This document shows, piece after piece, positions 1 through 56,914 of a stretch of 56,914 nt of DNA. Within the stretch, counting starts at the first letter, position 1. The number at the start of each line of letters is the position of its first letter. Source of the stretch: Nevskia sp. (GTDB taxonomy: Bacteria; Pseudomonadota; Gammaproteobacteria; Nevskiales; Nevskiaceae); assembly GCA_016779605.1 (NCBI GenBank), contig JADHNH010000009.1, positions 1-56,914 on the forward strand, written 5' to 3'. Made by a program: the position numbers and the translations under genes. The notes beneath the pieces are model-generated. The model worked only from the letters and a program-made list of their open reading frames with translations, had not been told where the DNA came from and did not search any database.

Positions 1-170
1 GCGTGGCGCCCCTCGACGCCGAAGTCCCGATAGAGCAGTCCATCGACCGCGCCGACGAGGCGATGTATGCGGCCAAGGCTGGGGGACGCAACCGCGTCGA
101 GTCATGGGCGCAGCGTGCGGGGATCAAGAACGGCGGGCCAGGATGCGCTCTCGATTCGGCGAAGCGTTGA
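1..170 (+). CDS. Diguanylate cyclase (GGDEF domain), C-terminal end
   Basis: This is the last 55 or so codons of a gene that enters from the left edge, read from position 3 and ending at TGA 168-170. The residues RADEAMYAAKAGGRNRV are the signature end of a GGDEF domain, where the final helix carries the ADxAMYxAKxxGRNR motif. The protein would make cyclic di-GMP, but the catalytic GGDEF loop lies outside the window, so activity cannot be judged. The tail after the domain is short (about 20 residues). It converges with the HD-GYP gene on the other strand, a possible c-di-GMP hydrolase, so synthesis and breakdown functions sit side by side. Confidence 0.85.
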   Translation, partial: VAPLDAEVPIEQSIDRADEAMYAAKAGGRNRVESWAQRAGIKNGGPGCALDSAKR

Positions 171-255
171 ACTGCCGCCCTACCATGTCGTGAGGCGGTC
201 GATCAGGCGATCGAGTTCGTCTCGCCGGTAGTCCAGCCCGGGAAGCAGAGCCAAG

Positions 256-2286
256 TCATCCAGGACGGCTTCCGTACAGTCGAGCCACTTGAAGCTGGAA
301 GTTCTTCTCCCGAAAAAGCGTAAGGCACGCATCAATGACGCCGGCATCAAAAGTGGTTCCTCGACTCCGCGTGATTTCGTCGAGCGCGGCTTCCATCCCT
401 TTGCCAGCCCGATAGGGTCGGTGGGACGCCATCGCTTCGACCACGTCAGCCACAGCGATGATCCGTGCTTCGAGCAGGATTTGATCGCCGCTGAGTCCCC
501 GCGGATAGCCCGTACCGTCGCACCGTTCGTGGTGTTGCCAGATCATCTCGGCAATCGGCCACGGAAACTCTATGTCCTTCACGATATCGCGCCCCGCTTC
601 GGCATGAGTCTTGATGAGCGCGTATTCCGTCGACGTCAATTTTCCGGGCTTGGAAAGAATCTCCGCGGGGAGGCTGAGCTTGCCGATGTCGTGGATATTG
701 GCGGCAAGTCGCAGACCCTGAATTCGATCGGAATCCAAGCCAAGCTCACTTGCAATGGCTACCGCAAGTTCCGTGACGCAGCGCTGGTGCCCTGCCGTAT
801 AGGGGTCACGCAGTTCGACGGTGTTCGCCAGCGCCTGCACCGTCGCTTCAAGGCTGCGCCCCAATTGCCGCAAATTCGCCTCGTGCTGGGTGCGGGTGCG
901 CAAGGCCCTGATGCCGTAGGACAGCTCGCCCGCTAATTCGCCGAGCAAGGCCATCTCGTCCTGGTCGAACGCATCCGCGTCGGCGGCGTACATGACGAGC
1001 ACGCCAAAGACGGCCGGCCCATCCTTCAAGGGGAGTGCGGCAATGGAGCGGAAACCGCAGGTCACAGCCTTCGTGCGCCAGGGAGCGTCGGCGATGTCTT
1101 CGGTCGTGTCCCGGACGACTTCCGCCGAACCTGAATTCACGCATCGGCATGGCGGGTCCATCGGAGCCGATCCGGGGCGCCACGAAATCCGGGCGGATTC
1201 GAGGTAGACGGCGCCGTCCCCAGCGTGTCCGACGATCCGCACGGATTGATCCTCGTCGTGTTCGACCAGCCCGACCCAGGCCAGCCGATATCCTCCCATT
1301 TCGACAATCGAACGCGTAATCCCCGCATAAAGCTGTTCTTCATTCTGGGCATGGGCCAAGGCGCTGTTACCGCCGCTGAGCGCTCTGAGAGCACGATTGG
1401 CGTGGGACAGCGCGTATTCTTGCCGCTTGCGTTCGGTGATATCGCGCGCGATCACCACCTGGTAGCTCCGATCCAGTCGGAAGCGGGCAACGTTGATTTC
1501 GACGGGAAACGTGCTCCCGTCTTTGCGCCGGTGGACCGATTCGAATATCGAACTGCCAGATTCCCGCAACTGCGCTTCGATCCGTTCGCCCATGGCCCGA
1601 TCGAACAGAGGATCGATATCGCGCACATGCATGGACAGAAATTCTTCGCGGCTATAGCCAAGGTCCTGAAATGCTTTGATGTTGGCGTCGATGAAGCGAT
1701 AGGTTTCCGGATCGACCACCTCGATGGCATCGTTGGACCGGTCGATCAGGTTTCGAAAAAGCAGCAGAGATCGCTCGGCGTGCTTGTGTTCGGTGACGTC
1801 CACGAGTGCCCCAATAACGCCTGCCGGCGCTCCGGAGAAATCGAAAAAAACGGCTTGATGAACCAGAACATCGTGCCGTACCCCGTCGGCGCTTTGAATT
1901 ATCACTTCTTGACGCTGGACGTCCTGCTTTGCCCCTGGAGATCCACGAGTCGCGGCGTAGGCGTCTGCGAGATCCTTGGGCCAGAGTTCGTATGGCGTCT
2001 TGCCGATGAGGGCTCCGCGCTTCACGCCGCAGAAGGTCTCGAAAACATTGCTGCATCCGAGGTAGCGGCCACTCATGTCCTTGCAAAAGACGGGGCTCGG
2101 GATCGTTCGGATCAGCTTTGCCAGCAGCACAGCGGCGCTCATGGGCGATGTTGGCTTCTGCTTGGGAGCGCGTAAAGCCGGACGTGGGCGTGTGGCTGGC
2201 TTGGCAGCGACCGGCGACGGAGCTTTGGACGAGACCGGTCGTGGCCGCCCGCCGAGCCGAGCGCGTACGGATGATCTATTGTCCAT
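256..2286 (-). CDS. PAS-PAS-GAF-HD-GYP sensor phosphodiesterase
   Basis: A 676-residue cytoplasmic protein. After a basic, Pro-rich N-terminus come a PAS domain (about 50-165), a second PAS domain (about 175-290, ending in ARDITERK), a GAF domain (about 305-465) and an HD-GYP domain (about 485-660). The HD pair is in HDIGKLSLP, and the family signature reads HHERCDGTGYPRG, so the metal-binding residues needed for cyclic di-GMP hydrolysis look intact. No membrane segment is visible, so the input is probably a soluble ligand or cofactor bound by PAS/GAF. The ATG has a good ribosome site (TAGGAG) six bases upstream, partly buried in a hairpin. The end of the frame may be altered; see findings. 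Confidence 0.9.
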   Translation of the reverse strand: MDNRSSVRARLGGRPRPVSSKAPSPVAAKPATRPRPALRAPKQKPTSPMSAAVLLAKLIRTIPSPVFCKDMSGRYLGCSNVFETFCGVKRGALIGKTPYELWPKDLADAYAATRGSPGAKQDVQRQEVIIQSADGVRHDVLVHQAVFFDFSGAPAGVIGALVDVTEHKHAERSLLLFRNLIDRSNDAIEVVDPETYRFIDANIKAFQDLGYSREEFLSMHVRDIDPLFDRAMGERIEAQLRESGSSIFESVHRRKDGSTFPVEINVARFRLDRSYQVVIARDITERKRQEYALSHANRALRALSGGNSALAHAQNEEQLYAGITRSIVEMGGYRLAWVGLVEHDEDQSVRIVGHAGDGAVYLESARISWRPGSAPMDPPCRCVNSGSAEVVRDTTEDIADAPWRTKAVTCGFRSIAALPLKDGPAVFGVLVMYAADADAFDQDEMALLGELAGELSYGIRALRTRTQHEANLRQLGRSLEATVQALANTVELRDPYTAGHQRCVTELAVAIASELGLDSDRIQGLRLAANIHDIGKLSLPAEILSKPGKLTSTEYALIKTHAEAGRDIVKDIEFPWPIAEMIWQHHERCDGTGYPRGLSGDQILLEARIIAVADVVEAMASHRPYRAGKGMEAALDEITRSRGTTFDAGVIDACLTLFREKNFQLQVARLYGSRPG

Positions 2287-2294
2287 TGCACACT

Positions 2295-2313
2295 CCTACC
2301 GCACCGCGGTAGG
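2295..2313 (-). promoter_or_regulatory. Hairpin overlapping the HD-GYP ribosome-binding site
   Basis: On the minus strand CCTACCGC and GCGGTAGG form a perfect 8-bp stem with a 3-nt loop. The downstream arm contains the first bases of the Shine-Dalgarno sequence GGTAGGAG that precedes the HD-GYP ATG. If it folds in the mRNA it would limit ribosome access. It could equally be a protein-binding palindrome. Confidence 0.45.
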
Positions 2314-2535
2314 CCGGAGCGTCTGAAGGTATGGACACTGTCCGAACGAACCTCAACCAACTGTGCGCAAGATCACAGTTTGAGCATTTTTCGCAAGGGT
2401 TCGTATTCGGCTACGGACACCGAAATCTGCCGACCACGTCAGCGCATGGGCAAGTTTGGGGGCTTAGCCGGCGCACGGCAACACGCAAATGTCGCTGGAG
2501 GAAGAAGGCGCAGCCACACTTGAAGATTCAATGCT

Positions 2536-2907
2536 CTAGCCTTTCCGGCGCTCCCGCAAAAAGGGCTCCGGATGTCCTGCTTGGGCGATTCGGCGCTGTT
2601 CCGCAGCGTGGAGAATTCGCTTTTGGGTGGCGATATCGTCCTGGGCGTGCACGGCATCGATCCAAGTCTTCCCAGCATCGCTCAGCCAAACGGTAAATTC
2701 TTGCGCATCGGCAGAAAAGTCCAGGATGCCGTCGGCAATGCATTCGTTGAGTCCGTCCGTGAGGTCATCGGCCCTCAACCCCAAAGGAGCCCAGACCGCC
2801 ATCAGCCTCGTCACCGGCAGGCGCTCTCCGACTTTCAAGGAATGAAGATCGGCCATGGTCTTCAGAATTGCCGCGCGGCGCGTTGCTGCGGTCACTGTCA
2901 GGCCCAT
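2536..2907 (-). CDS. Hypothetical protein, 123 aa
   Basis: Unrecognised soluble protein. The start at 2907 is chosen because GAGGG lies at the right distance upstream; a longer GTG start at 2931 is possible. The N-terminal half contains a run resembling a winged helix (alternating helices followed by DGLNECIADGILDF, and then a strand-like FTVWLSDAG), suggesting a small regulatory or adaptor protein. The C-terminus is helical and charged (RERRKG). It lies directly downstream of the truncated SRAP gene in the same orientation, which suggests gene wreckage or a transferred patch. Confidence 0.5.
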   Translation of the reverse strand: MGLTVTAATRRAAILKTMADLHSLKVGERLPVTRLMAVWAPLGLRADDLTDGLNECIADGILDFSADAQEFTVWLSDAGKTWIDAVHAQDDIATQKRILHAAEQRRIAQAGHPEPFLRERRKG

Positions 2908-2958
2908 CCCATTCCCTCGAAGCAGAGCCACGCCCTTTTCGTACCATCATAGTCAATG

Positions 2959-3225
2959 TTATATCGCGCCTTGGCCTTCAATTGCAGAAACGGCTTTGGC
3001 GGAGATTTGGTAGCTGGTGTTGAATCCGTCGAAATGAGGCCAGATCTGCCGTTCTTCGTCGGTGCGCGGGTGTGAGAAAGCCGCGTCCATTGCCTTGGGG
3101 ATCTTGATGCGCGGATCGGCACTGCGGTGGCCGTATAGCCGGACAAAATCCTGGAATGCCAGATGCGCGCCGAATTCGCGGACGTAGCGCTGCCAAGCGA
3201 CCCAAGCTTGGGCAGAGAAGCACAT
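2959..3225 (-). pseudogene. SRAP (YedK/HMCES-like) protein, N-terminal fragment
   Basis: The frame from the ATG at 3225 begins MCFSAQAW, followed by YVREFGAHLAF and KIPKAMDAAF. This matches my recollection of the N-terminus of a proteobacterial variant of the SOS response-associated peptidase family, whose Cys2 forms a thiazolidine crosslink to abasic sites in single-stranded DNA. Those proteins are usually well over 200 residues. Here the frame stops after about 88 residues, losing the conserved Asn, Glu and His of the active site. It is probably a decayed or truncated copy. A longer in-frame start at 3261 exists, but Cys2 placement argues for 3225. Confidence 0.5.
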
Positions 3226-3487
3226 TTGGGAATGGTATCCCGAATGTGGGCAGTCGCCCATACTAGAAGACAGCGAGGCGGCACCTCTTCGATCTGAGGG
3301 CTGTCAGCTTCGAGCTTGTCGAAAATGCTTGTGGGTGCTAGCCTTTAATTTTTCGGATTCTGCCGCTAGCACGCGGGCAGTCTACGCGGCAAGGCATGGG
3401 GCCTATGGCCAAGTTTCACTCCGATAGCCTGCGTTCCCGAATACCGTGGAGCATCGGATTCCCAAGTACTTAACTAGGAATTCGACC

Positions 3488-3691
3488 GTGCAATACGATG
3501 AAATACATGCAAGGGTCCTCAGACGCTGGGCCGAAATTATGCAAATTGAGGCGCAACGGCAGAAGGAGAGAGAATCGCAAAGGTGGCGCGAGTATTTTGA
3601 GAGAGAAAGAGCGGAGATTCGGCGACGCCATGAAGAGCATCATGCGAGGCTCGAATTCATGACCGCCAGATTCGACCGACCGAAAAGCTGA
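3488..3691 (+). CDS. Small charged coiled-coil-like protein, 67 aa
   Basis: Starts with GTG at 3488 behind AGGA nine bases upstream; an upstream GTG at 3446 is an alternative. The protein is almost entirely Arg/Glu/Gln/His-rich helix (RRWAEIMQIEAQRQKERES), consistent with one amphipathic or coiled-coil helix. There is no membrane segment or cysteine. It is followed 13 bases later by a strong intrinsic terminator, which supports a real, independently expressed transcript. Function unknown. Confidence 0.55.
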   Translation: MQYDEIHARVLRRWAEIMQIEAQRQKERESQRWREYFERERAEIRRRHEEHHARLEFMTARFDRPKS

Positions 3692-3704
3692 ACTTCACGT
3701 CAGT

Positions 3705-3735
3705 GCCCCGCCTGCCGGCGGGGCCTTTTCTATTT
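3705..3735 (+). terminator. Rho-independent terminator
   Basis: GCCCCGCC and GGCGGGGC form a perfect 8-bp stem around a TGCC loop, followed by CTTTTCTATTTT. It ends the transcript of the 67-residue protein. Confidence 0.85.
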
Positions 3736-3872
3736 TCCGGTGGTGGCAACGACCAACACATGCGTCTGCGTGCGTCAAGGTCGATAACTGTTCCCGGGTG
3801 ATATCCTCTCTCGATGGAATGCCAAAATACGGCTATCGTGCACGGATAGAACAAAGCTCACAGGGCTCTTCC

Positions 3873-4382
3873 ATGTCCGCAGACATATTCGGGCGCGCCG
3901 ACCGCCTCGCCGCAATCACACAAAGCATCGGTTTCACGCTTTGGCAAATCCAGGAACTTGAAGGCTGCGCGGCGCAATATATTGTTCTTTTGACCCAAGC
4001 CACGCCAGGCATGGGGACGGAGGCCGGACTAGCACTCATCGACAAAGCGCTGAGCAAGACGTTCGGCCATACCATCCACCAGCTCGCTAAGGCAGGTTTG
4101 CTCAGCGAAGAGTTGGAGCGTCGCTTTATGGCGTTGCTCAATGAGCGCAACTGGCTTGTTCATAAATCGAGGGGCGAAAACCGAGACGCTATCCACGGCG
4201 ACGCTGCCGCACAGCGTCTACTTGACCGGCTTGGGGCCATGGAGTGCGAATCGAAAGCGCTGTTGAATCAAATCGGTTCGCTGGCTGAAAAGCATGTGCT
4301 AGGCGCTGGCATTACACGGCGCCGGATCGATGAACTGACCGGACTGCTGCTCGAACGCTGGCACACTGGTGCCGACTCCTAA
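3873..4382 (+). CDS. Hypothetical protein with an RxxxxH (HEPN-like) motif, 169 aa
   Basis: The start at 3873 (MSADIFG) is preferred over an upstream in-frame ATG at 3798, whose extra residues look non-coding. The protein is all-helical, with ALLNERNWLVHKSRGE near residue 90. The RNWLVH segment fits the R-polar-xxx-H pattern of HEPN domains, which in active members cleave RNA and in others bind nucleotide or partners. Similar ERNWLVH stretches occur in uncharacterised bacterial proteins without proven nuclease activity. No partner nucleotidyltransferase (MNT) is adjacent. It is a candidate defence or toxin-like gene at best. Confidence 0.6.
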   Translation: MSADIFGRADRLAAITQSIGFTLWQIQELEGCAAQYIVLLTQATPGMGTEAGLALIDKALSKTFGHTIHQLAKAGLLSEELERRFMALLNERNWLVHKSRGENRDAIHGDAAAQRLLDRLGAMECESKALLNQIGSLAEKHVLGAGITRRRIDELTGLLLERWHTGADS

Positions 4383-4467
4383 GCACAATTCTTTTCACGC
4401 GGCTACGCGAACTTCTCAGCAAATGAGTCTGGAATGCCTCCTGCGGCCACCACGGCGTAAGATCGCT

Positions 4468-4647
4468 TCAAGCTTCTGATTGGTCTGCATCCTTTCGCTT
4501 TGCCCGTTCCTTCAAAGAGTCCTTGAGAAGATCGAGCAAATAGTGAATACGTTCCGGCGCCGGTTCGCCGATAGGGGGCAACATACGAATGACTGTGGGG
4601 GGTCTGCCACGTCGCTTTTTGGGGGCAGAACCATTCTCATTGTCCAT
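4468..4647 (-). CDS. Small basic protein with AT-hook-like KKRRGRPP, 59 aa
   Basis: ATG at 4647 follows GTAGGAG with seven bases of spacing. The 59-residue product has a lysine/arginine patch KKRRGRPPTV near the N-terminus, matching the GRP core of AT-hooks that insert into the minor groove of AT-rich DNA. A Pro-rich linker and an amphipathic helix (RIHYLLDLLKDSLKERAKR) follow. It may be a nucleoid-type or phage/plasmid regulatory protein. Evidence is the ribosome site, sensible composition and motif; no homologue is recognised. Confidence 0.55.
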   Translation of the reverse strand: MDNENGSAPKKRRGRPPTVIRMLPPIGEPAPERIHYLLDLLKDSLKERAKRKDADQSEA

Positions 4648-4726
4648 CGTATCTCCTACAAGAGGTCTATTTCATACCAAGCGGCAAGCGAACCAACCGA
4701 AGCATAAGAAATCTGCTGCGGCACTA

Positions 4727-5167
4727 TCAGCTCCAACGTGCGAGTGCCTGGACTTCCAGGTCATCGTCGAACAAGGTCCAGGCGTCGCCGTTGGCGGTCA
4801 GGGCGAAATCGCGGGTGTCCGCGAAGTAGCTGTCGCAGTACATTTCCTTGAACTGCTCGCCGGCGGCCAGGCAGAGGTCGACGTCGAGGCTGCCGTCGGC
4901 GGCCTGGTAGCTGTATTCGGGCATCACGATTTGATCGGTCTCGGTGCCGATCTCGAAGCCCTTGGCGGCGAGGGCCGCCTTCACCGCCCACCAGTAGGGG
5001 CCGTATTCCACATACCGCTCTGGCGCCTCGCGCAGTCGCTTCCAAATGTACCCGGCGACGTAGTCGGTCCAGGGTTCTTTGTGGCGTGAAGTGGCGTATT
5101 TCGATTTGATCTCTGCCAAGCTATTTGCCAGCGAGGTCGGATCGATTTTCAGCTCAGTGAATCGCAT
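4727..5167 (-). CDS. Hypothetical protein, 146 aa
   Basis: Starts at 5167 (MRFTELKIDP); upstream in-frame codons are Arg/Ser/Pro-rich and look non-coding. The protein is acidic and aromatic-rich (YVEYGPYWWAVKAAL, MYCDSYFADTRDFALTANGD), with no signal peptide or membrane segment. The composition is that of a folded cytoplasmic protein. It shares aromatic, acidic character with the 153-residue protein at 15458-15919, which also has a WHVEP/FGYLVAEIHAADGF pattern, but I cannot show homology. Function unknown. Confidence 0.65.
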   Translation of the reverse strand: MRFTELKIDPTSLANSLAEIKSKYATSRHKEPWTDYVAGYIWKRLREAPERYVEYGPYWWAVKAALAAKGFEIGTETDQIVMPEYSYQAADGSLDVDLCLAAGEQFKEMYCDSYFADTRDFALTANGDAWTLFDDDLEVQALARWS

Positions 5168-5356
5168 CTGCCTGTGTCTCCGCGGCCGGACGGGTGGCAT
5201 CCGCCGTTTACTAGATTGACATAACGCTGCGGCCGACGCACAACGGCGAATTCGTGCTGTTGAACCTCCCAATTTAGGTCCCTCGCTGCGCCGCCCTCGA
5301 TGCTATGATCGGCCGCCAAATTAACCGGCGACGGCGATTTCATAGGGAGAATCGAC

Positions 5357-6046
5357 GTGACGCTACTCAGCTGCCCAGAGTGCGGGAAGGACCTCAGTTC
5401 GAAGGCGCGAGCCTGCCCACACTGCGGGGCGCCGCAGAAGAAAAAATGGTCTGTCATCCACTGGATCGGGGCGGCATTCTTTGCCGTCATGATCCCAGCC
5501 ACTATCGTTCTGGTTCGCAAAGCCGACCAAAAGACTGTTCCTCCCAGTACTGCGCCGGCGCCAACGGTGGCCGCGGGTCCTGCGTCAGCTGCCCCCTCCG
5601 CGGCGGACGACGACGAAGAACTGAGCTGCCACCGCGCGGACGTACAGCACACGCTGTTTTCAATTGTTGAGGAGGCGGTTGGCAAGTACGGTACAGAGGG
5701 CAAAGCGGTGGGCGTTGCCCGGGCGCACCAGCTTTTCCAGGTCGCCTCGCCGGAACTCGATTTGATTTACATCGCCCAGAAAGATCCCCAAACCGGAGCG
5801 CTCCAGTGCTCGGCGACGCTTCGGTTCCCGCTCGAGCACCTGAACCGCGCGAACTTCATCGTGCCCCCCGCGCAGTCGGAAGCCTATTGGAATTACGAAG
5901 GGATCAGTTACTTCGTGCGCCCGACCTCCGACGGCACCGGCATGATCGTGCAGTTGGAGGATGCCGACAAATACGGGCATTCCATCGGCCTGGAAATCCT
6001 GCTCGGCGTCTTGGATGCGGAGACGCGGGTAAAGCCCTCTTCTTAG
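5357..6046 (+). CDS. Zinc-ribbon, single-pass membrane protein
   Basis: GTG start at 5357 with GGGAG seven bases upstream. Residues 6-25 form a zinc ribbon with two CxxC pairs (CPECG and CPHCG). One membrane helix follows (about 33-53, WIGAAFFAVMIPATIVLV), then an Ala/Pro/Thr-rich linker and a folded C-terminal domain of about 140 residues containing two further cysteines. The layout places the zinc ribbon in the cytoplasm and the large domain outside. The ribbon type is common in poorly characterised envelope proteins. Its stop overlaps the stop of the convergent gene by 3-4 bases. Confidence 0.8.
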   Translation: MTLLSCPECGKDLSSKARACPHCGAPQKKKWSVIHWIGAAFFAVMIPATIVLVRKADQKTVPPSTAPAPTVAAGPASAAPSAADDDEELSCHRADVQHTLFSIVEEAVGKYGTEGKAVGVARAHQLFQVASPELDLIYIAQKDPQTGALQCSATLRFPLEHLNRANFIVPPAQSEAYWNYEGISYFVRPTSDGTGMIVQLEDADKYGHSIGLEILLGVLDAETRVKPSS

Positions 6047-6636
6047 CCGCCGTCCGGCCGGTTCGCCCCACCCCTCGATCGACGGCGCCGGCGATGACGC
6101 GATGACACCATCGGCGCCGCTCTGGCCTGTTCGGGCTCCAGGGGCAATTCTCCGGTCGCTGGTTCCAGGTCGACTGCGGGGCGCCAGATGAGGCAGTGCA
6201 ACTCGTCCCGCGCTTTCAGCACGCAGGAATGCGAATGCGGGAAAGTGGTGGGGTCGATCTGGGCCGCCAGGACCTCATAGACGAGTGCGAATCCCTCGCC
6301 TGGCAGCGCCACGACGAAGTCTCCTGCTGCAAGCACCGGTGTCGCTGACCCGTCGCAGGGTGTTTCAAGGGCTATGCGCGCCTTGAGGAGGCAGGCCGGC
6401 TGACCGCCCGGCTCCACGAGCCCCACATTGATCGCCGGAATCACTTCCGTCAACAGAACGCAGCCGTCCCCCAGGCAATCCAGCGATGGGTCGGGGGCGT
6501 CGAAATACGGCGGTGCAGTACCAAAGATCGGTGGCATTACCCGCCGGCGGTACAGCTCGCAGATCATGGCCTGCGGATCGCGATACATTGCGCTGATGTC
6601 GGAGAAGGCCGTGACGGCGAACGGTCCGGGCGGCAT
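6043..6636 (-). CDS. Hypothetical protein at the end of the tail-like module
   Basis: A 197-residue protein that is last in the minus-strand array, 10 bases after the SWIM-finger gene. It has no recognisable domain. It begins MPPGPFAVTAF and contains several strand-like runs (FVVALPGEGFALVYEVLA, CVLLTEVIPAINVGL) and a very basic C-terminus (RHRRRRRSRG). The beta-rich, cysteine-containing composition and its position fit a minor structural or baseplate-associated phage protein, but this is inference from neighbours. Met17 and Met23 are alternative starts. Confidence 0.55.
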   Translation of the reverse strand: MPPGPFAVTAFSDISAMYRDPQAMICELYRRRVMPPIFGTAPPYFDAPDPSLDCLGDGCVLLTEVIPAINVGLVEPGGQPACLLKARIALETPCDGSATPVLAAGDFVVALPGEGFALVYEVLAAQIDPTTFPHSHSCVLKARDELHCLIWRPAVDLEPATGELPLEPEQARAAPMVSSRHRRRRRSRGGANRPDGG

Positions 6637-6646
6637 CGTGACTGGC

Positions 6647-7669
6647 CTACCGGGCGATCTGGAGGGCAGACAGGGCCGCCGAAAGCTGGGCAGCCGTGAT
6701 ACCTCCCTTCGCGGCCAGGTTGTTCAGGCGCAAGCCGATATCGCGCTTGGCGCGATCGGTCACGGCGCCCTTTGCCGACGCCTGCCGCCGTACCTGTATG
6801 GCCGCGCGGAGCCTAGTAGAAGCCCGCCGCTGCGCCTGCGTCTGGATCGTGTTGCGGGCATAGCCAGATTCTCGATGCTGCCGCTCGCCGATCTGCTGCG
6901 CCTGCGGCTGGGTCAGGACGATGGCCTTGCTGGCACCGGCGGACAGGGCCCGGCGGTCGGCTTCGATCATCCTGGCGATCTGGTGCAGTACCGCGGCGCT
7001 GGTGAGCTGCTTCATCACCCGCATGACGTGCTTACAGGCCACGCCGCGCAGCTTCGGGTTGCGGATCTTGGGGTAGCCAGTCTCGTCCCGCCCGGCGTTG
7101 AAATGGCCGATCGTGGCGATGTAGCGGTACCAGAACGTGTGCCTGCCGCAGTCGCAATCGAACTTCAGGTGCCCCGCAGCATCCTTCCGTGCCGCCGCTT
7201 TGGCATCCTTGGGTGCTGCGACCAGCGACGAGTGCTCCAGCAGGACGACGTCGACGTGGTGGCGGCGCACGGCAGACGCCGGTCCGGCACTGGTGACGAA
7301 GTGCAGCTGGCCACGCCGGGCCCAGAGTGGGATTGCCGCATGGATCTCCAGGTTGGCACGCTGACGATCGATCGGCAGGGAACGGTTGATGACATCCGCG
7401 GCGGTGATGCCACCGTGAAACTTCTTCCCCAGGGTGGCCACGTTGCGCCGGAATGCCCTCAGGTCGTCCACAGTGAGCGGCCGCGCGAGGTCGCTGCCCA
7501 GCGTGGTAAGCAGTGCGCGGCCTGAGTCGTAGTCACCGGCGACCTCATGAGGAGCGAGGATGTTGGCGGCTCCGGCGCGACGCGCAAGCTCCCGGCGCTT
7601 GACCGCGGCGGCCTCCGAGCGGGCCCCGGCCGTGGTCGGCACGACGGACGGCGGCTTTTCCGAAGTCAC
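6647..7669 (-). CDS. Phage-type protein with SWIM-like zinc finger
   Basis: GTG start at 7669 forms a GTGA overlap with the stop of the preceding tape-measure-like gene, so the two are translationally coupled. The 340-residue protein has Cys172, Cys174, Cys212 and His214 in a CxC...CxH arrangement, the signature of SWIM zinc fingers, with an unusually long insertion. The C-terminal third is basic and helical (QAQAQQIGERQHRESGYARN). SWIM modules bind DNA or protein. The gene sits inside a tail-like cassette, so it may be a virion component with nucleic-acid affinity. Exact role unknown. Confidence 0.6.
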   Translation of the reverse strand: MTSEKPPSVVPTTAGARSEAAAVKRRELARRAGAANILAPHEVAGDYDSGRALLTTLGSDLARPLTVDDLRAFRRNVATLGKKFHGGITAADVINRSLPIDRQRANLEIHAAIPLWARRGQLHFVTSAGPASAVRRHHVDVVLLEHSSLVAAPKDAKAAARKDAAGHLKFDCDCGRHTFWYRYIATIGHFNAGRDETGYPKIRNPKLRGVACKHVMRVMKQLTSAAVLHQIARMIEADRRALSAGASKAIVLTQPQAQQIGERQHRESGYARNTIQTQAQRRASTRLRAAIQVRRQASAKGAVTDRAKRDIGLRLNNLAAKGGITAAQLSAALSALQIAR

Positions 7670-9768
7670 CGCTGGAACCCCAGGCCATTCATGCCGATGC
7701 CGCCGGTGGCGACATGGGCGATGCCACGGTCCGAGACGTTCTGGCCGATCGCCGGCACCGGTACCGCGATCAGCTTGGGGCGTCCCCCGTCGCCGGCGAT
7801 CGGCGGCACGCTGAAATCCGGCAGGCCAGGCACGTTCGGCAGGGTGCCGAGCCCCGCCAGGAAGCTGCCCGCCGGCGCCGATGGCGTTCCCGCCGGGACG
7901 CCGCGCATCAGCTTCCGGTGCAGTTTGGCCTGCAGTTGCCCCACCGTGCTCAGGCCCCCCAGCAGGCCCTGATTCGCGGCGATCTGCGCCGGGGACAGGA
8001 CGCTGCTCAGCAGCGCGCCCGGATTCGAGCCCAGCGCCCTCGCCAGCGCCGTACTGCCGCTGAAATGGGTGGCATAAACCTGCTCGTCGGTCGGGCTGGC
8101 AATGCCCGCTGCGGCGAGTTTGGCCTGGTTGCCGGCAGTGAAGATCCGCATCACGGCATCGGCGCTGCCTGGGTTGAGCTTGGCCGCGAACAGAGGGCTG
8201 TAGGTCGGGTCCATCGCCTTGGCGCGGGTGCTGCGCCGGTCGGCGACGTAGGCCGCGGCCAGGGGCGCCAGGCCCGCCAGGGCGGGATCTGACGCACCAT
8301 GCTTGGCCACCAGGCCAGCGAACGTCCCGTCGAGGAACTGGTACTTGCCGGAGGCCGTGGTGCCACCGCGGCCGGCCAGGTAGGCAGTGCGCTGCTTCTG
8401 GTTTCCGTAGTCGCCGCCGGATTCCAGCAGGCCGATGCGGTCCAGCAGGTTGCGGCCGGCGCCGAGGACGCTGCTGCCGGCTGACTTCGCTTTGTCGGCG
8501 GCGTGCTCGATCGCGACCGAGGTGATCTGCACCGCCTTGTCATAGGCGCCGACGACCTTCTTTACCACCGGCGACTTTTTCAGGAAGTCGACGAAATCGC
8601 CGAACTGCATGGCCAGCTTGCCGGGAATATCGGCGTCGATCAGCGATTTCGTCCACTCGCCGAACTTGGTGCCAAGCATTTCCCCGCCGACGCCGCCGAG
8701 CCAGGCACCGAACACGGCCCCCACGGGCCCCAAGAGCATGCCCCCGATGATGCCGCCGCCGATCCCGCCGACGATGCCGCCGGCGGCCCGGCCGCCGTTC
8801 CGGAACCGCGCATCGCGCTTCTGCGCCGCGGTCAGGTTTGGGTTGTGCTCATCCCCGTAGGCGTCTGACGCATAGCCGAGCGCGGCCAGCAGGGTGCCGA
8901 TGACCGGGATGCGCGCCCGGGACAGGAAGCGGCCGGCGCCGCGCAGGAACCGGCTGTTGCGCAGGAACTTTGGCAGCCGCCGGCCAATGCCGCCGAACAG
9001 CCGGCCGAGCCCGTTGCCGGCCATGCCGCCCAGCGTCCGGAACGGCGACGCCAGGCGCGCCAGCAGGGGCAACATGAACGCCGCCAGTATGCCGAGCAGA
9101 CCGCTGCCGGCGCCCTTGCCGCCGCCGGAGTGGATCAGGTTGCCGCCGCCGAGCGCCGTCCAGATCCGCTTGTACCAGGTTTCGCTGCGCTTCTGGCGGA
9201 CGTTGGCCTTGCGCTCTTCTCGCTTCTCCCGCCGGCTCTCGCTGTCGCCGCGGAAAAGGTGCACCAAGGGCTTCGCGACGTTGACGGTCTCCCTGGCGGC
9301 GCCGGCGGTGGCGTCGACGTCGGCTGCCTGACCGGCAAGCTCGCCGAGGGCGAGGCGGCGACCGGCGATGAAGAATGGCGATCGAGCGCCGGCGCCGCGG
9401 GGTGAATTTGGGGTTGCAGGGCGGCGGCCCTGCGACCCGCCTGGCGAGCCGACCCGGCCGCTGCCAGCCGTGAACTGGCCACGGGAATTACGCGCTGGCA
9501 GCGCGGCGGGCTTGCGCTGGCTGGTCGCCTTGACCACGGCGGCCGCGGTCGCAATTGCTGTCGCAGCGACAACGCGCGCATTCGGCACCGACGGGGACGA
9601 CGCGCGGGCGACGCGGACCTGCTGCCGCGCCTGCACGGCCACTGTCCCGGTGTCGGAGGCGATCTTGCGGAGGAGTTCGAGTTCCTCATCCTGGCCGTCG
9701 GCAATGCGCCGCAGGAGGTCGGTCGCCGGGGCGCCTGCCAGGAACCCTGCAGCGTCAGAGTTGAGCAT
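7666..9768 (-). CDS. Tape-measure-like protein with a lysozyme/transglycosylase domain
   Basis: Start at 9768, four bases after the upstream stop, with AGGTAGG as ribosome site; total about 700 residues. The N-terminal third is Ala/Ser/Arg-rich with a charged helix (SRREKREERKANVRQK). The middle has long Gly-rich hydrophobic stretches (GGIVGGIGGGIIGGMLLG) like those of tail tape-measure proteins. From about residue 441 a lysozyme-like fold begins (RIGLLESGGDYGNQ, with Glu449 a candidate catalytic acid, and SGKYQFLDGTFAGL). A tail protein with a muralytic domain would open the cell wall during DNA injection. It sits between a baseplate-like gene and the SWIM gene. Confidence 0.65.
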   Translation of the reverse strand: MLNSDAAGFLAGAPATDLLRRIADGQDEELELLRKIASDTGTVAVQARQQVRVARASSPSVPNARVVAATAIATAAAVVKATSQRKPAALPARNSRGQFTAGSGRVGSPGGSQGRRPATPNSPRGAGARSPFFIAGRRLALGELAGQAADVDATAGAARETVNVAKPLVHLFRGDSESRREKREERKANVRQKRSETWYKRIWTALGGGNLIHSGGGKGAGSGLLGILAAFMLPLLARLASPFRTLGGMAGNGLGRLFGGIGRRLPKFLRNSRFLRGAGRFLSRARIPVIGTLLAALGYASDAYGDEHNPNLTAAQKRDARFRNGGRAAGGIVGGIGGGIIGGMLLGPVGAVFGAWLGGVGGEMLGTKFGEWTKSLIDADIPGKLAMQFGDFVDFLKKSPVVKKVVGAYDKAVQITSVAIEHAADKAKSAGSSVLGAGRNLLDRIGLLESGGDYGNQKQRTAYLAGRGGTTASGKYQFLDGTFAGLVAKHGASDPALAGLAPLAAAYVADRRSTRAKAMDPTYSPLFAAKLNPGSADAVMRIFTAGNQAKLAAAGIASPTDEQVYATHFSGSTALARALGSNPGALLSSVLSPAQIAANQGLLGGLSTVGQLQAKLHRKLMRGVPAGTPSAPAGSFLAGLGTLPNVPGLPDFSVPPIAGDGGRPKLIAVPVPAIGQNVSDRGIAHVATGGIGMNGLGFQR

Positions 9769-9772
9769 GGAC

Positions 9773-10558
9773 CTACCTAATTCCATAGTCGCGCCAACCG
9801 GCAGCATCGATTGCGGCCAGGGTCGATACGTTCAATTGGAGCGCAACATGCAGGCGGGCCCCGGTAGAGTCCCGCGGCACGGTGATCGGTTGGCCGATGG
9901 ACTCGATGACCACCGGCAGAACGCTGGCCCCGCCGTAGGAAAAACCGAGGATCTGGGGTGCCTTCGACGGGAACAGCGATCGGATCAGGTTGTGTGTCTT
10001 CGAAAACGACTCGATGAATCCGGCCTTGGACAACTCTTGGGGCAGCGCCCACTGCATCAACTGGTTGACCGGCTCCGTGACCTCCGACTTGGGGTCCGCC
10101 CAAGCCCGGAAGATCATCGTCATCGTGAACTTCATCGGCTGCATGCCGCTGAAAATCTGGGTGGAGTTGAGCCGGGTCATGCCGGACAGGCCTTCGAAGT
10201 CGCGGAGCCGGTCGGATACCGTTTGCAGGTCAAGGGACGCCGAAAACGACTTGATGGTCCCGGCGGAGCCGTCCGGGGCGAAGCTGGCCAAGGCTGACAG
10301 CGCCGACTGCAGGCCGCCGGATTGCAGCAGGCCGGTGAGCAGCGGGAGCTTGCTCTCCGCGCCGATCGCCTCGAACGGCGAATGCCATTGCAGGGCCGTT
10401 TCGAGGTTGCAGTCGCAGATCGGGCCCTCAACGGAGTCCGAACCGTCGATGACGGCCCAGTAGTCGCCGTTGCCGGTGTAGTGGTGCTCGACTGGATAGA
10501 GCTTCGCAATCAGTTGCTCGTTCAGCGAGCCCCATTGTGAGCGCAGTGCTTTACTCAT
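9773..10558 (-). CDS. Phage baseplate/tail-like structural protein
   Basis: 261 residues, ATG at 10558 overlapping the previous stop (ATGA). The C-terminal half has a pattern seen in contractile-tail baseplate and tube-initiator proteins: a basic strand-loop-strand (FPSKAPQILGFSYGG) followed by a VVIESIGQPITVPRD-type segment and an even-spaced beta region. The N-terminal half is less distinctive, with an acidic double-Cys strand (GPICDCNLE). It directly precedes the tape-measure-like gene, as tail genes do. No sheath, tube or capsid gene is visible in the window. Confidence 0.45.
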   Translation of the reverse strand: MSKALRSQWGSLNEQLIAKLYPVEHHYTGNGDYWAVIDGSDSVEGPICDCNLETALQWHSPFEAIGAESKLPLLTGLLQSGGLQSALSALASFAPDGSAGTIKSFSASLDLQTVSDRLRDFEGLSGMTRLNSTQIFSGMQPMKFTMTMIFRAWADPKSEVTEPVNQLMQWALPQELSKAGFIESFSKTHNLIRSLFPSKAPQILGFSYGGASVLPVVIESIGQPITVPRDSTGARLHVALQLNVSTLAAIDAAGWRDYGIR

Positions 10559-10944
10559 CGGACGCCTCCTTTTGCGTCGCCTCGCGCGCGCGCGTAAGCG
10601 CCGGGAAAGTCGCCACGAACTGAATCGTGCGAATCGGTTGACAAATCATCGGCTTGCAGTTGCCTTTCATTCTTGCGTGCGGGGAATGGAGCCAAAAAAG
10701 TGACGTAGACGGATCGATTTACCTCTCGGTCGAAGCAGCGACGACATAGGTCCGCGATGGGTGCGACGCGCTCTCGAAATCCTCGCGTCCATACTTCCCG
10801 CGTAATGCGGTGACGAACCGCGGCGCGGCTGGTTCCGAATTTCGCTGCCACGGCGTCAGCATTCACTTTGCGGTTTTGCTCCCAAAAAAGCCGCGCTTCG
10901 TACCATTCTTCTGCCGACAATCGGCGTGTATAAGGCTTCCCCAT
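10555..10944 (-). CDS. Small helix-turn-helix protein
   Basis: Start at 10944 (MGKPYTRRLSAEEW). Residues 8-55 contain a homeodomain-like/Psq-type helix-turn-helix (NADAVAAKFGTSRAAVRHRI). It may be the small terminase-like or regulatory DNA-binding protein that often precedes phage structural genes. No large terminase follows, so regulatory use is at least as likely. It lies 11 bases downstream of the XRE protein gene and overlaps the baseplate-like gene by 4 bases, placing it in the same transcript. Confidence 0.6.
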   Translation of the reverse strand: MGKPYTRRLSAEEWYEARLFWEQNRKVNADAVAAKFGTSRAAVRHRITREVWTRGFRERVAPIADLCRRCFDREVNRSVYVTFLAPFPARKNERQLQADDLSTDSHDSVRGDFPGAYARARGDAKGGVR

Positions 10945-10955
10945 CTCTTCACCCC

Positions 10956-12056
10956 TCACCGCTCGTCCGCATCCCACAGTGACCCCGGGACTTCGGCCAA
11001 GCGCTGCTGCTCTAGCTCAAGGGCCTCCCTGTCAAACTGGTCAAACCGTACGATTGCGGCCCGCGCCACCCTTTCTGCCTGATAAAGGCTCGCTATCGTG
11101 GTCTCAAGAAGGGCGCCTGCAGGCATGTCCGGATATTCCGGATTGCGGGCACGAAATCGACTAAGCGCGGCGCGAACGCCGGCACTTTTCTCGACGAGGT
11201 CCCGGCCCATTGCGACGGTCGGTGCCCCTTTCCCCAGCGCCTGGCCCATGAATCGCTGGACCGACTCGGCGTTCTCAACCAGCGCCGCGAAAATTCGATC
11301 TCGAAGGGCAGCCGACTTGCATTCGACCTCACCGGCATCGGCGTTGTCGACAAAGCCAAGCAAGAAATCGGTGGTGACGACATATGCGGCGCGAGCACCC
11401 ACAAGGATCTCAACGCGAGGAAGCATCTCACCGGCTTCGATTCGCCCCAGCGTGTCCGCATTAAGACCGCAGCCGATTCGGGCGGAGGCCTCTTCGAGGG
11501 TATAGCCGTTGTACTGTCGGGCCTTCTTAAGGCGTTGGCAGACCACCTGGGCTCGGTCTTCGGCACCTTTCCAGTTCGCCGATCGCATCGCCCGGCATAC
11601 GGCGCGGGAGGCTCCAGTTGGTGCCAGCGGCGCGGGTTCGTCCCCCAAGGCATCGCCGACTTCACCCTCAGACGCATCCAGGCTGGGGGGAGGACCTGCG
11701 GGTGCGGCTTCAGGCTGTTCGTGGTCACGGCCGGCCGCCCATGATGCGCTGCACGCTGGCTCAATCCTCTCCATGCCCGGCGCGTCGGAACTCGAATCGG
11801 CCGCCGCCCATTGCCTTTCACCAAGGGCCGCGGCGTGCACGGCGGGAACGTCTGTTATCACCGGATCAAACTGCCGCTCCGGCTGCACTTGCAGGGATGA
11901 GCCATCGCTTTGCCCGGTCTGGTGTAGCCCGTGGCGCAGATCGACAGCACATAACCCGGTCGCGTTCAGGGCGTTGTCATCGGGCAAGGTGGCGGGATTG
12001 GCCGCGGCCAACCAGGCTACGCTACTGTCGACATTGCCTACTAGCTCCGAGGTCAT
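10956..12056 (-). CDS. XRE-family DNA-binding protein with long disordered N-terminus
   Basis: ATG at 12056 gives an ATGA overlap with the upstream gene; about 366 residues. The first 160 residues are low-complexity Ala/Pro/Ser/Glu and look disordered. Residues about 171-235 hold an XRE/Cro-type HTH (RLKKARQYNGYTLEEASARI ... LGRIEAGEMLPRV). A helical C-terminal domain of about 130 residues follows. Phage repressors combine such an HTH with a dimerisation domain, but the LexA-like Ser/Lys protease motif is not evident. It may control the downstream tail-like genes. Confidence 0.7.
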   Translation of the reverse strand: MTSELVGNVDSSVAWLAAANPATLPDDNALNATGLCAVDLRHGLHQTGQSDGSSLQVQPERQFDPVITDVPAVHAAALGERQWAAADSSSDAPGMERIEPACSASWAAGRDHEQPEAAPAGPPPSLDASEGEVGDALGDEPAPLAPTGASRAVCRAMRSANWKGAEDRAQVVCQRLKKARQYNGYTLEEASARIGCGLNADTLGRIEAGEMLPRVEILVGARAAYVVTTDFLLGFVDNADAGEVECKSAALRDRIFAALVENAESVQRFMGQALGKGAPTVAMGRDLVEKSAGVRAALSRFRARNPEYPDMPAGALLETTIASLYQAERVARAAIVRFDQFDREALELEQQRLAEVPGSLWDADER

Positions 12057-12760
12057 TGCCCCACCTCGGACGCGGCCCATTCGGAATACTCGTCTGGACC
12101 GGTTGCCGCGAATGGGACGGCGACACTGGGAACGCACACGGCCGAGCGCTTGAGTACGACGCCGACCGACCTCGGATCGAAGGCCACACCAGGCGTCGAT
12201 TGGACCCATGCTGGGAAAAGATCTGCGAGCTTGTTCCGCGACAGGTAGTGAATCATCTTCGGTCCCATCTGTGGATCGCGTTCCACGTCCGCCTGGCCCA
12301 TGCGCGCCGCTACCAGCACCAAGCTGCGAGGCGGGTTGTAGGGCAACTCACGGCGATTGGCGATTTCCAGGAACTGCGCCGAAGCCTGCGGGTCATTCCG
12401 CAGGCCGTGATGATCGAGGCAGAATCGCTTTGGGGTATCGTCCGTGCCGCCGATACGGTGGGTGCCGCGAAGCGGGCAGCGCTTGCCACCGGCTTCGAAG
12501 CTACACTGAACCGGCGCACCAGTTTCAATTCGTTCTTCAGCGAACGCCTTGAGGATTTTGACGATTGCCGCAGGACTCGGGGGCGAGTCGTCGCGACCAT
12601 TGCGTGAATAGGCTAGGAGTGCGTCCCTGATGCGCTGCAGGGGCTGGTGCTTCAAAGCCCGCCAGAATGCCGCCAGGGTGTCTTCCCGGAGCTGTCTTGA
12701 ATAGCCGGCGAAGCATTCTGCCAGCGCTTTTTTGAAATCTTCCGCATCGGTGACGTTCAA
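12053..12760 (-). CDS. Phage P-like replication (helicase-loader type) protein
   Basis: 235 residues, ATG at 12760 overlapping the O-like gene stop by 4 bases. The N-terminal half is helical with an EDTLAAFWRALKHQPLQRIR segment and a PPSPAAIVKIL turn, resembling phage replication proteins that pair with O-type initiators and recruit the host helicase. The middle has Cys/His residues (CSFEAGGKRCPL and FCLDHHGL) that could bind zinc. The O-P gene order supports the assignment; sequence similarity to P itself is not evident to me. Confidence 0.5.
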   Translation of the reverse strand: MNVTDAEDFKKALAECFAGYSRQLREDTLAAFWRALKHQPLQRIRDALLAYSRNGRDDSPPSPAAIVKILKAFAEERIETGAPVQCSFEAGGKRCPLRGTHRIGGTDDTPKRFCLDHHGLRNDPQASAQFLEIANRRELPYNPPRSLVLVAARMGQADVERDPQMGPKMIHYLSRNKLADLFPAWVQSTPGVAFDPRSVGVVLKRSAVCVPSVAVPFAATGPDEYSEWAASEVGQ

Positions 12761-13605
12761 TGCGCAATCTCCCCTTCAATGCGCGCCACCACGGAGGTGG
12801 CGGAGAATTCAGCAGCCGCGGAACGGCCACTGCGATTGGTGCGGAGGCCCGCCCAATCGCCGCGGACCGCCTCTTGAAAGGCAGCATCCCAGTCAACGTA
12901 TTCGTACCCATTGGCTTGGCATTTGCGTTTGAAAGCCTCTAGGTGCTCCTCAAGTCGATCGAATCCCTTTTCTTGGGCCCACGCGCGTACCCGATCGCTG
13001 ATTGAGAATTCGGGCGACAGGGGAGTTTTGGCGCGCCGACGGCGCGCCGGCTGTTTCGTCCCCGTATCCGCATCCGTCTTCGTCCCCGTCTCCGTCCCCG
13101 ACTCCGGAGATCCGCAGGGCAATGGGTCTGAAGGGGGCCGAAGTGATGCCAATGGCTTTTCAATCGCTCCCGGAAGAGAGGCCAATGGCATCTCAATCCC
13201 TTTGGGAAGGGATAGCGATGACAATACAAACTCTTTGAGCCCGTCCCTGGTTTCGCGCTTCACGTATTCAATGCGGTAGGACCCGTCGACCCAGGGGTAC
13301 TTGCTGGTGATACAAGGGCTGCAGCGTTGGGTTCGTGCGATCTGCAGGTATGGCTTACCTGCCCATGTATAGGGGATGAGCAGCCCATTCTCGATACACG
13401 GGCCCAACGCCGCGGTGATGTCGGCGGCCGTAATTCCAGCCTTGATCGGAAACAGCTTGGACCGGAGGAAATCGGGCCGGCCGTCGATTCGCCCAGCGTC
13501 GTCTCCGGCGAGCACCATGCGCATGTACACGCACTCGCTTTCAGCGGACAAAGCGTTGATAGCCTCGGAGTCCAGCCATCCCTCGCGAAAAAGGCGATTA
13601 GGCAT
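12757..13605 (-). CDS. Phage O-like replication initiator
   Basis: 282 residues. The N-terminus (MPNRLFREGWLDSEAINALS ... DDAGRIDGRPDFLRSKLFP) is the winged-helix type found in phage replisome organisers. It is followed by a linker rich in Ser/Pro/Thr with a basic RRRRAK patch, and a C-terminal helical segment ending in WDAAFQEAVRGDW, a pattern shared by phage O-like proteins. It would bind origin iterons and start replication with the product of the next gene. It begins 8 bases before the end of the upstream gene, implying coupled translation. Confidence 0.65.
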   Translation of the reverse strand: MPNRLFREGWLDSEAINALSAESECVYMRMVLAGDDAGRIDGRPDFLRSKLFPIKAGITAADITAALGPCIENGLLIPYTWAGKPYLQIARTQRCSPCITSKYPWVDGSYRIEYVKRETRDGLKEFVLSSLSLPKGIEMPLASLPGAIEKPLASLRPPSDPLPCGSPESGTETGTKTDADTGTKQPARRRRAKTPLSPEFSISDRVRAWAQEKGFDRLEEHLEAFKRKCQANGYEYVDWDAAFQEAVRGDWAGLRTNRSGRSAAAEFSATSVVARIEGEIAH

Positions 13606-13843
13606 CGGTGCACGCGCGCTCGGCTATGACCCTGGCAGCCACGGCCTTGCCGTAGGCCGATGCTGCAGCGAGCAGCGCCACCCCGACCCCCAAAGGTACG
13701 CGGGAAGCCGCTGCGATCTCGCGCAACCGCTCTAGCGTGGTGCGCTCAGCGTGTTGGGCGGCGAGGAGGTTCTCGGCGGGGCCGCTGTGCGGCATAGCCG
13801 CCCGATCCTGCGGGGAAGGCGCACCTCCAGCAGACGCGCTCAC
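13598..13843 (-). CDS. Small protein with one hydrophobic helix, 81 aa
   Basis: GTG at 13843 forms a GTGA overlap with the 24-codon ORF before it, and the end overlaps the O-like gene by 8 bases. The C-terminal half has a hydrophobic Ala/Leu/Val segment (VPLGVGVALLAAASAYG) that may be membrane-associated. Function unknown. It is accepted because of the continuous chain of overlapping stop-start codons in this array. Confidence 0.5.
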   Translation of the reverse strand: MSASAGGAPSPQDRAAMPHSGPAENLLAAQHAERTTLERLREIAAASRVPLGVGVALLAAASAYGKAVAARVIAERACTDA

Positions 13844-13914
13844 GTCGGGCTGCCTGACAACTCGACGCACGAGATCGTCGTGGCCGCCCACGCGGCCTGT
13901 GCCGGCGGAAACAT
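13840..13914 (-). CDS. Possible 24-aa leader or microprotein
   Basis: ATG at 13914 lies two bases after the AlpA stop, and its TGA overlaps the GTG of the next gene. The 24-residue product (starting MFPPAQAAWAAT) is too short to judge by composition. The exact packing between two genes suggests it is translated, at least for coupling ribosomes from alpA to the next gene. Confidence 0.3.
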   Translation of the reverse strand: MFPPAQAAWAATTISCVELSGSPT

Positions 13915-13916
13915 GG

Positions 13917-14138
13917 TCACGCCGCCTTACGCGTTGCCTGGATGCGCGACGTAACCCATGCGTCTATCTCTGATTGAACCCAAGCAACAGTCCGGACGGA
14001 AAGCTGAATAGGCGCCGGGAAGCGCTTGTCCTTGATCAGTTGGTACAGCTGTGAGCGGCTGAGGCTCGTGCGAGCCTGCACTTCCTGCCGCCGAAGTAGG
14101 CTTTCGGGGCGAGCAACGATTTCAACTGCGTGAGACAT
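13917..14138 (-). CDS. alpA: AlpA-family transcriptional regulator
   Basis: About 73 residues from ATG 14138; a TTG at 14153 is an alternative. The sequence LLRRQEVQARTSLSRSQLYQLIKDKRFPAPIQL followed by AWVQSEIDAWV is the MerR-like winged helix typical of AlpA proteins, which control integrase/excision genes of P4-like satellites and prophages. It heads the replication and tail genes here. An inverted repeat 20-41 bases upstream of the start could be its own operator. Confidence 0.85.
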   Translation of the reverse strand: MSHAVEIVARPESLLRRQEVQARTSLSRSQLYQLIKDKRFPAPIQLSVRTVAWVQSEIDAWVTSRIQATRKAA

Positions 14139-14157
14139 TCCTGAATCTTCCAAGTGA

Positions 14158-14179
14158 GTCCCACATGTTCCAGTGGGAC
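14158..14179 (-). promoter_or_regulatory. Inverted repeat upstream of alpA, candidate operator
   Basis: GTCCCAC, an 8-base spacer and GTGGGAC form a perfect 7-bp interrupted palindrome 20-41 bases before the alpA ATG. The spacing puts it where a repressor would block the promoter or transcription start of the alpA-replication-tail transcript. Confidence 0.45.
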
Positions 14180-14238
14180 AACGATGGTAGATTCGGGAGT
14201 TCGGCTGTAGGAAACCAGTATTTACTACAATTTTGAAG

Positions 14239-14826
14239 TTACAGGTCTGGGTCGTTGTAGAAAGCGGCGCGGAGGCTTCTCTCGTTAATGCCGAGTGTTC
14301 GGCCGAGTTCGTGGCAGAGAGCCGATACGTTGGGCTTATGGCCTGCAGCTTTCTCCGCCTTGATTTGCTTCTTTAATTCGTCAAGGTGTTCGCGCTTAAT
14401 TTGAGCAGGACGGCCACCTTTGGATAACGGTGGCTTAGCGCTGGGCTTCACGTAGCCATTTGCTTCAGCCCAATCTTTCAACCACTGAACGTCGATGTCG
14501 CGCGAACTTGCCCAGCGAAGGAAATACGACGGCTTGCAGCGGGGAGGGTGGAGGCCTGACTCCCACACCTCTTTTCTCTCCAGGTACAACCTGTACCTGA
14601 CGTTGAGGGCGATGACCTCAGGTTTCAGCCTTTCAAGGGCGCGATCTACAACTTGCTGCACGCCGGATGCTGGAAGTTCTCGGACTGGGCGCGCATGTTT
14701 GGCATCTCTGAACCCCGTGATCAAGGCGATGCCGTCATCCCCTGTCCACGTATCGAGCTTGAACCATCGGTGAAGATATCCAAGCGGGTCGTCCGCCTTC
14801 TTGTGCGCAACTTCTGACTGCGTCAT
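14239..14826 (-). CDS. Element-encoded protein, downstream copy of a tandem paralogue pair
   Basis: 195 residues from ATG 14826, which overlaps the stop of the preceding gene (ATGA). It shares an architecture with that neighbour: an N-terminal GYLHRWFK ... WTGDDGIALITG block, a central ERKEVWESG ... KPSYFLRWA ... DVQWLKDWA block, and a helical C-terminus. The last 50 residues (HKPNVSALCHELGRTLGINERSL) look like a helix-turn-helix and follow a basic hinge (SKGGRPAQIKREH). It may bind DNA. Function unknown; I do not recognise a named family. Confidence 0.7.
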   Translation of the reverse strand: MTQSEVAHKKADDPLGYLHRWFKLDTWTGDDGIALITGFRDAKHARPVRELPASGVQQVVDRALERLKPEVIALNVRYRLYLERKEVWESGLHPPRCKPSYFLRWASSRDIDVQWLKDWAEANGYVKPSAKPPLSKGGRPAQIKREHLDELKKQIKAEKAAGHKPNVSALCHELGRTLGINERSLRAAFYNDPDL

Positions 14827-15461
14827 GGAGGAGGCGCCCATTGATTTACCTCTCGAAGCACGCGCTCAATTGCGTCACTACGAAGCGGTGTTCCAAGCCG
14901 ATCGCACTCTGTGCGGATTCGATCCGATAAATCGGTTGCTCCGCTGTCAGTGCGTGTGGCTCGACAGATCCCCGCTAGAATTGCCATAAGGACACGTCGT
15001 TCGCGCTGTTCTTGCCCTGGGACACGTGGAATTGGCAGCCTGTTTAAAACGGCCCAGTCACCCCATGGGACGTCCATCCTATTCTTCCATGCCCAGTCGA
15101 TGAATTCGCTGGGCCGCGCGCTTGCACCGCCGGTCTCGAGATCCCAAAGCCTCTTCCATCGCCGGTATTCGCGCAGGCGAGTCGCCTTGCGCCGACCTTG
15201 AACCGACACGGCTTCGGATATGGCGCGCGTTCTGTCGGCGACAACTTGGTCAAGGGAGCGAGGTTGGGGCGCGGCGGCCAATTTTGGCGATTCGACCTCG
15301 ATGGGGCGCAGACCGGCTAGAAGCGCGATCCCTTCCTCTGCTGTCCATACCAACTCGTCAAGCCAGTGCGCAACGTAACCGAAGTCCTCGCCAGGAGCCT
15401 GGGCCGCGGCAATGTCGGCCCCAAATTGGATTGGAGTCGGCGGATCGCCGGCCGTGATCAC
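14823..15461 (-). CDS. Element-encoded protein, upstream copy of a tandem paralogue pair
   Basis: 212 residues, GTG at 15461 overlapping the previous stop (GTGA). It has the same core pattern as the next gene: GYVAHWLDELVWTAEEGIAL near residues 28-47, then RRWKRLWDLETG, RPSEFIDWAWKN and DVPWGDWA. The C-terminal region (DLSDRIRTECDRLGTPLRSDAIERVL) is predicted helical. The central Trp/aromatic-rich block is the most conserved between the copies. A duplication inside a coupled operon suggests two interacting or functionally diverged subunits. Confidence 0.7.
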   Translation of the reverse strand: MITAGDPPTPIQFGADIAAAQAPGEDFGYVAHWLDELVWTAEEGIALLAGLRPIEVESPKLAAAPQPRSLDQVVADRTRAISEAVSVQGRRKATRLREYRRWKRLWDLETGGASARPSEFIDWAWKNRMDVPWGDWAVLNRLPIPRVPGQEQRERRVLMAILAGICRATRTDSGATDLSDRIRTECDRLGTPLRSDAIERVLREVNQWAPPP

Positions 15462-15919
15462 GCGGCCGCCGCCAGGCGAAGCGCAGCCTGCTCATCACGG
15501 TATTCCCGCAGCAATTGGTTGGCATCATATCCGTGGGCTACGATGCGCAAGGCGTATTCGATGAAATTGCAGAATCCGTAAGCGTAGCCTGGGGTACCAT
15601 CCGAGTCGCTGGAATACTTAAAGCCGTCGGCAGCGTGGATCTCCGCGACGAGGTACCCGAACCACGGGAATGCATTGCCCCGAGAAAAATGCGTCAAATA
15701 CGCGGCGGCGAATTCCTGGCCTGCCCGAAAAGCAGCTTCATAGTCGTTCGTGGGCTCCACGTGCCAAAAGCTGCGACCGGTCCGGGAACCAACTTTCACA
15801 TCACGAACGAATGGAAGGCTGAGAAGGTCGCGAATTTCCTTCTCCAACCTCAACGAGCGGCGCAATTTACTGCCGCTTCGGTCGTAAGGTTTGCTACGAT
15901 CGAGTCTGGATTGCTTCAT
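15458..15919 (-). CDS. Hypothetical element protein, 153 aa
   Basis: ATG at 15919 with GGAG seven bases upstream; first gene of the array. The N-terminus is basic (RSKPYDRSGSKLRRSLRLEK). The rest is aromatic and acidic (SFWHVEPTNDYEAAFRAGQE, FGYLVAEIHAADGFKY), like a small single-domain cytoplasmic protein. It overlaps the first paralogue gene by 4 bases. A promoter and two hairpins lie upstream. Function unknown. Confidence 0.65.
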   Translation of the reverse strand: MKQSRLDRSKPYDRSGSKLRRSLRLEKEIRDLLSLPFVRDVKVGSRTGRSFWHVEPTNDYEAAFRAGQEFAAAYLTHFSRGNAFPWFGYLVAEIHAADGFKYSSDSDGTPGYAYGFCNFIEYALRIVAHGYDANQLLREYRDEQAALRLAAAA

Positions 15920-16012
15920 GGCTATCTCCATGTGGTAGTCAAGTGCCGGCCGGTGCTCGAACACCGGTTTGGGGCGGACTTAGGCCGGCGCGTTGCGCCG
16001 GTCTCAGTCTTC

Positions 16013-16041
16013 AATATATGCTCGTTCGCACAAAGCCGCAA
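16013..16041 (-). promoter_or_regulatory. Sigma-70-like promoter of the element A array
   Basis: Minus strand TTGCGG, 17 bases, TATATT. The -10 matches consensus in five of six positions with ideal spacing. It points to the gene at 15919, about 95 bases downstream. The leader contains two stem-loops: CCGGCGC/GCGCCGG (15985-16001) and CCGGTG/CACCGG (15950-15967). Confidence 0.55.
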
Positions 16042-16072
16042 TAGCTATTCTGTCTAAAAATCAATAAGTTAG

Positions 16073-16208
16073 CTAGCAAAATGCTAGGCGATAATTGGGG
16101 CGTACAACGCGACACAACAAAATTGCATTGCGTTGTGTGACGCCTGCAAGAGTTCGATTTTTGGACCTGAGCAACGTTCGGCACCGGCCCAACTGGGCGG
16201 CACAACGC
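16073..16208. repeat. Palindrome and repeated ACAACGC motifs between divergent parts of element A
   Basis: CTAGC-N5-GCTAG lies at 16073-16087. The heptamer ACAACGC occurs at 16104-16110 and 16202-16208, and its complement GCGTTGT at 16130-16136. GACACAAC and GTTGTGTG also pair across 16111-16139. There is no gene here (15920-16243). The cluster could be regulatory or integrase/origin binding sites. Confidence 0.3.
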
Positions 16209-16243
16209 AGTGAGCAGCGAACATTAGTGCGCCCGGTGTCACG

Positions 16244-16414
16244 TCATTGTTTCGTCGCATTCCGATTTCTGCGCCTCGCAGTAACTTTCTGAGCAACTAG
16301 GCCCAGTTGTTCCAGATATTCGGCCACTGCGCGCTCGGCCATCAGACGAATCAGCGTGCAGTTAGCGGCCGTCAGCGGGCGTGACGGGCGCTCGGAACCT
16401 GAAGAATTCCTCAC
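16244..16414 (-). CDS. Small basic protein downstream of the integrase, 56 aa
   Basis: GTG at 16414 overlaps the stop of the preceding small gene (GTGA). The product has a helical core (AERAVAEYLEQLGLVAQKVT) and a very basic tail (RRRNRNATKQ). The chain integrase, 66-residue gene, this gene is joined by 4-base overlaps, so it is probably cotranslated with the integrase. It may be an accessory recombination or excision factor; this is inference. Confidence 0.5.
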   Translation of the reverse strand: MRNSSGSERPSRPLTAANCTLIRLMAERAVAEYLEQLGLVAQKVTARRRNRNATKQ

Positions 16415-16611
16415 CGAATTGCGCGGCAACTCTCCCAGCCCATCGAGTGCGCTTTTTCCGCCACCGAGTCGATCTCGGAACTGAGTTCTGCCTCTTTGTG
16501 CTCGCGACGCGACTTGTCGGCCCGCCGCTTCCGGCGAGCCGTGGTAAGCACTTCGATCAGCACACGGGTGCGGTCTACGGACTGCTGGCTGGTCTTGCTT
16601 GATTCGGTCAC
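16411..16611 (-). CDS. Small charged protein coupled to the integrase, 66 aa
   Basis: GTG at 16611 overlaps the integrase TGA by 4 bases. The protein is highly charged and helical (TTARRKRRADKSRREHKEAE), like a nucleic-acid-binding coiled coil. No family is recognised. Position and coupling suggest expression together with the integrase. Confidence 0.5.
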   Translation of the reverse strand: MTESSKTSQQSVDRTRVLIEVLTTARRKRRADKSRREHKEAELSSEIDSVAEKAHSMGWESCRAIR

Positions 16612-17828
16612 GCGACCCTCCCGAAGCCGCCGGCTACTACCTTGCGATCCTCGCGCAGCGCGTCCAGGTAGTCCGCCCAGGCCTGCATCATCTTGCGGCG
16701 CTCCGGCAAGTGCTCAGCGCGGTTGTAAGCGGCGCGCACCTTGTTGCGCTCGGCGTGCGCGAGCTGGCGCTCGATAACATCCCGGTTCCAGCCCTGTTCG
16801 TTGAGCATCGTCGACGCCGCGGCGCGGAAGCCGTGGCCGGTCATGGTGGCTTTGTCGAACCCGAGGCGTCGCAGTGCGGCGTTCACCGTGTTTTCGCTCA
16901 TCGGCCGATGGGCAGTTCGCAGGCTTGGGAACACGAACCGACTGCGGCTGGTAAGCGGGTGCAGTTCGCTCAGGACAGCGACGGCCTGGGCGGGCAGGGG
17001 AACGATATGATCCGCCCGCGTCTTCATTTTGGCGGCCGGAATTCGCCATTCGGCACGATCAAGGTCGATTTCGGCCCATTCGGCTTGCCGCAGTTCGCCA
17101 GGGCGCACGAATAGCAGGGGAGCCAGCCTGAGGGCGCTGCCGGTGACGAACGAGCCTGTATAGCCGGCTATTGCCCGCAGCAGGTCGGCGAAGCCTGCGG
17201 GCTCCGTAATCGCCGCGCGGTGCGTGGTTTTGACCGGCGCAAGTGCCCCCCTCAGATCGGCAGCAGGATCGCGCTGGACGCGTCCAATGGCGAGTGCGTA
17301 ACGGAATACCTGGCCGCTGTATTGATGCGCCCGGTGGGACGATTCGACGGCTCCGCGGCCTTCGATTCGGCGCAGCACATGGAGCAATTCTGGCGGCGTG
17401 ATATCGGCAATCGGGCGAGCCCCGAGCCAGGGAAAGATGTCTCGCTCGAACATCCGCAATATCTTCTCGGCGGTTGCCGGCGCTAGGGTAGGTAGGCGCT
17501 TGATGTACCAGTCCCGCGCGATCGCTTCGAACGTACTGCCGGACTTGTCGCGGTCGGCCAACTTCCGCATTTTCCGGGCCTCGCCAGGATCGCCTCCGGA
17601 CGCAAGGATTTCACGCGCGCCGTCGCGACGGCTGCGGGCGAGGGCAAGGGGCACGTCCGGGTAGACTCCGAACGCCAAGCGCTTTTCCTTGCCCCCGAAA
17701 CGGTATTTCATCCGCCAGTATTTGGACTTGTTCGGCATCACCTCCAAATAGAGGCCGCCACCGTCGCTTAGCTTGTATGGCTTGGTCTGCGGCTTGGCGC
17801 TACGGACCGCGGTGTCGGTCAGCGGCAT
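16608..17828 (-). CDS. int: P4-type tyrosine integrase (element A)
   Basis: 406 residues from MPLTDTAVRSAKP; an ATG three codons upstream is possible. The N-terminal DUF4102-type arm-binding domain (KLSDGGGLYLEV ... LAFGVYPDVPLALAR) is followed by a core-binding SAM-like domain and the catalytic domain. Catalytic residues visible are Arg in VRPGELRQAEW, the Lys region in AAKMKTRADHIVPL, HGFR, LAHAERNKVRAAYNRAEHL with His and the nucleophile Tyr in AAYNR. The gene begins about 175 bases from the tRNA-Thr 3'-end copy and reads away from it, the normal position for P4 integrases. Confidence 0.95.
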   Translation of the reverse strand: MPLTDTAVRSAKPQTKPYKLSDGGGLYLEVMPNKSKYWRMKYRFGGKEKRLAFGVYPDVPLALARSRRDGAREILASGGDPGEARKMRKLADRDKSGSTFEAIARDWYIKRLPTLAPATAEKILRMFERDIFPWLGARPIADITPPELLHVLRRIEGRGAVESSHRAHQYSGQVFRYALAIGRVQRDPAADLRGALAPVKTTHRAAITEPAGFADLLRAIAGYTGSFVTGSALRLAPLLFVRPGELRQAEWAEIDLDRAEWRIPAAKMKTRADHIVPLPAQAVAVLSELHPLTSRSRFVFPSLRTAHRPMSENTVNAALRRLGFDKATMTGHGFRAAASTMLNEQGWNRDVIERQLAHAERNKVRAAYNRAEHLPERRKMMQAWADYLDALREDRKVVAGGFGRVA

Positions 17829-17917
17829 TGGGGGCATTTCCCATACGAAATCGAGCCAATTGCTCGAAAGTGCCCCTACTTATGCCCCCGATTTGTCTGG
17901 CTGTCAATGGATGTCGC

Positions 17918-17996
17918 TGGACTGCGCTGGACGCTGAAACCCTTGATTTATGCGGCCCCAAGCGGTGTTCCCGAACTTATTTGGACTGTCTTGGAC
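17918..17996. repeat. TGGAC direct repeats, candidate integrase arm sites
   Basis: TGGAC occurs at 17918, 17928, 17982 and 17992: two pairs, each with a 10-bp period, about 64 bp apart. They lie between the att copy and the integrase start, where arm-type binding sites of P4 integrases are found. Confidence 0.45.
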
Positions 17997-18003
17997 GGGT
18001 AAT

Positions 18004-18048
18004 TGGTGCCGGCAGCAGGGATCGAACCCGCGGCCCTCTGATTACAAA
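18004..18048 (-). other. att site: copy of the tRNA-Thr 3' end
   Basis: On the minus strand this is TTTGTAATCAGAGGG, a full T-arm (with GTTCGATC loop) and acceptor TGCCGGCACCA. It matches the 3' 45 bases of the intact tRNA-Thr at 22473-22517 in 39 of 45 positions. All six differences are within the T-arm; the last 15 bases, from the anticodon side, are identical. There is no 5' half. It is the junction between element A on its left and element B on its right. Confidence 0.8.
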
Positions 18049-18124
18049 GCGGAAGCTACTTTTGGCTTATAGTGGAAAATCAAGGCCTTGCAACGCTCGC
18101 GCAGTCACGACATGGCCGAATAGA

Positions 18125-18153
18125 TTGACCTGAATCCAATATGCGGGTACGAA
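18125..18153 (+). promoter_or_regulatory. Possible promoter of the cargo gene
   Basis: TTGACC, 17 bases, TACGAA, about 65 bases before the cargo start codon. The -35 is good; the -10 is weak. A TACACT a few bases on is an alternative -10. Confidence 0.3.
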
Positions 18154-18218
18154 ATCGCTACACTAAAGCTCGGCACGCATGAATTGATGTGTAGGTCATG
18201 CATCGGAGGAAATCTAAA

Positions 18219-19598
18219 GTGCTTTGGTTGAAAATGTTGCGAAAAGAGCTGAAAGCGTACAGCCCAGAACAGTTCACTGAACTAGTTGTTCGTCTTTCAG
18301 ACGAGTACAAGCCATTAATTAGCCAAGCACGCGGTGCGATGGCGTCTGCGTTGTCAGTAAATCCCGATGCTCTTATACCGTCAAGAGATGAGGCCGAGCT
18401 ATATTTGCGTCAAAGCGTCTCGCGGGCTGGCGAGATTTTTACCGACGGTCAATGCTTATTGATTGCCTCGGTCATAGATGCAGCGCAAGCGCTCTATTAC
18501 GTTCAACAAGACGATGGTGACGAATCGAAGGACGAAAAATTGTCTTTGCAAATTGCATTGATTTCGTCCGTGAAAGACGCGGAGGCCAAACTTGCGCAAG
18601 TGCAAAAAATCTCCGAACAGGTTTTCGGTAAGGGATTTTCGCCTTATTTGTACCGCTCCTCAGAATTTGCGACGCTTAAGTCCGAAAATGCTGAGTCTGC
18701 AGTTGCTCTTCCGACCGATGATACTTATTCGGCGGCAGCGGTGCTGAGTAACCGCGATTGCCGCACATTAGCAATCGCGGTGAAGGCGTCTGGCGGGTTA
18801 CTTGAACGCGATATTCAAAAGCAACTTTCGCCGGAAATTCGGGAAAAAGCGCCAATTTTGGTTCAAGAACTCAAAGACGCTAAGCTCGTTGAGTCCGAAA
18901 TAGTTGTAATTTGCAGCAAGACTCAAGCTCAAGTCGCGCGAGCGCCATCACGAGAGATTATTAAGGAGCTCGCCGAAAAACGTGTTAAGTGCGCATGCGG
19001 GAGAAGCCTTTCAGAAGAGCGTGCGGAGGAAGCGTTATCGATTACAAATTCCGGTCGAATTTTGCTCGATAAGGCGCGCTGGATGTCAGTGCTGCTTGTG
19101 CAGGAACTAGAAGCAGTAGGCATCCCACGTGACTGCATTTTCCTGGAAGCCCGCGTTGGCGGTGACGAAATGGATTGTGTGGCAGACGTGTCAGGTGAGC
19201 TAGTTCTCTTCGAGCTCAAAGATAAGGAATTCAGCCTTGGGAATGCTTACTCATTTGGAGCAAAAATCGCAATTATCAAACCAAATCGTCCTGTGATTGT
19301 GACGACTGAAAAAGTCGCCAACGACGCTAAAGAGCATTTTGTTCGTGCTGGACTTTCTGGACAAGTGCCAGACTCGATGTTCAGCGAGAGCCGGAGTGGC
19401 ATTCACTATATTGAAGGGATAGATTCATTGCGTCTTGGTTTAGAAATGCTTGCGACAACAATCTTCCGTAATGACGCGGTCAATCTATTGGGCCGCGTTT
19501 TGCCATTGGTTTCAGTTGATGGTGCGGCGTTATTTGACGCTTTTGAATCGGCTCGGACCGGCGCTGTCGAACGAAAGGCAGAGGCGGAACGCCCCTAA
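18219..19598 (+). CDS. Cargo protein with PD-(D/E)XK nuclease-like C-terminal domain
   Basis: The GTG at 18219 is chosen because GGAGG sits nine bases upstream; an ATG at 18198 would add seven residues but place the ribosome site inside the gene. About 459 residues. The N-terminal half is helical. A winged-helix-like region covers about 177-228 (TLAIAVKASGGLLERDIQKQ), and a short CACG motif at 258-261 may bind metal. Then comes a core with GGDEMDC (Asp319) and FELKD (Glu332, Lys334), 13 residues apart, fitting D...ExK of PD-(D/E)XK nucleases. The codon use is AT-richer than both flanks. Restriction-like or anti-phage function is plausible but unproven. Confidence 0.6.
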   Translation: MLWLKMLRKELKAYSPEQFTELVVRLSDEYKPLISQARGAMASALSVNPDALIPSRDEAELYLRQSVSRAGEIFTDGQCLLIASVIDAAQALYYVQQDDGDESKDEKLSLQIALISSVKDAEAKLAQVQKISEQVFGKGFSPYLYRSSEFATLKSENAESAVALPTDDTYSAAAVLSNRDCRTLAIAVKASGGLLERDIQKQLSPEIREKAPILVQELKDAKLVESEIVVICSKTQAQVARAPSREIIKELAEKRVKCACGRSLSEERAEEALSITNSGRILLDKARWMSVLLVQELEAVGIPRDCIFLEARVGGDEMDCVADVSGELVLFELKDKEFSLGNAYSFGAKIAIIKPNRPVIVTTEKVANDAKEHFVRAGLSGQVPDSMFSESRSGIHYIEGIDSLRLGLEMLATTIFRNDAVNLLGRVLPLVSVDGAALFDAFESARTGAVERKAEAERP

Positions 19599-19601
19599 GA
19601 A

Positions 19602-19716
19602 GCGTTGTCCACATAGCCCACAGCCCAGCGCCCGCCGACCGGCACGGCCGCTAGGCCGAGCCGGCCGGTCGGCGGGTCGCCCGCAGGGCGAGGCTGTGGG
19701 CCCATGTGGGCAACGC
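19602..19716. repeat. 115-nt nested inverted repeat, candidate replication origin
   Basis: Outer arms GCGTTG-CCACAT-GCCCACAGCC (left, from 19602) pair with GGCTGTGGGC-CATGTGG-CAACGC (right, to 19716) with few mismatches. Inside, CCCGCCGACCGGC pairs with GCCGGTCGGCGGG, and CGGCC-GCTA-GGCCG forms the tip. Such multi-tier structures serve as single-strand or double-strand origins, or packaging signals, in rolling-circle replicons. It also follows the cargo stop codon and could act in termination, but there is no U-run. Confidence 0.6.
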
Positions 19717-19733
19717 GGGGTAGTGGCGCACCC

Positions 19734-19780
19734 CATTAGCACAGTGCCATACTCGCGGTCGTTCATTAGCAAGGTGCTAT
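19734..19780. repeat. Two 17-bp direct repeats ahead of the small gene
   Basis: CATTAGCACAGTGCCAT (19734-19750) and CATTAGCAAGGTGCTAT (19764-19780) match in 14 of 17 bases and lie 30 bp apart, three helical turns. The second contains AGCA-N3-TGCT dyad symmetry and ends right at the ATG of the next gene, covering its ribosome site. They are candidate operators or Rep/regulator iterons. Confidence 0.5.
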
Positions 19781-20101
19781 ATGACACCGGAGCAAATGGC
19801 CAGCACGGCCAACAAGGCCATTAAGGAATTCAAAGGCCAGGTCGGCGAGCTCGAATCGGCCATCGGTACCATGTTCGTCGCCGAGCAAGTTGGCTGGAAG
19901 CCGATTTACCTGATCCACGACAAAAAAACGATCCGCAAGTACGAAAAAATCCTCGGGATCAATTTCCGCGATGAATTCGATGATGAGGGGCCACTCGTAC
20001 ACAAGAGCCTGGCGTACACCTGGGCCAAAGAGCTTGGCAACTTCTGGAAGCGCGTCAAAGGCGAAATCACCGGCGCCCGCTCACCCCAACTCGTGAAGTA
20101 G
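19781..20101 (+). CDS. Small element B protein, 106 aa
   Basis: ATG at 19781 with AAGG six bases upstream; Met6 (19796) is an alternative. An alpha/beta protein without known motifs: a helical start (STANKAIKEFKGQVGELESA), a strand region (GWKPIYLIHDKKTIRKYEK) and a basic C-terminal helix (WKRVKGEITGARS). Its position just before rep, behind repeated operator-like sites, suggests copy-number or transcription control of replication. Function is not known. Confidence 0.65.
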   Translation: MTPEQMASTANKAIKEFKGQVGELESAIGTMFVAEQVGWKPIYLIHDKKTIRKYEKILGINFRDEFDDEGPLVHKSLAYTWAKELGNFWKRVKGEITGARSPQLVK

Positions 20102-20111
20102 CGAAGGGGTA

Positions 20112-20142
20112 TTGACTACCACCCAATCAAGGGGGTAGTGTG
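20112..20142 (+). promoter_or_regulatory. Hairpin and possible promoter upstream of rep
   Basis: CTACC-A-CC and GG-G-GGTAG (20116-20138) form a stem with one mismatch around a CAATCAA-type loop, and TTGACT begins at 20112. It is the only structured segment between the small gene and rep and may be a promoter/operator or a Rep nick-site hairpin. Confidence 0.35.
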
Positions 20143-20174
20143 TCTCCCGTGTTCTGAAGCCGTCGGGAGACGTC

Positions 20175-21200
20175 ATGAGCGAGCATGAGCGGTCGAAGCA
20201 AGCGGGCGCGCGGCGCCCGTCTGTGCCAGCGCGTAGCGCGGGCAGGGGCGGGCGCCGCACTGCGTTGGAGCCCCGTCAAGTAAATCCGGGGCGAAAGGTC
20301 GATGGCAGAGAAGATACGGGGCCTCAGTCGGCCCTGGTGGATTGGCTGGCCTTCACCGTAACCCCACCCCCAACAAAAGATGTGCAGTGGGTTGCGCAAG
20401 CCTTGGTGACGGTATTCAAGGTGTCGCCGCAGCCGTGGAAATCCCACGGCCGGGGCTGGAATGGATACTCCTGCCGGGTCGATCTCAACGGGGCAGGGCT
20501 GCTGGCCCACGGCGGCGATTATCAGCGCGGCACCGTCCACGTCGAGCTCAACGCCAGCGGTTGCGCCCAGATCGCGGACTGGAATGCGGTACGGCTGTGG
20601 GGTGAAACCTACGGTGTCCGCATCACCCGGATTGACCTGGCGCACGACGATTTCGACGGCAAGACCGTCAACATCGACCTGGCCAAAGCTTGGTACAAGG
20701 CTGGTGGGTTCAACAGCAGCGGCAGGCCGCCACGGGCCCAGCTGATCGACGATTTCGATTCGGGCGAGGGCAAGACCCTCTACATCGGCCGTCGCGAGAA
20801 CGGCAAGCTCCTGCGTATCTACGAAAAGGGCCGCCAACTCGGTGATGTCTTGAGCCTGTGGGTGCGCATCGAGGTTGAGCTGCATAACCAGAATCGCGTC
20901 ATTCCCTGGGATGCCGTGACCCGGCCGGGCCACTACCTTGCCGGCGCCTATCCGGCCCTGGCCTTCCTCAACGCCGAGCAGGAACGCCTGCGCACCACGC
21001 AACGAACCGCCGAAATCACGTACGACCGCATGGTCGAGCACCTCCGTATGGTGGGGGGAAAGGCCATCAACGCCATGTGCCAGGTGCACGGCGAGGACAA
21101 GGCGGCGGTGGTGGATCAGCTGCGGCGGGACGAGCTGCCGGAGCGCCTCAAGGACCTGCCGCTGTCGATCGGCGAGCTGCTCGGTGGATGGATTCCGTGA
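20175..21200 (+). CDS. Rolling-circle replication initiator (Rep_trans/phage type)
   Basis: 341 residues from ATG 20175. After a disordered basic N-terminus come the family blocks LVDWLAFTVTPP, RGWNGYSCRVDL, YGVRITRIDLAHDDFDG, TLYIGRRENGKLLRIYEKG and LWVRIEVELHNQNRVIPWD, the pattern of Rep_trans initiators found in filamentous phages and small integrative elements. Such proteins nick one strand at the origin and stay covalently linked through a tyrosine; Tyr in RIYEKG is a candidate. The stop overlaps the start of the xis-like gene. Confidence 0.85.
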   Translation: MSEHERSKQAGARRPSVPARSAGRGGRRTALEPRQVNPGRKVDGREDTGPQSALVDWLAFTVTPPPTKDVQWVAQALVTVFKVSPQPWKSHGRGWNGYSCRVDLNGAGLLAHGGDYQRGTVHVELNASGCAQIADWNAVRLWGETYGVRITRIDLAHDDFDGKTVNIDLAKAWYKAGGFNSSGRPPRAQLIDDFDSGEGKTLYIGRRENGKLLRIYEKGRQLGDVLSLWVRIEVELHNQNRVIPWDAVTRPGHYLAGAYPALAFLNAEQERLRTTQRTAEITYDRMVEHLRMVGGKAINAMCQVHGEDKAAVVDQLRRDELPERLKDLPLSIGELLGGWIP

Positions 21201-21559
21201 TCACGCTGACCCTGCAACAGGCGGCGGCGTTCCTCCACGTCCATCCGGTCACGCTTCGGCAGTGGGCGGCCAACGGCAAAGCGCCGGGCTCAAGGCCCGG
21301 CCGGCGATGGATATTCCTGCAGGATGACCTGGTGGCCTTCCTGCGGGCAGACTACGAACGGCGAGCGTTGCAGGGTGACAGCCTGGAGAAATTCAAATGT
21401 CGCTCTACAAACGCAAGGACTCACCTTACTGGTGGGTCAAGTTGTCCCACAACGGTCGCACGCTACAACGCACTTCTGGCACTTCCGACCGCCGCAAGGC
21501 CAAGGAATACCACGACCGGCTCAAGGCGGAGCTGTGGGATCAGGAACGCCTCGGCGTAA
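21188..21559 (+). CDS. Excisionase-like MerR-type HTH protein overlapping the integrase
   Basis: ATG at 21188, starting 13 bases before the rep stop; 123 residues. The first 55 residues form a helix-turn-helix with wing (LTLQQAAAFLHVHPVTLRQW ... GRRWIFLQDDLVAFL) of the helix_turn_helix_17/excisionase class. The C-terminal part, CRSTNARTHLTGGSS ... RPRNTTT, resembles the tail I recall from other members of this family, so the reading frame appears genuine although its last 163 bases are also integrase codons in another frame. It probably directs excision of element B. Confidence 0.7.
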   Translation: MDSVITLTLQQAAAFLHVHPVTLRQWAANGKAPGSRPGRRWIFLQDDLVAFLRADYERRALQGDSLEKFKCRSTNARTHLTGGSSCPTTVARYNALLALPTAARPRNTTTGSRRSCGIRNASA

Positions 21560-22446
21560 AGCCGCGGCGAGCATGGGAGGAAGCGGTGCTGCGCTGGAAT
21601 GACGAAAAGGCCCACAAGGCTTCGATCGGTGATGACTTGATGCACTTCCGCTGGCTGCGTCCGCACCTGGCGGGCCGCAGCCTGTCCGACATCGACCGGG
21701 ATCTGATCGACCAGCTCGTCAAAGCCAGGCGTGCCGAAGGGGTGTCGAATGCCACCGTCAACCGCATGCTGGCCCTGGTGCGGTCAGTCCTGCGGATCGC
21801 GGTGGACGAGTGGGAGTGGCTGGAACGTGCGCCCAAGGTGAAGCTGCTTTCGGAGCCTAAACGGCGGGTGCGCTTCCTGACCGAGGACGAAGCCAACCGC
21901 CTGCTGGCCGAGCTGCCGCCGCACCTGGCGGCCATGGCCTGGTTCTCGCTCCTGACCGGCCTGCGCCAGCGCAACGTGCGTGAGCTGCGGTGGTCGCAGG
22001 TCAACCTGACGGAGCGCGTTGCCTGGATTCACCCGGACGAAGCCAAGGCCAGGAAGGCCATCCCGGTGCCGCTGAGCATCGCGGCCGTGAAGGTGATTCA
22101 GGATCAGATCGTGGCGGGCAGTCCCTACGTGTTCACCTACAAGGGTCTGCCGATCCGCCAGGTGAACACCAAGGCCTGGCGCAACGCGCTCAACCGGGCG
22201 GGCATCGAGGACTTCCGCTGGCACGATCTGCGGCACACCTGGGCGTCCTGGCACGTGCAGCGGGGAACGCCGCTGTATGCGCTGCAGGAGCTCGGCGGCT
22301 GGGCCTCGGTGGAGATGGTGCGGCGGTATGCGCACTTCTCGCCGGCACACCTGACGACACACGTCGACCGCTTTGCCGATCAGATCGGGCTGCGTCCGAT
22401 CCTGGGAGGTGACAATTCAGCTACGCAGAAGGAGGTTTTGCACTAA
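21397..22446 (+). CDS. int: XerC/XerD-type tyrosine integrase (element B)
   Basis: 349 residues. The N-terminus (MSLYKRKDSPYWWVKLSHNG) is the short AP2-like arm-binding module. A core-binding domain and a catalytic domain follow, with TGLRQRNV (Arg), KARKAIPVPL (Lys), HDLRHT (His-x-x-Arg), LGGWASVEMVRRYAH (Trp/His position and nucleophile Tyr). It ends 26 bases from the tRNA-Thr gene and reads towards it. The start at 21397 is inside the xis-like gene. It probably recombines at the anticodon-stem region of tRNA-Thr. Confidence 0.95.
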   Translation: MSLYKRKDSPYWWVKLSHNGRTLQRTSGTSDRRKAKEYHDRLKAELWDQERLGVKPRRAWEEAVLRWNDEKAHKASIGDDLMHFRWLRPHLAGRSLSDIDRDLIDQLVKARRAEGVSNATVNRMLALVRSVLRIAVDEWEWLERAPKVKLLSEPKRRVRFLTEDEANRLLAELPPHLAAMAWFSLLTGLRQRNVRELRWSQVNLTERVAWIHPDEAKARKAIPVPLSIAAVKVIQDQIVAGSPYVFTYKGLPIRQVNTKAWRNALNRAGIEDFRWHDLRHTWASWHVQRGTPLYALQELGGWASVEMVRRYAHFSPAHLTTHVDRFADQIGLRPILGGDNSATQKEVLH

Positions 22447-22472
22447 GGGGATCAGCAAATCATTGAATTTGC

Positions 22473-22548
22473 TGGTGCCGGCAGAGGGATTCGAACCCCC
22501 GACCCTCTGATTACAAATCAGATGCTCTACCGACTGAGCTATACCGGC
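22473..22548 (-). tRNA. tRNA-Thr (anticodon TGT)
   Basis: A complete 76-base cloverleaf with encoded CCA (22473-22475), acceptor GCCGGTA, D-arm GCTCAGTCGGTAGAGC, anticodon stem CTGAT-TTGTAAT-CAG with TGT, and T-loop TTCGAAT. Its 3' end faces element B and matches the att copy at 18004-18048, showing it is the integration target whose 3' end is restored by the element. Confidence 0.97.
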
Positions 22549-22639
22549 GCGCGGGCCATTTTATCCGAGAGTGCGGTGGCGGCGCGGAAAGGATGCCGTC
22601 ACCGCCGGTCACGCGCGCATGAATGCGCGCGCCACAACG

Positions 22640-22667
22640 AAAAGGGGCCGCATGCGCGGCCCCTTTT
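22640..22667 (-). terminator. Terminator after pilA (bidirectional)
   Basis: AAAAGGGGCCGC and GCGGCCCCTTTT form a perfect 12-bp stem around ATGC, with T-runs on both strands. It lies 18 bases after the pilin stop. Confidence 0.85.
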
Positions 22668-22684
22668 GAAGCACCGGCAAGATC

Positions 22685-23149
22685 TTACGTGCGGCAGGCC
22701 ATCGGCAGATACTTGTTGGGGATCGTGGTCTTGGTGCCGCCGGTCGCGTTGGACTTGCAGTTCCAGTTGATCGAGCCCTTGGAAGTGGAAGCGTAGCCGG
22801 AGAACGCCAGCAGGCTGCCCGACACGACCTGGTTGACATTGGTGCCGCCGAAGCGGACGACGATCACGCCCGTGGTGGTGCCGACGTCGACGGTGGATAC
22901 GTACTTGCCGGTGATCGAACCGGAGCTTTCCAGGCCCGCGCTGGCGTTGGTCGGCGGCCACTTGCCCTTGTTGTTGTAGTACTCGGTGATGGCGGTCTTG
23001 ACGCCGTCGGCCAGGATCGCGCCTTCAGAGACCTGCGAGCGGATGGTGTAGTCCTGGTAGGCCGGGATGGCGATGGCCGCCAGGATGCCGATGATCGCGA
23101 TCACGATCATCAGCTCGATCAGGGTAAAACCGCGTTGCGTTGCGCTCAT
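22685..23149 (-). CDS. pilA: Type IV major pilin
   Basis: About 154 residues from ATG 23149, preceded by GGGAG. The leader MSATQRG is cut before Phe by prepilin peptidase. The hydrophobic helix FTLIELMIVIAIIGILAAIA, with Glu5 of the mature chain, and AYQDYTIRSQVSEG follow, giving a typical class IVa pilin. A C-terminal disulfide is likely between Cys in WNCKSN and ACRT. It is the fibre subunit for twitching, adhesion and DNA uptake. The gene stands alone; no pilR-type sigma-54 site was convincingly seen upstream. Confidence 0.95.
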   Translation of the reverse strand: MSATQRGFTLIELMIVIAIIGILAAIAIPAYQDYTIRSQVSEGAILADGVKTAITEYYNNKGKWPPTNASAGLESSGSITGKYVSTVDVGTTTGVIVVRFGGTNVNQVVSGSLLAFSGYASTSKGSINWNCKSNATGGTKTTIPNKYLPMACRT

Positions 23150-23241
23150 GAAGTTGGCTCCCAAAATACGCTGTCGGCATCGCGCACCACTTCCGTGCGC
23201 GCAATTGTAGTTGGCTCTCGAATGGTAAGGCGGTTTTTGAA

Positions 23242-23281
23242 AACCCCGCTCCGGTAAGCTAACGGTAAGCTTAGCGGGGTT
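23242..23281 (-). terminator. Inverted repeat between pilA and the upstream gene
   Basis: AACCCCGCT and AGCGGGGTT form a 9-bp stem. The loop contains two copies of CGGTAAGCT. On the minus strand the stem is followed by TTTTC. It may terminate the upstream hypothetical gene or be a control element in the pilA leader region. The rest of 23150-23422 is AT-rich, with no clear further feature. Confidence 0.5.
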
Positions 23282-23422
23282 GCAAGCAAAACTGAATACC
23301 GTGGGATATCCGTTTGTTCTTAATAATCAATAATTACCACTGCCGATTTTTGTCGTATTTATTCGCCGATTTTCAATTGTGGTCACGCATTGACCAAGTT
23401 TGGATGGTTTCCTTCCCGGCTC

Positions 23423-23998
23423 TCAGATGACAGGCGTTTCCAAGCCGGAAATGTGAATTTTATGTTTGTGCCCTAAGGGTGGCACCGGCGCCATGCAGGC
23501 CCGCATGCTGGCAATTTCCGCGGTGTCGTGGAAATCGCGGTAGGGGGTGAGGTCCAGGTTTTCCGGCACCTTGCTCAATGACTCGTCGCCGATGACCTTG
23601 ATGTATTCCTGCATGAAGTCGTCGTAGGCCTTCCACTCGATGCCTTCGGCGCGCACCGCCGCCTGCTCGGCGCGCAATGCCACCTGGTGGGCGTGCAGGT
23701 AGTGCATGCCGAGCAACTGGATCAGGGATTTTTCCACCGCCTCGTGCACGATCAGGAAGCGGTCGGTGTTGATGCGCCGCCGCTTCCAGGCCAGGGTCTT
23801 GGGCATGTGGCGGTCGATGAAGATCATCTGGCCGTCGAGGCTGTAGCCGGCGAGGTAAGGGATGTCGTAGTCGCGCACCAGGTGGATGCGCGAACGGATG
23901 GCGCGCACGGCGTGGTCGGTCATCTCCTTGGAGATCAGCCATTCGGCCACGTGGCGGGTGCGTTTTTTCGCCGCAGCGGGATCGCGCTTTTCGTACAT
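23423..23998 (-). CDS. Conserved hypothetical protein, 191 aa
   Basis: The start at 23998 (MYEKRDPAAAKKR) is 38 bases from the phospholipase gene stop; upstream in-frame codons are shadow sequence. The protein contains YDIPYLAGYSLDGQMIFIDRHMP, FLIVHEAVEKSLIQLLGM and HAHQVALRAEQAAVRAEGI. The His/Glu pattern HEAVEKSL ... HAHQVA ... E resembles a metal-binding helix pair, but the family has no assigned activity that I know. Sequences like it occur in many proteobacteria. Probably cotranscribed with pldA. Confidence 0.8.
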   Translation of the reverse strand: MYEKRDPAAAKKRTRHVAEWLISKEMTDHAVRAIRSRIHLVRDYDIPYLAGYSLDGQMIFIDRHMPKTLAWKRRRINTDRFLIVHEAVEKSLIQLLGMHYLHAHQVALRAEQAAVRAEGIEWKAYDDFMQEYIKVIGDESLSKVPENLDLTPYRDFHDTAEIASMRACMAPVPPLGHKHKIHISGLETPVI

Positions 23999-24036
23999 GG
24001 TCCGGCTCCTGGATTCGGCGGAGTTCGGCAGAGGCT

Positions 24037-25008
24037 TCAGCGGGTGAGCGCCACGCCCAGGCCCACGCGGGTGACGGAACGGTTGTAGTCGCCCAGGCTC
24101 TCGCCGTAGCCCTGCCAGAAATACAGCATCCAGTAGAACTGCGGGTCGGTTGCCGAATTGGGGATGGTGTACTGCAGCCCGGCGGCGCCGTTGCCGGTGG
24201 CCGGGTTGTAGCGGAAGGTGAAGTGTGCCACCTGCTTGTCGTCGAACAGCCGCTGCTCGTAGTGCAGTTCGCTGTAGCCGTACCAGGCGCCGATATGCGG
24301 GTTGTCGTCGCGGTGCGGGTCGGTGGCCGGAAGCTGGTCGTTTTCGGGAAAGCGCCACCAGAACTTCCAGTACACCAGGTGGTCGCCCTCCTGTTCCTGG
24401 AACGGCGCGATGTAGATGCGGTTCCAGCTGCGCGAGCCGGGCAGGCCCTGGCCGTTGGACTCGTGCTCGAAGCCGGCGTCCACGCCCAGGTGGAACCAGC
24501 GGTCGCGGTCGGCCGGGATGAAGCGGTAGAACAGCTCGGGGTTGTAGTCGGTCTCGCGGAACGGCGCCGAGCGCCGGCTGTTGTACGCCTGCCAGAACGA
24601 CTTCTGCGTGTAGGCGAAGTACAGCGGCATGCCCAGGATCTGCTGCTTCAGGCTGATCTGGAACAGCATCTCGGAGTCATGCCCCTGGTAGGCCGGGCTG
24701 TAGGTGAGCGGCAGTACGTACATCGGCTTGTGCAGGGTCAAGCCGTGGCTGCTGGCGACCAGCTGGAAGGTGTCGGCGTCGGCTTCGAACCGGCCGCGTA
24801 CGCGCGGCGGCGGGGCCGCCTGCGCCACCGGCGCGGGCGCGGCGGCGGATGCCGCAGCGGGTGCAGCTCCCGGCGCCGCCGCGGCGCTGGGAGGCATGGG
24901 CATGCAGGCCGGCGCGGGCGCCGACGGCGCGGTGGCGCAGCCAGCGCAGGCCAGGGCGGCTAGGGCGCTGCATAGTCCCCAAGTTATGATGCGTCCAGGC
25001 GGCTGCAT
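24037..25008 (-). CDS. pldA: Outer-membrane phospholipase A (OMPLA-type)
   Basis: 323 residues. An N-terminal signal peptide with Cys residues (possibly a lipoprotein) and a long Ala/Pro linker (about 25-70) precede a beta-barrel. The catalytic region reads GFEHESNGQG ... SRSWNR, which supplies the His, Ser and Asn of the OMPLA catalytic triad. The enzyme hydrolyses phospholipids that stray into the outer leaflet. The C-terminus ends with an aromatic/hydrophobic strand (VGLGVALTR). The Ala/Pro-rich insertion is longer than in enterobacterial PldA. Confidence 0.9.
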   Translation of the reverse strand: MQPPGRIITWGLCSALAALACAGCATAPSAPAPACMPMPPSAAAAPGAAPAAASAAAPAPVAQAAPPPRVRGRFEADADTFQLVASSHGLTLHKPMYVLPLTYSPAYQGHDSEMLFQISLKQQILGMPLYFAYTQKSFWQAYNSRRSAPFRETDYNPELFYRFIPADRDRWFHLGVDAGFEHESNGQGLPGSRSWNRIYIAPFQEQEGDHLVYWKFWWRFPENDQLPATDPHRDDNPHIGAWYGYSELHYEQRLFDDKQVAHFTFRYNPATGNGAAGLQYTIPNSATDPQFYWMLYFWQGYGESLGDYNRSVTRVGLGVALTR

Positions 25009-25109
25009 GAAAACCTTCCGTCGATTCGATGCGGCGGGAGCCGGGCCGCTCCGCGCATTTGCGCTTACGCTGGGCTCTCAAGGGTCTCGCCTCACTCTAA
25101 ACGAAATCG

Positions 25110-26882
25110 ATGCTCGCCGACGTCGCATTGTTCCTGGCCGCCGCCGTCATCGCGGTGCCGTTTTTCAAGCGCATCGGCCTGGCGTCGGTGCTGGGCTACC
25201 TTGCGGCCGGCATCGTCATCGGGCCCTGGGGCTTCGGCTTTGTCGGCAACGTCGAGGACATCCTGCATTTCTCCGAGTTCGGCGTGGTGCTGCTGATGTT
25301 CGTGATCGGCCTGGAGCTGCAGCTCAGCCGCCTGTGGCGGCTGCGTGCCGCGGTGTTCGGCCTGGGCGGCGCCCAGGTGGCGGCGACCACGCTGGTGTTC
25401 GCCGGCCTGGGCCTGGCGCTGGGCCTGGCGCCGGCGGCGGCCTGGGTCGCCGGCTTCGGCCTGTCGATGTCTTCCACCGCGTTCGTCCTGCAGATGCTGT
25501 CCGAGCGCAAGGAGCTGACCGACCGGCACGGGCGCGCCGCGTTTTCGATCCTGCTGTTCCAGGACCTTTCGGTGATCCCGTTCCTGGCCCTGCTGCCGGT
25601 GCTGGGCGCCAAGGCTGCCGCCGGCGCCGGCGGCAGCCACTGGTCGGGCGCCCTGCTGGCGATCGGGGCGCTGGCACTTGTGGTGTTCGGCGGCCGCTAC
25701 CTGCTGCGCCCGGTGTTCCGGCTGCTGGCGGCGGCGCAGGTGCCGGAGATTTTCACCGCCGCGGCGCTGCTCACCGTCACCGGCACCGCGCTGGCCATGT
25801 CCGCGGTGCACCTGTCGATGTCGCTCGGCGCCTTCCTGGCCGGCGTGCTGCTGGCCGACTCCGAGTATCGCCACGAGCTGCAGGCCGACATCGAGCCGTT
25901 CAAGGGCCTGCTGCTGGGGCTGTTCTTCATCGCCGTGGGCATGTCCGCCAACATCGGGCTGCTGGCGCAGGAGCCGCTGCACGTGCTGGCGGTGCTGGCG
26001 GCGCTGATGGTGCTCAAGGCGGCGCTGCTGTTCGGCATCGGCCGCGCCGGCGGGCTGCCGGCGCAGCCCGCCGGCCTGCTGGCCGTGGCCCTGGCCCAGG
26101 GCGGCGAATTCGCCTTCGTGCTGTTCGGCCTTGCCGCCGGCAGCGGCATCATCGACCGCCACCTGCAGGACCTGCTGGTGCTGGCGGTGACGCTGTCGAT
26201 GATCGTGTCCGCGCCGGTCTACGTGCTGGCCTCGCGCCTGCGCAAGGCCGAGGAGCCGCCGCGGCCGTTCGACGAGATCGACGTGCCGGAGAACGACGTC
26301 ATCATCGCCGGCTTCGGCACCTTCGGCCAGATCTTCGGGCGCATGCTGCGGGTCAAGAAAGTGCCGTTCACGGTGCTGGAGAAGAACTGGCAGCATGTCG
26401 ACTTCGTGCGCCAGTTCGGCAACCGCGTGTTCTACAGCGACGCCGGGCGCGTGGAGGTGCTGCGGGCGGCGCGCGCCGACAAGGCGCGCTTTTTCGTGCT
26501 GGCGATCGCCGACACCGAGGAATCGCTGCGCGTGGCCGGCACGGTCAAGCGCAATTTCCCGCACCTGCGCATCTTCGCCTGCGCGCACGACCGCCGCCAC
26601 GCCATGCAGCTGATGGACCTCGGCATCGTCGACGTCATCCGCCGCTCCTACGGCTCCAGCCTGGAGATGACGGCACGGCTGATGGACGCGATGGGCATGC
26701 CGCAGGCGCAGATCGCGCGCGACGTGGAGCGGTTCCGCCGCCACGACCAGGAGACCCTGCTCAAGCAGTTTGCGGTGTTCCGCGACGAGCAGCGGCTGAT
26801 CCAGACCGCGCGCGAGTCGGCGCAGGAGCTGGAGCATTTGTTCGAGGCGGACCTGGCGCGGCAGGAAGCCGCTGCCGAATGA
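25110..26882 (+). CDS. kefB: Kef-type K+/H+ antiporter (CPA2 family)
   Basis: 590 residues. About twelve membrane helices form a Na_H_Exchanger domain (1-375), with GYLAAGIVIGPWG near the start and LSMSSTAFVLQ in the core. A RCK/TrkA-N domain follows, beginning VIIAGFGTFGQIFGRML (GxGxxG nucleotide-binding site). A C-terminal charged tail ends the protein. The family exports potassium in exchange for protons, often gated by glutathione adducts. KefB versus KefC cannot be told from this sequence. Divergent from pldA. Confidence 0.88.
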   Translation: MLADVALFLAAAVIAVPFFKRIGLASVLGYLAAGIVIGPWGFGFVGNVEDILHFSEFGVVLLMFVIGLELQLSRLWRLRAAVFGLGGAQVAATTLVFAGLGLALGLAPAAAWVAGFGLSMSSTAFVLQMLSERKELTDRHGRAAFSILLFQDLSVIPFLALLPVLGAKAAAGAGGSHWSGALLAIGALALVVFGGRYLLRPVFRLLAAAQVPEIFTAAALLTVTGTALAMSAVHLSMSLGAFLAGVLLADSEYRHELQADIEPFKGLLLGLFFIAVGMSANIGLLAQEPLHVLAVLAALMVLKAALLFGIGRAGGLPAQPAGLLAVALAQGGEFAFVLFGLAAGSGIIDRHLQDLLVLAVTLSMIVSAPVYVLASRLRKAEEPPRPFDEIDVPENDVIIAGFGTFGQIFGRMLRVKKVPFTVLEKNWQHVDFVRQFGNRVFYSDAGRVEVLRAARADKARFFVLAIADTEESLRVAGTVKRNFPHLRIFACAHDRRHAMQLMDLGIVDVIRRSYGSSLEMTARLMDAMGMPQAQIARDVERFRRHDQETLLKQFAVFRDEQRLIQTARESAQELEHLFEADLARQEAAAE

Positions 26883-26909
26883 TTCGCGCCGGCCGCCGGC
26901 GCGCGGCCG

Positions 26910-28208
26910 TCAGCAGGGCAGGCCGGTCAGCAGCGCCGCGCCGGAGTCGCCGGCCGGCGGGGCTTCGTTGAGGAACTCGCGCTGCGGCTTCATCGCCGCG
27001 CGCAGCAGCATGCGCGTGGAGTTGCCGCCGCCGGGATAATGGCTGCTGCCCAGCGCCCAGGCCAGCGCGATCGGTTCACCCTCGTCCTGCAGCGGAACCT
27101 GCAGCGCCGCCGCCACCGCATCGAGCGCGGCCTGCACTTCCGACGGCTCGCGCCGCCGCAGCAGGTAGACGAAGCTGTCGTGCGACAGGCGCGCCAGCAG
27201 GTCGCCGGGATGGACCGTGGCCGACAACTGCTGGGCCAGCCGCGCCAGGACGCGGTTCAGGCGTTCCTGCCCCAGGCGTTCGAGCAGCTGCGCGTAGTTG
27301 CGGATTTCGGCGTGCAGCACGCCGAAGGGCGGCGGCATGCGGCCGTTGACGCTGATCAGCTGCTTGATCAGCGCTTCGCTGAACTGGCTGCGGTTGGGCA
27401 GGCCGGTGACGCCGTCGAAATAGGTCACGCGCCGGATGCTCTCCGCCGCCAGGCGCTGGCGTTCGCGTGCCTGGCGCTCGGCGACCACCTGCGCCTCCAT
27501 GCGCGACAGCAGCATGAGGATGATGAGCAGGCCGGCCGCCACCGGCCCCAGCACGGCCCCGGCCCAGACGCCCGGAATCGCCGGCCGGCCGGATTCCACC
27601 GCCCCGGGTGCCGCGCGCGCGGCGTGCAGGAAAGCGAACTGCACCGCGCAGATCGCCGCGGCCAGCACCAGGGCGGCGGCGATGTGCACGGCGAAGCGGT
27701 TGCCGCGCGCATAGCGCCGCAGCGAAGCGAAGGTGGCCAGCGCCAGCAGCGACACGCTCGCCGCGGTGAGCATGGCGGCGGCCAGCGGCAAGGTCGAAAA
27801 CCGGATGGGCGGCTGCAGCCGCAGCGAGGCGAGGCCGCCGAGGTAAAGCGCGGCCATGCTGCCGGCCATCACCGCCAGCGCCGGCGCCAGCCGGGTTTGC
27901 GGGAGCGTACGGGCGCTGGTCGAATACAGTGCCGCTGCCGCCACGCCAAGCGCGCCGAGCGCGGACCAGGCCGCACCGCCGAGCCCGTAGCCGTCGACCG
28001 CCGGCCACGCCAGCGCCCGGATGCCGATCAGTCCCGCCGTCCACAGGCCGGCCGCCGCCCCCAGCAGCGCGGCGAGCAGCCACTTGCGCCGCCGCCACCG
28101 CGGTTCGAGCGTGGCCGCACGCTCGCCCAGGTCGAGCAGCGCAAACACCGCCACGGCGCAGGTGCAGTAACAGACCAGCGCCAGTGCCCTGTCGGGGGTC
28201 ACGCCCAT
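26910..28208 (-). CDS. Multi-pass membrane protein with degenerate GGDEF domain
   Basis: 432 residues from ATG 28208 (MGVTPDRALAL). Seven or so hydrophobic helices occupy the first 250 residues (MHYT-like spacing but no clear MHYT motif). A coiled-coil linker (ERQARERQRLAAESIRRV) follows, then a GGDEF fold starting FDGVTGLPNRSQFSEAL. The catalytic loop reads LSHDSF in place of GGDEF, so cyclase activity is unlikely. Such domains may bind GTP or c-di-GMP. The GC-rich region 28209-28500 between this gene and purH contains no gene that I can support. Confidence 0.8.
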   Translation of the reverse strand: MGVTPDRALALVCYCTCAVAVFALLDLGERAATLEPRWRRRKWLLAALLGAAAGLWTAGLIGIRALAWPAVDGYGLGGAAWSALGALGVAAAALYSTSARTLPQTRLAPALAVMAGSMAALYLGGLASLRLQPPIRFSTLPLAAAMLTAASVSLLALATFASLRRYARGNRFAVHIAAALVLAAAICAVQFAFLHAARAAPGAVESGRPAIPGVWAGAVLGPVAAGLLIILMLLSRMEAQVVAERQARERQRLAAESIRRVTYFDGVTGLPNRSQFSEALIKQLISVNGRMPPPFGVLHAEIRNYAQLLERLGQERLNRVLARLAQQLSATVHPGDLLARLSHDSFVYLLRRREPSEVQAALDAVAAALQVPLQDEGEPIALAWALGSSHYPGGGNSTRMLLRAAMKPQREFLNEAPPAGDSGAALLTGLPC

Positions 28209-28500
28209 GAAACGGTCCGCCGCCGCGGCCCGCAAACCGCCCTGCCGGCCGGCGCAGCGGCCGGCGGCTGGACTGCGGCACAGTGCGGCGACCTCAGGAT
28301 TTGCACGGGATTTTCCGCCGGCTCGTCGAACGATTCGCCTAGCAGACTATAGCCGGCGGGTGCCCGAAGCCCGCACGCCGACAGGCGGCGTCCCAAGGTG
28401 CGACAAACGGTCGGGAGCGCGTGGCCGCAAAAGCGGCGCAGGCCCAGCGCACTGCGCCATCGATCCGTGGCCGCAGGCAGCGGCGCGGGGCGCGGCGCCG

Positions 28501-30069
28501 TCAGTGGCGGAAGTGGCGGATGCCGGTGAACACCATGGCCATGCCGTGCTCGTCGGCGGCGGCGATCACCTCGGCGTCGCGCATCGAGCCGCCGGGCTGG
28601 ATCACCGCCGTGATGCCGGCGGCGGCGGCGGCGTCGATGCCGTCGCGGAACGGGAAGAAGGCGTCGCTGGCCATGACCGAGCCGGCCACCGTGAGCTTTT
28701 CGTCGGCGGCCTTGATGCCGGCGATGCGTGCCGAGTACACGCGGCTCATCTGGCCGGCGCCCACGCCGATGGTGCAGCGGTCCTTGGCGTAGACGATGGC
28801 GTTGGACTTGACGAAGGTGGCCACCTTCCAGGCGAACACCAGGTCGTGCAGCTCGGCCTCGGTGGGCGCGCGCCGGCTCACCACCTTGAGGTCCGCGGTG
28901 CGGATGCGGTGCTCGTCGCGGTCCTGCACCAGCAGGCCGCCGCTGACGCGCTTGAAGTCCCAGCCGCCCGGCGGCTGCTCGGGCCAGGCGCCGCAATCCA
29001 GCAGGCGCACGTTCTGCTTGCCGGCGACCGCGCGGCGCGCGTCGTCGGACACGCCGGGTGCGACGATGACTTCGACGAACTGCCGCTCGACGATGGCTTG
29101 CGCGGTGGCGCCGTCGAGCGCGCGGTTGAAGGCGATGATGCCGCCGAACGCCGAGGTCGGGTCGGTGCGGTAGGCCAGGTCGTAGGCCTTGCCGATGCCG
29201 TCGAGGCTCACCGCCACGCCGCAGGGATTGGCGTGCTTGACGATCACGCAGGCCGGCTTCACGAACAGCTTGACGCACTCCAGCGCGGCGTCGGCGTCGG
29301 CCACGTTGTTGTACGACAGCTCCTTGCCCTGCAGCTGCTGCGCACCGGCAATGCTGCCGGCCGGCGGCGTGCGCTCGGTGTAGAACGCCGCGCGCTGGTG
29401 CGGGTTTTCGCCGTAGCGCATGTCCTGCTTTTTTTCGAACTGCAGGCCGAGCACGCCGGGGAACGGTTCGCGCCGGCCGGATGGGTCGATCGACGACAGG
29501 TAGCCCGACACCGCGGCGTCGTAACGCGAGGTGTGCGCGAAGGCGCGCGTGGCCAGCCGGCGCCGCATCGCCGCGTCGATGCCCGGGCCCGCCAGCGCGG
29601 CCAGCACCTCGCCGTAGTCGGCCGGCTCCACCACTACCGCCACGTCGGCGTGGTTCTTCGCCGCCGCGCGCACCATCGCCGGGCCGCCGATGTCGATGTT
29701 CTCGATCGCCTCGTCCACGCCGACGTCGGCGCGGGCCACGGTGCGTTCGAACGGATACAGGTTGACCACCACCAGGTCGATCGCGCCGATGCCGTGGGTG
29801 CGCATGACGGCTTCGTCGACGCCGCGGCGGCCGAGGATGCCGCCGTGGATTTTCGGATGCAGGGTCTTGACGCGGCCGCCCATGATCTCGGGGAAGCCGG
29901 TCACCTCGGCGACTTCGCGCGCGGCGATGCCGGCGCCGGCGAGCGCCTTGTAGGTGCCGCCGGTGGAGATCAGCTCGACGCCGCGCGCCGCCAGCGCCGC
30001 GGCGAACTCCAGCAGCCCGGTCTTGTCGGAAACCGACAGCAGCGCGCGCCGCGGCTGCAGCACGCTCAT
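28501..30069 (-). CDS. purH: Bifunctional AICAR formyltransferase/IMP cyclohydrolase
   Basis: 522 residues. The N-terminal IMP cyclohydrolase domain has [24 protein letters not shown] and [16 protein letters not shown]; the AICAR formyltransferase domain has [22 protein letters not shown] (with catalytic Lys-His) and [10 protein letters not shown]. It catalyses the last two steps of de novo IMP synthesis. It overlaps fis by 4 bases. The purD gene that commonly follows in relatives is absent here. Confidence 0.98.
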
Positions 30070-30344
30070 CGGGCGTGCAGCGAATCGGACTTCGCGGCGA
30101 TCTTGTACTGGGACAGCTTCTTGCGCAGCGTGGCGCGGTTCAGGCCCAGCAGCTCGGCGGCACGCGACTGGTTGCCGTCGCAGTAGCGCAAGGTGGCGCG
30201 CAGCAGCGGCGGCTCGACTTCGCCGAGGATCACCTCATACAGATCCTTGGGCGCGTGGCCGTTGAGCGCCCGGAAGTATTCGTCGAGGCAGTCGGCCACG
30301 GAGTGGCACAGCGGCTTGGTGGTGTCGGACTTGAACGAAGACAT
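30066..30344 (-). CDS. fis: DNA-binding protein Fis
   Basis: 92 residues. The C-terminal helix-turn-helix ([20 protein letters not shown]) is diagnostic of Fis, the nucleoid protein that bends DNA and activates rRNA and other growth-linked promoters. Its start is about 100 bases from prmA, so it may have its own promoter. The stop overlaps purH (ATGA), a fis-purH pairing found in Xanthomonadales. Confidence 0.97.
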
Positions 30345-30446
30345 GCGCGATGTGGAGAACGCGTCCCTTTGTATTCATCTTTGTTCAACGGCGGGAGGCG
30401 ATGATACTGAGTTCCGTTGCGGCGCGAAAGCGCCGTTCGTCACGTT

Positions 30447-31355
30447 TCAGCCGGCGCGGGCGCCGTTGCGCCTGCCCCAGATTCGCACCCAGTCGTCGCG
30501 CACCGCGTCGTCGCGCAAGTCGAACCACGGCGCGTAGGCGGCGCGCACCTGCGCGGACTGCGACTGCATCACGCCGGCCAGGACGATGTCGCCGCCGCGC
30601 CGCAGGCAGCGCGACAGCCGCGGCGCGAGTTCGATCAGCGGCCGCGCCAGGATATTTGCCAACACGAGGTCCACAGTTTCGTCCACAGCTTGTTCATCGA
30701 ATTGCGCAGCCGCCGCGCAGGCGATGCGGTCCGCCACGCCGTTGACCTGGGCGTTGCCCAGGCAGGCGGTGAGCGCCTGCGGGTCGATGTCCACCGCCTG
30801 CGCGTGCGCCGCGCCCAGCTTGAGCGCGGCGATCGCCAGGATGCCGGAGCCGCAGCCGTAGTCGAGCACCTGCGCGCCGGCCGGCGGATGTTGCGCCAGC
30901 CAGTCCAGGCACAGCGCGGTGCTCGGGTGCGAGCCGGTGCCGAACGCCAGCCCCGGGTCGAGCTGCACGACGGCCGCGCCCGCCTCGTCGACGGCGTGGC
31001 CGCTGGGGCAGATCCACAAGCCGCGTGCGTCCGCGGCGCCGAACCGCAGCGGCCTGGCGTGCTGGCGCCAGGCACCGATCCAGTCATCGTCGGAGACGGT
31101 CTTGCGGCTCAGCCCGAGCTGCGCGCCGTCGGGCAGCAGCTCGCGCAGCGCCGCGGCGACGGCGTCGAGGTCCGCCTGCGCGTCGAACAGGCCGCAGGTC
31201 GCGGTCTGCGGCCACAGCGGGGTTGCGCCCGGCGCCGGCTCGAGCACCGGCGAGTCGGCTGCGTCGACCAGCGTCACCGACACCGCGCCGTGCGCGAGCA
31301 GCACTTCCTCGGCGAATTCCGGGAACGCGGTGGCGACCCGCAGCTCGATCCACAC
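30447..31355 (-). CDS. prmA: Ribosomal protein L11 methyltransferase
   Basis: 302 residues. An N-terminal substrate-recognition domain (1-100) is followed by a class I SAM fold with LDYGCGSGILAIAALKLGA, VDIDPQAL and LVLANILARPL. The segment DPGLAFGTGSHPSTALCL is characteristic of PrmA, which trimethylates L11. It starts 4 bases after accC and is probably part of that transcript. The DUF3426 zinc-ribbon gene often found between prmA and fis in relatives is not present. Confidence 0.96.
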   Translation of the reverse strand: MWIELRVATAFPEFAEEVLLAHGAVSVTLVDAADSPVLEPAPGATPLWPQTATCGLFDAQADLDAVAAALRELLPDGAQLGLSRKTVSDDDWIGAWRQHARPLRFGAADARGLWICPSGHAVDEAGAAVVQLDPGLAFGTGSHPSTALCLDWLAQHPPAGAQVLDYGCGSGILAIAALKLGAAHAQAVDIDPQALTACLGNAQVNGVADRIACAAAAQFDEQAVDETVDLVLANILARPLIELAPRLSRCLRRGGDIVLAGVMQSQSAQVRAAYAPWFDLRDDAVRDDWVRIWGRRNGARAG

Positions 31356-31359
31356 GGGG

Positions 31360-32715
<1,356 letters not shown>

Positions 32716-32779
32716 GGTTTGTTTCTGCTTTTTTTTACAGTCCGGTCATGGACGACCGGTGCTTGAACAGGGATGTTCA

Positions 32780-33256
32780 CTAAGCGGGGTCGATCAGGAA
32801 CATCGGCTGCTCGAACTCCACCGGCTTTTCATTCTCGGCGAGGATCTCGGCGATCACGCCGGAGCGGTCCGCCTCGATCTGGTTGAGCATCTTCATCGCC
32901 TCGATGATGCACAGCGTCTGGCCGGCCTTGACGGTCTGGCCGACTTCGACGAACGGCTTGGCGCCCGGCGACGGCGCGCGGTAGAAGGTGCCGACCATCG
33001 GCGCCTTGACCACGTAGCGGTTGTCCACCGGCGGCTTGGGCGGGGCGACAGCCGCCGGCGCGGGCGCCGCGGCGGCCGGTGCCGGTGCTGCCGGCGGCAG
33101 CGCCATCGGCGGCGGCGCGTAGTAATGCGCCGGCGGCATCATGCCGCCCGGATTGCGGCTGATGCGCACCGATTCCTCGCCTTCCTTGACCTCGAGCTCG
33201 GAAATGCCGGATTCCTCGACCAGCTCGATCAACGTCTTGATTTTGCGCAAATCCAT
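32780..33256 (-). CDS. accB: Biotin carboxyl carrier protein of acetyl-CoA carboxylase
   Basis: 158 residues. An N-terminal helix ([18 protein letters not shown]) and an Ala/Pro linker (about 50-78) lead to a biotinyl domain ending with [12 protein letters not shown], whose Lys is biotinylated. The thumb loop is present ([12 protein letters not shown]). It carries the carboxyl group from AccC to the transferase. Order aroQ-accB-accC is the standard one. Confidence 0.97.
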
Positions 33257-33274
33257 GTGAACGCATTCCCCTTT

Positions 33275-33727
33275 TTAAGTGGTCTTGTCCCGCGTCAGCC
33301 GCTCGTGCGCGGCCAGCAGTGCCAGCCGGTATCCCGCCGGGCCGAAGCCGACCATGCTGCCGACCGCGATGTCGGAAAAATACGAATGGTGGCGGAACGG
33401 TTCGCGCGCGAAGACGTTGGACAGATGGATTTCGATGAACGGGATGGACACCCCCAGCAAGGCATCGCGCAAGGCGATGCTGGTGTGGGTGAAGCCGCCC
33501 GGATTGAACAGTATGAAGGCCACGCCTTCGACGCGGGCCTGGTGGATGCGGTCGATCAGCAGGCCTTCCTGGTTCTTCTGGTAGCACAGCAGCTCGTGCC
33601 CGAGTTGCGCGGCCTGCGCCGCCAGCCCGTTCTCGATCTCGGCCAGGGTCTGCGCACCGTAAATCGTCGGTTCGCGGGTGCCCAGCAGGTTCAGGTTGGG
33701 GCCATTCAACAACAGCAGTCGGCTCAC
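33275..33727 (-). CDS. aroQ: 3-dehydroquinate dehydratase, type II
   Basis: The GTG at 33727 ([16 protein letters not shown]) gives 150 residues, the usual size; a TTG 60 bases upstream would add residues unlike the family. Active-site elements are [28 protein letters not shown] (Asn/Thr-Ser loop) and [17 protein letters not shown] (His). It removes water from 3-dehydroquinate in the shikimate pathway. First gene of the aroQ-acc array. Confidence 0.96.
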
Positions 33728-33841
33728 GGGAAGCTCGCTTGTTACCGCACTGCCGGGAATTGTGCCCGATTCGCGCCAATCAGACAAATTGAACGAAGAT
33801 CGCTACGCGATCATTGCCGATGGGTGCAAAATCAAGCTGTA

Positions 33842-34417
33842 TCAATGATTGTCAGGGCGATTGGCAGGGTGATTGTCCGGGTGATTCCCGGGCGGATTGC
33901 CGGCGAGCCTGGGCTGCACCAGCGCCTGCAGCTCGGCGGCGCTGAACTGGCCCAGGTGGCGCTCGATGATGCGGCCTTCGGCGCTGACCACCACGGAAAA
34001 CGGCAGCGCACCCTTGTCGTTGCCGAGCTTTTCCATGGCGGCGGTCAGCGCTTCCACCGAGCCGGTCATCACCGGATAGTCGATGCCCAGCGAGCTCATC
34101 GCGGCGCGTGCGGTGTCGGCGTCGTCCACCGCCGGGCCGATGATTTGCAGGCCGCGGCTGCCGTACTGCTTTTGCAGCTTCACCAGCTCCGGGATTTCCT
34201 CGATGCAGGGCGTGCACCAGGTCGCCCAGAAGTTGATCAGCAGCAGCTTGCCGCGCCACTGCTCCAGGCGGTGCTCGGCGCCGTCGAGATCGGTGAACGC
34301 CAGGCCCGGCGGCGGGGCTTCGTCGATGACCCGCTTGGCGGCGGCCAGGCGATAGGTACCGAAACCGATGCCGGCGGCGGCCAGGCAGGCGACGGCGAAG
34401 ACGATGGCTTTTTTCAT
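33842..34417 (-). CDS. TlpA-like membrane-anchored thioredoxin
   Basis: 191 residues from ATG 34417. An N-terminal signal anchor (KKAIVFAVACLAAAGIGFGT) places the thioredoxin fold in the periplasm. The redox site WATWCTPCIEEIP is a CxxC with cis-Pro later in GALPFSVVV. Similar proteins reduce apocytochrome c or copper-binding partners. The start overlaps the DsbD-alpha-like gene (ATGA), so the two products are made together. The C-terminus has an unusual run of NHPDNHPANRPDNH repeats. Confidence 0.88.
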   Translation of the reverse strand: MKKAIVFAVACLAAAGIGFGTYRLAAAKRVIDEAPPPGLAFTDLDGAEHRLEQWRGKLLLINFWATWCTPCIEEIPELVKLQKQYGSRGLQIIGPAVDDADTARAAMSSLGIDYPVMTGSVEALTAAMEKLGNDKGALPFSVVVSAEGRIIERHLGQFSAAELQALVQPRLAGNPPGNHPDNHPANRPDNH

Positions 34418-34884
34418 GGCGATGCCTGGATGACCTCGATCAGTCGCGTCTGCGGTGGATAGCAGAATCCCGCGTCGGCGCAGCCCTGGTAGCTCACCGC
34501 GATCCGGCGCGGTGCCGGCGCGGCCGCCGGCCAGCCGAGCCTTGCCTGGAGCGCGTTGCGGTAAACCGCCGCGGCGCCATGGCCCGGCTCCTCGACCCGG
34601 GCGGGTTCGGGCAGCATCGGCGCCTGCAGCACGGCGCCGGCCGGCAGCGTCGCGCGAAAGTGCAGGCGGTCGCGGTACAGATAATAGCCGCCGGCGATGC
34701 TCCAGCTCACCACCACCGCGCCGTGCTCGATGCGCGCACCGTCGAGCCGGAACGCCGCGTCGACGGTGAGCAGCTCGGCGCGCCGCGCCCACAGCCCGGA
34801 CGCGGCATCGGCGGACGCCGGCAGGCCAGGCCACGCGGCGCCGGCCGCCAGAGCCGCCAGCAAGCAGACGGGGACGCGCCTCAC
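34414..34884 (-). CDS. Orphan DsbD alpha domain (periplasmic)
   Basis: GTG at 34884 overlaps the cutA stop. 156 residues: a signal peptide (VPVCLLAALAAGAAWPGLPA) and then an immunoglobulin-like domain with RIEHGAVVVSWSIAGGYYLY and the redox pair in YQGCADAGFCYPPQ, matching the N-terminal domain of DsbD. Full DsbD has an eight-helix membrane domain and a C-terminal thioredoxin; both are missing here, and a separate TlpA-like gene follows. The alpha domain alone would need another reductant. Confidence 0.85.
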   Translation of the reverse strand: MRRVPVCLLAALAAGAAWPGLPASADAASGLWARRAELLTVDAAFRLDGARIEHGAVVVSWSIAGGYYLYRDRLHFRATLPAGAVLQAPMLPEPARVEEPGHGAAAVYRNALQARLGWPAAAPAPRRIAVSYQGCADAGFCYPPQTRLIEVIQASP

Positions 34885-35198
34885 TGGCTGGAGTCCTCGA
34901 CCCACTGCAGGTACGCCGGCAGCCCGCGGGCGATGTCCACCGCCACGATCTCCGGCAGTTCGTAGGGGTGCAGCGCGCGCACCGCCGCTTCCAGCTCGGC
35001 GTAGCGGCGTGCCGCGGTCTTGGCGACGAGCAGGGTTTCCTCGGCGGACTCGACCTGCCCCTGCCAGCGGTAGACCGAGCGCAGGCCGGGCAGGACGTTG
35101 ACGCAGGCGGCCAGGCGCTGCTGCACCAGCGCCTCGGCGATGGCCGCGGCGGATGCCGGCGGGCAGGTCACGAAAACCATCAGCGCGGGCTCGGACAT
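34881..35198 (-). CDS. cutA: CutA divalent cation tolerance protein
   Basis: 105 residues from ATG 35198 (MSEPALMVFVTCP). Family features: RLAACVNVLPGLRSVYRWQG, ETLLVAKTAARRYAEL and HPYELPEIVAVDIARG. CutA is a small trimeric protein implicated in metal tolerance. The gene leads into the DsbD-alpha and TlpA-like genes through 4-base overlaps. Confidence 0.95.
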   Translation of the reverse strand: MSEPALMVFVTCPPASAAAIAEALVQQRLAACVNVLPGLRSVYRWQGQVESAEETLLVAKTAARRYAELEAAVRALHPYELPEIVAVDIARGLPAYLQWVEDSSQ

Positions 35199-35256
35199 GG
35201 CTAAGAGCTTATCGGGCAGGCGGCGAAGGGCAGGCAGTCTACCCGATGCGGCCCTA

Positions 35257-35521
35257 GGGTCTGTTGACACCCATTTGATCGCTGCGACGGCGGTCATTTT
35301 TGCCCAGCGCAAGGAGAGAGGCACGTGGCATGGTCATTCCATGCGAGTGCCGATCGACGCGGCGATGGGCAAAAATGGCCCCGTCCCTCCCGGTTGCGCC
35401 CAAAATCGCGCCCGGCTGCGTTGCTCGTCGCTCATATGGAATCACCATACCACGCTCCTCGCGCCTTGCCGGGCACAATTTTGGGCGGCAACGCAGCGAC
35501 CAAATGGGTGTCAACAGACCC
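35257..35521. repeat. 265-bp palindromic MITE-like element
   Basis: Terminal inverted repeats of 21 perfect bases (GGGTCTGTTGACACCCATTTG at the left, its complement at 35501-35521). The similarity continues inward: each half contains a GTGGYATGGTSATTCCATRYGAG-type segment, so the two halves are diverged inverted copies. There is no gene inside. It sits between cutA and putA. No target duplication was clear. It is probably a non-autonomous transposable element or a large structured intergenic repeat. Confidence 0.8.
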
Positions 35522-35554
35522 CAGCGCCGCCGCGCCGCGTGCCATCATTTGCCG

Positions 35555-38500
35555 ATGGAACATACGCCCACGGACCAGGCCGAAGCCCAGCCCTGCTTCC
35601 TGTTCGCCGAGCCGCCGCCGCGGGCGCCGCTGCGGCGCGCCATCGCCGAGCTCTACCTGGCCGACGAAACCGCCGAGGTCAACCGCCTGCTGGCCATCGC
35701 CGAGCTGCCCGCCGAGCCGCGCGAGCGGGTCGCGGCGCAAGCGGCCGACTGGGTGCGACGCGTGCGCCGGCTGAAGGACTCGCAGACGCCGCTGGACGCG
35801 TTCATGCGCGAGTACGACCTGTCGTCCGAGGAGGGCGTGCTGCTGATGTGCCTGGCCGAGGCCTTCCTGCGCGTGCCCGACGACGACACCGCCGAGAAGC
35901 TCATCGCCGACAAGCTGTCCGAAGCCGAGTGGGAAAAGCACCTGGGCAAGAGCGATTCGCTGTTCGTCAACGCCTCCACCTGGGGCCTGATGCTGACCGG
36001 GCGCATCGTGCGCCTGCCGGTGGAGGCGCCGGGCAACTTCCGCGCGGTGTGGTCGCGCCTGCTCAACCGCAGCAGCGAGCCGGTGATCCGGGTGGCGGTG
36101 CGCCGCGCCATGCGCATGATGGGCAGCCAGTTCGTCATGGGCCGCAGCATCGACGAGGCGCTCAAGCGCTCGCAAGGCCGCGACCAGCGCGCTTACCTGC
36201 AGTCCTACGACATGCTGGGCGAGGCCGCCCTGACCGCGGCCGATGCGGAGCGCTACCTCGGTGCCTACACCGAGGCGATCGCCGCCATCGGCCAGTTCGC
36301 TGGCGCGCCGGAAAGCAGCGCCGACGCGATCTTCGCCCGCCCGAGCATCTCGGTGAAGCTGTCGGCGCTGCATCCGCGCTACGAGTTCGCCCAGCGCGGC
36401 CGCGCGGTGGCCGAGCTGGTGCCGCGGCTGCTGGCGCTGGCGCAGGCGGCCCGCGCGCAGGCCATCGGCCTGACGGTCGACGCCGAGGAAGCCGACCGCC
36501 TGGAGCTGTCGCTGGACATTTTCGAGGCGGTGTACGGCGACGCCTCGCTGGCCGGCTGGGAAGGGCTGGGGCTGGCAGTGCAGGGTTTCCAGAAGCGCGC
36601 CGTCGCCGTCATCGAATGGCTCGCCGGCCTGGTGCGTGCGACCGGCCGGCGCATGCCGTTGCGCCTGGTCAAGGGCGCCTACTGGGACACCGAGATCAAA
36701 CGCGCGCAGGAGCAGGGGCTGTCCGGCTACCCGGTGTTCACCCGCAAGGCCAACACCGACGTCGCCTATCTGGCCTGCGCGCGGCGCCTGCTGGCGGCGC
36801 GCGAGCTGTTCTATCCGCAGCTGGCCACGCACAACGCGCACACGGTTGCGGCCGTGCGCGCCTACGCCGGCGCGGGCGACCGCGGCTACGAGTTCCAGCG
36901 CCTGCACGGCATGGGCGAGGCGCTGTACCAGGTGGTGCGGGAGGATGCGCCGGTGCCGTGCCGGGTGTACGCGCCGGTCGGTTCGCACGAGGACCTGCTG
37001 CCATACCTGGTGCGCCGCCTGCTGGAGAACGGCGCCAACACTTCCTTCGTCAACCGCATCTTCGACGAGGGCACCCCGCCCGAGCAGCTCGTCGCCGATC
37101 CGGTGTCGGCGGTGCGCGGCCTGGCGGTCAAGCCCAATCCGTCGCTGCCGCTGCCGGCGGCGCTGTACGGCGCCGCGCGGCGCAATTCCGCCGGCCTGAA
37201 CCTGAACGACCCGCTGGCCGCCGCCGCCTTCGCGCGCGAGCTGCGCCAGGCGGCGGACGCCGCCGTGCCGGCCGCTTCGCTGCTGTTCGGCGGCATCGAC
37301 GGCGAAGGCCCGCTGCGCGAAGTGCCCAACCCGGCCGACCGCGGACGCATCGTCGGCCACTGGCGGCCGCTGCCGCCGGCGGCGGTGGCCGAGGTCGTGG
37401 CGGCGGCGCAGGGCGCCTGCGCGCGCTGGAACTCCACGCCGGTGGAAAGCCGCGCCGCGGTGCTGGAGCGCGCCGCCGATTCGCTGGAGGCGCGCCGCGC
37501 CGAGTTCGTGCGCCTGCTGATCCTCGAAGCCGGCCGCACCGTGGCCGACGCGCTGGCGGAGCTGCGCGAAGCGGTGGACTTCCTGCGCTACTACGCCGGC
37601 CAGGCGCGGCGCTGGCTGGCGCATCCCGAGGCGCTGCCCGGCCCCACCGGCGAGCACAACGAGCTGCAGCTGCATGGGCGCGGCGTATTCGTCTGCATCT
37701 CGCCGTGGAACTTCCCGCTCTCGATCTTCACCGGCCAGGTCGCCGCCGCCCTCGTCGCCGGCAACCCGGTCATCGCCAAGCCGGCGGAGCAGACGCCGCT
37801 GGTGGCCGCGCGCATGGCGCAGCTCCTGCGCGACGCCGGGCTGCCCAGCTACGTGTTCCAGTGCTGCCTGGGCGACGGCAGCCTGGGTGCGGCATTGGTC
37901 GGCGACCCGCGCATCGCCGGGGTGGCGTTCACCGGCTCCGGCGAGGTGGCGCAGTCGATCAACCGCGCGCTGGCCGCGCGCCCCGGCCCGATCGCCACGC
38001 TGATTGCCGAGACCGGCGGCCAAAACGCGATGATCGTGGACTCCACCGCGCTGCCGGAGCAGGTGGTGCGCGACGCGCTGGCTTCGGCCTTCGGCTCGGC
38101 CGGCCAGCGCTGCTCCAGCCTGCGCGTGCTGTTCCTGCAGGACGACATCGCGCAGCGCACCGTCGGCATGCTGCGCGGCGCCATGCGCGAGCTTTGCATC
38201 GGCGATCCGGCGCTGTTGTGCACCGACATCGGCCCGCTCATCGACGAGCCGGCGCGGGCGCGCCTGGAGGCGCATGCGGCCGCCATCAGCAAAAGCGGCC
38301 GCGTGATCGAGCGCCTGGCGCTGCCCGCGGCCTGCGGCGCCGGCACCTACTTCGCGCCGCTGGCGGTGGAGATCGACGCGATCGAGCAGCTCACCGCCGA
38401 AAACTTCGGGCCGATCCTGCACGTGGTGCGCTTCCCGATGCGGCGGCTGGAAGCGGTGGTGGAGTCGCTCAACCGCACCGGCTACGGGCTCACTTTGGGC

Positions 38501-38749
38501 GTGCACAGCCGCATCGAATCGACCTGGCGGCGGGTGCAGGCCCTGGCCCGGGTCGGCAACTGCTACGTCAACCGCGGCATGACCGGGGCGGTGGTCGGCG
38601 TGCAGCCGTTCGGCGGCGAAGGCCTGTCCGGCACCGGTCCCAAGGCCGGCGGGCCGCATTACCTGCTGCGTTTCGTCACCGAGCGCAGCCTGACGGTGAA
38701 CACCGCGGCGGTGGGCGGCAACGCGCGGCTGCTGGCGGCAAGCGGTTGA
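35555..38749 (+). CDS. putA: Bifunctional proline dehydrogenase/P5C dehydrogenase
   Basis: 1064 residues from ATG 35555. The proline dehydrogenase barrel spans about 80-420 (LVKGAYWDTEIKRAQ, FAD site region ATHNAHTV). The glutamate-semialdehyde dehydrogenase domain covers about 500-990, with NFPLSIFTGQVAAALVAGN, IAETGGQNAMIVD and the catalytic Cys in SAGQRCSSLRV. The N-terminal ribbon-helix-helix DNA-binding domain of long PutA is absent, so it is a short, non-autoregulating form. It converts proline to glutamate. Confidence 0.97.
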   Translation: MEHTPTDQAEAQPCFLFAEPPPRAPLRRAIAELYLADETAEVNRLLAIAELPAEPRERVAAQAADWVRRVRRLKDSQTPLDAFMREYDLSSEEGVLLMCLAEAFLRVPDDDTAEKLIADKLSEAEWEKHLGKSDSLFVNASTWGLMLTGRIVRLPVEAPGNFRAVWSRLLNRSSEPVIRVAVRRAMRMMGSQFVMGRSIDEALKRSQGRDQRAYLQSYDMLGEAALTAADAERYLGAYTEAIAAIGQFAGAPESSADAIFARPSISVKLSALHPRYEFAQRGRAVAELVPRLLALAQAARAQAIGLTVDAEEADRLELSLDIFEAVYGDASLAGWEGLGLAVQGFQKRAVAVIEWLAGLVRATGRRMPLRLVKGAYWDTEIKRAQEQGLSGYPVFTRKANTDVAYLACARRLLAARELFYPQLATHNAHTVAAVRAYAGAGDRGYEFQRLHGMGEALYQVVREDAPVPCRVYAPVGSHEDLLPYLVRRLLENGANTSFVNRIFDEGTPPEQLVADPVSAVRGLAVKPNPSLPLPAALYGAARRNSAGLNLNDPLAAAAFARELRQAADAAVPAASLLFGGIDGEGPLREVPNPADRGRIVGHWRPLPPAAVAEVVAAAQGACARWNSTPVESRAAVLERAADSLEARRAEFVRLLILEAGRTVADALAELREAVDFLRYYAGQARRWLAHPEALPGPTGEHNELQLHGRGVFVCISPWNFPLSIFTGQVAAALVAGNPVIAKPAEQTPLVAARMAQLLRDAGLPSYVFQCCLGDGSLGAALVGDPRIAGVAFTGSGEVAQSINRALAARPGPIATLIAETGGQNAMIVDSTALPEQVVRDALASAFGSAGQRCSSLRVLFLQDDIAQRTVGMLRGAMRELCIGDPALLCTDIGPLIDEPARARLEAHAAAISKSGRVIERLALPAACGAGTYFAPLAVEIDAIEQLTAENFGPILHVVRFPMRRLEAVVESLNRTGYGLTLGVHSRIESTWRRVQALARVGNCYVNRGMTGAVVGVQPFGGEGLSGTGPKAGGPHYLLRFVTERSLTVNTAAVGGNARLLAASG

Positions 38750-38768
38750 ACGCCTCAATGTGATTTTC

Positions 38769-39251
38769 TTATTCGCCTGCCAGCCGCAATGCTTCGGCAA
38801 CCAGCGGCTCGCCGACGTAGTATCCGTCACGGCGCATCTGGGCGATCGTAGCCCCGACGGAGGCGACGAGTCCCAGCCGCTTGCCGGCGATCAGTACGCC
38901 AAGGCTGCCGATCACGGTCAGGCCCAAGCGGCGCGCCACCGCGCGACCCAGGCGCTCCTCGATCAGCACGGCGGCGCTGAGCTGCTGCGCCAGATGGATT
39001 GCCGCCGTTTCGCCGGCGTCGAGCTGTGGGAACGCGGGTCTTGCGCCCCCGGCATCGGCGTGGCGCGTCAGCAGCCCCGCCGCAAATGCCTGGGCAAGCG
39101 AGTCGGCCCCCGGAAGGCCGGGTGCCAGGCATTCGCCGGCTACCGTGTCCGGTACCACAACTTCGCCCAATACCTGCGGCAACACCGCAAGCATGCCGAG
39201 CCGCGCAAAGGCGATGAGGGGGGCGGCGTCGGCGACGGCGGAATTAGCCAA
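38769..39251 (-). CDS. DUF3368/PIN-like toxin candidate
   Basis: 160 residues starting at TTG 39251, overlapping the antitoxin stop by about 8 bases. The fold reads NSAVADAAPLIAFARLG (first Asp), VVPDTVAGECL (Glu), LDAGETAAIHLAQQL (Glu) and a later Asp region replaced by IEERLGRAVARRLGL. This matches the DUF3368 group of PIN-domain nucleases, which pair with UPF0175 or Phd-type antitoxins. The fourth acid is uncertain, so RNase activity cannot be assumed. Confidence 0.75.
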   Translation of the reverse strand: MANSAVADAAPLIAFARLGMLAVLPQVLGEVVVPDTVAGECLAPGLPGADSLAQAFAAGLLTRHADAGGARPAFPQLDAGETAAIHLAQQLSAAVLIEERLGRAVARRLGLTVIGSLGVLIAGKRLGLVASVGATIAQMRRDGYYVGEPLVAEALRLAGE

Positions 39252-39567
39252 TCGCCGCCAGTTCCGCTTCCAGTTCCTCAGGCGGATAGTCCACCGCCGG
39301 GATGCCTTGCTCGGCGAGCTTGGCGGTGAACTGCACCAGATTCATCCGGCTTAAGCGCGCGGCTTTGCCCAGGCTCAGCGTACCGTCCTGAAACAGCTTC
39401 ACGGCCAGGGCCACGTCAAGCCCGTCGCGCACCAGCAATTCGTCCATCGGCACCGCGACAAATACCGGTTGGCCATGCTTGGTGACCACCGCCAAGTGCC
39501 CTTGCTCGGCCCCGCGCACCAAGTCGCCGGTGCGTTCGCGTAAGTCCCTGATTGTGAAAGTTTCCAC
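39244..39567 (-). CDS. Phd/YefM-UPF0175 fusion antitoxin
   Basis: 107 residues. Residues 1-50 are a Phd/YefM DNA-binding antitoxin domain (FTIRDLRERTGDLVRGAEQG, VVTKHGQPVFVAVPMDE). Residues 55-107 match UPF0175 (ALAVKLFQDGTLSLGKAARL ... LVQFTAKLAEQGIP), normally a separate antitoxin for DUF3368 toxins. The fusion gives one protein both the operator-binding and toxin-binding parts. It precedes the toxin by an overlap, and a near-palindrome 15-41 bases upstream may be its operator. Confidence 0.8.
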   Translation of the reverse strand: METFTIRDLRERTGDLVRGAEQGHLAVVTKHGQPVFVAVPMDELLVRDGLDVALAVKLFQDGTLSLGKAARLSRMNLVQFTAKLAEQGIPAVDYPPEELEAELAAIG

Positions 39568-39581
39568 TGCTGCTTCCTAAA

Positions 39582-39608
39582 ATTGTGCCATCAAATGGTA
39601 GCACAATA
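39582..39608 (-). promoter_or_regulatory. Near-palindromic operator candidate of the toxin-antitoxin pair
   Basis: TTGTGC-CA ... TGG-TA-GCACAA is an interrupted palindrome beginning 15 bases upstream of the antitoxin ATG. Phd-type antitoxins repress their own promoter by binding such sites. The remaining 39609-39851 shows no gene that I can support. Confidence 0.45.
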
Positions 39609-39851
39609 TTCAAGCGCCGCTGCCGCGGGACTTATCATTGACTCCAACAGGCGTGGCAACTGTCATTCCGGCGCAGCGACGAAACCGGCTCGGCAAAGAC
39701 AGGTTCGTCAGCGGAGTAACCGAATCGGGGCACCGCCGGCCCCTCGTGGCTCCTCGGATTCCGCTGCGAGTGGTGCCGATCTGGCGTATTATCCGGCGCC
39801 CGCGCCGCCGGCTACGGCGGCGCGTCCTACGTTCCACTTCGCCGCGCCGTC

Positions 39852-41240
39852 ATGGCCATTCCCGCATCTGGTGTGCGCACTGAGGTGCGCGCCAACCTTG
39901 GGCTCGCGCTGCCGCTGATCGCCGCGCAGCTGGCCGGCGTCGGCATGGGCACGGTGGACACCATCTTCGCCGGCCGGCTGGGGCCGGAGGCGCTGGCGGC
40001 GGTGGCGGTGGGGGTCAACCTCAACGTGGTGTTCTTCGTGTTCTTCATGGGCGTGTTGATGGCCTGCTCGCCGGTGGTGGCGCACATGGTCGGCGCCGGC
40101 CGGCCGCTGCCGCACATGGCCGCGTTCGTCGGCAGGGCGCGCCGGTTCGCGGTGCTGCTGGCGCTGCTGTGGGCCGGCGGCCTCAACCTGGCGGCGGCAC
40201 CGGTGGTGGACAGCCTGCACCTGGACCCGGAGACCGCGCGCCTGGCGGTGCGCTTCATGCGCGCGCTGTCGGCCTCGGCGCCGGGCATGTGCCTGTATTT
40301 CACCCTGCGGTTTTCCGCCGAGGGCCTGGGCCGCACCCGGCCGATCGTGCTGGCGGGCCTGGCCGGCCTGGGCGGCAACGCGCTGCTCGACTGGCTGCTG
40401 CTGTTTGGCCATTTCGGGCTGCCGCGCCTGGGCGCGGTGGGCTGCGGCGTGGCCACCTCGATCTCCAGCCTGCTGATGGCGGGCACCCTGCACCTGCTGT
40501 ACCGCCGCGGCGCGCTGCGCGGCCTGTTGCCGGTGCCGGGTGGCGTGCAAGACGTCGCCGAGGGGGTGCGCGACATCCTGCGCACCGGCCTGCCGATCGG
40601 GCTGATGCTGGTGGCCGAAGCCGGGCTGTTCGTGCTGGCGGCGCTGCTGATGGCCCGGTTCGGCGACGCCACCGTGGCGGCCTACCAGATCGCCATCAAC
40701 TTCGCCGCGCTGGTGTTCATGATCCCGCTGGGCGTTGGCCTGGCCACCACCGTGCGCGTGGGCCATGCTGCGGGCGCGGGAGCGCCGGCGGCGGCGCGCT
40801 TCCGCGGGCTCGTCGGCATGGGGCTGGGGATCGCCAACGCCGCGTCCAACGCCGCCATCATGGCCGGGCTGGCCGCGCCGATCGTGGCGGTGTACACGAC
40901 CGACGCCGCCATCGGCCGCCACGCCGCCGGCTTCCTGCTGCTGGCGGCGGTGTTCCAGCTGTTCGACGGCCTGCAGGTCACCGCCAACGGCGCCCTGCGC
41001 GGCATCAAGGACACCCGCGTGCCGATGCTGATCACGCTCGTCGCCTACTGGCTGGTGGGCCTGCCGGTGGCCTGGTGGCTGGCGTTCCGCGCCGGCGGCG
41101 ACGGCATGGGGCCGGACGGCCTGTGGTGGGGGCTCACCGCCGGGCTGGGCGCGGCGGCGGCCGGGCTGTCGCTGCGCTACCTGCGGCGCACCCGCGGCGG
41201 CGTGGCGGCGGCGGGGCCTGTCGGGGCCGGCGGGACCTGA
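39852..41240 (+). CDS. MATE-family multidrug/cation efflux transporter
   Basis: 462 residues, twelve hydrophobic helices in two six-helix MatE repeats. Features include ALPLIAAQLAGVGMGTVDTIFAGRLG in helix 1-2 and DGLQVTANGALRGIKDTRVPM in the second repeat, typical of NorM/MdtK-type proteins that expel drugs in exchange for Na+ or H+. Monocistronic: the next gene is about 150 bases away. Substrate cannot be told. Confidence 0.93.
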   Translation: MAIPASGVRTEVRANLGLALPLIAAQLAGVGMGTVDTIFAGRLGPEALAAVAVGVNLNVVFFVFFMGVLMACSPVVAHMVGAGRPLPHMAAFVGRARRFAVLLALLWAGGLNLAAAPVVDSLHLDPETARLAVRFMRALSASAPGMCLYFTLRFSAEGLGRTRPIVLAGLAGLGGNALLDWLLLFGHFGLPRLGAVGCGVATSISSLLMAGTLHLLYRRGALRGLLPVPGGVQDVAEGVRDILRTGLPIGLMLVAEAGLFVLAALLMARFGDATVAAYQIAINFAALVFMIPLGVGLATTVRVGHAAGAGAPAAARFRGLVGMGLGIANAASNAAIMAGLAAPIVAVYTTDAAIGRHAAGFLLLAAVFQLFDGLQVTANGALRGIKDTRVPMLITLVAYWLVGLPVAWWLAFRAGGDGMGPDGLWWGLTAGLGAAAAGLSLRYLRRTRGGVAAAGPVGAGGT

Positions 41241-41387
41241 ATGCGTTCTCCATCCAGGCCCCCCGGGTCCCTCCCGCAAGGGGAGGGAGATCAAGGCCGC
41301 CTGCTGCGGCGGTTATTAGCTTATGGCTTGATCGCAAGACCGAACGGTGCATCATAGGCGTCCCAACCAGCCGGCGAGGAGAAAATC

Positions 41388-42020
41388 ATGGCATTGCAAC
41401 TGGGCGACATCGCACCCGATTTCGAGGCGGAAACCACGCAGGGCAAGATCAAGTTCCACGAATGGCTCGGCAGCTCCTGGGGCGTGCTGTTCTCGCACCC
41501 GAAGGACTACACGCCGGTGTGCACCACCGAGCTGGGCTACACCGCCAAGCTCAAGCCGGAGTTCGACAAGCGCAACGTCAAGGTGATCGGCCTGTCGGTC
41601 GACCCGCTGGGCTCCCACGAAGGCTGGTCCAAGGACATCGCCGAAACCCAGGGCCACACGCCGAACTTCCCGCTGATCGCCGACGCCGACAAGAAGGTCT
41701 CCAACCTCTACGGCATGATCCATCCGAACGCCAGCGACACCTTCACCGTGCGCTCGGTGTTCGTGATCGACCCCAACAAGAAGATCCGCCTGACCATTAC
41801 CTACCCGGCCAGCACCGGGCGCAACTTCGACGAGATCCTGCGCGTGATCGATTCGCTGCAGCTCACCGACAAGCACAAGGTGGCCACCCCGGTGAACTGG
41901 AAGCAGGGCGAGGACGTCATCATCGTGCCCTCGCTGAAGGACGAAGATGCGCACAAGCTGTTCCCGCAGGGCTGGAAGGCGCTGAAGCCCTACCTGCGGC
42001 TGGTCAAGCTGGCCAAGTAA
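41388..42020 (+). CDS. 1-Cys peroxiredoxin (Prx6-like)
   Basis: 210 residues. The peroxidatic site is DYTPVCTTELGYTAKL (Cys about 45), and there is no resolving Cys in the C-terminal half. The C-terminal domain (TPVNWKQGEDVIIVPSLKDE) is typical of the Prx6 group, which reduces hydroperoxides and hydrogen peroxide using an external thiol. The ATG has a GGAG ribosome site. A terminator follows 60 bases after the stop. Confidence 0.95.
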   Translation: MALQLGDIAPDFEAETTQGKIKFHEWLGSSWGVLFSHPKDYTPVCTTELGYTAKLKPEFDKRNVKVIGLSVDPLGSHEGWSKDIAETQGHTPNFPLIADADKKVSNLYGMIHPNASDTFTVRSVFVIDPNKKIRLTITYPASTGRNFDEILRVIDSLQLTDKHKVATPVNWKQGEDVIIVPSLKDEDAHKLFPQGWKALKPYLRLVKLAK

Positions 42021-42082
42021 GAAGTACTGCCCGGCGCTGCAACCTGCGCGCCTGGCAGAGCGAATAAACTGAATAAACTATG

Positions 42083-42111
42083 GGCCCCGCATCCGCGGGG
42101 CCGATTTTTTT
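42083..42111 (+). terminator. Terminator between peroxiredoxin and LOG-family gene
   Basis: GGCCCCGC-ATCC-GCGGGGCC gives an 8-bp stem, followed by GATTTTTTT. It ends 5 bases before the start codon of the next gene. Confidence 0.9.
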
Positions 42112-42116
42112 GCGCC

Positions 42117-42749
42117 ATGCGAATCTGCGTCTACTGCGCGTCCAGCAGCCAGTCACATCCCGAATACCGCGAATCCGCGCGCCGGCTCGGCGGGGTGCTG
42201 GCGCAGGCCGGCTGCACCATCGTCTACGGCGGCGGCACCGCCGGCTCCATGGGCGCGCTGGCCGACGGCGCGCTGGCGCAGGGCGGCGCGGTGGTCGGCA
42301 TCCTGCCGCGCTTCATGGCGGACCTGGAATGGGGCCACCCCGGCCTGACCACGCTGCACGTGGTCGAGGACATGCGCGAGCGCAAGCACCGCCTGCTGGC
42401 GGATTCGGACGCGGTGATCGCCCTGCCCGGCGGCTGCGGCACGCTGGAGGAATTGATGGAGGCGATCACGCTCAAACGGCTGGGGCTGTACTTCAAGCCG
42501 ATCGTGCTGGTGAACACGCGCGGATTCTACGCGCCGCTGCAGGGCTTCCTGCGCGACATGATCGACGAGCGCTTCATGAACCCGGAGCACGCGCGGATGT
42601 GGTCGCTGGTGGAGAGCCCGGAGGACGTGCTGCCGGCGATCCAGGCAGCGCCGCAATGGGACCCGGCGGCGCGCAGCTTCGCGGTGGTGCGCGACCCGGC
42701 GGCGCGGAGCTTCGCGGTGGTGCGCGACCCGGCGGCGCCGACTGGGTGA
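42117..42749 (+). CDS. LOG-family protein (TIGR00730 type, cytokinin riboside phosphoribohydrolase-like)
   Basis: 210 residues; the N-terminus MRICVYCASSSQSHPEY is the canonical family start. It has a Rossmann-like fold with VYGGGTAGSMGALADGAL and the catalytic motif PGGCGTLEELMEA. Members hydrolyse nucleoside 5'-monophosphates to free base and ribose phosphate. There is no Shine-Dalgarno sequence: the start lies 5 bases after the terminator T-run. The C-terminus has a 33-bp tandem repeat. Confidence 0.9.
   Translation: MRICVYCASSSQSHPEYRESARRLGGVLAQAGCTIVYGGGTAGSMGALADGALAQGGAVVGILPRFMADLEWGHPGLTTLHVVEDMRERKHRLLADSDAVIALPGGCGTLEELMEAITLKRLGLYFKPIVLVNTRGFYAPLQGFLRDMIDERFMNPEHARMWSLVESPEDVLPAIQAAPQWDPAARSFAVVRDPAARSFAVVRDPAAPTG
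42660..42737 (+). repeat. In-frame 33-bp tandem repeat in the LOG-family gene
   Basis: Two full units (42660-42692 and 42693-42725) and 12 bases of a third, differing at one base. Each encodes DPAARSFAVVR. It extends the C-terminal tail beyond the conserved fold. Confidence 0.85.
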
Positions 42750-42761
42750 GGGAACGCGTTT

Positions 42762-42982
42762 AGGCGATGACTCGATGTCATCGCCTGCGGTGCCGAACGC
42801 CCGGCCAGGGATGGCCGGGCCGGGCGTTCCGGCGACTGCGCAGTCTCGCCAGGGACGGCTGTGCTGAACAAGCTGATAGCACCTTGCCGCCGGGCCAAGC
42901 GTGGCCGGGGTGTCATGTACATGCAAGCCGGTTTGGCGCAGAATCGTTGGACGTAAAGCGAACCCGGGACCCGATCCCGGGC
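42762..42982 (+). other. Hairpin-rich intergenic region before the aldehyde dehydrogenase
   Basis: The gap 42750-43089 has no gene that I can support. It holds AGGCGATGAC-TCGAT-GTCATCGCCT (42762-42786, a perfect 10-bp stem), GAACGCCCGGCC paired with GGCCGGGCGTTC just after, and CCCGGGA-CCCGA-TCCCGGG near 42964. None has a U-run. They may be a terminator without U-run, a leader structure or repeats. Confidence 0.4.
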
Positions 42983-43089
42983 GGTTGCACGATTACACGG
43001 CGCGCCGGGGGAGCACCACCGCCAGCAAGGCGGCAGGTGCGCGGACGATCCGGCGCGCGCCCCATTCAAAAACTCGCTGGAGGATCGCC

Positions 43090-44610
<1,521 letters not shown>

Positions 44611-44760
44611 AGCCGCACCCGGTGAAGTTGCACCCGGTCGCGCCCCTCTCCACGCCGCGGGACAGGGGCGTGGCCGGCACAGCAGCAGCGCCGGCCGCGC
44701 AATCCGTGCGCGGCCCGACCCGCAACGGCCAAGGCCAATCGACCAAGGAAAGATGAATTC

Positions 44761-45135
44761 ATGAGCCCCACCGAAACCGTGCAAAGCTTCCTCAAGGCCT
44801 GGGAACCGGCCAACGGCTGGAAGACCGCCATCCGCGACTACTTCACCGCCGACTGCGTCTACGAGAACGTGGGCCTGACCAACACCACCGGCCCGGCGGC
44901 CTCCATCGCCGTGCTCGAGGCGATGGCCAAGCAGCTGCCGTTCGTGTCCCTCAAGGTGGACATGCTCGGCATCGCCGCGCAGGGCAACACGGTCATGACC
45001 GAGCGCGTGGATCATCTGCTCGGCGCCGACGGCAAGGCGCTGGTGTCGATCCGCCTGATGGGCGTGTTCGAGGTGCAGGGCGGCAAGATCAAGGCCTGGC
45101 GCGACTACTTCGACTCGCGCGCGGTCGGCGGCTGA
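44761..45135 (+). CDS. SnoaL-like/limonene-1,2-epoxide hydrolase-type protein
   Basis: 124 residues in a cone-shaped alpha+beta barrel family. Signature segments: VQSFLKAWEPANGW, FTADCVYENVGLTNTTGP, MTERVDHLLGADGKALVSIR and VFEVQGGKIKAWRDYFD, matching the Asp-Arg-Asp set of limonene epoxide hydrolases. The substrate is unknown. It sits about 150 bases downstream of the aldehyde dehydrogenase, and its AGGAAAG ribosome site is good. Confidence 0.85.
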   Translation: MSPTETVQSFLKAWEPANGWKTAIRDYFTADCVYENVGLTNTTGPAASIAVLEAMAKQLPFVSLKVDMLGIAAQGNTVMTERVDHLLGADGKALVSIRLMGVFEVQGGKIKAWRDYFDSRAVGG

Positions 45136-45147
45136 GCGCCGCGCGCA

Positions 45148-45180
45148 GGCAAGCCCGGCGGCGTCCCAGCCGGGCTTGCC
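45148..45180 (+). terminator. 12-bp stem-loop after the SnoaL-like gene
   Basis: GGCAAGCCCGGC and GCCGGGCTTGCC pair perfectly around a 9-base loop. There is no U-run, so termination is plausible but not certain. The next gene starts 6 bases later. Confidence 0.45.
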
Positions 45181-45186
45181 GGGGCG

Positions 45187-45813
45187 ATGCCGGGCACGGC
45201 GCAGGGAGCGGATGTGGCCGACATTGCCGATATCCCGATTTTCCCGCTGAACACCGTCCTTTACCCGGGTGGGCGCCTGCCCCTGCGCATCTTCGAGACG
45301 CGCTACGTGGACATGACCAAGGCCTGCATCCGCGATAACAGCGTCTTCGGCGTGTGCCAGATCCTCGAAGGACAGGAAACCGGCAAGCCCGCGGTGCCCG
45401 CGCGCGTCGGCTGCACCGCGCGCATCGTGCAATGGGATGTGCCCGCCGCCGGGCTGTTCACCCTGGTGACGGAGGGCGAGAGTGTGTTCCGCATCCAGGA
45501 GCAGTGGTCCACCAAGGGCGGACTGTTGCGCGCCAACGTGCGGCTGCAGGAGCCGCTGGAGCCGCCGGCGGCCCTGCCGGAACGCTACAAGCGCCTGTCG
45601 CGCCTGCTCCAGGAGATCATCGAAAAGCTCGGCGCGGAGCACTTCGCCAGCCCGCTGCGCCTGAACGAGGCCGCCTGGGTTGCCTGGCGGCTGGCGGAAA
45701 TGCTGCCGCTGGAGCGCGATTTCAAGCTGCGGCTGCTGGAGGCGGGCGACCCGCTGGAGTTCCTCGGGCCGATCGAGGAAGCGGTGCGCTCGGCCGTGAA
45801 GGACCGGCACTGA
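45187..45813 (+). CDS. LON-domain (substrate-binding) protein
   Basis: 208 residues. The segment IPIFPLNTVLYPGGRLPLRIFETRY is the start of the Lon N-terminal domain. The ATPase and protease domains of Lon are absent, as in other stand-alone LON-domain proteins of unknown function. The rest is an alpha/beta domain with a helical end (RDFKLRLLEAGDPLEFLG). A later start at the V of VADIADIP is possible. Confidence 0.88.
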   Translation: MPGTAQGADVADIADIPIFPLNTVLYPGGRLPLRIFETRYVDMTKACIRDNSVFGVCQILEGQETGKPAVPARVGCTARIVQWDVPAAGLFTLVTEGESVFRIQEQWSTKGGLLRANVRLQEPLEPPAALPERYKRLSRLLQEIIEKLGAEHFASPLRLNEAAWVAWRLAEMLPLERDFKLRLLEAGDPLEFLGPIEEAVRSAVKDRH

Positions 45814-45906
45814 CCGGGCGGCACGGCTGCGGGTGGGCAATTTTGACCCTGGAGCCTAACTTTCGCCGATGGTTTACGATGCACCACCAAGGGCGGGAGT
45901 TTTCCA

Positions 45907-47025
45907 GTGCCGGCAGTTGCCGCAATCAGACAGCAAAAGCGCAGCATCATCGATCGGCACGCCAAGCCCGACAACTTCAAAGGTGCGACCCAGGTCCTGA
46001 CCACCCTGCTGCCGGTTGCGGCCTTGTGGTATGCCGCCGCCCTCGGCGACCGCCTGGCCGACGCCGATGGCCTGACCGCGGCGGCCACCCTGGTGTTGAG
46101 CCTGTTCCTGCTGCGCGTTTTCGTGCTGATGCACGATTGCGGTCACGGCAGCCTGTTCCGCACGTCCTCGCTCAACAAGGCGCTGGGCTTCGGCTTCGGC
46201 CTGCTGTCGGGCATGCCGCAATACGTGTGGGCGCAGCACCACAATTACCACCATGCCACCAACGGCAACTGGGAAAAGTATCGCGGGCCGCTGTCGATCC
46301 TTTCGGTGGACGAATACGACGCGCTGTCCAGGCCGCGCCAGCGGTCCTACGTGCGGCGGCGCAACATCTTCCTGGCGCCGTTCGGCGGATTCCTCTACCT
46401 GATCTTCAACCCCCGCGTGACCTGGCTCAAGGGCACGGCGGGCCTGGCGCGGCACGTGCTCCGCGGCAAGATCGCGCAGCCCGGCGTTTCCGTGCGCACG
46501 CACGCCGCCCGCTACGAAACGCGCCACTGGAAAACCGGCGCCGAGTTCTGGCACATGACCATGAACAACCTGGTCCTGCTGTCGGCCTGGGCGCTCATGT
46601 GCTGGCTGGTCGGCCCGGTGCTGTTTTTCTGCGTCTACCTGGCCAGCGCCTCGCTGGCCGGGGGCGCGGGCATCGTGCTGTTCGCCGTGCAGCACAACTT
46701 CGAGCATTCCTACGCCAGCGGCGACCTGGGCTGGGACTGCGACAGCGCCACCCTCCACGGCACCAGCTATCTGGCCTTGCCGGGTTGGCTGAACTGGCTC
46801 ACCGCCAACATCGGCTACCACCACATCCACCACCTTTCCCCGCGCATCCCCAACTACCGGCTGGCGGGCTGCCACGCCGAACACGGGCACCTGTTCGGCA
46901 AGGTCAAGCGCCTCACGCTGGGGGACATCGGCGCCTCGCTGAAATTCCTGCTGTGGGATCCGCGCCTGCGGCAGATCATTTCCGTGGCCGAGCACGAGTC
47001 GGCCAGGCTCGCGGCGGCGGCCTGA
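45907..47025 (+). CDS. Membrane fatty acid desaturase
   Basis: 372 residues from GTG 45907. Histidine boxes: HDCGHGS (about 75), [10 protein letters not shown] (about 112), and [13 protein letters not shown] near the C-terminal third, plus HNFEHSY. About four membrane helices. These bind a di-iron centre that introduces double bonds into acyl chains in the membrane. There is no fused cytochrome b5 or ferredoxin domain, so electrons must come from another protein. It is convergent with icd. Confidence 0.93.
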
Positions 47026-47060
47026 GCGCATCGGCCGGATGCCGGCCGGCGCCGCAAGCT

Positions 47061-47094
47061 GGCGCCCCCTTGCCTGCGCGGCGGCGGGGGCGCC
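47061..47094. terminator. Stem between convergent desaturase and icd genes
   Basis: GGCGCCCCC and GGGGGCGCC pair (9 bp) with a 16-base loop between convergent stop codons. There is no U-run; a bidirectional terminator is a weak inference. Confidence 0.35.
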
Positions 47095-47108
47095 GTTCGT
47101 AGTGCCGT

Positions 47109-49346
<2,238 letters not shown>

Positions 49347-49672
49347 TGTCGATGTCCTGGGTAGGGCTGCTCCAGCCCGCGTCGCGTCGTGGCGGCTTGC
49401 GTCCGGATCTGGCCGGTCAAGCGCGCCGCAGCAGATGGGGCTGTCGGAATTTTTTTAAGTGAGACGCACCCGGGCTTTCTCACCGCGACGGCCGGCGCTT
49501 TCGACGGACCGCTGCACTGGGAGAGCCTGCCCCCATTTTACGCGGCGGCCCGTGTGAATCAATCGCCGCGACCGCCGGGCGCCGGCCCTGCCTGCCCGGC
49601 CCACTTCCTTGGTGTATCCTCCCTCGCCGAACCCGCAGCCCGGATGTCCGGGCCTAAAACCGTGCCAGGACC
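49347..49672. other. Divergent intergenic region icd/ilvD
   Basis: 326 bases without a gene. It must hold promoters for both icd and ilvD. A T-rich run near 49450 (AATTTTTTTAAG) stands out, but I see no convincing -35/-10 pair, leader peptide or attenuator for ilvD. Confidence 0.5.
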
Positions 49673-51355
49673 ATGACCGAACCAGCCAACAGCCGCAGCC
49701 GCATGATCACCGCCGGGGTGGCCCGCTCGCCCAACCGCGCCATGCTGCGCGCGGTGGGTTTCACCGACGCGGATTTCGAAAAGCCCATCGTCGGCGTGGC
49801 CAACGGCCATTCCACCATGAACCCCTGCAACGCCGGCCTGGGGCCGCTGGCGGTGCGGGCGGAAGCCGCGCTGCGCCAGGCCGGCGCCATGCCGCAGAAC
49901 TTCGGTTTCCCGACCGTCACCGACGGCATTTCGATGGGCACCGAGGGCATGAAGTACTCGCTGGTGTCGCGCGAGGTGATCGCCGACGCCATCGAAACCG
50001 CGGTGCAGTCGCAGTTCATGGACGGCGTGCTGGTGATCGGCGGCTGCGACAAGAACATGCCCGGCGCGATGATCGCGATGATGCGCATGAACATCCCGGC
50101 GGTGTTCTGCTACGGCGGCACCATCAAGCCGGGTCATTGGAAGGGCCAGACGCTGACCATCGTCTCGCCGTTCGAGGCGGTCGGCGCGTTCTCCGCCGGC
50201 CGCATGTCCAAGGAAGACTTCGACGGCATCGAGAAGAACGCCTGCCCGAGCTTCGGCGCCTGCGGCGGCATGTACACCGCCAACACCATGTCCAGCGCCA
50301 TCGAGGCGCTGGGCCTGTCGCTGCCGGCGTCCTCGACCATGGCCAACCCGGACGCGGAAAAGGCCGACTCGGTCGCCCTGTCCGCGCAGGCGCTGGTCGG
50401 CGCCATCCGCAGGCAGATCCGGCCGCGCGACATCTTCACCCGCAAGAGCCTGGAGAACGCGGTGACGGTGATCATGGCCACCGGCGGCTCCACCAACGCG
50501 GTGCTGCACCTGCTGGCCATCGCCCACGCCGCCGGCGTGCCCTGGACCATCGACGATTTCGAGCGCATCCGGCTCAAGGCGCCGGTGCTGTGCGACCTGA
50601 AGCCCTCGGGCAAGTACGTGGCCACCGAGCTGCACCAGGCCGGCGGCATCCCGCAGGTCATGAAGATGCTGCTCAAGGCGGGCCTGCTGCACGGCGACTG
50701 CCTGACCATCACCGGCCAGACGGTGGCCGAAACCCTGGCCCACGTGCCCGACGCGCCGCCGGCCGGGCAAGACGTGATCCACCCGATCGACAAGCCGCTG
50801 TACAAGCAGGGCCACCTGGCGATCCTGCGCGGCAACCTGGCGCCCGAAGGCTGCGTGGCCAAGATCACCGGCCTGAAGAATCCGGCGATCACCGGCCCGG
50901 CGCGGGTGTTCGACTCGGAAGACGCCGCCATGGCCGCGATCATGGCCGACCAGATCCGCCACGGCGACGTGCTGGTGATCCGCTACGAGGGCCCCAAGGG
51001 CGGCCCCGGCATGCGCGAGATGCTCGCGCCCACCTCGGCGCTGATCGGCAAGGGCTTCGGCGAGACCGTGGGCCTGATCACCGACGGGCGCTTTTCCGGC
51101 GGCACCTGGGGCATGGTGGTCGGCCACGTCGCGCCGGAAGCCTACGTGGGCGGCAACATCGCCCTGGTGCAGGAAGGCGATTCGCTCACCATCGACGCGC
51201 ACAAGCTGCTGATCCAGCTCAACGTCTCCGACGCGGAGCTGGCGCGCCGGCGCGCCGGCTGGAAGCAGCCGGCGCCGCGCTACACCGCCGGCGTGCTGGC
51301 CAAGTACATGAAGCTGGTCGGCACCGCCAGCAAGGGCGCGGTGACGGACGGCTGA
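49673..51355 (+). CDS. ilvD: Dihydroxy-acid dehydratase
   Basis: 560 residues from ATG 49673. Fe-S cluster cysteines lie in [16 protein letters not shown] and [13 protein letters not shown]; the C-terminal part has [21 protein letters not shown]. It converts dihydroxy acids to 2-keto acids in branched-chain amino acid synthesis. The other ilv genes are not adjacent. Confidence 0.97.
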
Positions 51356-51379
51356 GCGCTCCGCTCGCCGACACCCGGC

Positions 51380-52162
51380 TCAGGCCAGGCCGAACAGGCG
51401 CCGGGCGTTGGCGGCGGATGCTGCGCCCACCGCTGCGGCGCTTTCGCCGCGCGCCTGCGCGACGCTGCGCACCACCCAGGGCAGGTAAGCCGGCTCGTTG
51501 CGGCGGTGCTTCGGCGCCGGCTTGATCGTGCGCGGCAACAGGTAGGGCGCGTCGGTTTCCACCAGCAGCCGGTCGGCCGGAATGCGCGGCACCAGCTCGC
51601 GCAAGGCCTGGCCGCGGCGCTCGTCGCAGACCCAGCCGGTGATGCCGATGTGGCAGTCCAGCGCCAGGTAGGCTTCCAGCGCCTCGGCGGAATCGGTGAA
51701 GCAGTGCACCACGCAGCCGGGCAGCGCCTTGCGGTAGTCGCGCAGGATGGCGTGGAAGTCGGCGTGGGCGTCGCGCTGGTGCAGGAAAGCCGGCTTGCCG
51801 GCCTGCACCGCCAGGCCGAGCTGGGCGACGAAGGCGCGGCGCTGCGCCTCGTGCGGCGCCAGGTTGCGGAAGTAGTCGAGCCCGCATTCGCCCAGCGCCA
51901 CCACCTGCGGCTCGCCGGCCAGCCCGGCGATCTGCGCGGCCAGGGTTTCGTCCCATTCGGTGGCATGGTGCGGATGCAGGCCGGCGGTGGCGTAAATCCG
52001 CTGCGGGTGCGCGCGCGCCAGCTGCAAAGCCTGTTCATTGCTCTGGGCGCTGCTGCCGGTGACCACGATCGCCTCAACGCCGGCCGCCCAGGCCCGCGCC
52101 AGCACCGCGTCGCGGTCGGCGTCGAAGCTGTCGTGGGCGAGGTTGGCGCCGATGTCGATCAT
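51380..52162 (-). CDS. tatD: TatD-family metal-dependent hydrolase
   Basis: 260 residues from ATG 52162 (MIDIGANLAHDSFDADRD). Metal-site regions GECGLDYFRN, FLHQRDAHADF, VHCFTDSAE and ETDAPYLLPR are in order. The family includes DNases acting on nicked or oxidised DNA. The N-terminal motif is NLAHDSF, as in proteobacterial TatD, rather than HxH. It is convergent with ilvD. Confidence 0.93.
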   Translation of the reverse strand: MIDIGANLAHDSFDADRDAVLARAWAAGVEAIVVTGSSAQSNEQALQLARAHPQRIYATAGLHPHHATEWDETLAAQIAGLAGEPQVVALGECGLDYFRNLAPHEAQRRAFVAQLGLAVQAGKPAFLHQRDAHADFHAILRDYRKALPGCVVHCFTDSAEALEAYLALDCHIGITGWVCDERRGQALRELVPRIPADRLLVETDAPYLLPRTIKPAPKHRRNEPAYLPWVVRSVAQARGESAAAVGAASAANARRLFGLA

Positions 52163-52167
52163 TGTTT

Positions 52168-52202
52168 CGGGAATCGGGAATCGGGAATCGGGAATGGGGA
52201 TT
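52168..52202. repeat. CGGGAAT heptamer tandem repeat
   Basis: Four perfect copies of CGGGAAT (52168-52195), then GGGGATT. Runs of this type between genes are common in Xanthomonadaceae. It lies directly upstream of tatD, so it occupies the promoter or leader region. Confidence 0.85.
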
Positions 52203-52222
52203 CGCACCAGGCACGCTGGCGC

Positions 52223-54061
52223 TTACCCGGGCGCGGCAGCAGCGGGCGCCTGGCATTGCTGGCGCCACAGGATGCGCTGTTCCACCGCGGGCGCGGCGCC
52301 GGCTTCGTGCGGCGGCTCGACCAGGTAGATCATCTTGAAGTCGAGCAGGGCGCGGCCGGGCGGATTGGCGCGGTTCCAGCGGCGGCACAGGTAGTCGCCG
52401 TATGCGGCCTGAATCGCACCGGCGGGCCCCGCCTGCGCCGGCAGCAGCTTGTCCTGGAACAGGTGCCAGCGGATGCCGCGGTAGCTGCCCGGGACGTCGC
52501 GCGGCTTGTCGAAGCTCACCGTGCCGTGCTCGGGGTGCAGCACGTCCACCGCGCTGCCGTCGGCCAGCGCGCCGGGGAACACGAACCAGCCGTCGTCGCG
52601 CGCCGCCAGCGGCGTGTACCAGTCCCAGTCCTGGTCCATGCGCAGCAGCCGCAGCGGCGACAGCAGGCCCGCGGCCGGCCGCAGCACGCCGGCGGCGGCG
52701 AGGTTGCCGGCCAGCACCAGTGCCAGCACGCCAGCCGCCAGCCACTGCGCTGCGCGGGCGGTGCATTGGCGCGGTTCGCGGTACGGCAGCAGCCGGTCCG
52801 CCAGCCGGCCGAGCGCCGTGCGGTGGCGGCCCAGCAGGTCGTACAGGGCGTTGCCGGGTGCGGCGCTCCAGCTGCCCGCGAGCAGCCAGCCAAGCCCGCA
52901 GAACACCGGCGAGCGGCGCAGCAGGACGGTCAGCGCCGGCCACTTGAGGTAGGCGTGGTCGTCGTGGTCGATCACTACCCAGGAGCGGTTGGCTTCGAAC
53001 AGCGCGCGGGCGCGAGCCTGCCCCTGCGCCGGCGCCAGCTCGGCGCGCGGCAGCACCAGCAGGGTGCGGGCCAGCAGGCACAGCTTCAGGCACAGCGCGC
53101 AGTCGCGGTCGTAGTAGATGCGCAGGGCCTGCGGCCCGCGCCTGCGCTCGCGTTTTTGCCGCCGGCGCGCCAGTGCATCCCAGACCCAGCCGTCGACCAG
53201 GGCCGCCAGGGCCACCAGGGCGGCCGCCGGCAGCAGGCGCTGCACGAAGCACAGCGCCAGCCCGACCTGCAGCAGCGCCAAGGTGGCCAGCGCGGCCAGC
53301 CGCAGCGGCCGCCGCAGCAGCGGAAACAGCAGCAGCGGCGGTGCCCAGCGCGCGGCGTAGTACGCGAATGCCGAAAACGCGCCGAGCAGGCCTTCCTGCG
53401 TGCGCAGCCAGATGCCGGCCGGCGCGGTGTACGCATCGCGCAGCACGGCCTGGTGCAGGGCGGTGAAGTCCGGCGACCACTGCGCGCCGCGCAGCGCCAG
53501 GCCGCCGGACAGGAACACGGCGGCGACCTGCAGGCTCAGGCCGGCGCCGGCCCAGGACAAGTGCGGCGCGGCCGGCGGTGCCGGCTGGCGCGCGAGCGCG
53601 GCGTCCACGCTGCCGCGCGCGCCCAGCGGCAGGAACAGGCCCCAGAACAGCAGGCAGGCCAGCAGGGTATCGCCGGGCGTGACGATCAGCGGGGCGCGGC
53701 TGAGCAGCGAGGCCTGCAGCACGAAGCAGGCGGCGGCGGCCAGCCGGGTGCGCCAGCCCAGCGCCAGGGCCAGGGCCGCCGCCGCCTGAGCCAGGAGCAG
53801 CGCCACGGCAAACCAAGCCTGGCCGTTGGCCAGGTGCAGGCTGATGCGGTCCGGCTCGCCGAAAGCGGCCAGCCACTGGCGCGGCATGACCCCGGCGTCG
53901 GTATAGAAGCTGCAGGTGTCGGGCAGGCGTCGCGCCGCGTCGAAGAACAGCAGCAGCCCGAGCAGCGCGCGGAACAGCGCCAGGCTGCGCAGGTCCAGGC
54001 CGACCAGCGCGGCGGGCAGCGCGCGCAGCCAGCTTGTCAGTCGCAACCGCGCTTCCTTCAT
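52223..54061 (-). CDS. HTTM-domain membrane protein with C-terminal DUF393 region
   Basis: 612 residues. The N-terminal half is a horizontally transferred transmembrane (HTTM) domain, related to vitamin K-dependent gamma-carboxylases (LFRALLGLLLFFDAARRLPD, then FYTDAGVMPRQW). From about residue 310 a thiol-disulfide (DCC/DUF393) domain begins, IYYDRDCALCLKLCLL, with DxDCxLC. A further membrane domain and a periplasmic part (DWYTPLAARDDGWFVFPGAL) follow. Biological role unknown; a redox or carboxylase-like process at the membrane is possible. Confidence 0.82.
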   Translation of the reverse strand: MKEARLRLTSWLRALPAALVGLDLRSLALFRALLGLLLFFDAARRLPDTCSFYTDAGVMPRQWLAAFGEPDRISLHLANGQAWFAVALLLAQAAAALALALGWRTRLAAAACFVLQASLLSRAPLIVTPGDTLLACLLFWGLFLPLGARGSVDAALARQPAPPAAPHLSWAGAGLSLQVAAVFLSGGLALRGAQWSPDFTALHQAVLRDAYTAPAGIWLRTQEGLLGAFSAFAYYAARWAPPLLLFPLLRRPLRLAALATLALLQVGLALCFVQRLLPAAALVALAALVDGWVWDALARRRQKRERRRGPQALRIYYDRDCALCLKLCLLARTLLVLPRAELAPAQGQARARALFEANRSWVVIDHDDHAYLKWPALTVLLRRSPVFCGLGWLLAGSWSAAPGNALYDLLGRHRTALGRLADRLLPYREPRQCTARAAQWLAAGVLALVLAGNLAAAGVLRPAAGLLSPLRLLRMDQDWDWYTPLAARDDGWFVFPGALADGSAVDVLHPEHGTVSFDKPRDVPGSYRGIRWHLFQDKLLPAQAGPAGAIQAAYGDYLCRRWNRANPPGRALLDFKMIYLVEPPHEAGAAPAVEQRILWRQQCQAPAAAAPG

Positions 54062-54284
54062 AGGCCCCGCTAACGTTGTTTTCGACTGCCGCCGCAGATG
54101 CGTGCGAACCGGCTCCCTTGGCGCCGGTTCGTCCGCCGGTGCCCCGGATCATGCGCCGCGGCCCGGGTGCCGCGGGGCGCTCTCCGGCGCGCGCCGGTAT
54201 TTTCGCGCATTACGCCGCCGCCGTCGCCTGTATCACGGCCTTTGTCACGGTTTTTTTGGGGCTGCCGCAGTAAACTGCCCGGCA

Positions 54285-54959
54285 ATGTCGACCGAACTGG
54301 TGGGGCTCCCCGCTCGGGGCGAATCACGCGAACTCTTCGTGGACGGCGCCGCCGGCCGCCTGGAGGCCCTGCTGGCGATGCCGCCCGGCCAGGGCGCGCT
54401 CGCGGGCGTCTGCCTGGCCTGCCACCCGCATCCGCTGTACGGCGGGGCGATGAGCAACAAGGTCGTCCATGCCCTGGCCGCCGCCGCGCTCAAGGCCGGG
54501 CTGGCGGCCATGCGGTTCAATTTCCGCGGCGTCGGCGCCAGCCAGGGCACCTTCGACGACGCCCGCGGCGAAACCGACGACGCCGTCGCCGTGGCCGGCT
54601 GGCTGCGCACGCATTTCCCCGGCCTGCCGCTGGTCCTGTCCGGCTTCTCGTTCGGCGCCTACGTCAGTCTCAAGGCCGCCGCCCAGGTGCACCCCGCCGC
54701 GCAGGTGAGCATCAGCATCCCGTTCGGGCGCTACGTGGACCAGGCCGCCCCGCCGACGCACCCGGGCTGCCCGTGGCTGGCGGTGCACAGCGTCGACGAC
54801 GACGTGGTGAGCTGGGCCGAAACGCGCGCCGAACTGCTGCGCTACCAGCCGCCGCCCACCATCGTCGAGCTCGACGGCGCCGGCCACTTCTACCACGGAC
54901 GCATCGGCGAGCTGCAGGACATCGTGCTGCCGTTCCTGCAGCAGAGCCTGCGCCCATGA
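54285..54959 (+). CDS. Alpha/beta hydrolase
   Basis: 224 residues from ATG 54285. Landmarks: CHPHPLYGGAMSNKVVHAL, MRFNFRGVGASQGTFDDARGE and the nucleophile elbow GFSFGAY (Ser). A later Asp in HSVDDDVVSW and the catalytic His in LDGAGHFYHGR complete the triad. The pattern belongs to the group of small serine hydrolases often annotated as CocE/dienelactone-like. It overlaps the DUF3047 gene by 4 bases, so they form one operon. Confidence 0.88.
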   Translation: MSTELVGLPARGESRELFVDGAAGRLEALLAMPPGQGALAGVCLACHPHPLYGGAMSNKVVHALAAAALKAGLAAMRFNFRGVGASQGTFDDARGETDDAVAVAGWLRTHFPGLPLVLSGFSFGAYVSLKAAAQVHPAAQVSISIPFGRYVDQAAPPTHPGCPWLAVHSVDDDVVSWAETRAELLRYQPPPTIVELDGAGHFYHGRIGELQDIVLPFLQQSLRP

Positions 54960-55615
54960 GGCGCGCGCTGGCGGCCCTGCTGCTCGCGGGCACCGCGGCC
55001 GCCGCCGACGGCCCGCCGGCGTTTTCGCTGCACGGGCTCGACGGCTGGGAGCAGCAGAGCTTCCGCGATCCGGCCACGCTGCAGCTGCACAAGCTGACGC
55101 GTTACAGCGTGGCCGACGACGGCGGCGTCAAGGTGGTGGCCGCGCAGTGCGACGACACCGGCTCCGGCGAGGCCTGGCGCGGCACCGTGGACCTGCGCCG
55201 CACGCCGGTGCTGCACTGGCGCTGGAAGGTGGACCGCATCTATCCCGGGCTGGACGAGCGCGTGCGCGGCGGCTCGGATTTCCCCGCCCGCATCTATGCC
55301 GTCACCGGCAGCCGCTGGCTGCCCTGGACCATCAAGGGCCTGATCTACGTGTGGGCCAACGGCACGCAGCAGGCCGCATCCTGGCCCAGCCCCTATTCGG
55401 GCGCCGCCGGCGAAGGCATGATCGTGCCCGTGCGCAGCGGCGCCGACGGCGTCGGCCAGTGGCAGGAGCAGTCGCGCGACGTGCGCGCTGATTTCAAGCG
55501 CTTCTTCGGCGTCGACGCCGACAAGCTCGGCGGCGTGGCGATCGTCACCGACTGCGACGATGCGCACGGCCAGGCCAACACCTGGTATGGCGACTTACGC
55601 TTCGACGTGAACTGA
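54956..55615 (+). CDS. DUF3047 family secreted protein
   Basis: 219 residues from ATG 54956, overlapping the hydrolase stop (ATGA). A signal peptide (RALAALLLAGTAAAADG) suggests a periplasmic protein. Core segments LHWRWKVDRIYPG, SDFPARIYAVTG and AIVTDCDDAHGQANTWYGDL match DUF3047. Function unknown. In operon with the hydrolase before it and the TerB-like gene after it. Confidence 0.9.
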   Translation: MRRALAALLLAGTAAAADGPPAFSLHGLDGWEQQSFRDPATLQLHKLTRYSVADDGGVKVVAAQCDDTGSGEAWRGTVDLRRTPVLHWRWKVDRIYPGLDERVRGGSDFPARIYAVTGSRWLPWTIKGLIYVWANGTQQAASWPSPYSGAAGEGMIVPVRSGADGVGQWQEQSRDVRADFKRFFGVDADKLGGVAIVTDCDDAHGQANTWYGDLRFDVN

Positions 55616-55617
55616 AC

Positions 55618-56082
55618 ATGACCACTTCCCATTCGATCCTGGACCGCCTGCTGGGCCTGTTCGACGGCTTCGGCGCCGAGGTGGAGCCGCCGTCCGAAGC
55701 GCTGTGCGTGGCCCTGCTGCTGCTGGAGCTGGCACGCGCCGACTTCGAGTTCGGCCAGGCCGAGCAGGACAAGATCCGCCAGGTGCTGTCCAGGCGCTAC
55801 GGGCTGGGCACCGAGCAGTGCGAGGCGCTGCTGCGGCAGGCGCAGGCGCTGGACCAGGCGGCGGTGTCGCTGTTCGACTACGTGCAGGCGCTGAACGCGC
55901 GGCTGGCGCCGGCCGGCAAGTACGAGCTGATGGAAATCCTCTGGCAGGTCGCCTACGCCGACGGCCGCCTGGACAAGCACGAGGAGCACCTGCTGCGCCG
56001 GCTGGCCGGGCTGCTGTACGTGTCCGACCAGGACTACATCCGCGCCAAGCTGGCCGCCGAAGGCGGCGCCGCCTTGCAATAG
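55618..56082 (+). CDS. TerB-like (tellurite resistance TerB) protein
   Basis: 154 residues, all-helical. The pattern ALLLLELARADFEFGQAEQD ... LFDYVQALN ... LMEILWQVAYADGRLDKHEEHLLRRLAGLLYVSDQDYI is the TerB/co-chaperone-like fold with two acidic motifs (DFEFG and DGRLDKHE) that can bind divalent metal. There are no other ter genes nearby, so tellurite resistance should not be assumed. It starts 2 bases after the previous stop. Confidence 0.9.
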   Translation: MTTSHSILDRLLGLFDGFGAEVEPPSEALCVALLLLELARADFEFGQAEQDKIRQVLSRRYGLGTEQCEALLRQAQALDQAAVSLFDYVQALNARLAPAGKYELMEILWQVAYADGRLDKHEEHLLRRLAGLLYVSDQDYIRAKLAAEGGAALQ

Positions 56083-56095
56083 GGGATTGCCGCCG

Positions 56096-56728
56096 TCAGG
56101 CGCCGGGGAGCGGCTGTTCCGGCTTGCGCAGCTTGTACATGGCGATCTCGCAGAACAGGCCGGGCAGCAGCGCGATGGCGATGCCGCGCCGGTGCGCGCG
56201 GTCCAGCAGCGCCCGCTCCAGCACGCGCCAGCCGCTGTGCCGGCACAGGCCGTCGAAATCCGCCACCGTGCACAAATGGATGTTGTGGGTGTCGTACCAC
56301 TGCGCCGGCAGCGCCGGCGTCACCGGCATGTGGCCGCCCAGGATCGCGGCGCGCGCGCGCCAGTGGCCGAAGTTCGGGAAGGTCACGATCGCCTCGCGCC
56401 CGACGCGCAGCATTTCCGCCACCACCTTGTCCGGCCGCTGCAGCGCCTGCAGCGCCTGCGTCATCAACACGTAGTCGAACGAGCCGGTGGCGAAGTCGGC
56501 CAGGCCCTCGTCGAGGTCCGCCTGGATCACGTTGACGCCGGCGGCGACGCAGGCCGCCACGTTGGCGGGGTCGATCTCCAATCCGTACCCGCTGACCTGC
56601 CGCGTGCGCGCCAGGTGACCCAGCAGGGCGCCGTCGCCGCAGCCGAGGTCGAGGATGCGGCTGCCGGGGGTGATCCAGTCGCAGATCAGGGCGAGATCGG
56701 CGCGGAGAGAGCCGGTCGTGGTGTTCAT
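56096..56728 (-). CDS. metW: Methionine biosynthesis protein MetW
   Basis: 210 residues from ATG 56728. It has an SAM-binding methyltransferase fold (ILDLGCGDGALLGHL, GLEIDPANVAACVAAG, FDYVLMTQALQAL) and the MetW block IVTFPNFGHWRARAAILGGHMPVT. MetW acts with MetX in acylation of homoserine in many proteobacteria. MetX would be expected upstream, but a different short ORF begins there. It is convergent with the TerB-like gene. Confidence 0.92.
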   Translation of the reverse strand: MNTTTGSLRADLALICDWITPGSRILDLGCGDGALLGHLARTRQVSGYGLEIDPANVAACVAAGVNVIQADLDEGLADFATGSFDYVLMTQALQALQRPDKVVAEMLRVGREAIVTFPNFGHWRARAAILGGHMPVTPALPAQWYDTHNIHLCTVADFDGLCRHSGWRVLERALLDRAHRRGIAIALLPGLFCEIAMYKLRKPEQPLPGA

Positions 56729-56838
56729 CGCGAAGCGCGGATGGCCCGCTTGGGGGCGATTTTCTCCCTCTCCCTTTGGGGGAGCTTTGCGGAATTCTTC
56801 TTGCATTGAAAGAGGCATTGAGCAGGAGGAGTCGAGCG

Positions 56839-56914
56839 ATGGCGCACAGAGGCGGAAGCAAGCAACTGGGATTGGCCGATGCTCTGGTGCATCCCGGAAT
56901 TGGCAAGAACGCGC
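56839..56914 (+). CDS. Start of a gene running off the window, possible IS5-type transposase
   Basis: ATG 56839 follows AGGAGG with eight or nine bases of spacing. The 25 visible codons begin MAHRGGSKQLGLADALV and remind me of the start of IS5-group transposases. If so, an insertion separates metW from metX. Too short to be sure. No terminal inverted repeat was identified upstream. Confidence 0.35.
   Translation, partial: MAHRGGSKQLGLADALVHPGIGKNA

Follow-up and report, generated by a model that had tools for sequence, protein, structure and literature searches.

A candidate defence nuclease carried as the cargo of a small tRNA-integrated element in Nevskia sp.

Among the closest described counterparts of the protein discussed here are ancillary nucleases of type III CRISPR systems. 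Can2/Card1 is described (PMC9704534) as a homodimer that joins a CARF domain to a PD-D/ExK nuclease, is activated by cyclic tetra-adenylate and targets ssDNA, dsDNA and ssRNA. According to the account in PMC7969007, the E276/D278 pair of Can2 is required for activity, and the pair E156/D158 of EndoMS superimposes on it.

We have analysed a stretch of 56,914 nucleotides from Nevskia sp. (assembly GCA_016779605.1, contig JADHNH010000009.1), referred to as the window, in which a compact element carries a single cargo gene with a comparable predicted layout. The gene is a candidate for what is probably a rare, undescribed means of bacteria against viruses. Our best explanation, to which we give an even chance, is that it encodes a stand-alone three-part effector acting in defence, made up of an N-terminal domain, a MarR-like winged helix and a PD-(D/E)XK nuclease. 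Residues are numbered from the ATG at 18198 (466 aa); subtraction of 7 gives the numbering from the GTG at 18219.

Table 1. Features of the element in window coordinates
Feature	Position	Strand	Details
Left attachment repeat, degenerate copy of tRNA-Thr 3' half	18004..18057	+	Direct repeat of 54 nt, 83% identical to 22473-22526
Cargo gene: N-terminal domain, winged helix, CxC site, PD-(D/E)XK-like nuclease (predicted)	18219..19598	+	459 aa from GTG; 466 aa from alternative ATG 18198
Winged helix, residues about 170-290 (466-aa numbering)	18705..19067	+	
Nuclease-like domain containing E324-x-D326 and E339-x-K341 (residues about 292-408)	19071..19421	+	
GC-rich long fold-back behind cargo, candidate replication origin or terminator	19602..19716	+	DNA fold, inverted repeat
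106-aa element-core protein	19781..20101	+	Homologues adjoin Rep in L049, L107; no Pfam match
Rolling-circle replication initiator (Rep_trans)	20175..21200	+	PF02486 E 5.3e-29; PHROG 453 (replication initiation) E 6.9e-80
HTH_17/excisionase-like protein, start uncertain, frame overlaps Rep end	21077..21559	+	PF12728 E 4.8e-12
Tyrosine integrase	21397..22446	+	PF00589 E 2.6e-31
tRNA-Thr(TGT), target of integration; right attachment repeat at 22473-22526	22473..22548	-	

The element, its cargo gene and its sister elements

An earlier sequence-only reading of the window had described the gene as the lone cargo of a compact mobile element at a tRNA site, and this description holds, the other genes recognised between the repeats being those for the 106-aa ORF, Rep, the HTH protein and the integrase. 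A tyrosine integrase next to a tRNA and direct repeats of the tRNA 3' half, the marks of a tRNA-integrated mobile element, are both present. The attachment repeats are 4469 bp apart; the left one was also matched by BLASTN of the tRNA against the window (E 1.7e-12), and the exact 15-nt repeat core CCCTCTGATTACAAA has only these two window copies when up to 2 mismatches are tolerated (0.03 expected). DNA folding of 19590-19790 gave -72.1 kcal/mol, a value that none of 200 shuffles reached (z -8.94), and the fold-back holds a 13/13 inverted repeat (19631-19643/19664-19676). Lying between cargo and element core, it is possibly a rolling-circle origin, or else a terminator; either assignment is a guess. 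A sigma-70 scan detected nothing resembling a promoter in 17800-20300. Pfam searches of the five element proteins returned Rep, HTH and integrase only, and thus no Zot/pI assembly gene, the mark of an inovirus, was found among them.

The cargo frame (18198-19598, plus strand) is open over 466 codons if the ATG is the start. The motif GGAGG (18205-18209) sits 9 nt upstream of the GTG, and relatives start near the same point, which makes the 459-aa start likely; the GTG start and the numbering D319/E332/K334 given in the sequence-only reading, equal to D326/E339/K341 here, are accordingly plausible. The gene is also AT-rich, as had been claimed, with GC 0.49 and GC3 0.465 against 0.635 in 19781-22446 and 0.62/0.69 in the flanks; GC3 is 0.79 in Rep and 0.83 in the integrase. 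By its composition, the cargo looks to have come from another source than the core of the element.

Directly left of the mini-element is a second integrated element, recognised over about 4730-17837 with no far end located, whose integrase (16608-17837, minus strand) adjoins the left tRNA repeat. It carries AlpA (13917-14153), genes of replication-initiation, tail and head-morphogenesis type, and a Ulx-like anti-restriction gene (4727-5272). The two elements appear to be in tandem at one tRNA-Thr.

Matches to Rep were found in 7 of 85 genomes of the order (own included, and one, G372, marginal) and, at E<=1e-30, in 3 of 350 genomes of the class, own included; Rep relatives are also encoded on 49 IMG/VR contigs. 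Six sister Rep regions were compared, the marginal G372 being left out. The same integrase-Rep pair is present in L048, L050 and L051 at tRNA-Pro, tRNA-Arg and tRNA-Thr(CGT), respectively, where the tRNA 3' half is repeated exactly over 45-46 nt. The stretch from Rep to the far repeat contains no complete ORF of 80 aa or more in L048, and in L050 it contains a 121-aa ORF with no Pfam or PADLOC match. L049 encodes a 917-aa protein besides Rep, a 106-aa-type protein and an integrase of another kind; a search for the tRNA repeat gave no clear copy that would delimit the element. L107 encodes Rep, a 106-aa-type protein, an ORF read as another integrase and a 147-aa ORF with no Pfam match. The same core thus recurs with varying cargo, and a defence-type protein is present in one of the six sister regions.

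Two of the sister cargoes are observations in their own right. The 917-aa protein next to Rep in L049 (4352-7105, minus strand) matches Mrr_cat (E 1.2e-6) and nSTAND1 (E 9.6e-11) and has no PADLOC match; defence is a role of STAND NTPases that carry nuclease domains. The 314-aa cargo of L051 (9489-10433, minus strand), which has neither a Pfam nor a PADLOC match, is another candidate defence gene.

Rep_trans proteins are typical of filamentous phages, and the sixth sister region, L052, is a filamentous prophage (L052:3441-9425) with Zot (4441-5604), a Rep relative and a tyrosine integrase at tRNA-Val, possibly a helper-type relative of the mini-elements. Its Rep relative, and the position of the cargo directly beside the candidate origin fold-back, are consistent with a factor for element maintenance or helper-phage interference, which would have as its target the rolling-circle replication of the element itself or a filamentous helper phage, and would not serve general defence. 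Against this, L048 and L050 have integrase and Rep without the family gene, and family members also occur in loci without a window-type Rep, so that the cargo gene is not needed for the element cycle; its composition is also sharply unlike that of the core. We regard such a factor as quite unlikely.

Distribution and gene neighbourhoods of the family

Searched alone, the window protein matched 1 of 369 genomes of the class, namely its own, and strongly matched 2 of 85 genomes of the order, own included. The other (G408, E 9e-57) holds the same gene as L034 (= P0002) of Sinimarinibacterium flocculans; 22 further genomes of the order had only weak matches (best E 0.04-0.8) and were dropped as unconvincing. 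A two-sequence profile search of genome contigs recovered L033 from a Bryobacterales MAG, L034 from Sinimarinibacterium and L035 from Amycolatopsis orientalis. Searches with four sequences gave two matching genomes each in the Amycolatopsis order (397 genomes) and the Bryobacterales phylum (297 genomes), the seed being one of the two in either case, and added L038 and L039. Later genome searches yielded no convincing new member: one gave 2 of 200, both known, and another 3 of 200, namely the own genome and two with partial matches (E about 9e-4) that were dropped as unconvincing. The family is rare and occurs across Pseudomonadota, Acidobacteriota and Actinomycetota, the phylum names being taken from organisms and search groups. 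Viral contigs and phages searched with the family held no relatives, matches to phage PaBG (E 9) being rejected. Plasmids searched by tblastn gave one match, in Ensifer (E 0.4), which was rejected because it lies among ABC-transporter genes, as read from sequence, in a frame taken as antisense. So sparse a distribution in class and order does not fit an EndoMS/NucS-like endonuclease for DNA repair or house-keeping that the element has acquired, and we consider that origin very unlikely.

An all-versus-all comparison of ORFs of at least 40 aa in the six family loci, over stretches of differing length (L033 extends only about 350 bases past the gene on one side), detected no shared partner genes, only the family member itself and opposite-strand frames over it. 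L035 is on an integrative element, which has its integrase immediately upstream of the family gene and also encodes a pSAM2-type RepSA and two FtsK-like proteins. Neighbours look chromosomal in L032 (a PhoD-like phosphatase by Pfam and flhB recognised from sequence) and in L033 (an aromatic amino acid lyase by Pfam), and those in L053 and L054 were read as metabolic from sequence alone. Two of the six members, those of the window and L035, are therefore on recognised mobile elements, and the others lie between chromosomal-looking genes.

The earlier failure to recognise a named system was repeated by the libraries, as PADLOC (5027 models), Pfam, NCBIfam and PHROGs gave nothing significant. No match to the window protein reached threshold in these four or in PDB sequences, the PHROGs search covering the window protein alone. 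Nor did any of the six members reach threshold in Pfam, NCBIfam or PADLOC (2023), the last giving 0 families for 6 of 6 members up to E 1, and PDB sequences gave nothing at threshold with member profiles or with L038. Sub-threshold matches to DUF6890, PtrR, phrog_24901, CDKN3, ATP-grasp_4, UBA_7, DUF4350 and zf-dskA_traR are probably due to chance, as are the MqsA-type CxxCG model TIGR03830 (one member, E 0.14) and weak PDB matches to Rad50 hook (E 0.24), ribosomal S18, an ABC transporter binding protein and a TetR protein.

Predicted architecture of the cargo protein

The winged-helix middle proposed earlier was recovered in the models, residues 171-290 reaching pLDDT 84-94 and matching MarR/HxlR-type regulators; it is the only domain modelled confidently. 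Ahead of it, a predicted N-terminal domain (about residues 1-165) is poorly conserved. The CACG motif is present as C265-A-C267-G. Residues C239, C265, C267 and W295 are kept in 6 of 6 members, and the three invariant cysteines, at the winged-helix edge, are possibly a zinc site.

The C-terminal E-x-D...E-x-K core reads as a predicted metal-dependent PD-(D/E)XK nuclease. The D...ExK core named in the sequence-only reading is present (D326, E339-x-K341) and kept in the family, but the pattern alone is weak, D-(x12)-E-x-K occurring in 743 of 5000 protein shuffles. It gains meaning because E324-x-D326 and E339-x-K341, which supply the acidic residues and the (D/E)-x-K of a PD-(D/E)XK enzyme, are kept in five of the six members. 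Homologues missing D/E/K had been named as counter-evidence; the distant L039 is such a homologue, and the other four relatives keep all three residues. L039 (895-2262, plus strand), which has lost the catalytic residues and kept the three cysteines and W295, is perhaps a regulator or a partner subunit.

Identity to the window protein in the nuclease region (263-408) is 66% for P0002 (= L034), 64% for L033, 48% for L035, 35% for L038 and 21% for L039; in the N-domain (1-167) the corresponding values are 23, 28, 19, 15 and 14%. A variable front with a conserved catalytic back would be expected of a sensor-effector protein, yet is common in other proteins too. That conservation is highest in the nuclease region, with ExD...ExK intact in 5 of 6, speaks against a transcription regulator of winged-helix type whose nuclease end is vestigial, for which the confidence of the winged helix alone and the loss of catalytic residues in L039 could be adduced; this is the least probable of the alternatives.

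In model 1, residues 291-380 follow a PD-(D/E)XK-like alpha-beta-beta-beta-alpha-beta order at low confidence (pLDDT 50-75), and Foldseek gave matches to Can2 and, for the nuclease end only, to EndoMS, none at E<=0.001. Other weak PDB structural matches were the archaeal repair endonuclease 2vld, Cap4 and FokI. A second model, of the C-terminal part alone, did not reproduce the order and gave no Foldseek match at E<=0.001. The sole viral fold match at E<=0.001, a Bacillus phage JL protein (E 7.8e-4), was rejected as too poor (TM 0.18/0.26, rmsd 15). The nuclease reading thus draws on the conserved ExD...ExK, the element order in model 1 and the Can2/EndoMS matches, and has against it the low-confidence nuclease end, the failure of the second model and the lack of a profile at cut-off; taken together, we infer that nuclease activity is quite probable.

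A constitutive mode of action has also been considered, in which a modification-dependent (type IV, Mrr-like) restriction enzyme would read a modified base with its N-domain and cut incoming DNA without any signal from infection or a second messenger. The single-gene layout, a sub-threshold Mrr_cat match in L038 and a Megaviridae Mrr-domain protein among the weak viral fold matches (rank 21, E 0.18) point this way; no profile reached cut-off, and model 1 has its better structural matches among Can2-like proteins. Such an enzyme is the most probable of the alternatives and is itself unlikely.

Proposed role and comparison with known systems

For the three-part effector, Can2, whose nuclease is switched on when an N-terminal sensor binds a signal, provides the model for activation. 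When a phage or competing element infects the cell, the N-terminal domain would sense a product of that infection. The protein, which by analogy would be a dimer, would then change shape, and the activated nuclease would nick or degrade DNA or RNA, so that invader or cell is stopped. The gene rides as cargo on an integrative element of about 4.5 kb, which has a tyrosine integrase directed to the 3' half of tRNA genes and a Rep whose family is represented in a filamentous prophage too; by protecting the host, the cargo would hence protect the element. Mobility, sparse distribution, the lack of shared partner genes, the Mrr-nSTAND protein in one of six sister Rep regions and the resemblance to Can2 argue for defence, and we lean modestly towards a putative role against phages or rival elements. 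A wider proposal is tentative and rather unlikely: a new family of single-gene immune nucleases with a Can2-type body outside CRISPR, another sensor domain replacing CARF, kept at very low frequency in at least three phyla, and rolling-circle mini-elements with a defence cargo slot. If this holds, the nuclease body familiar from CRISPR signalling would have a second use, as a stand-alone defence gene whose own sensor points to a new trigger to look for, and recurrent elements of roughly 3-4.5 kb with Rep_trans and a tRNA-directed integrase would carry undescribed defence genes and be a cheap place to search.

With Can2/Card1 (DUF1887, including VC1899) the window protein has in common the E-x-D spacing and, as predicted, the general layout; its winged helix and predicted nuclease together resemble Can2 in one model. 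It differs in that its N-domain has no visible CARF-like Rossmann order in a low-confidence model, CARF being absent from the N-domain fold matches among those listed; in that its family has no significant sequence match to Can2/Card1 (Pfam, NCBIfam, PDB); and in its lone-cargo gene and the family's three invariant cysteines. Models of Csm1 and Cmr2 for Cas10, the source of the type III CRISPR activator, gave no match in the own genome, which is 95% complete, but do match in 7 of 14 and 4 of 14 control genomes, respectively. A type III CRISPR effector of its own cell is thus unsupported by the two Cas10 models. The protein may work like Can2, but as the family lacks a sequence match and no Csm1 or Cmr2 Cas10 was found, it is not classed as Can2.

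The mismatch endonuclease EndoMS/NucS, as described in PMC7969007, is similar in nuclease-domain fold (model 1) and E-x-D spacing, but the match covers the nuclease end only, the window protein adds a winged helix, and its family is sparse and partly mobile. Mrr-type (type IV) nucleases share with L038 a PF04471 match over the ExK region, which is below cut-off and has no counterpart in other members. Among titles and abstract openings on filamentous-phage satellites with defence cargo, no paper was recognised as describing this element type. Satellite-type elements with defence cargo, as P4-like satellites (PMC9122126) and PICMI (PMC10803314) are presented, are also small and integrative with variable cargo; unlike them, the window element uses Rep_trans, with no capsid-hijacking gene recognised, and three sister elements of the order share its integrase and Rep.
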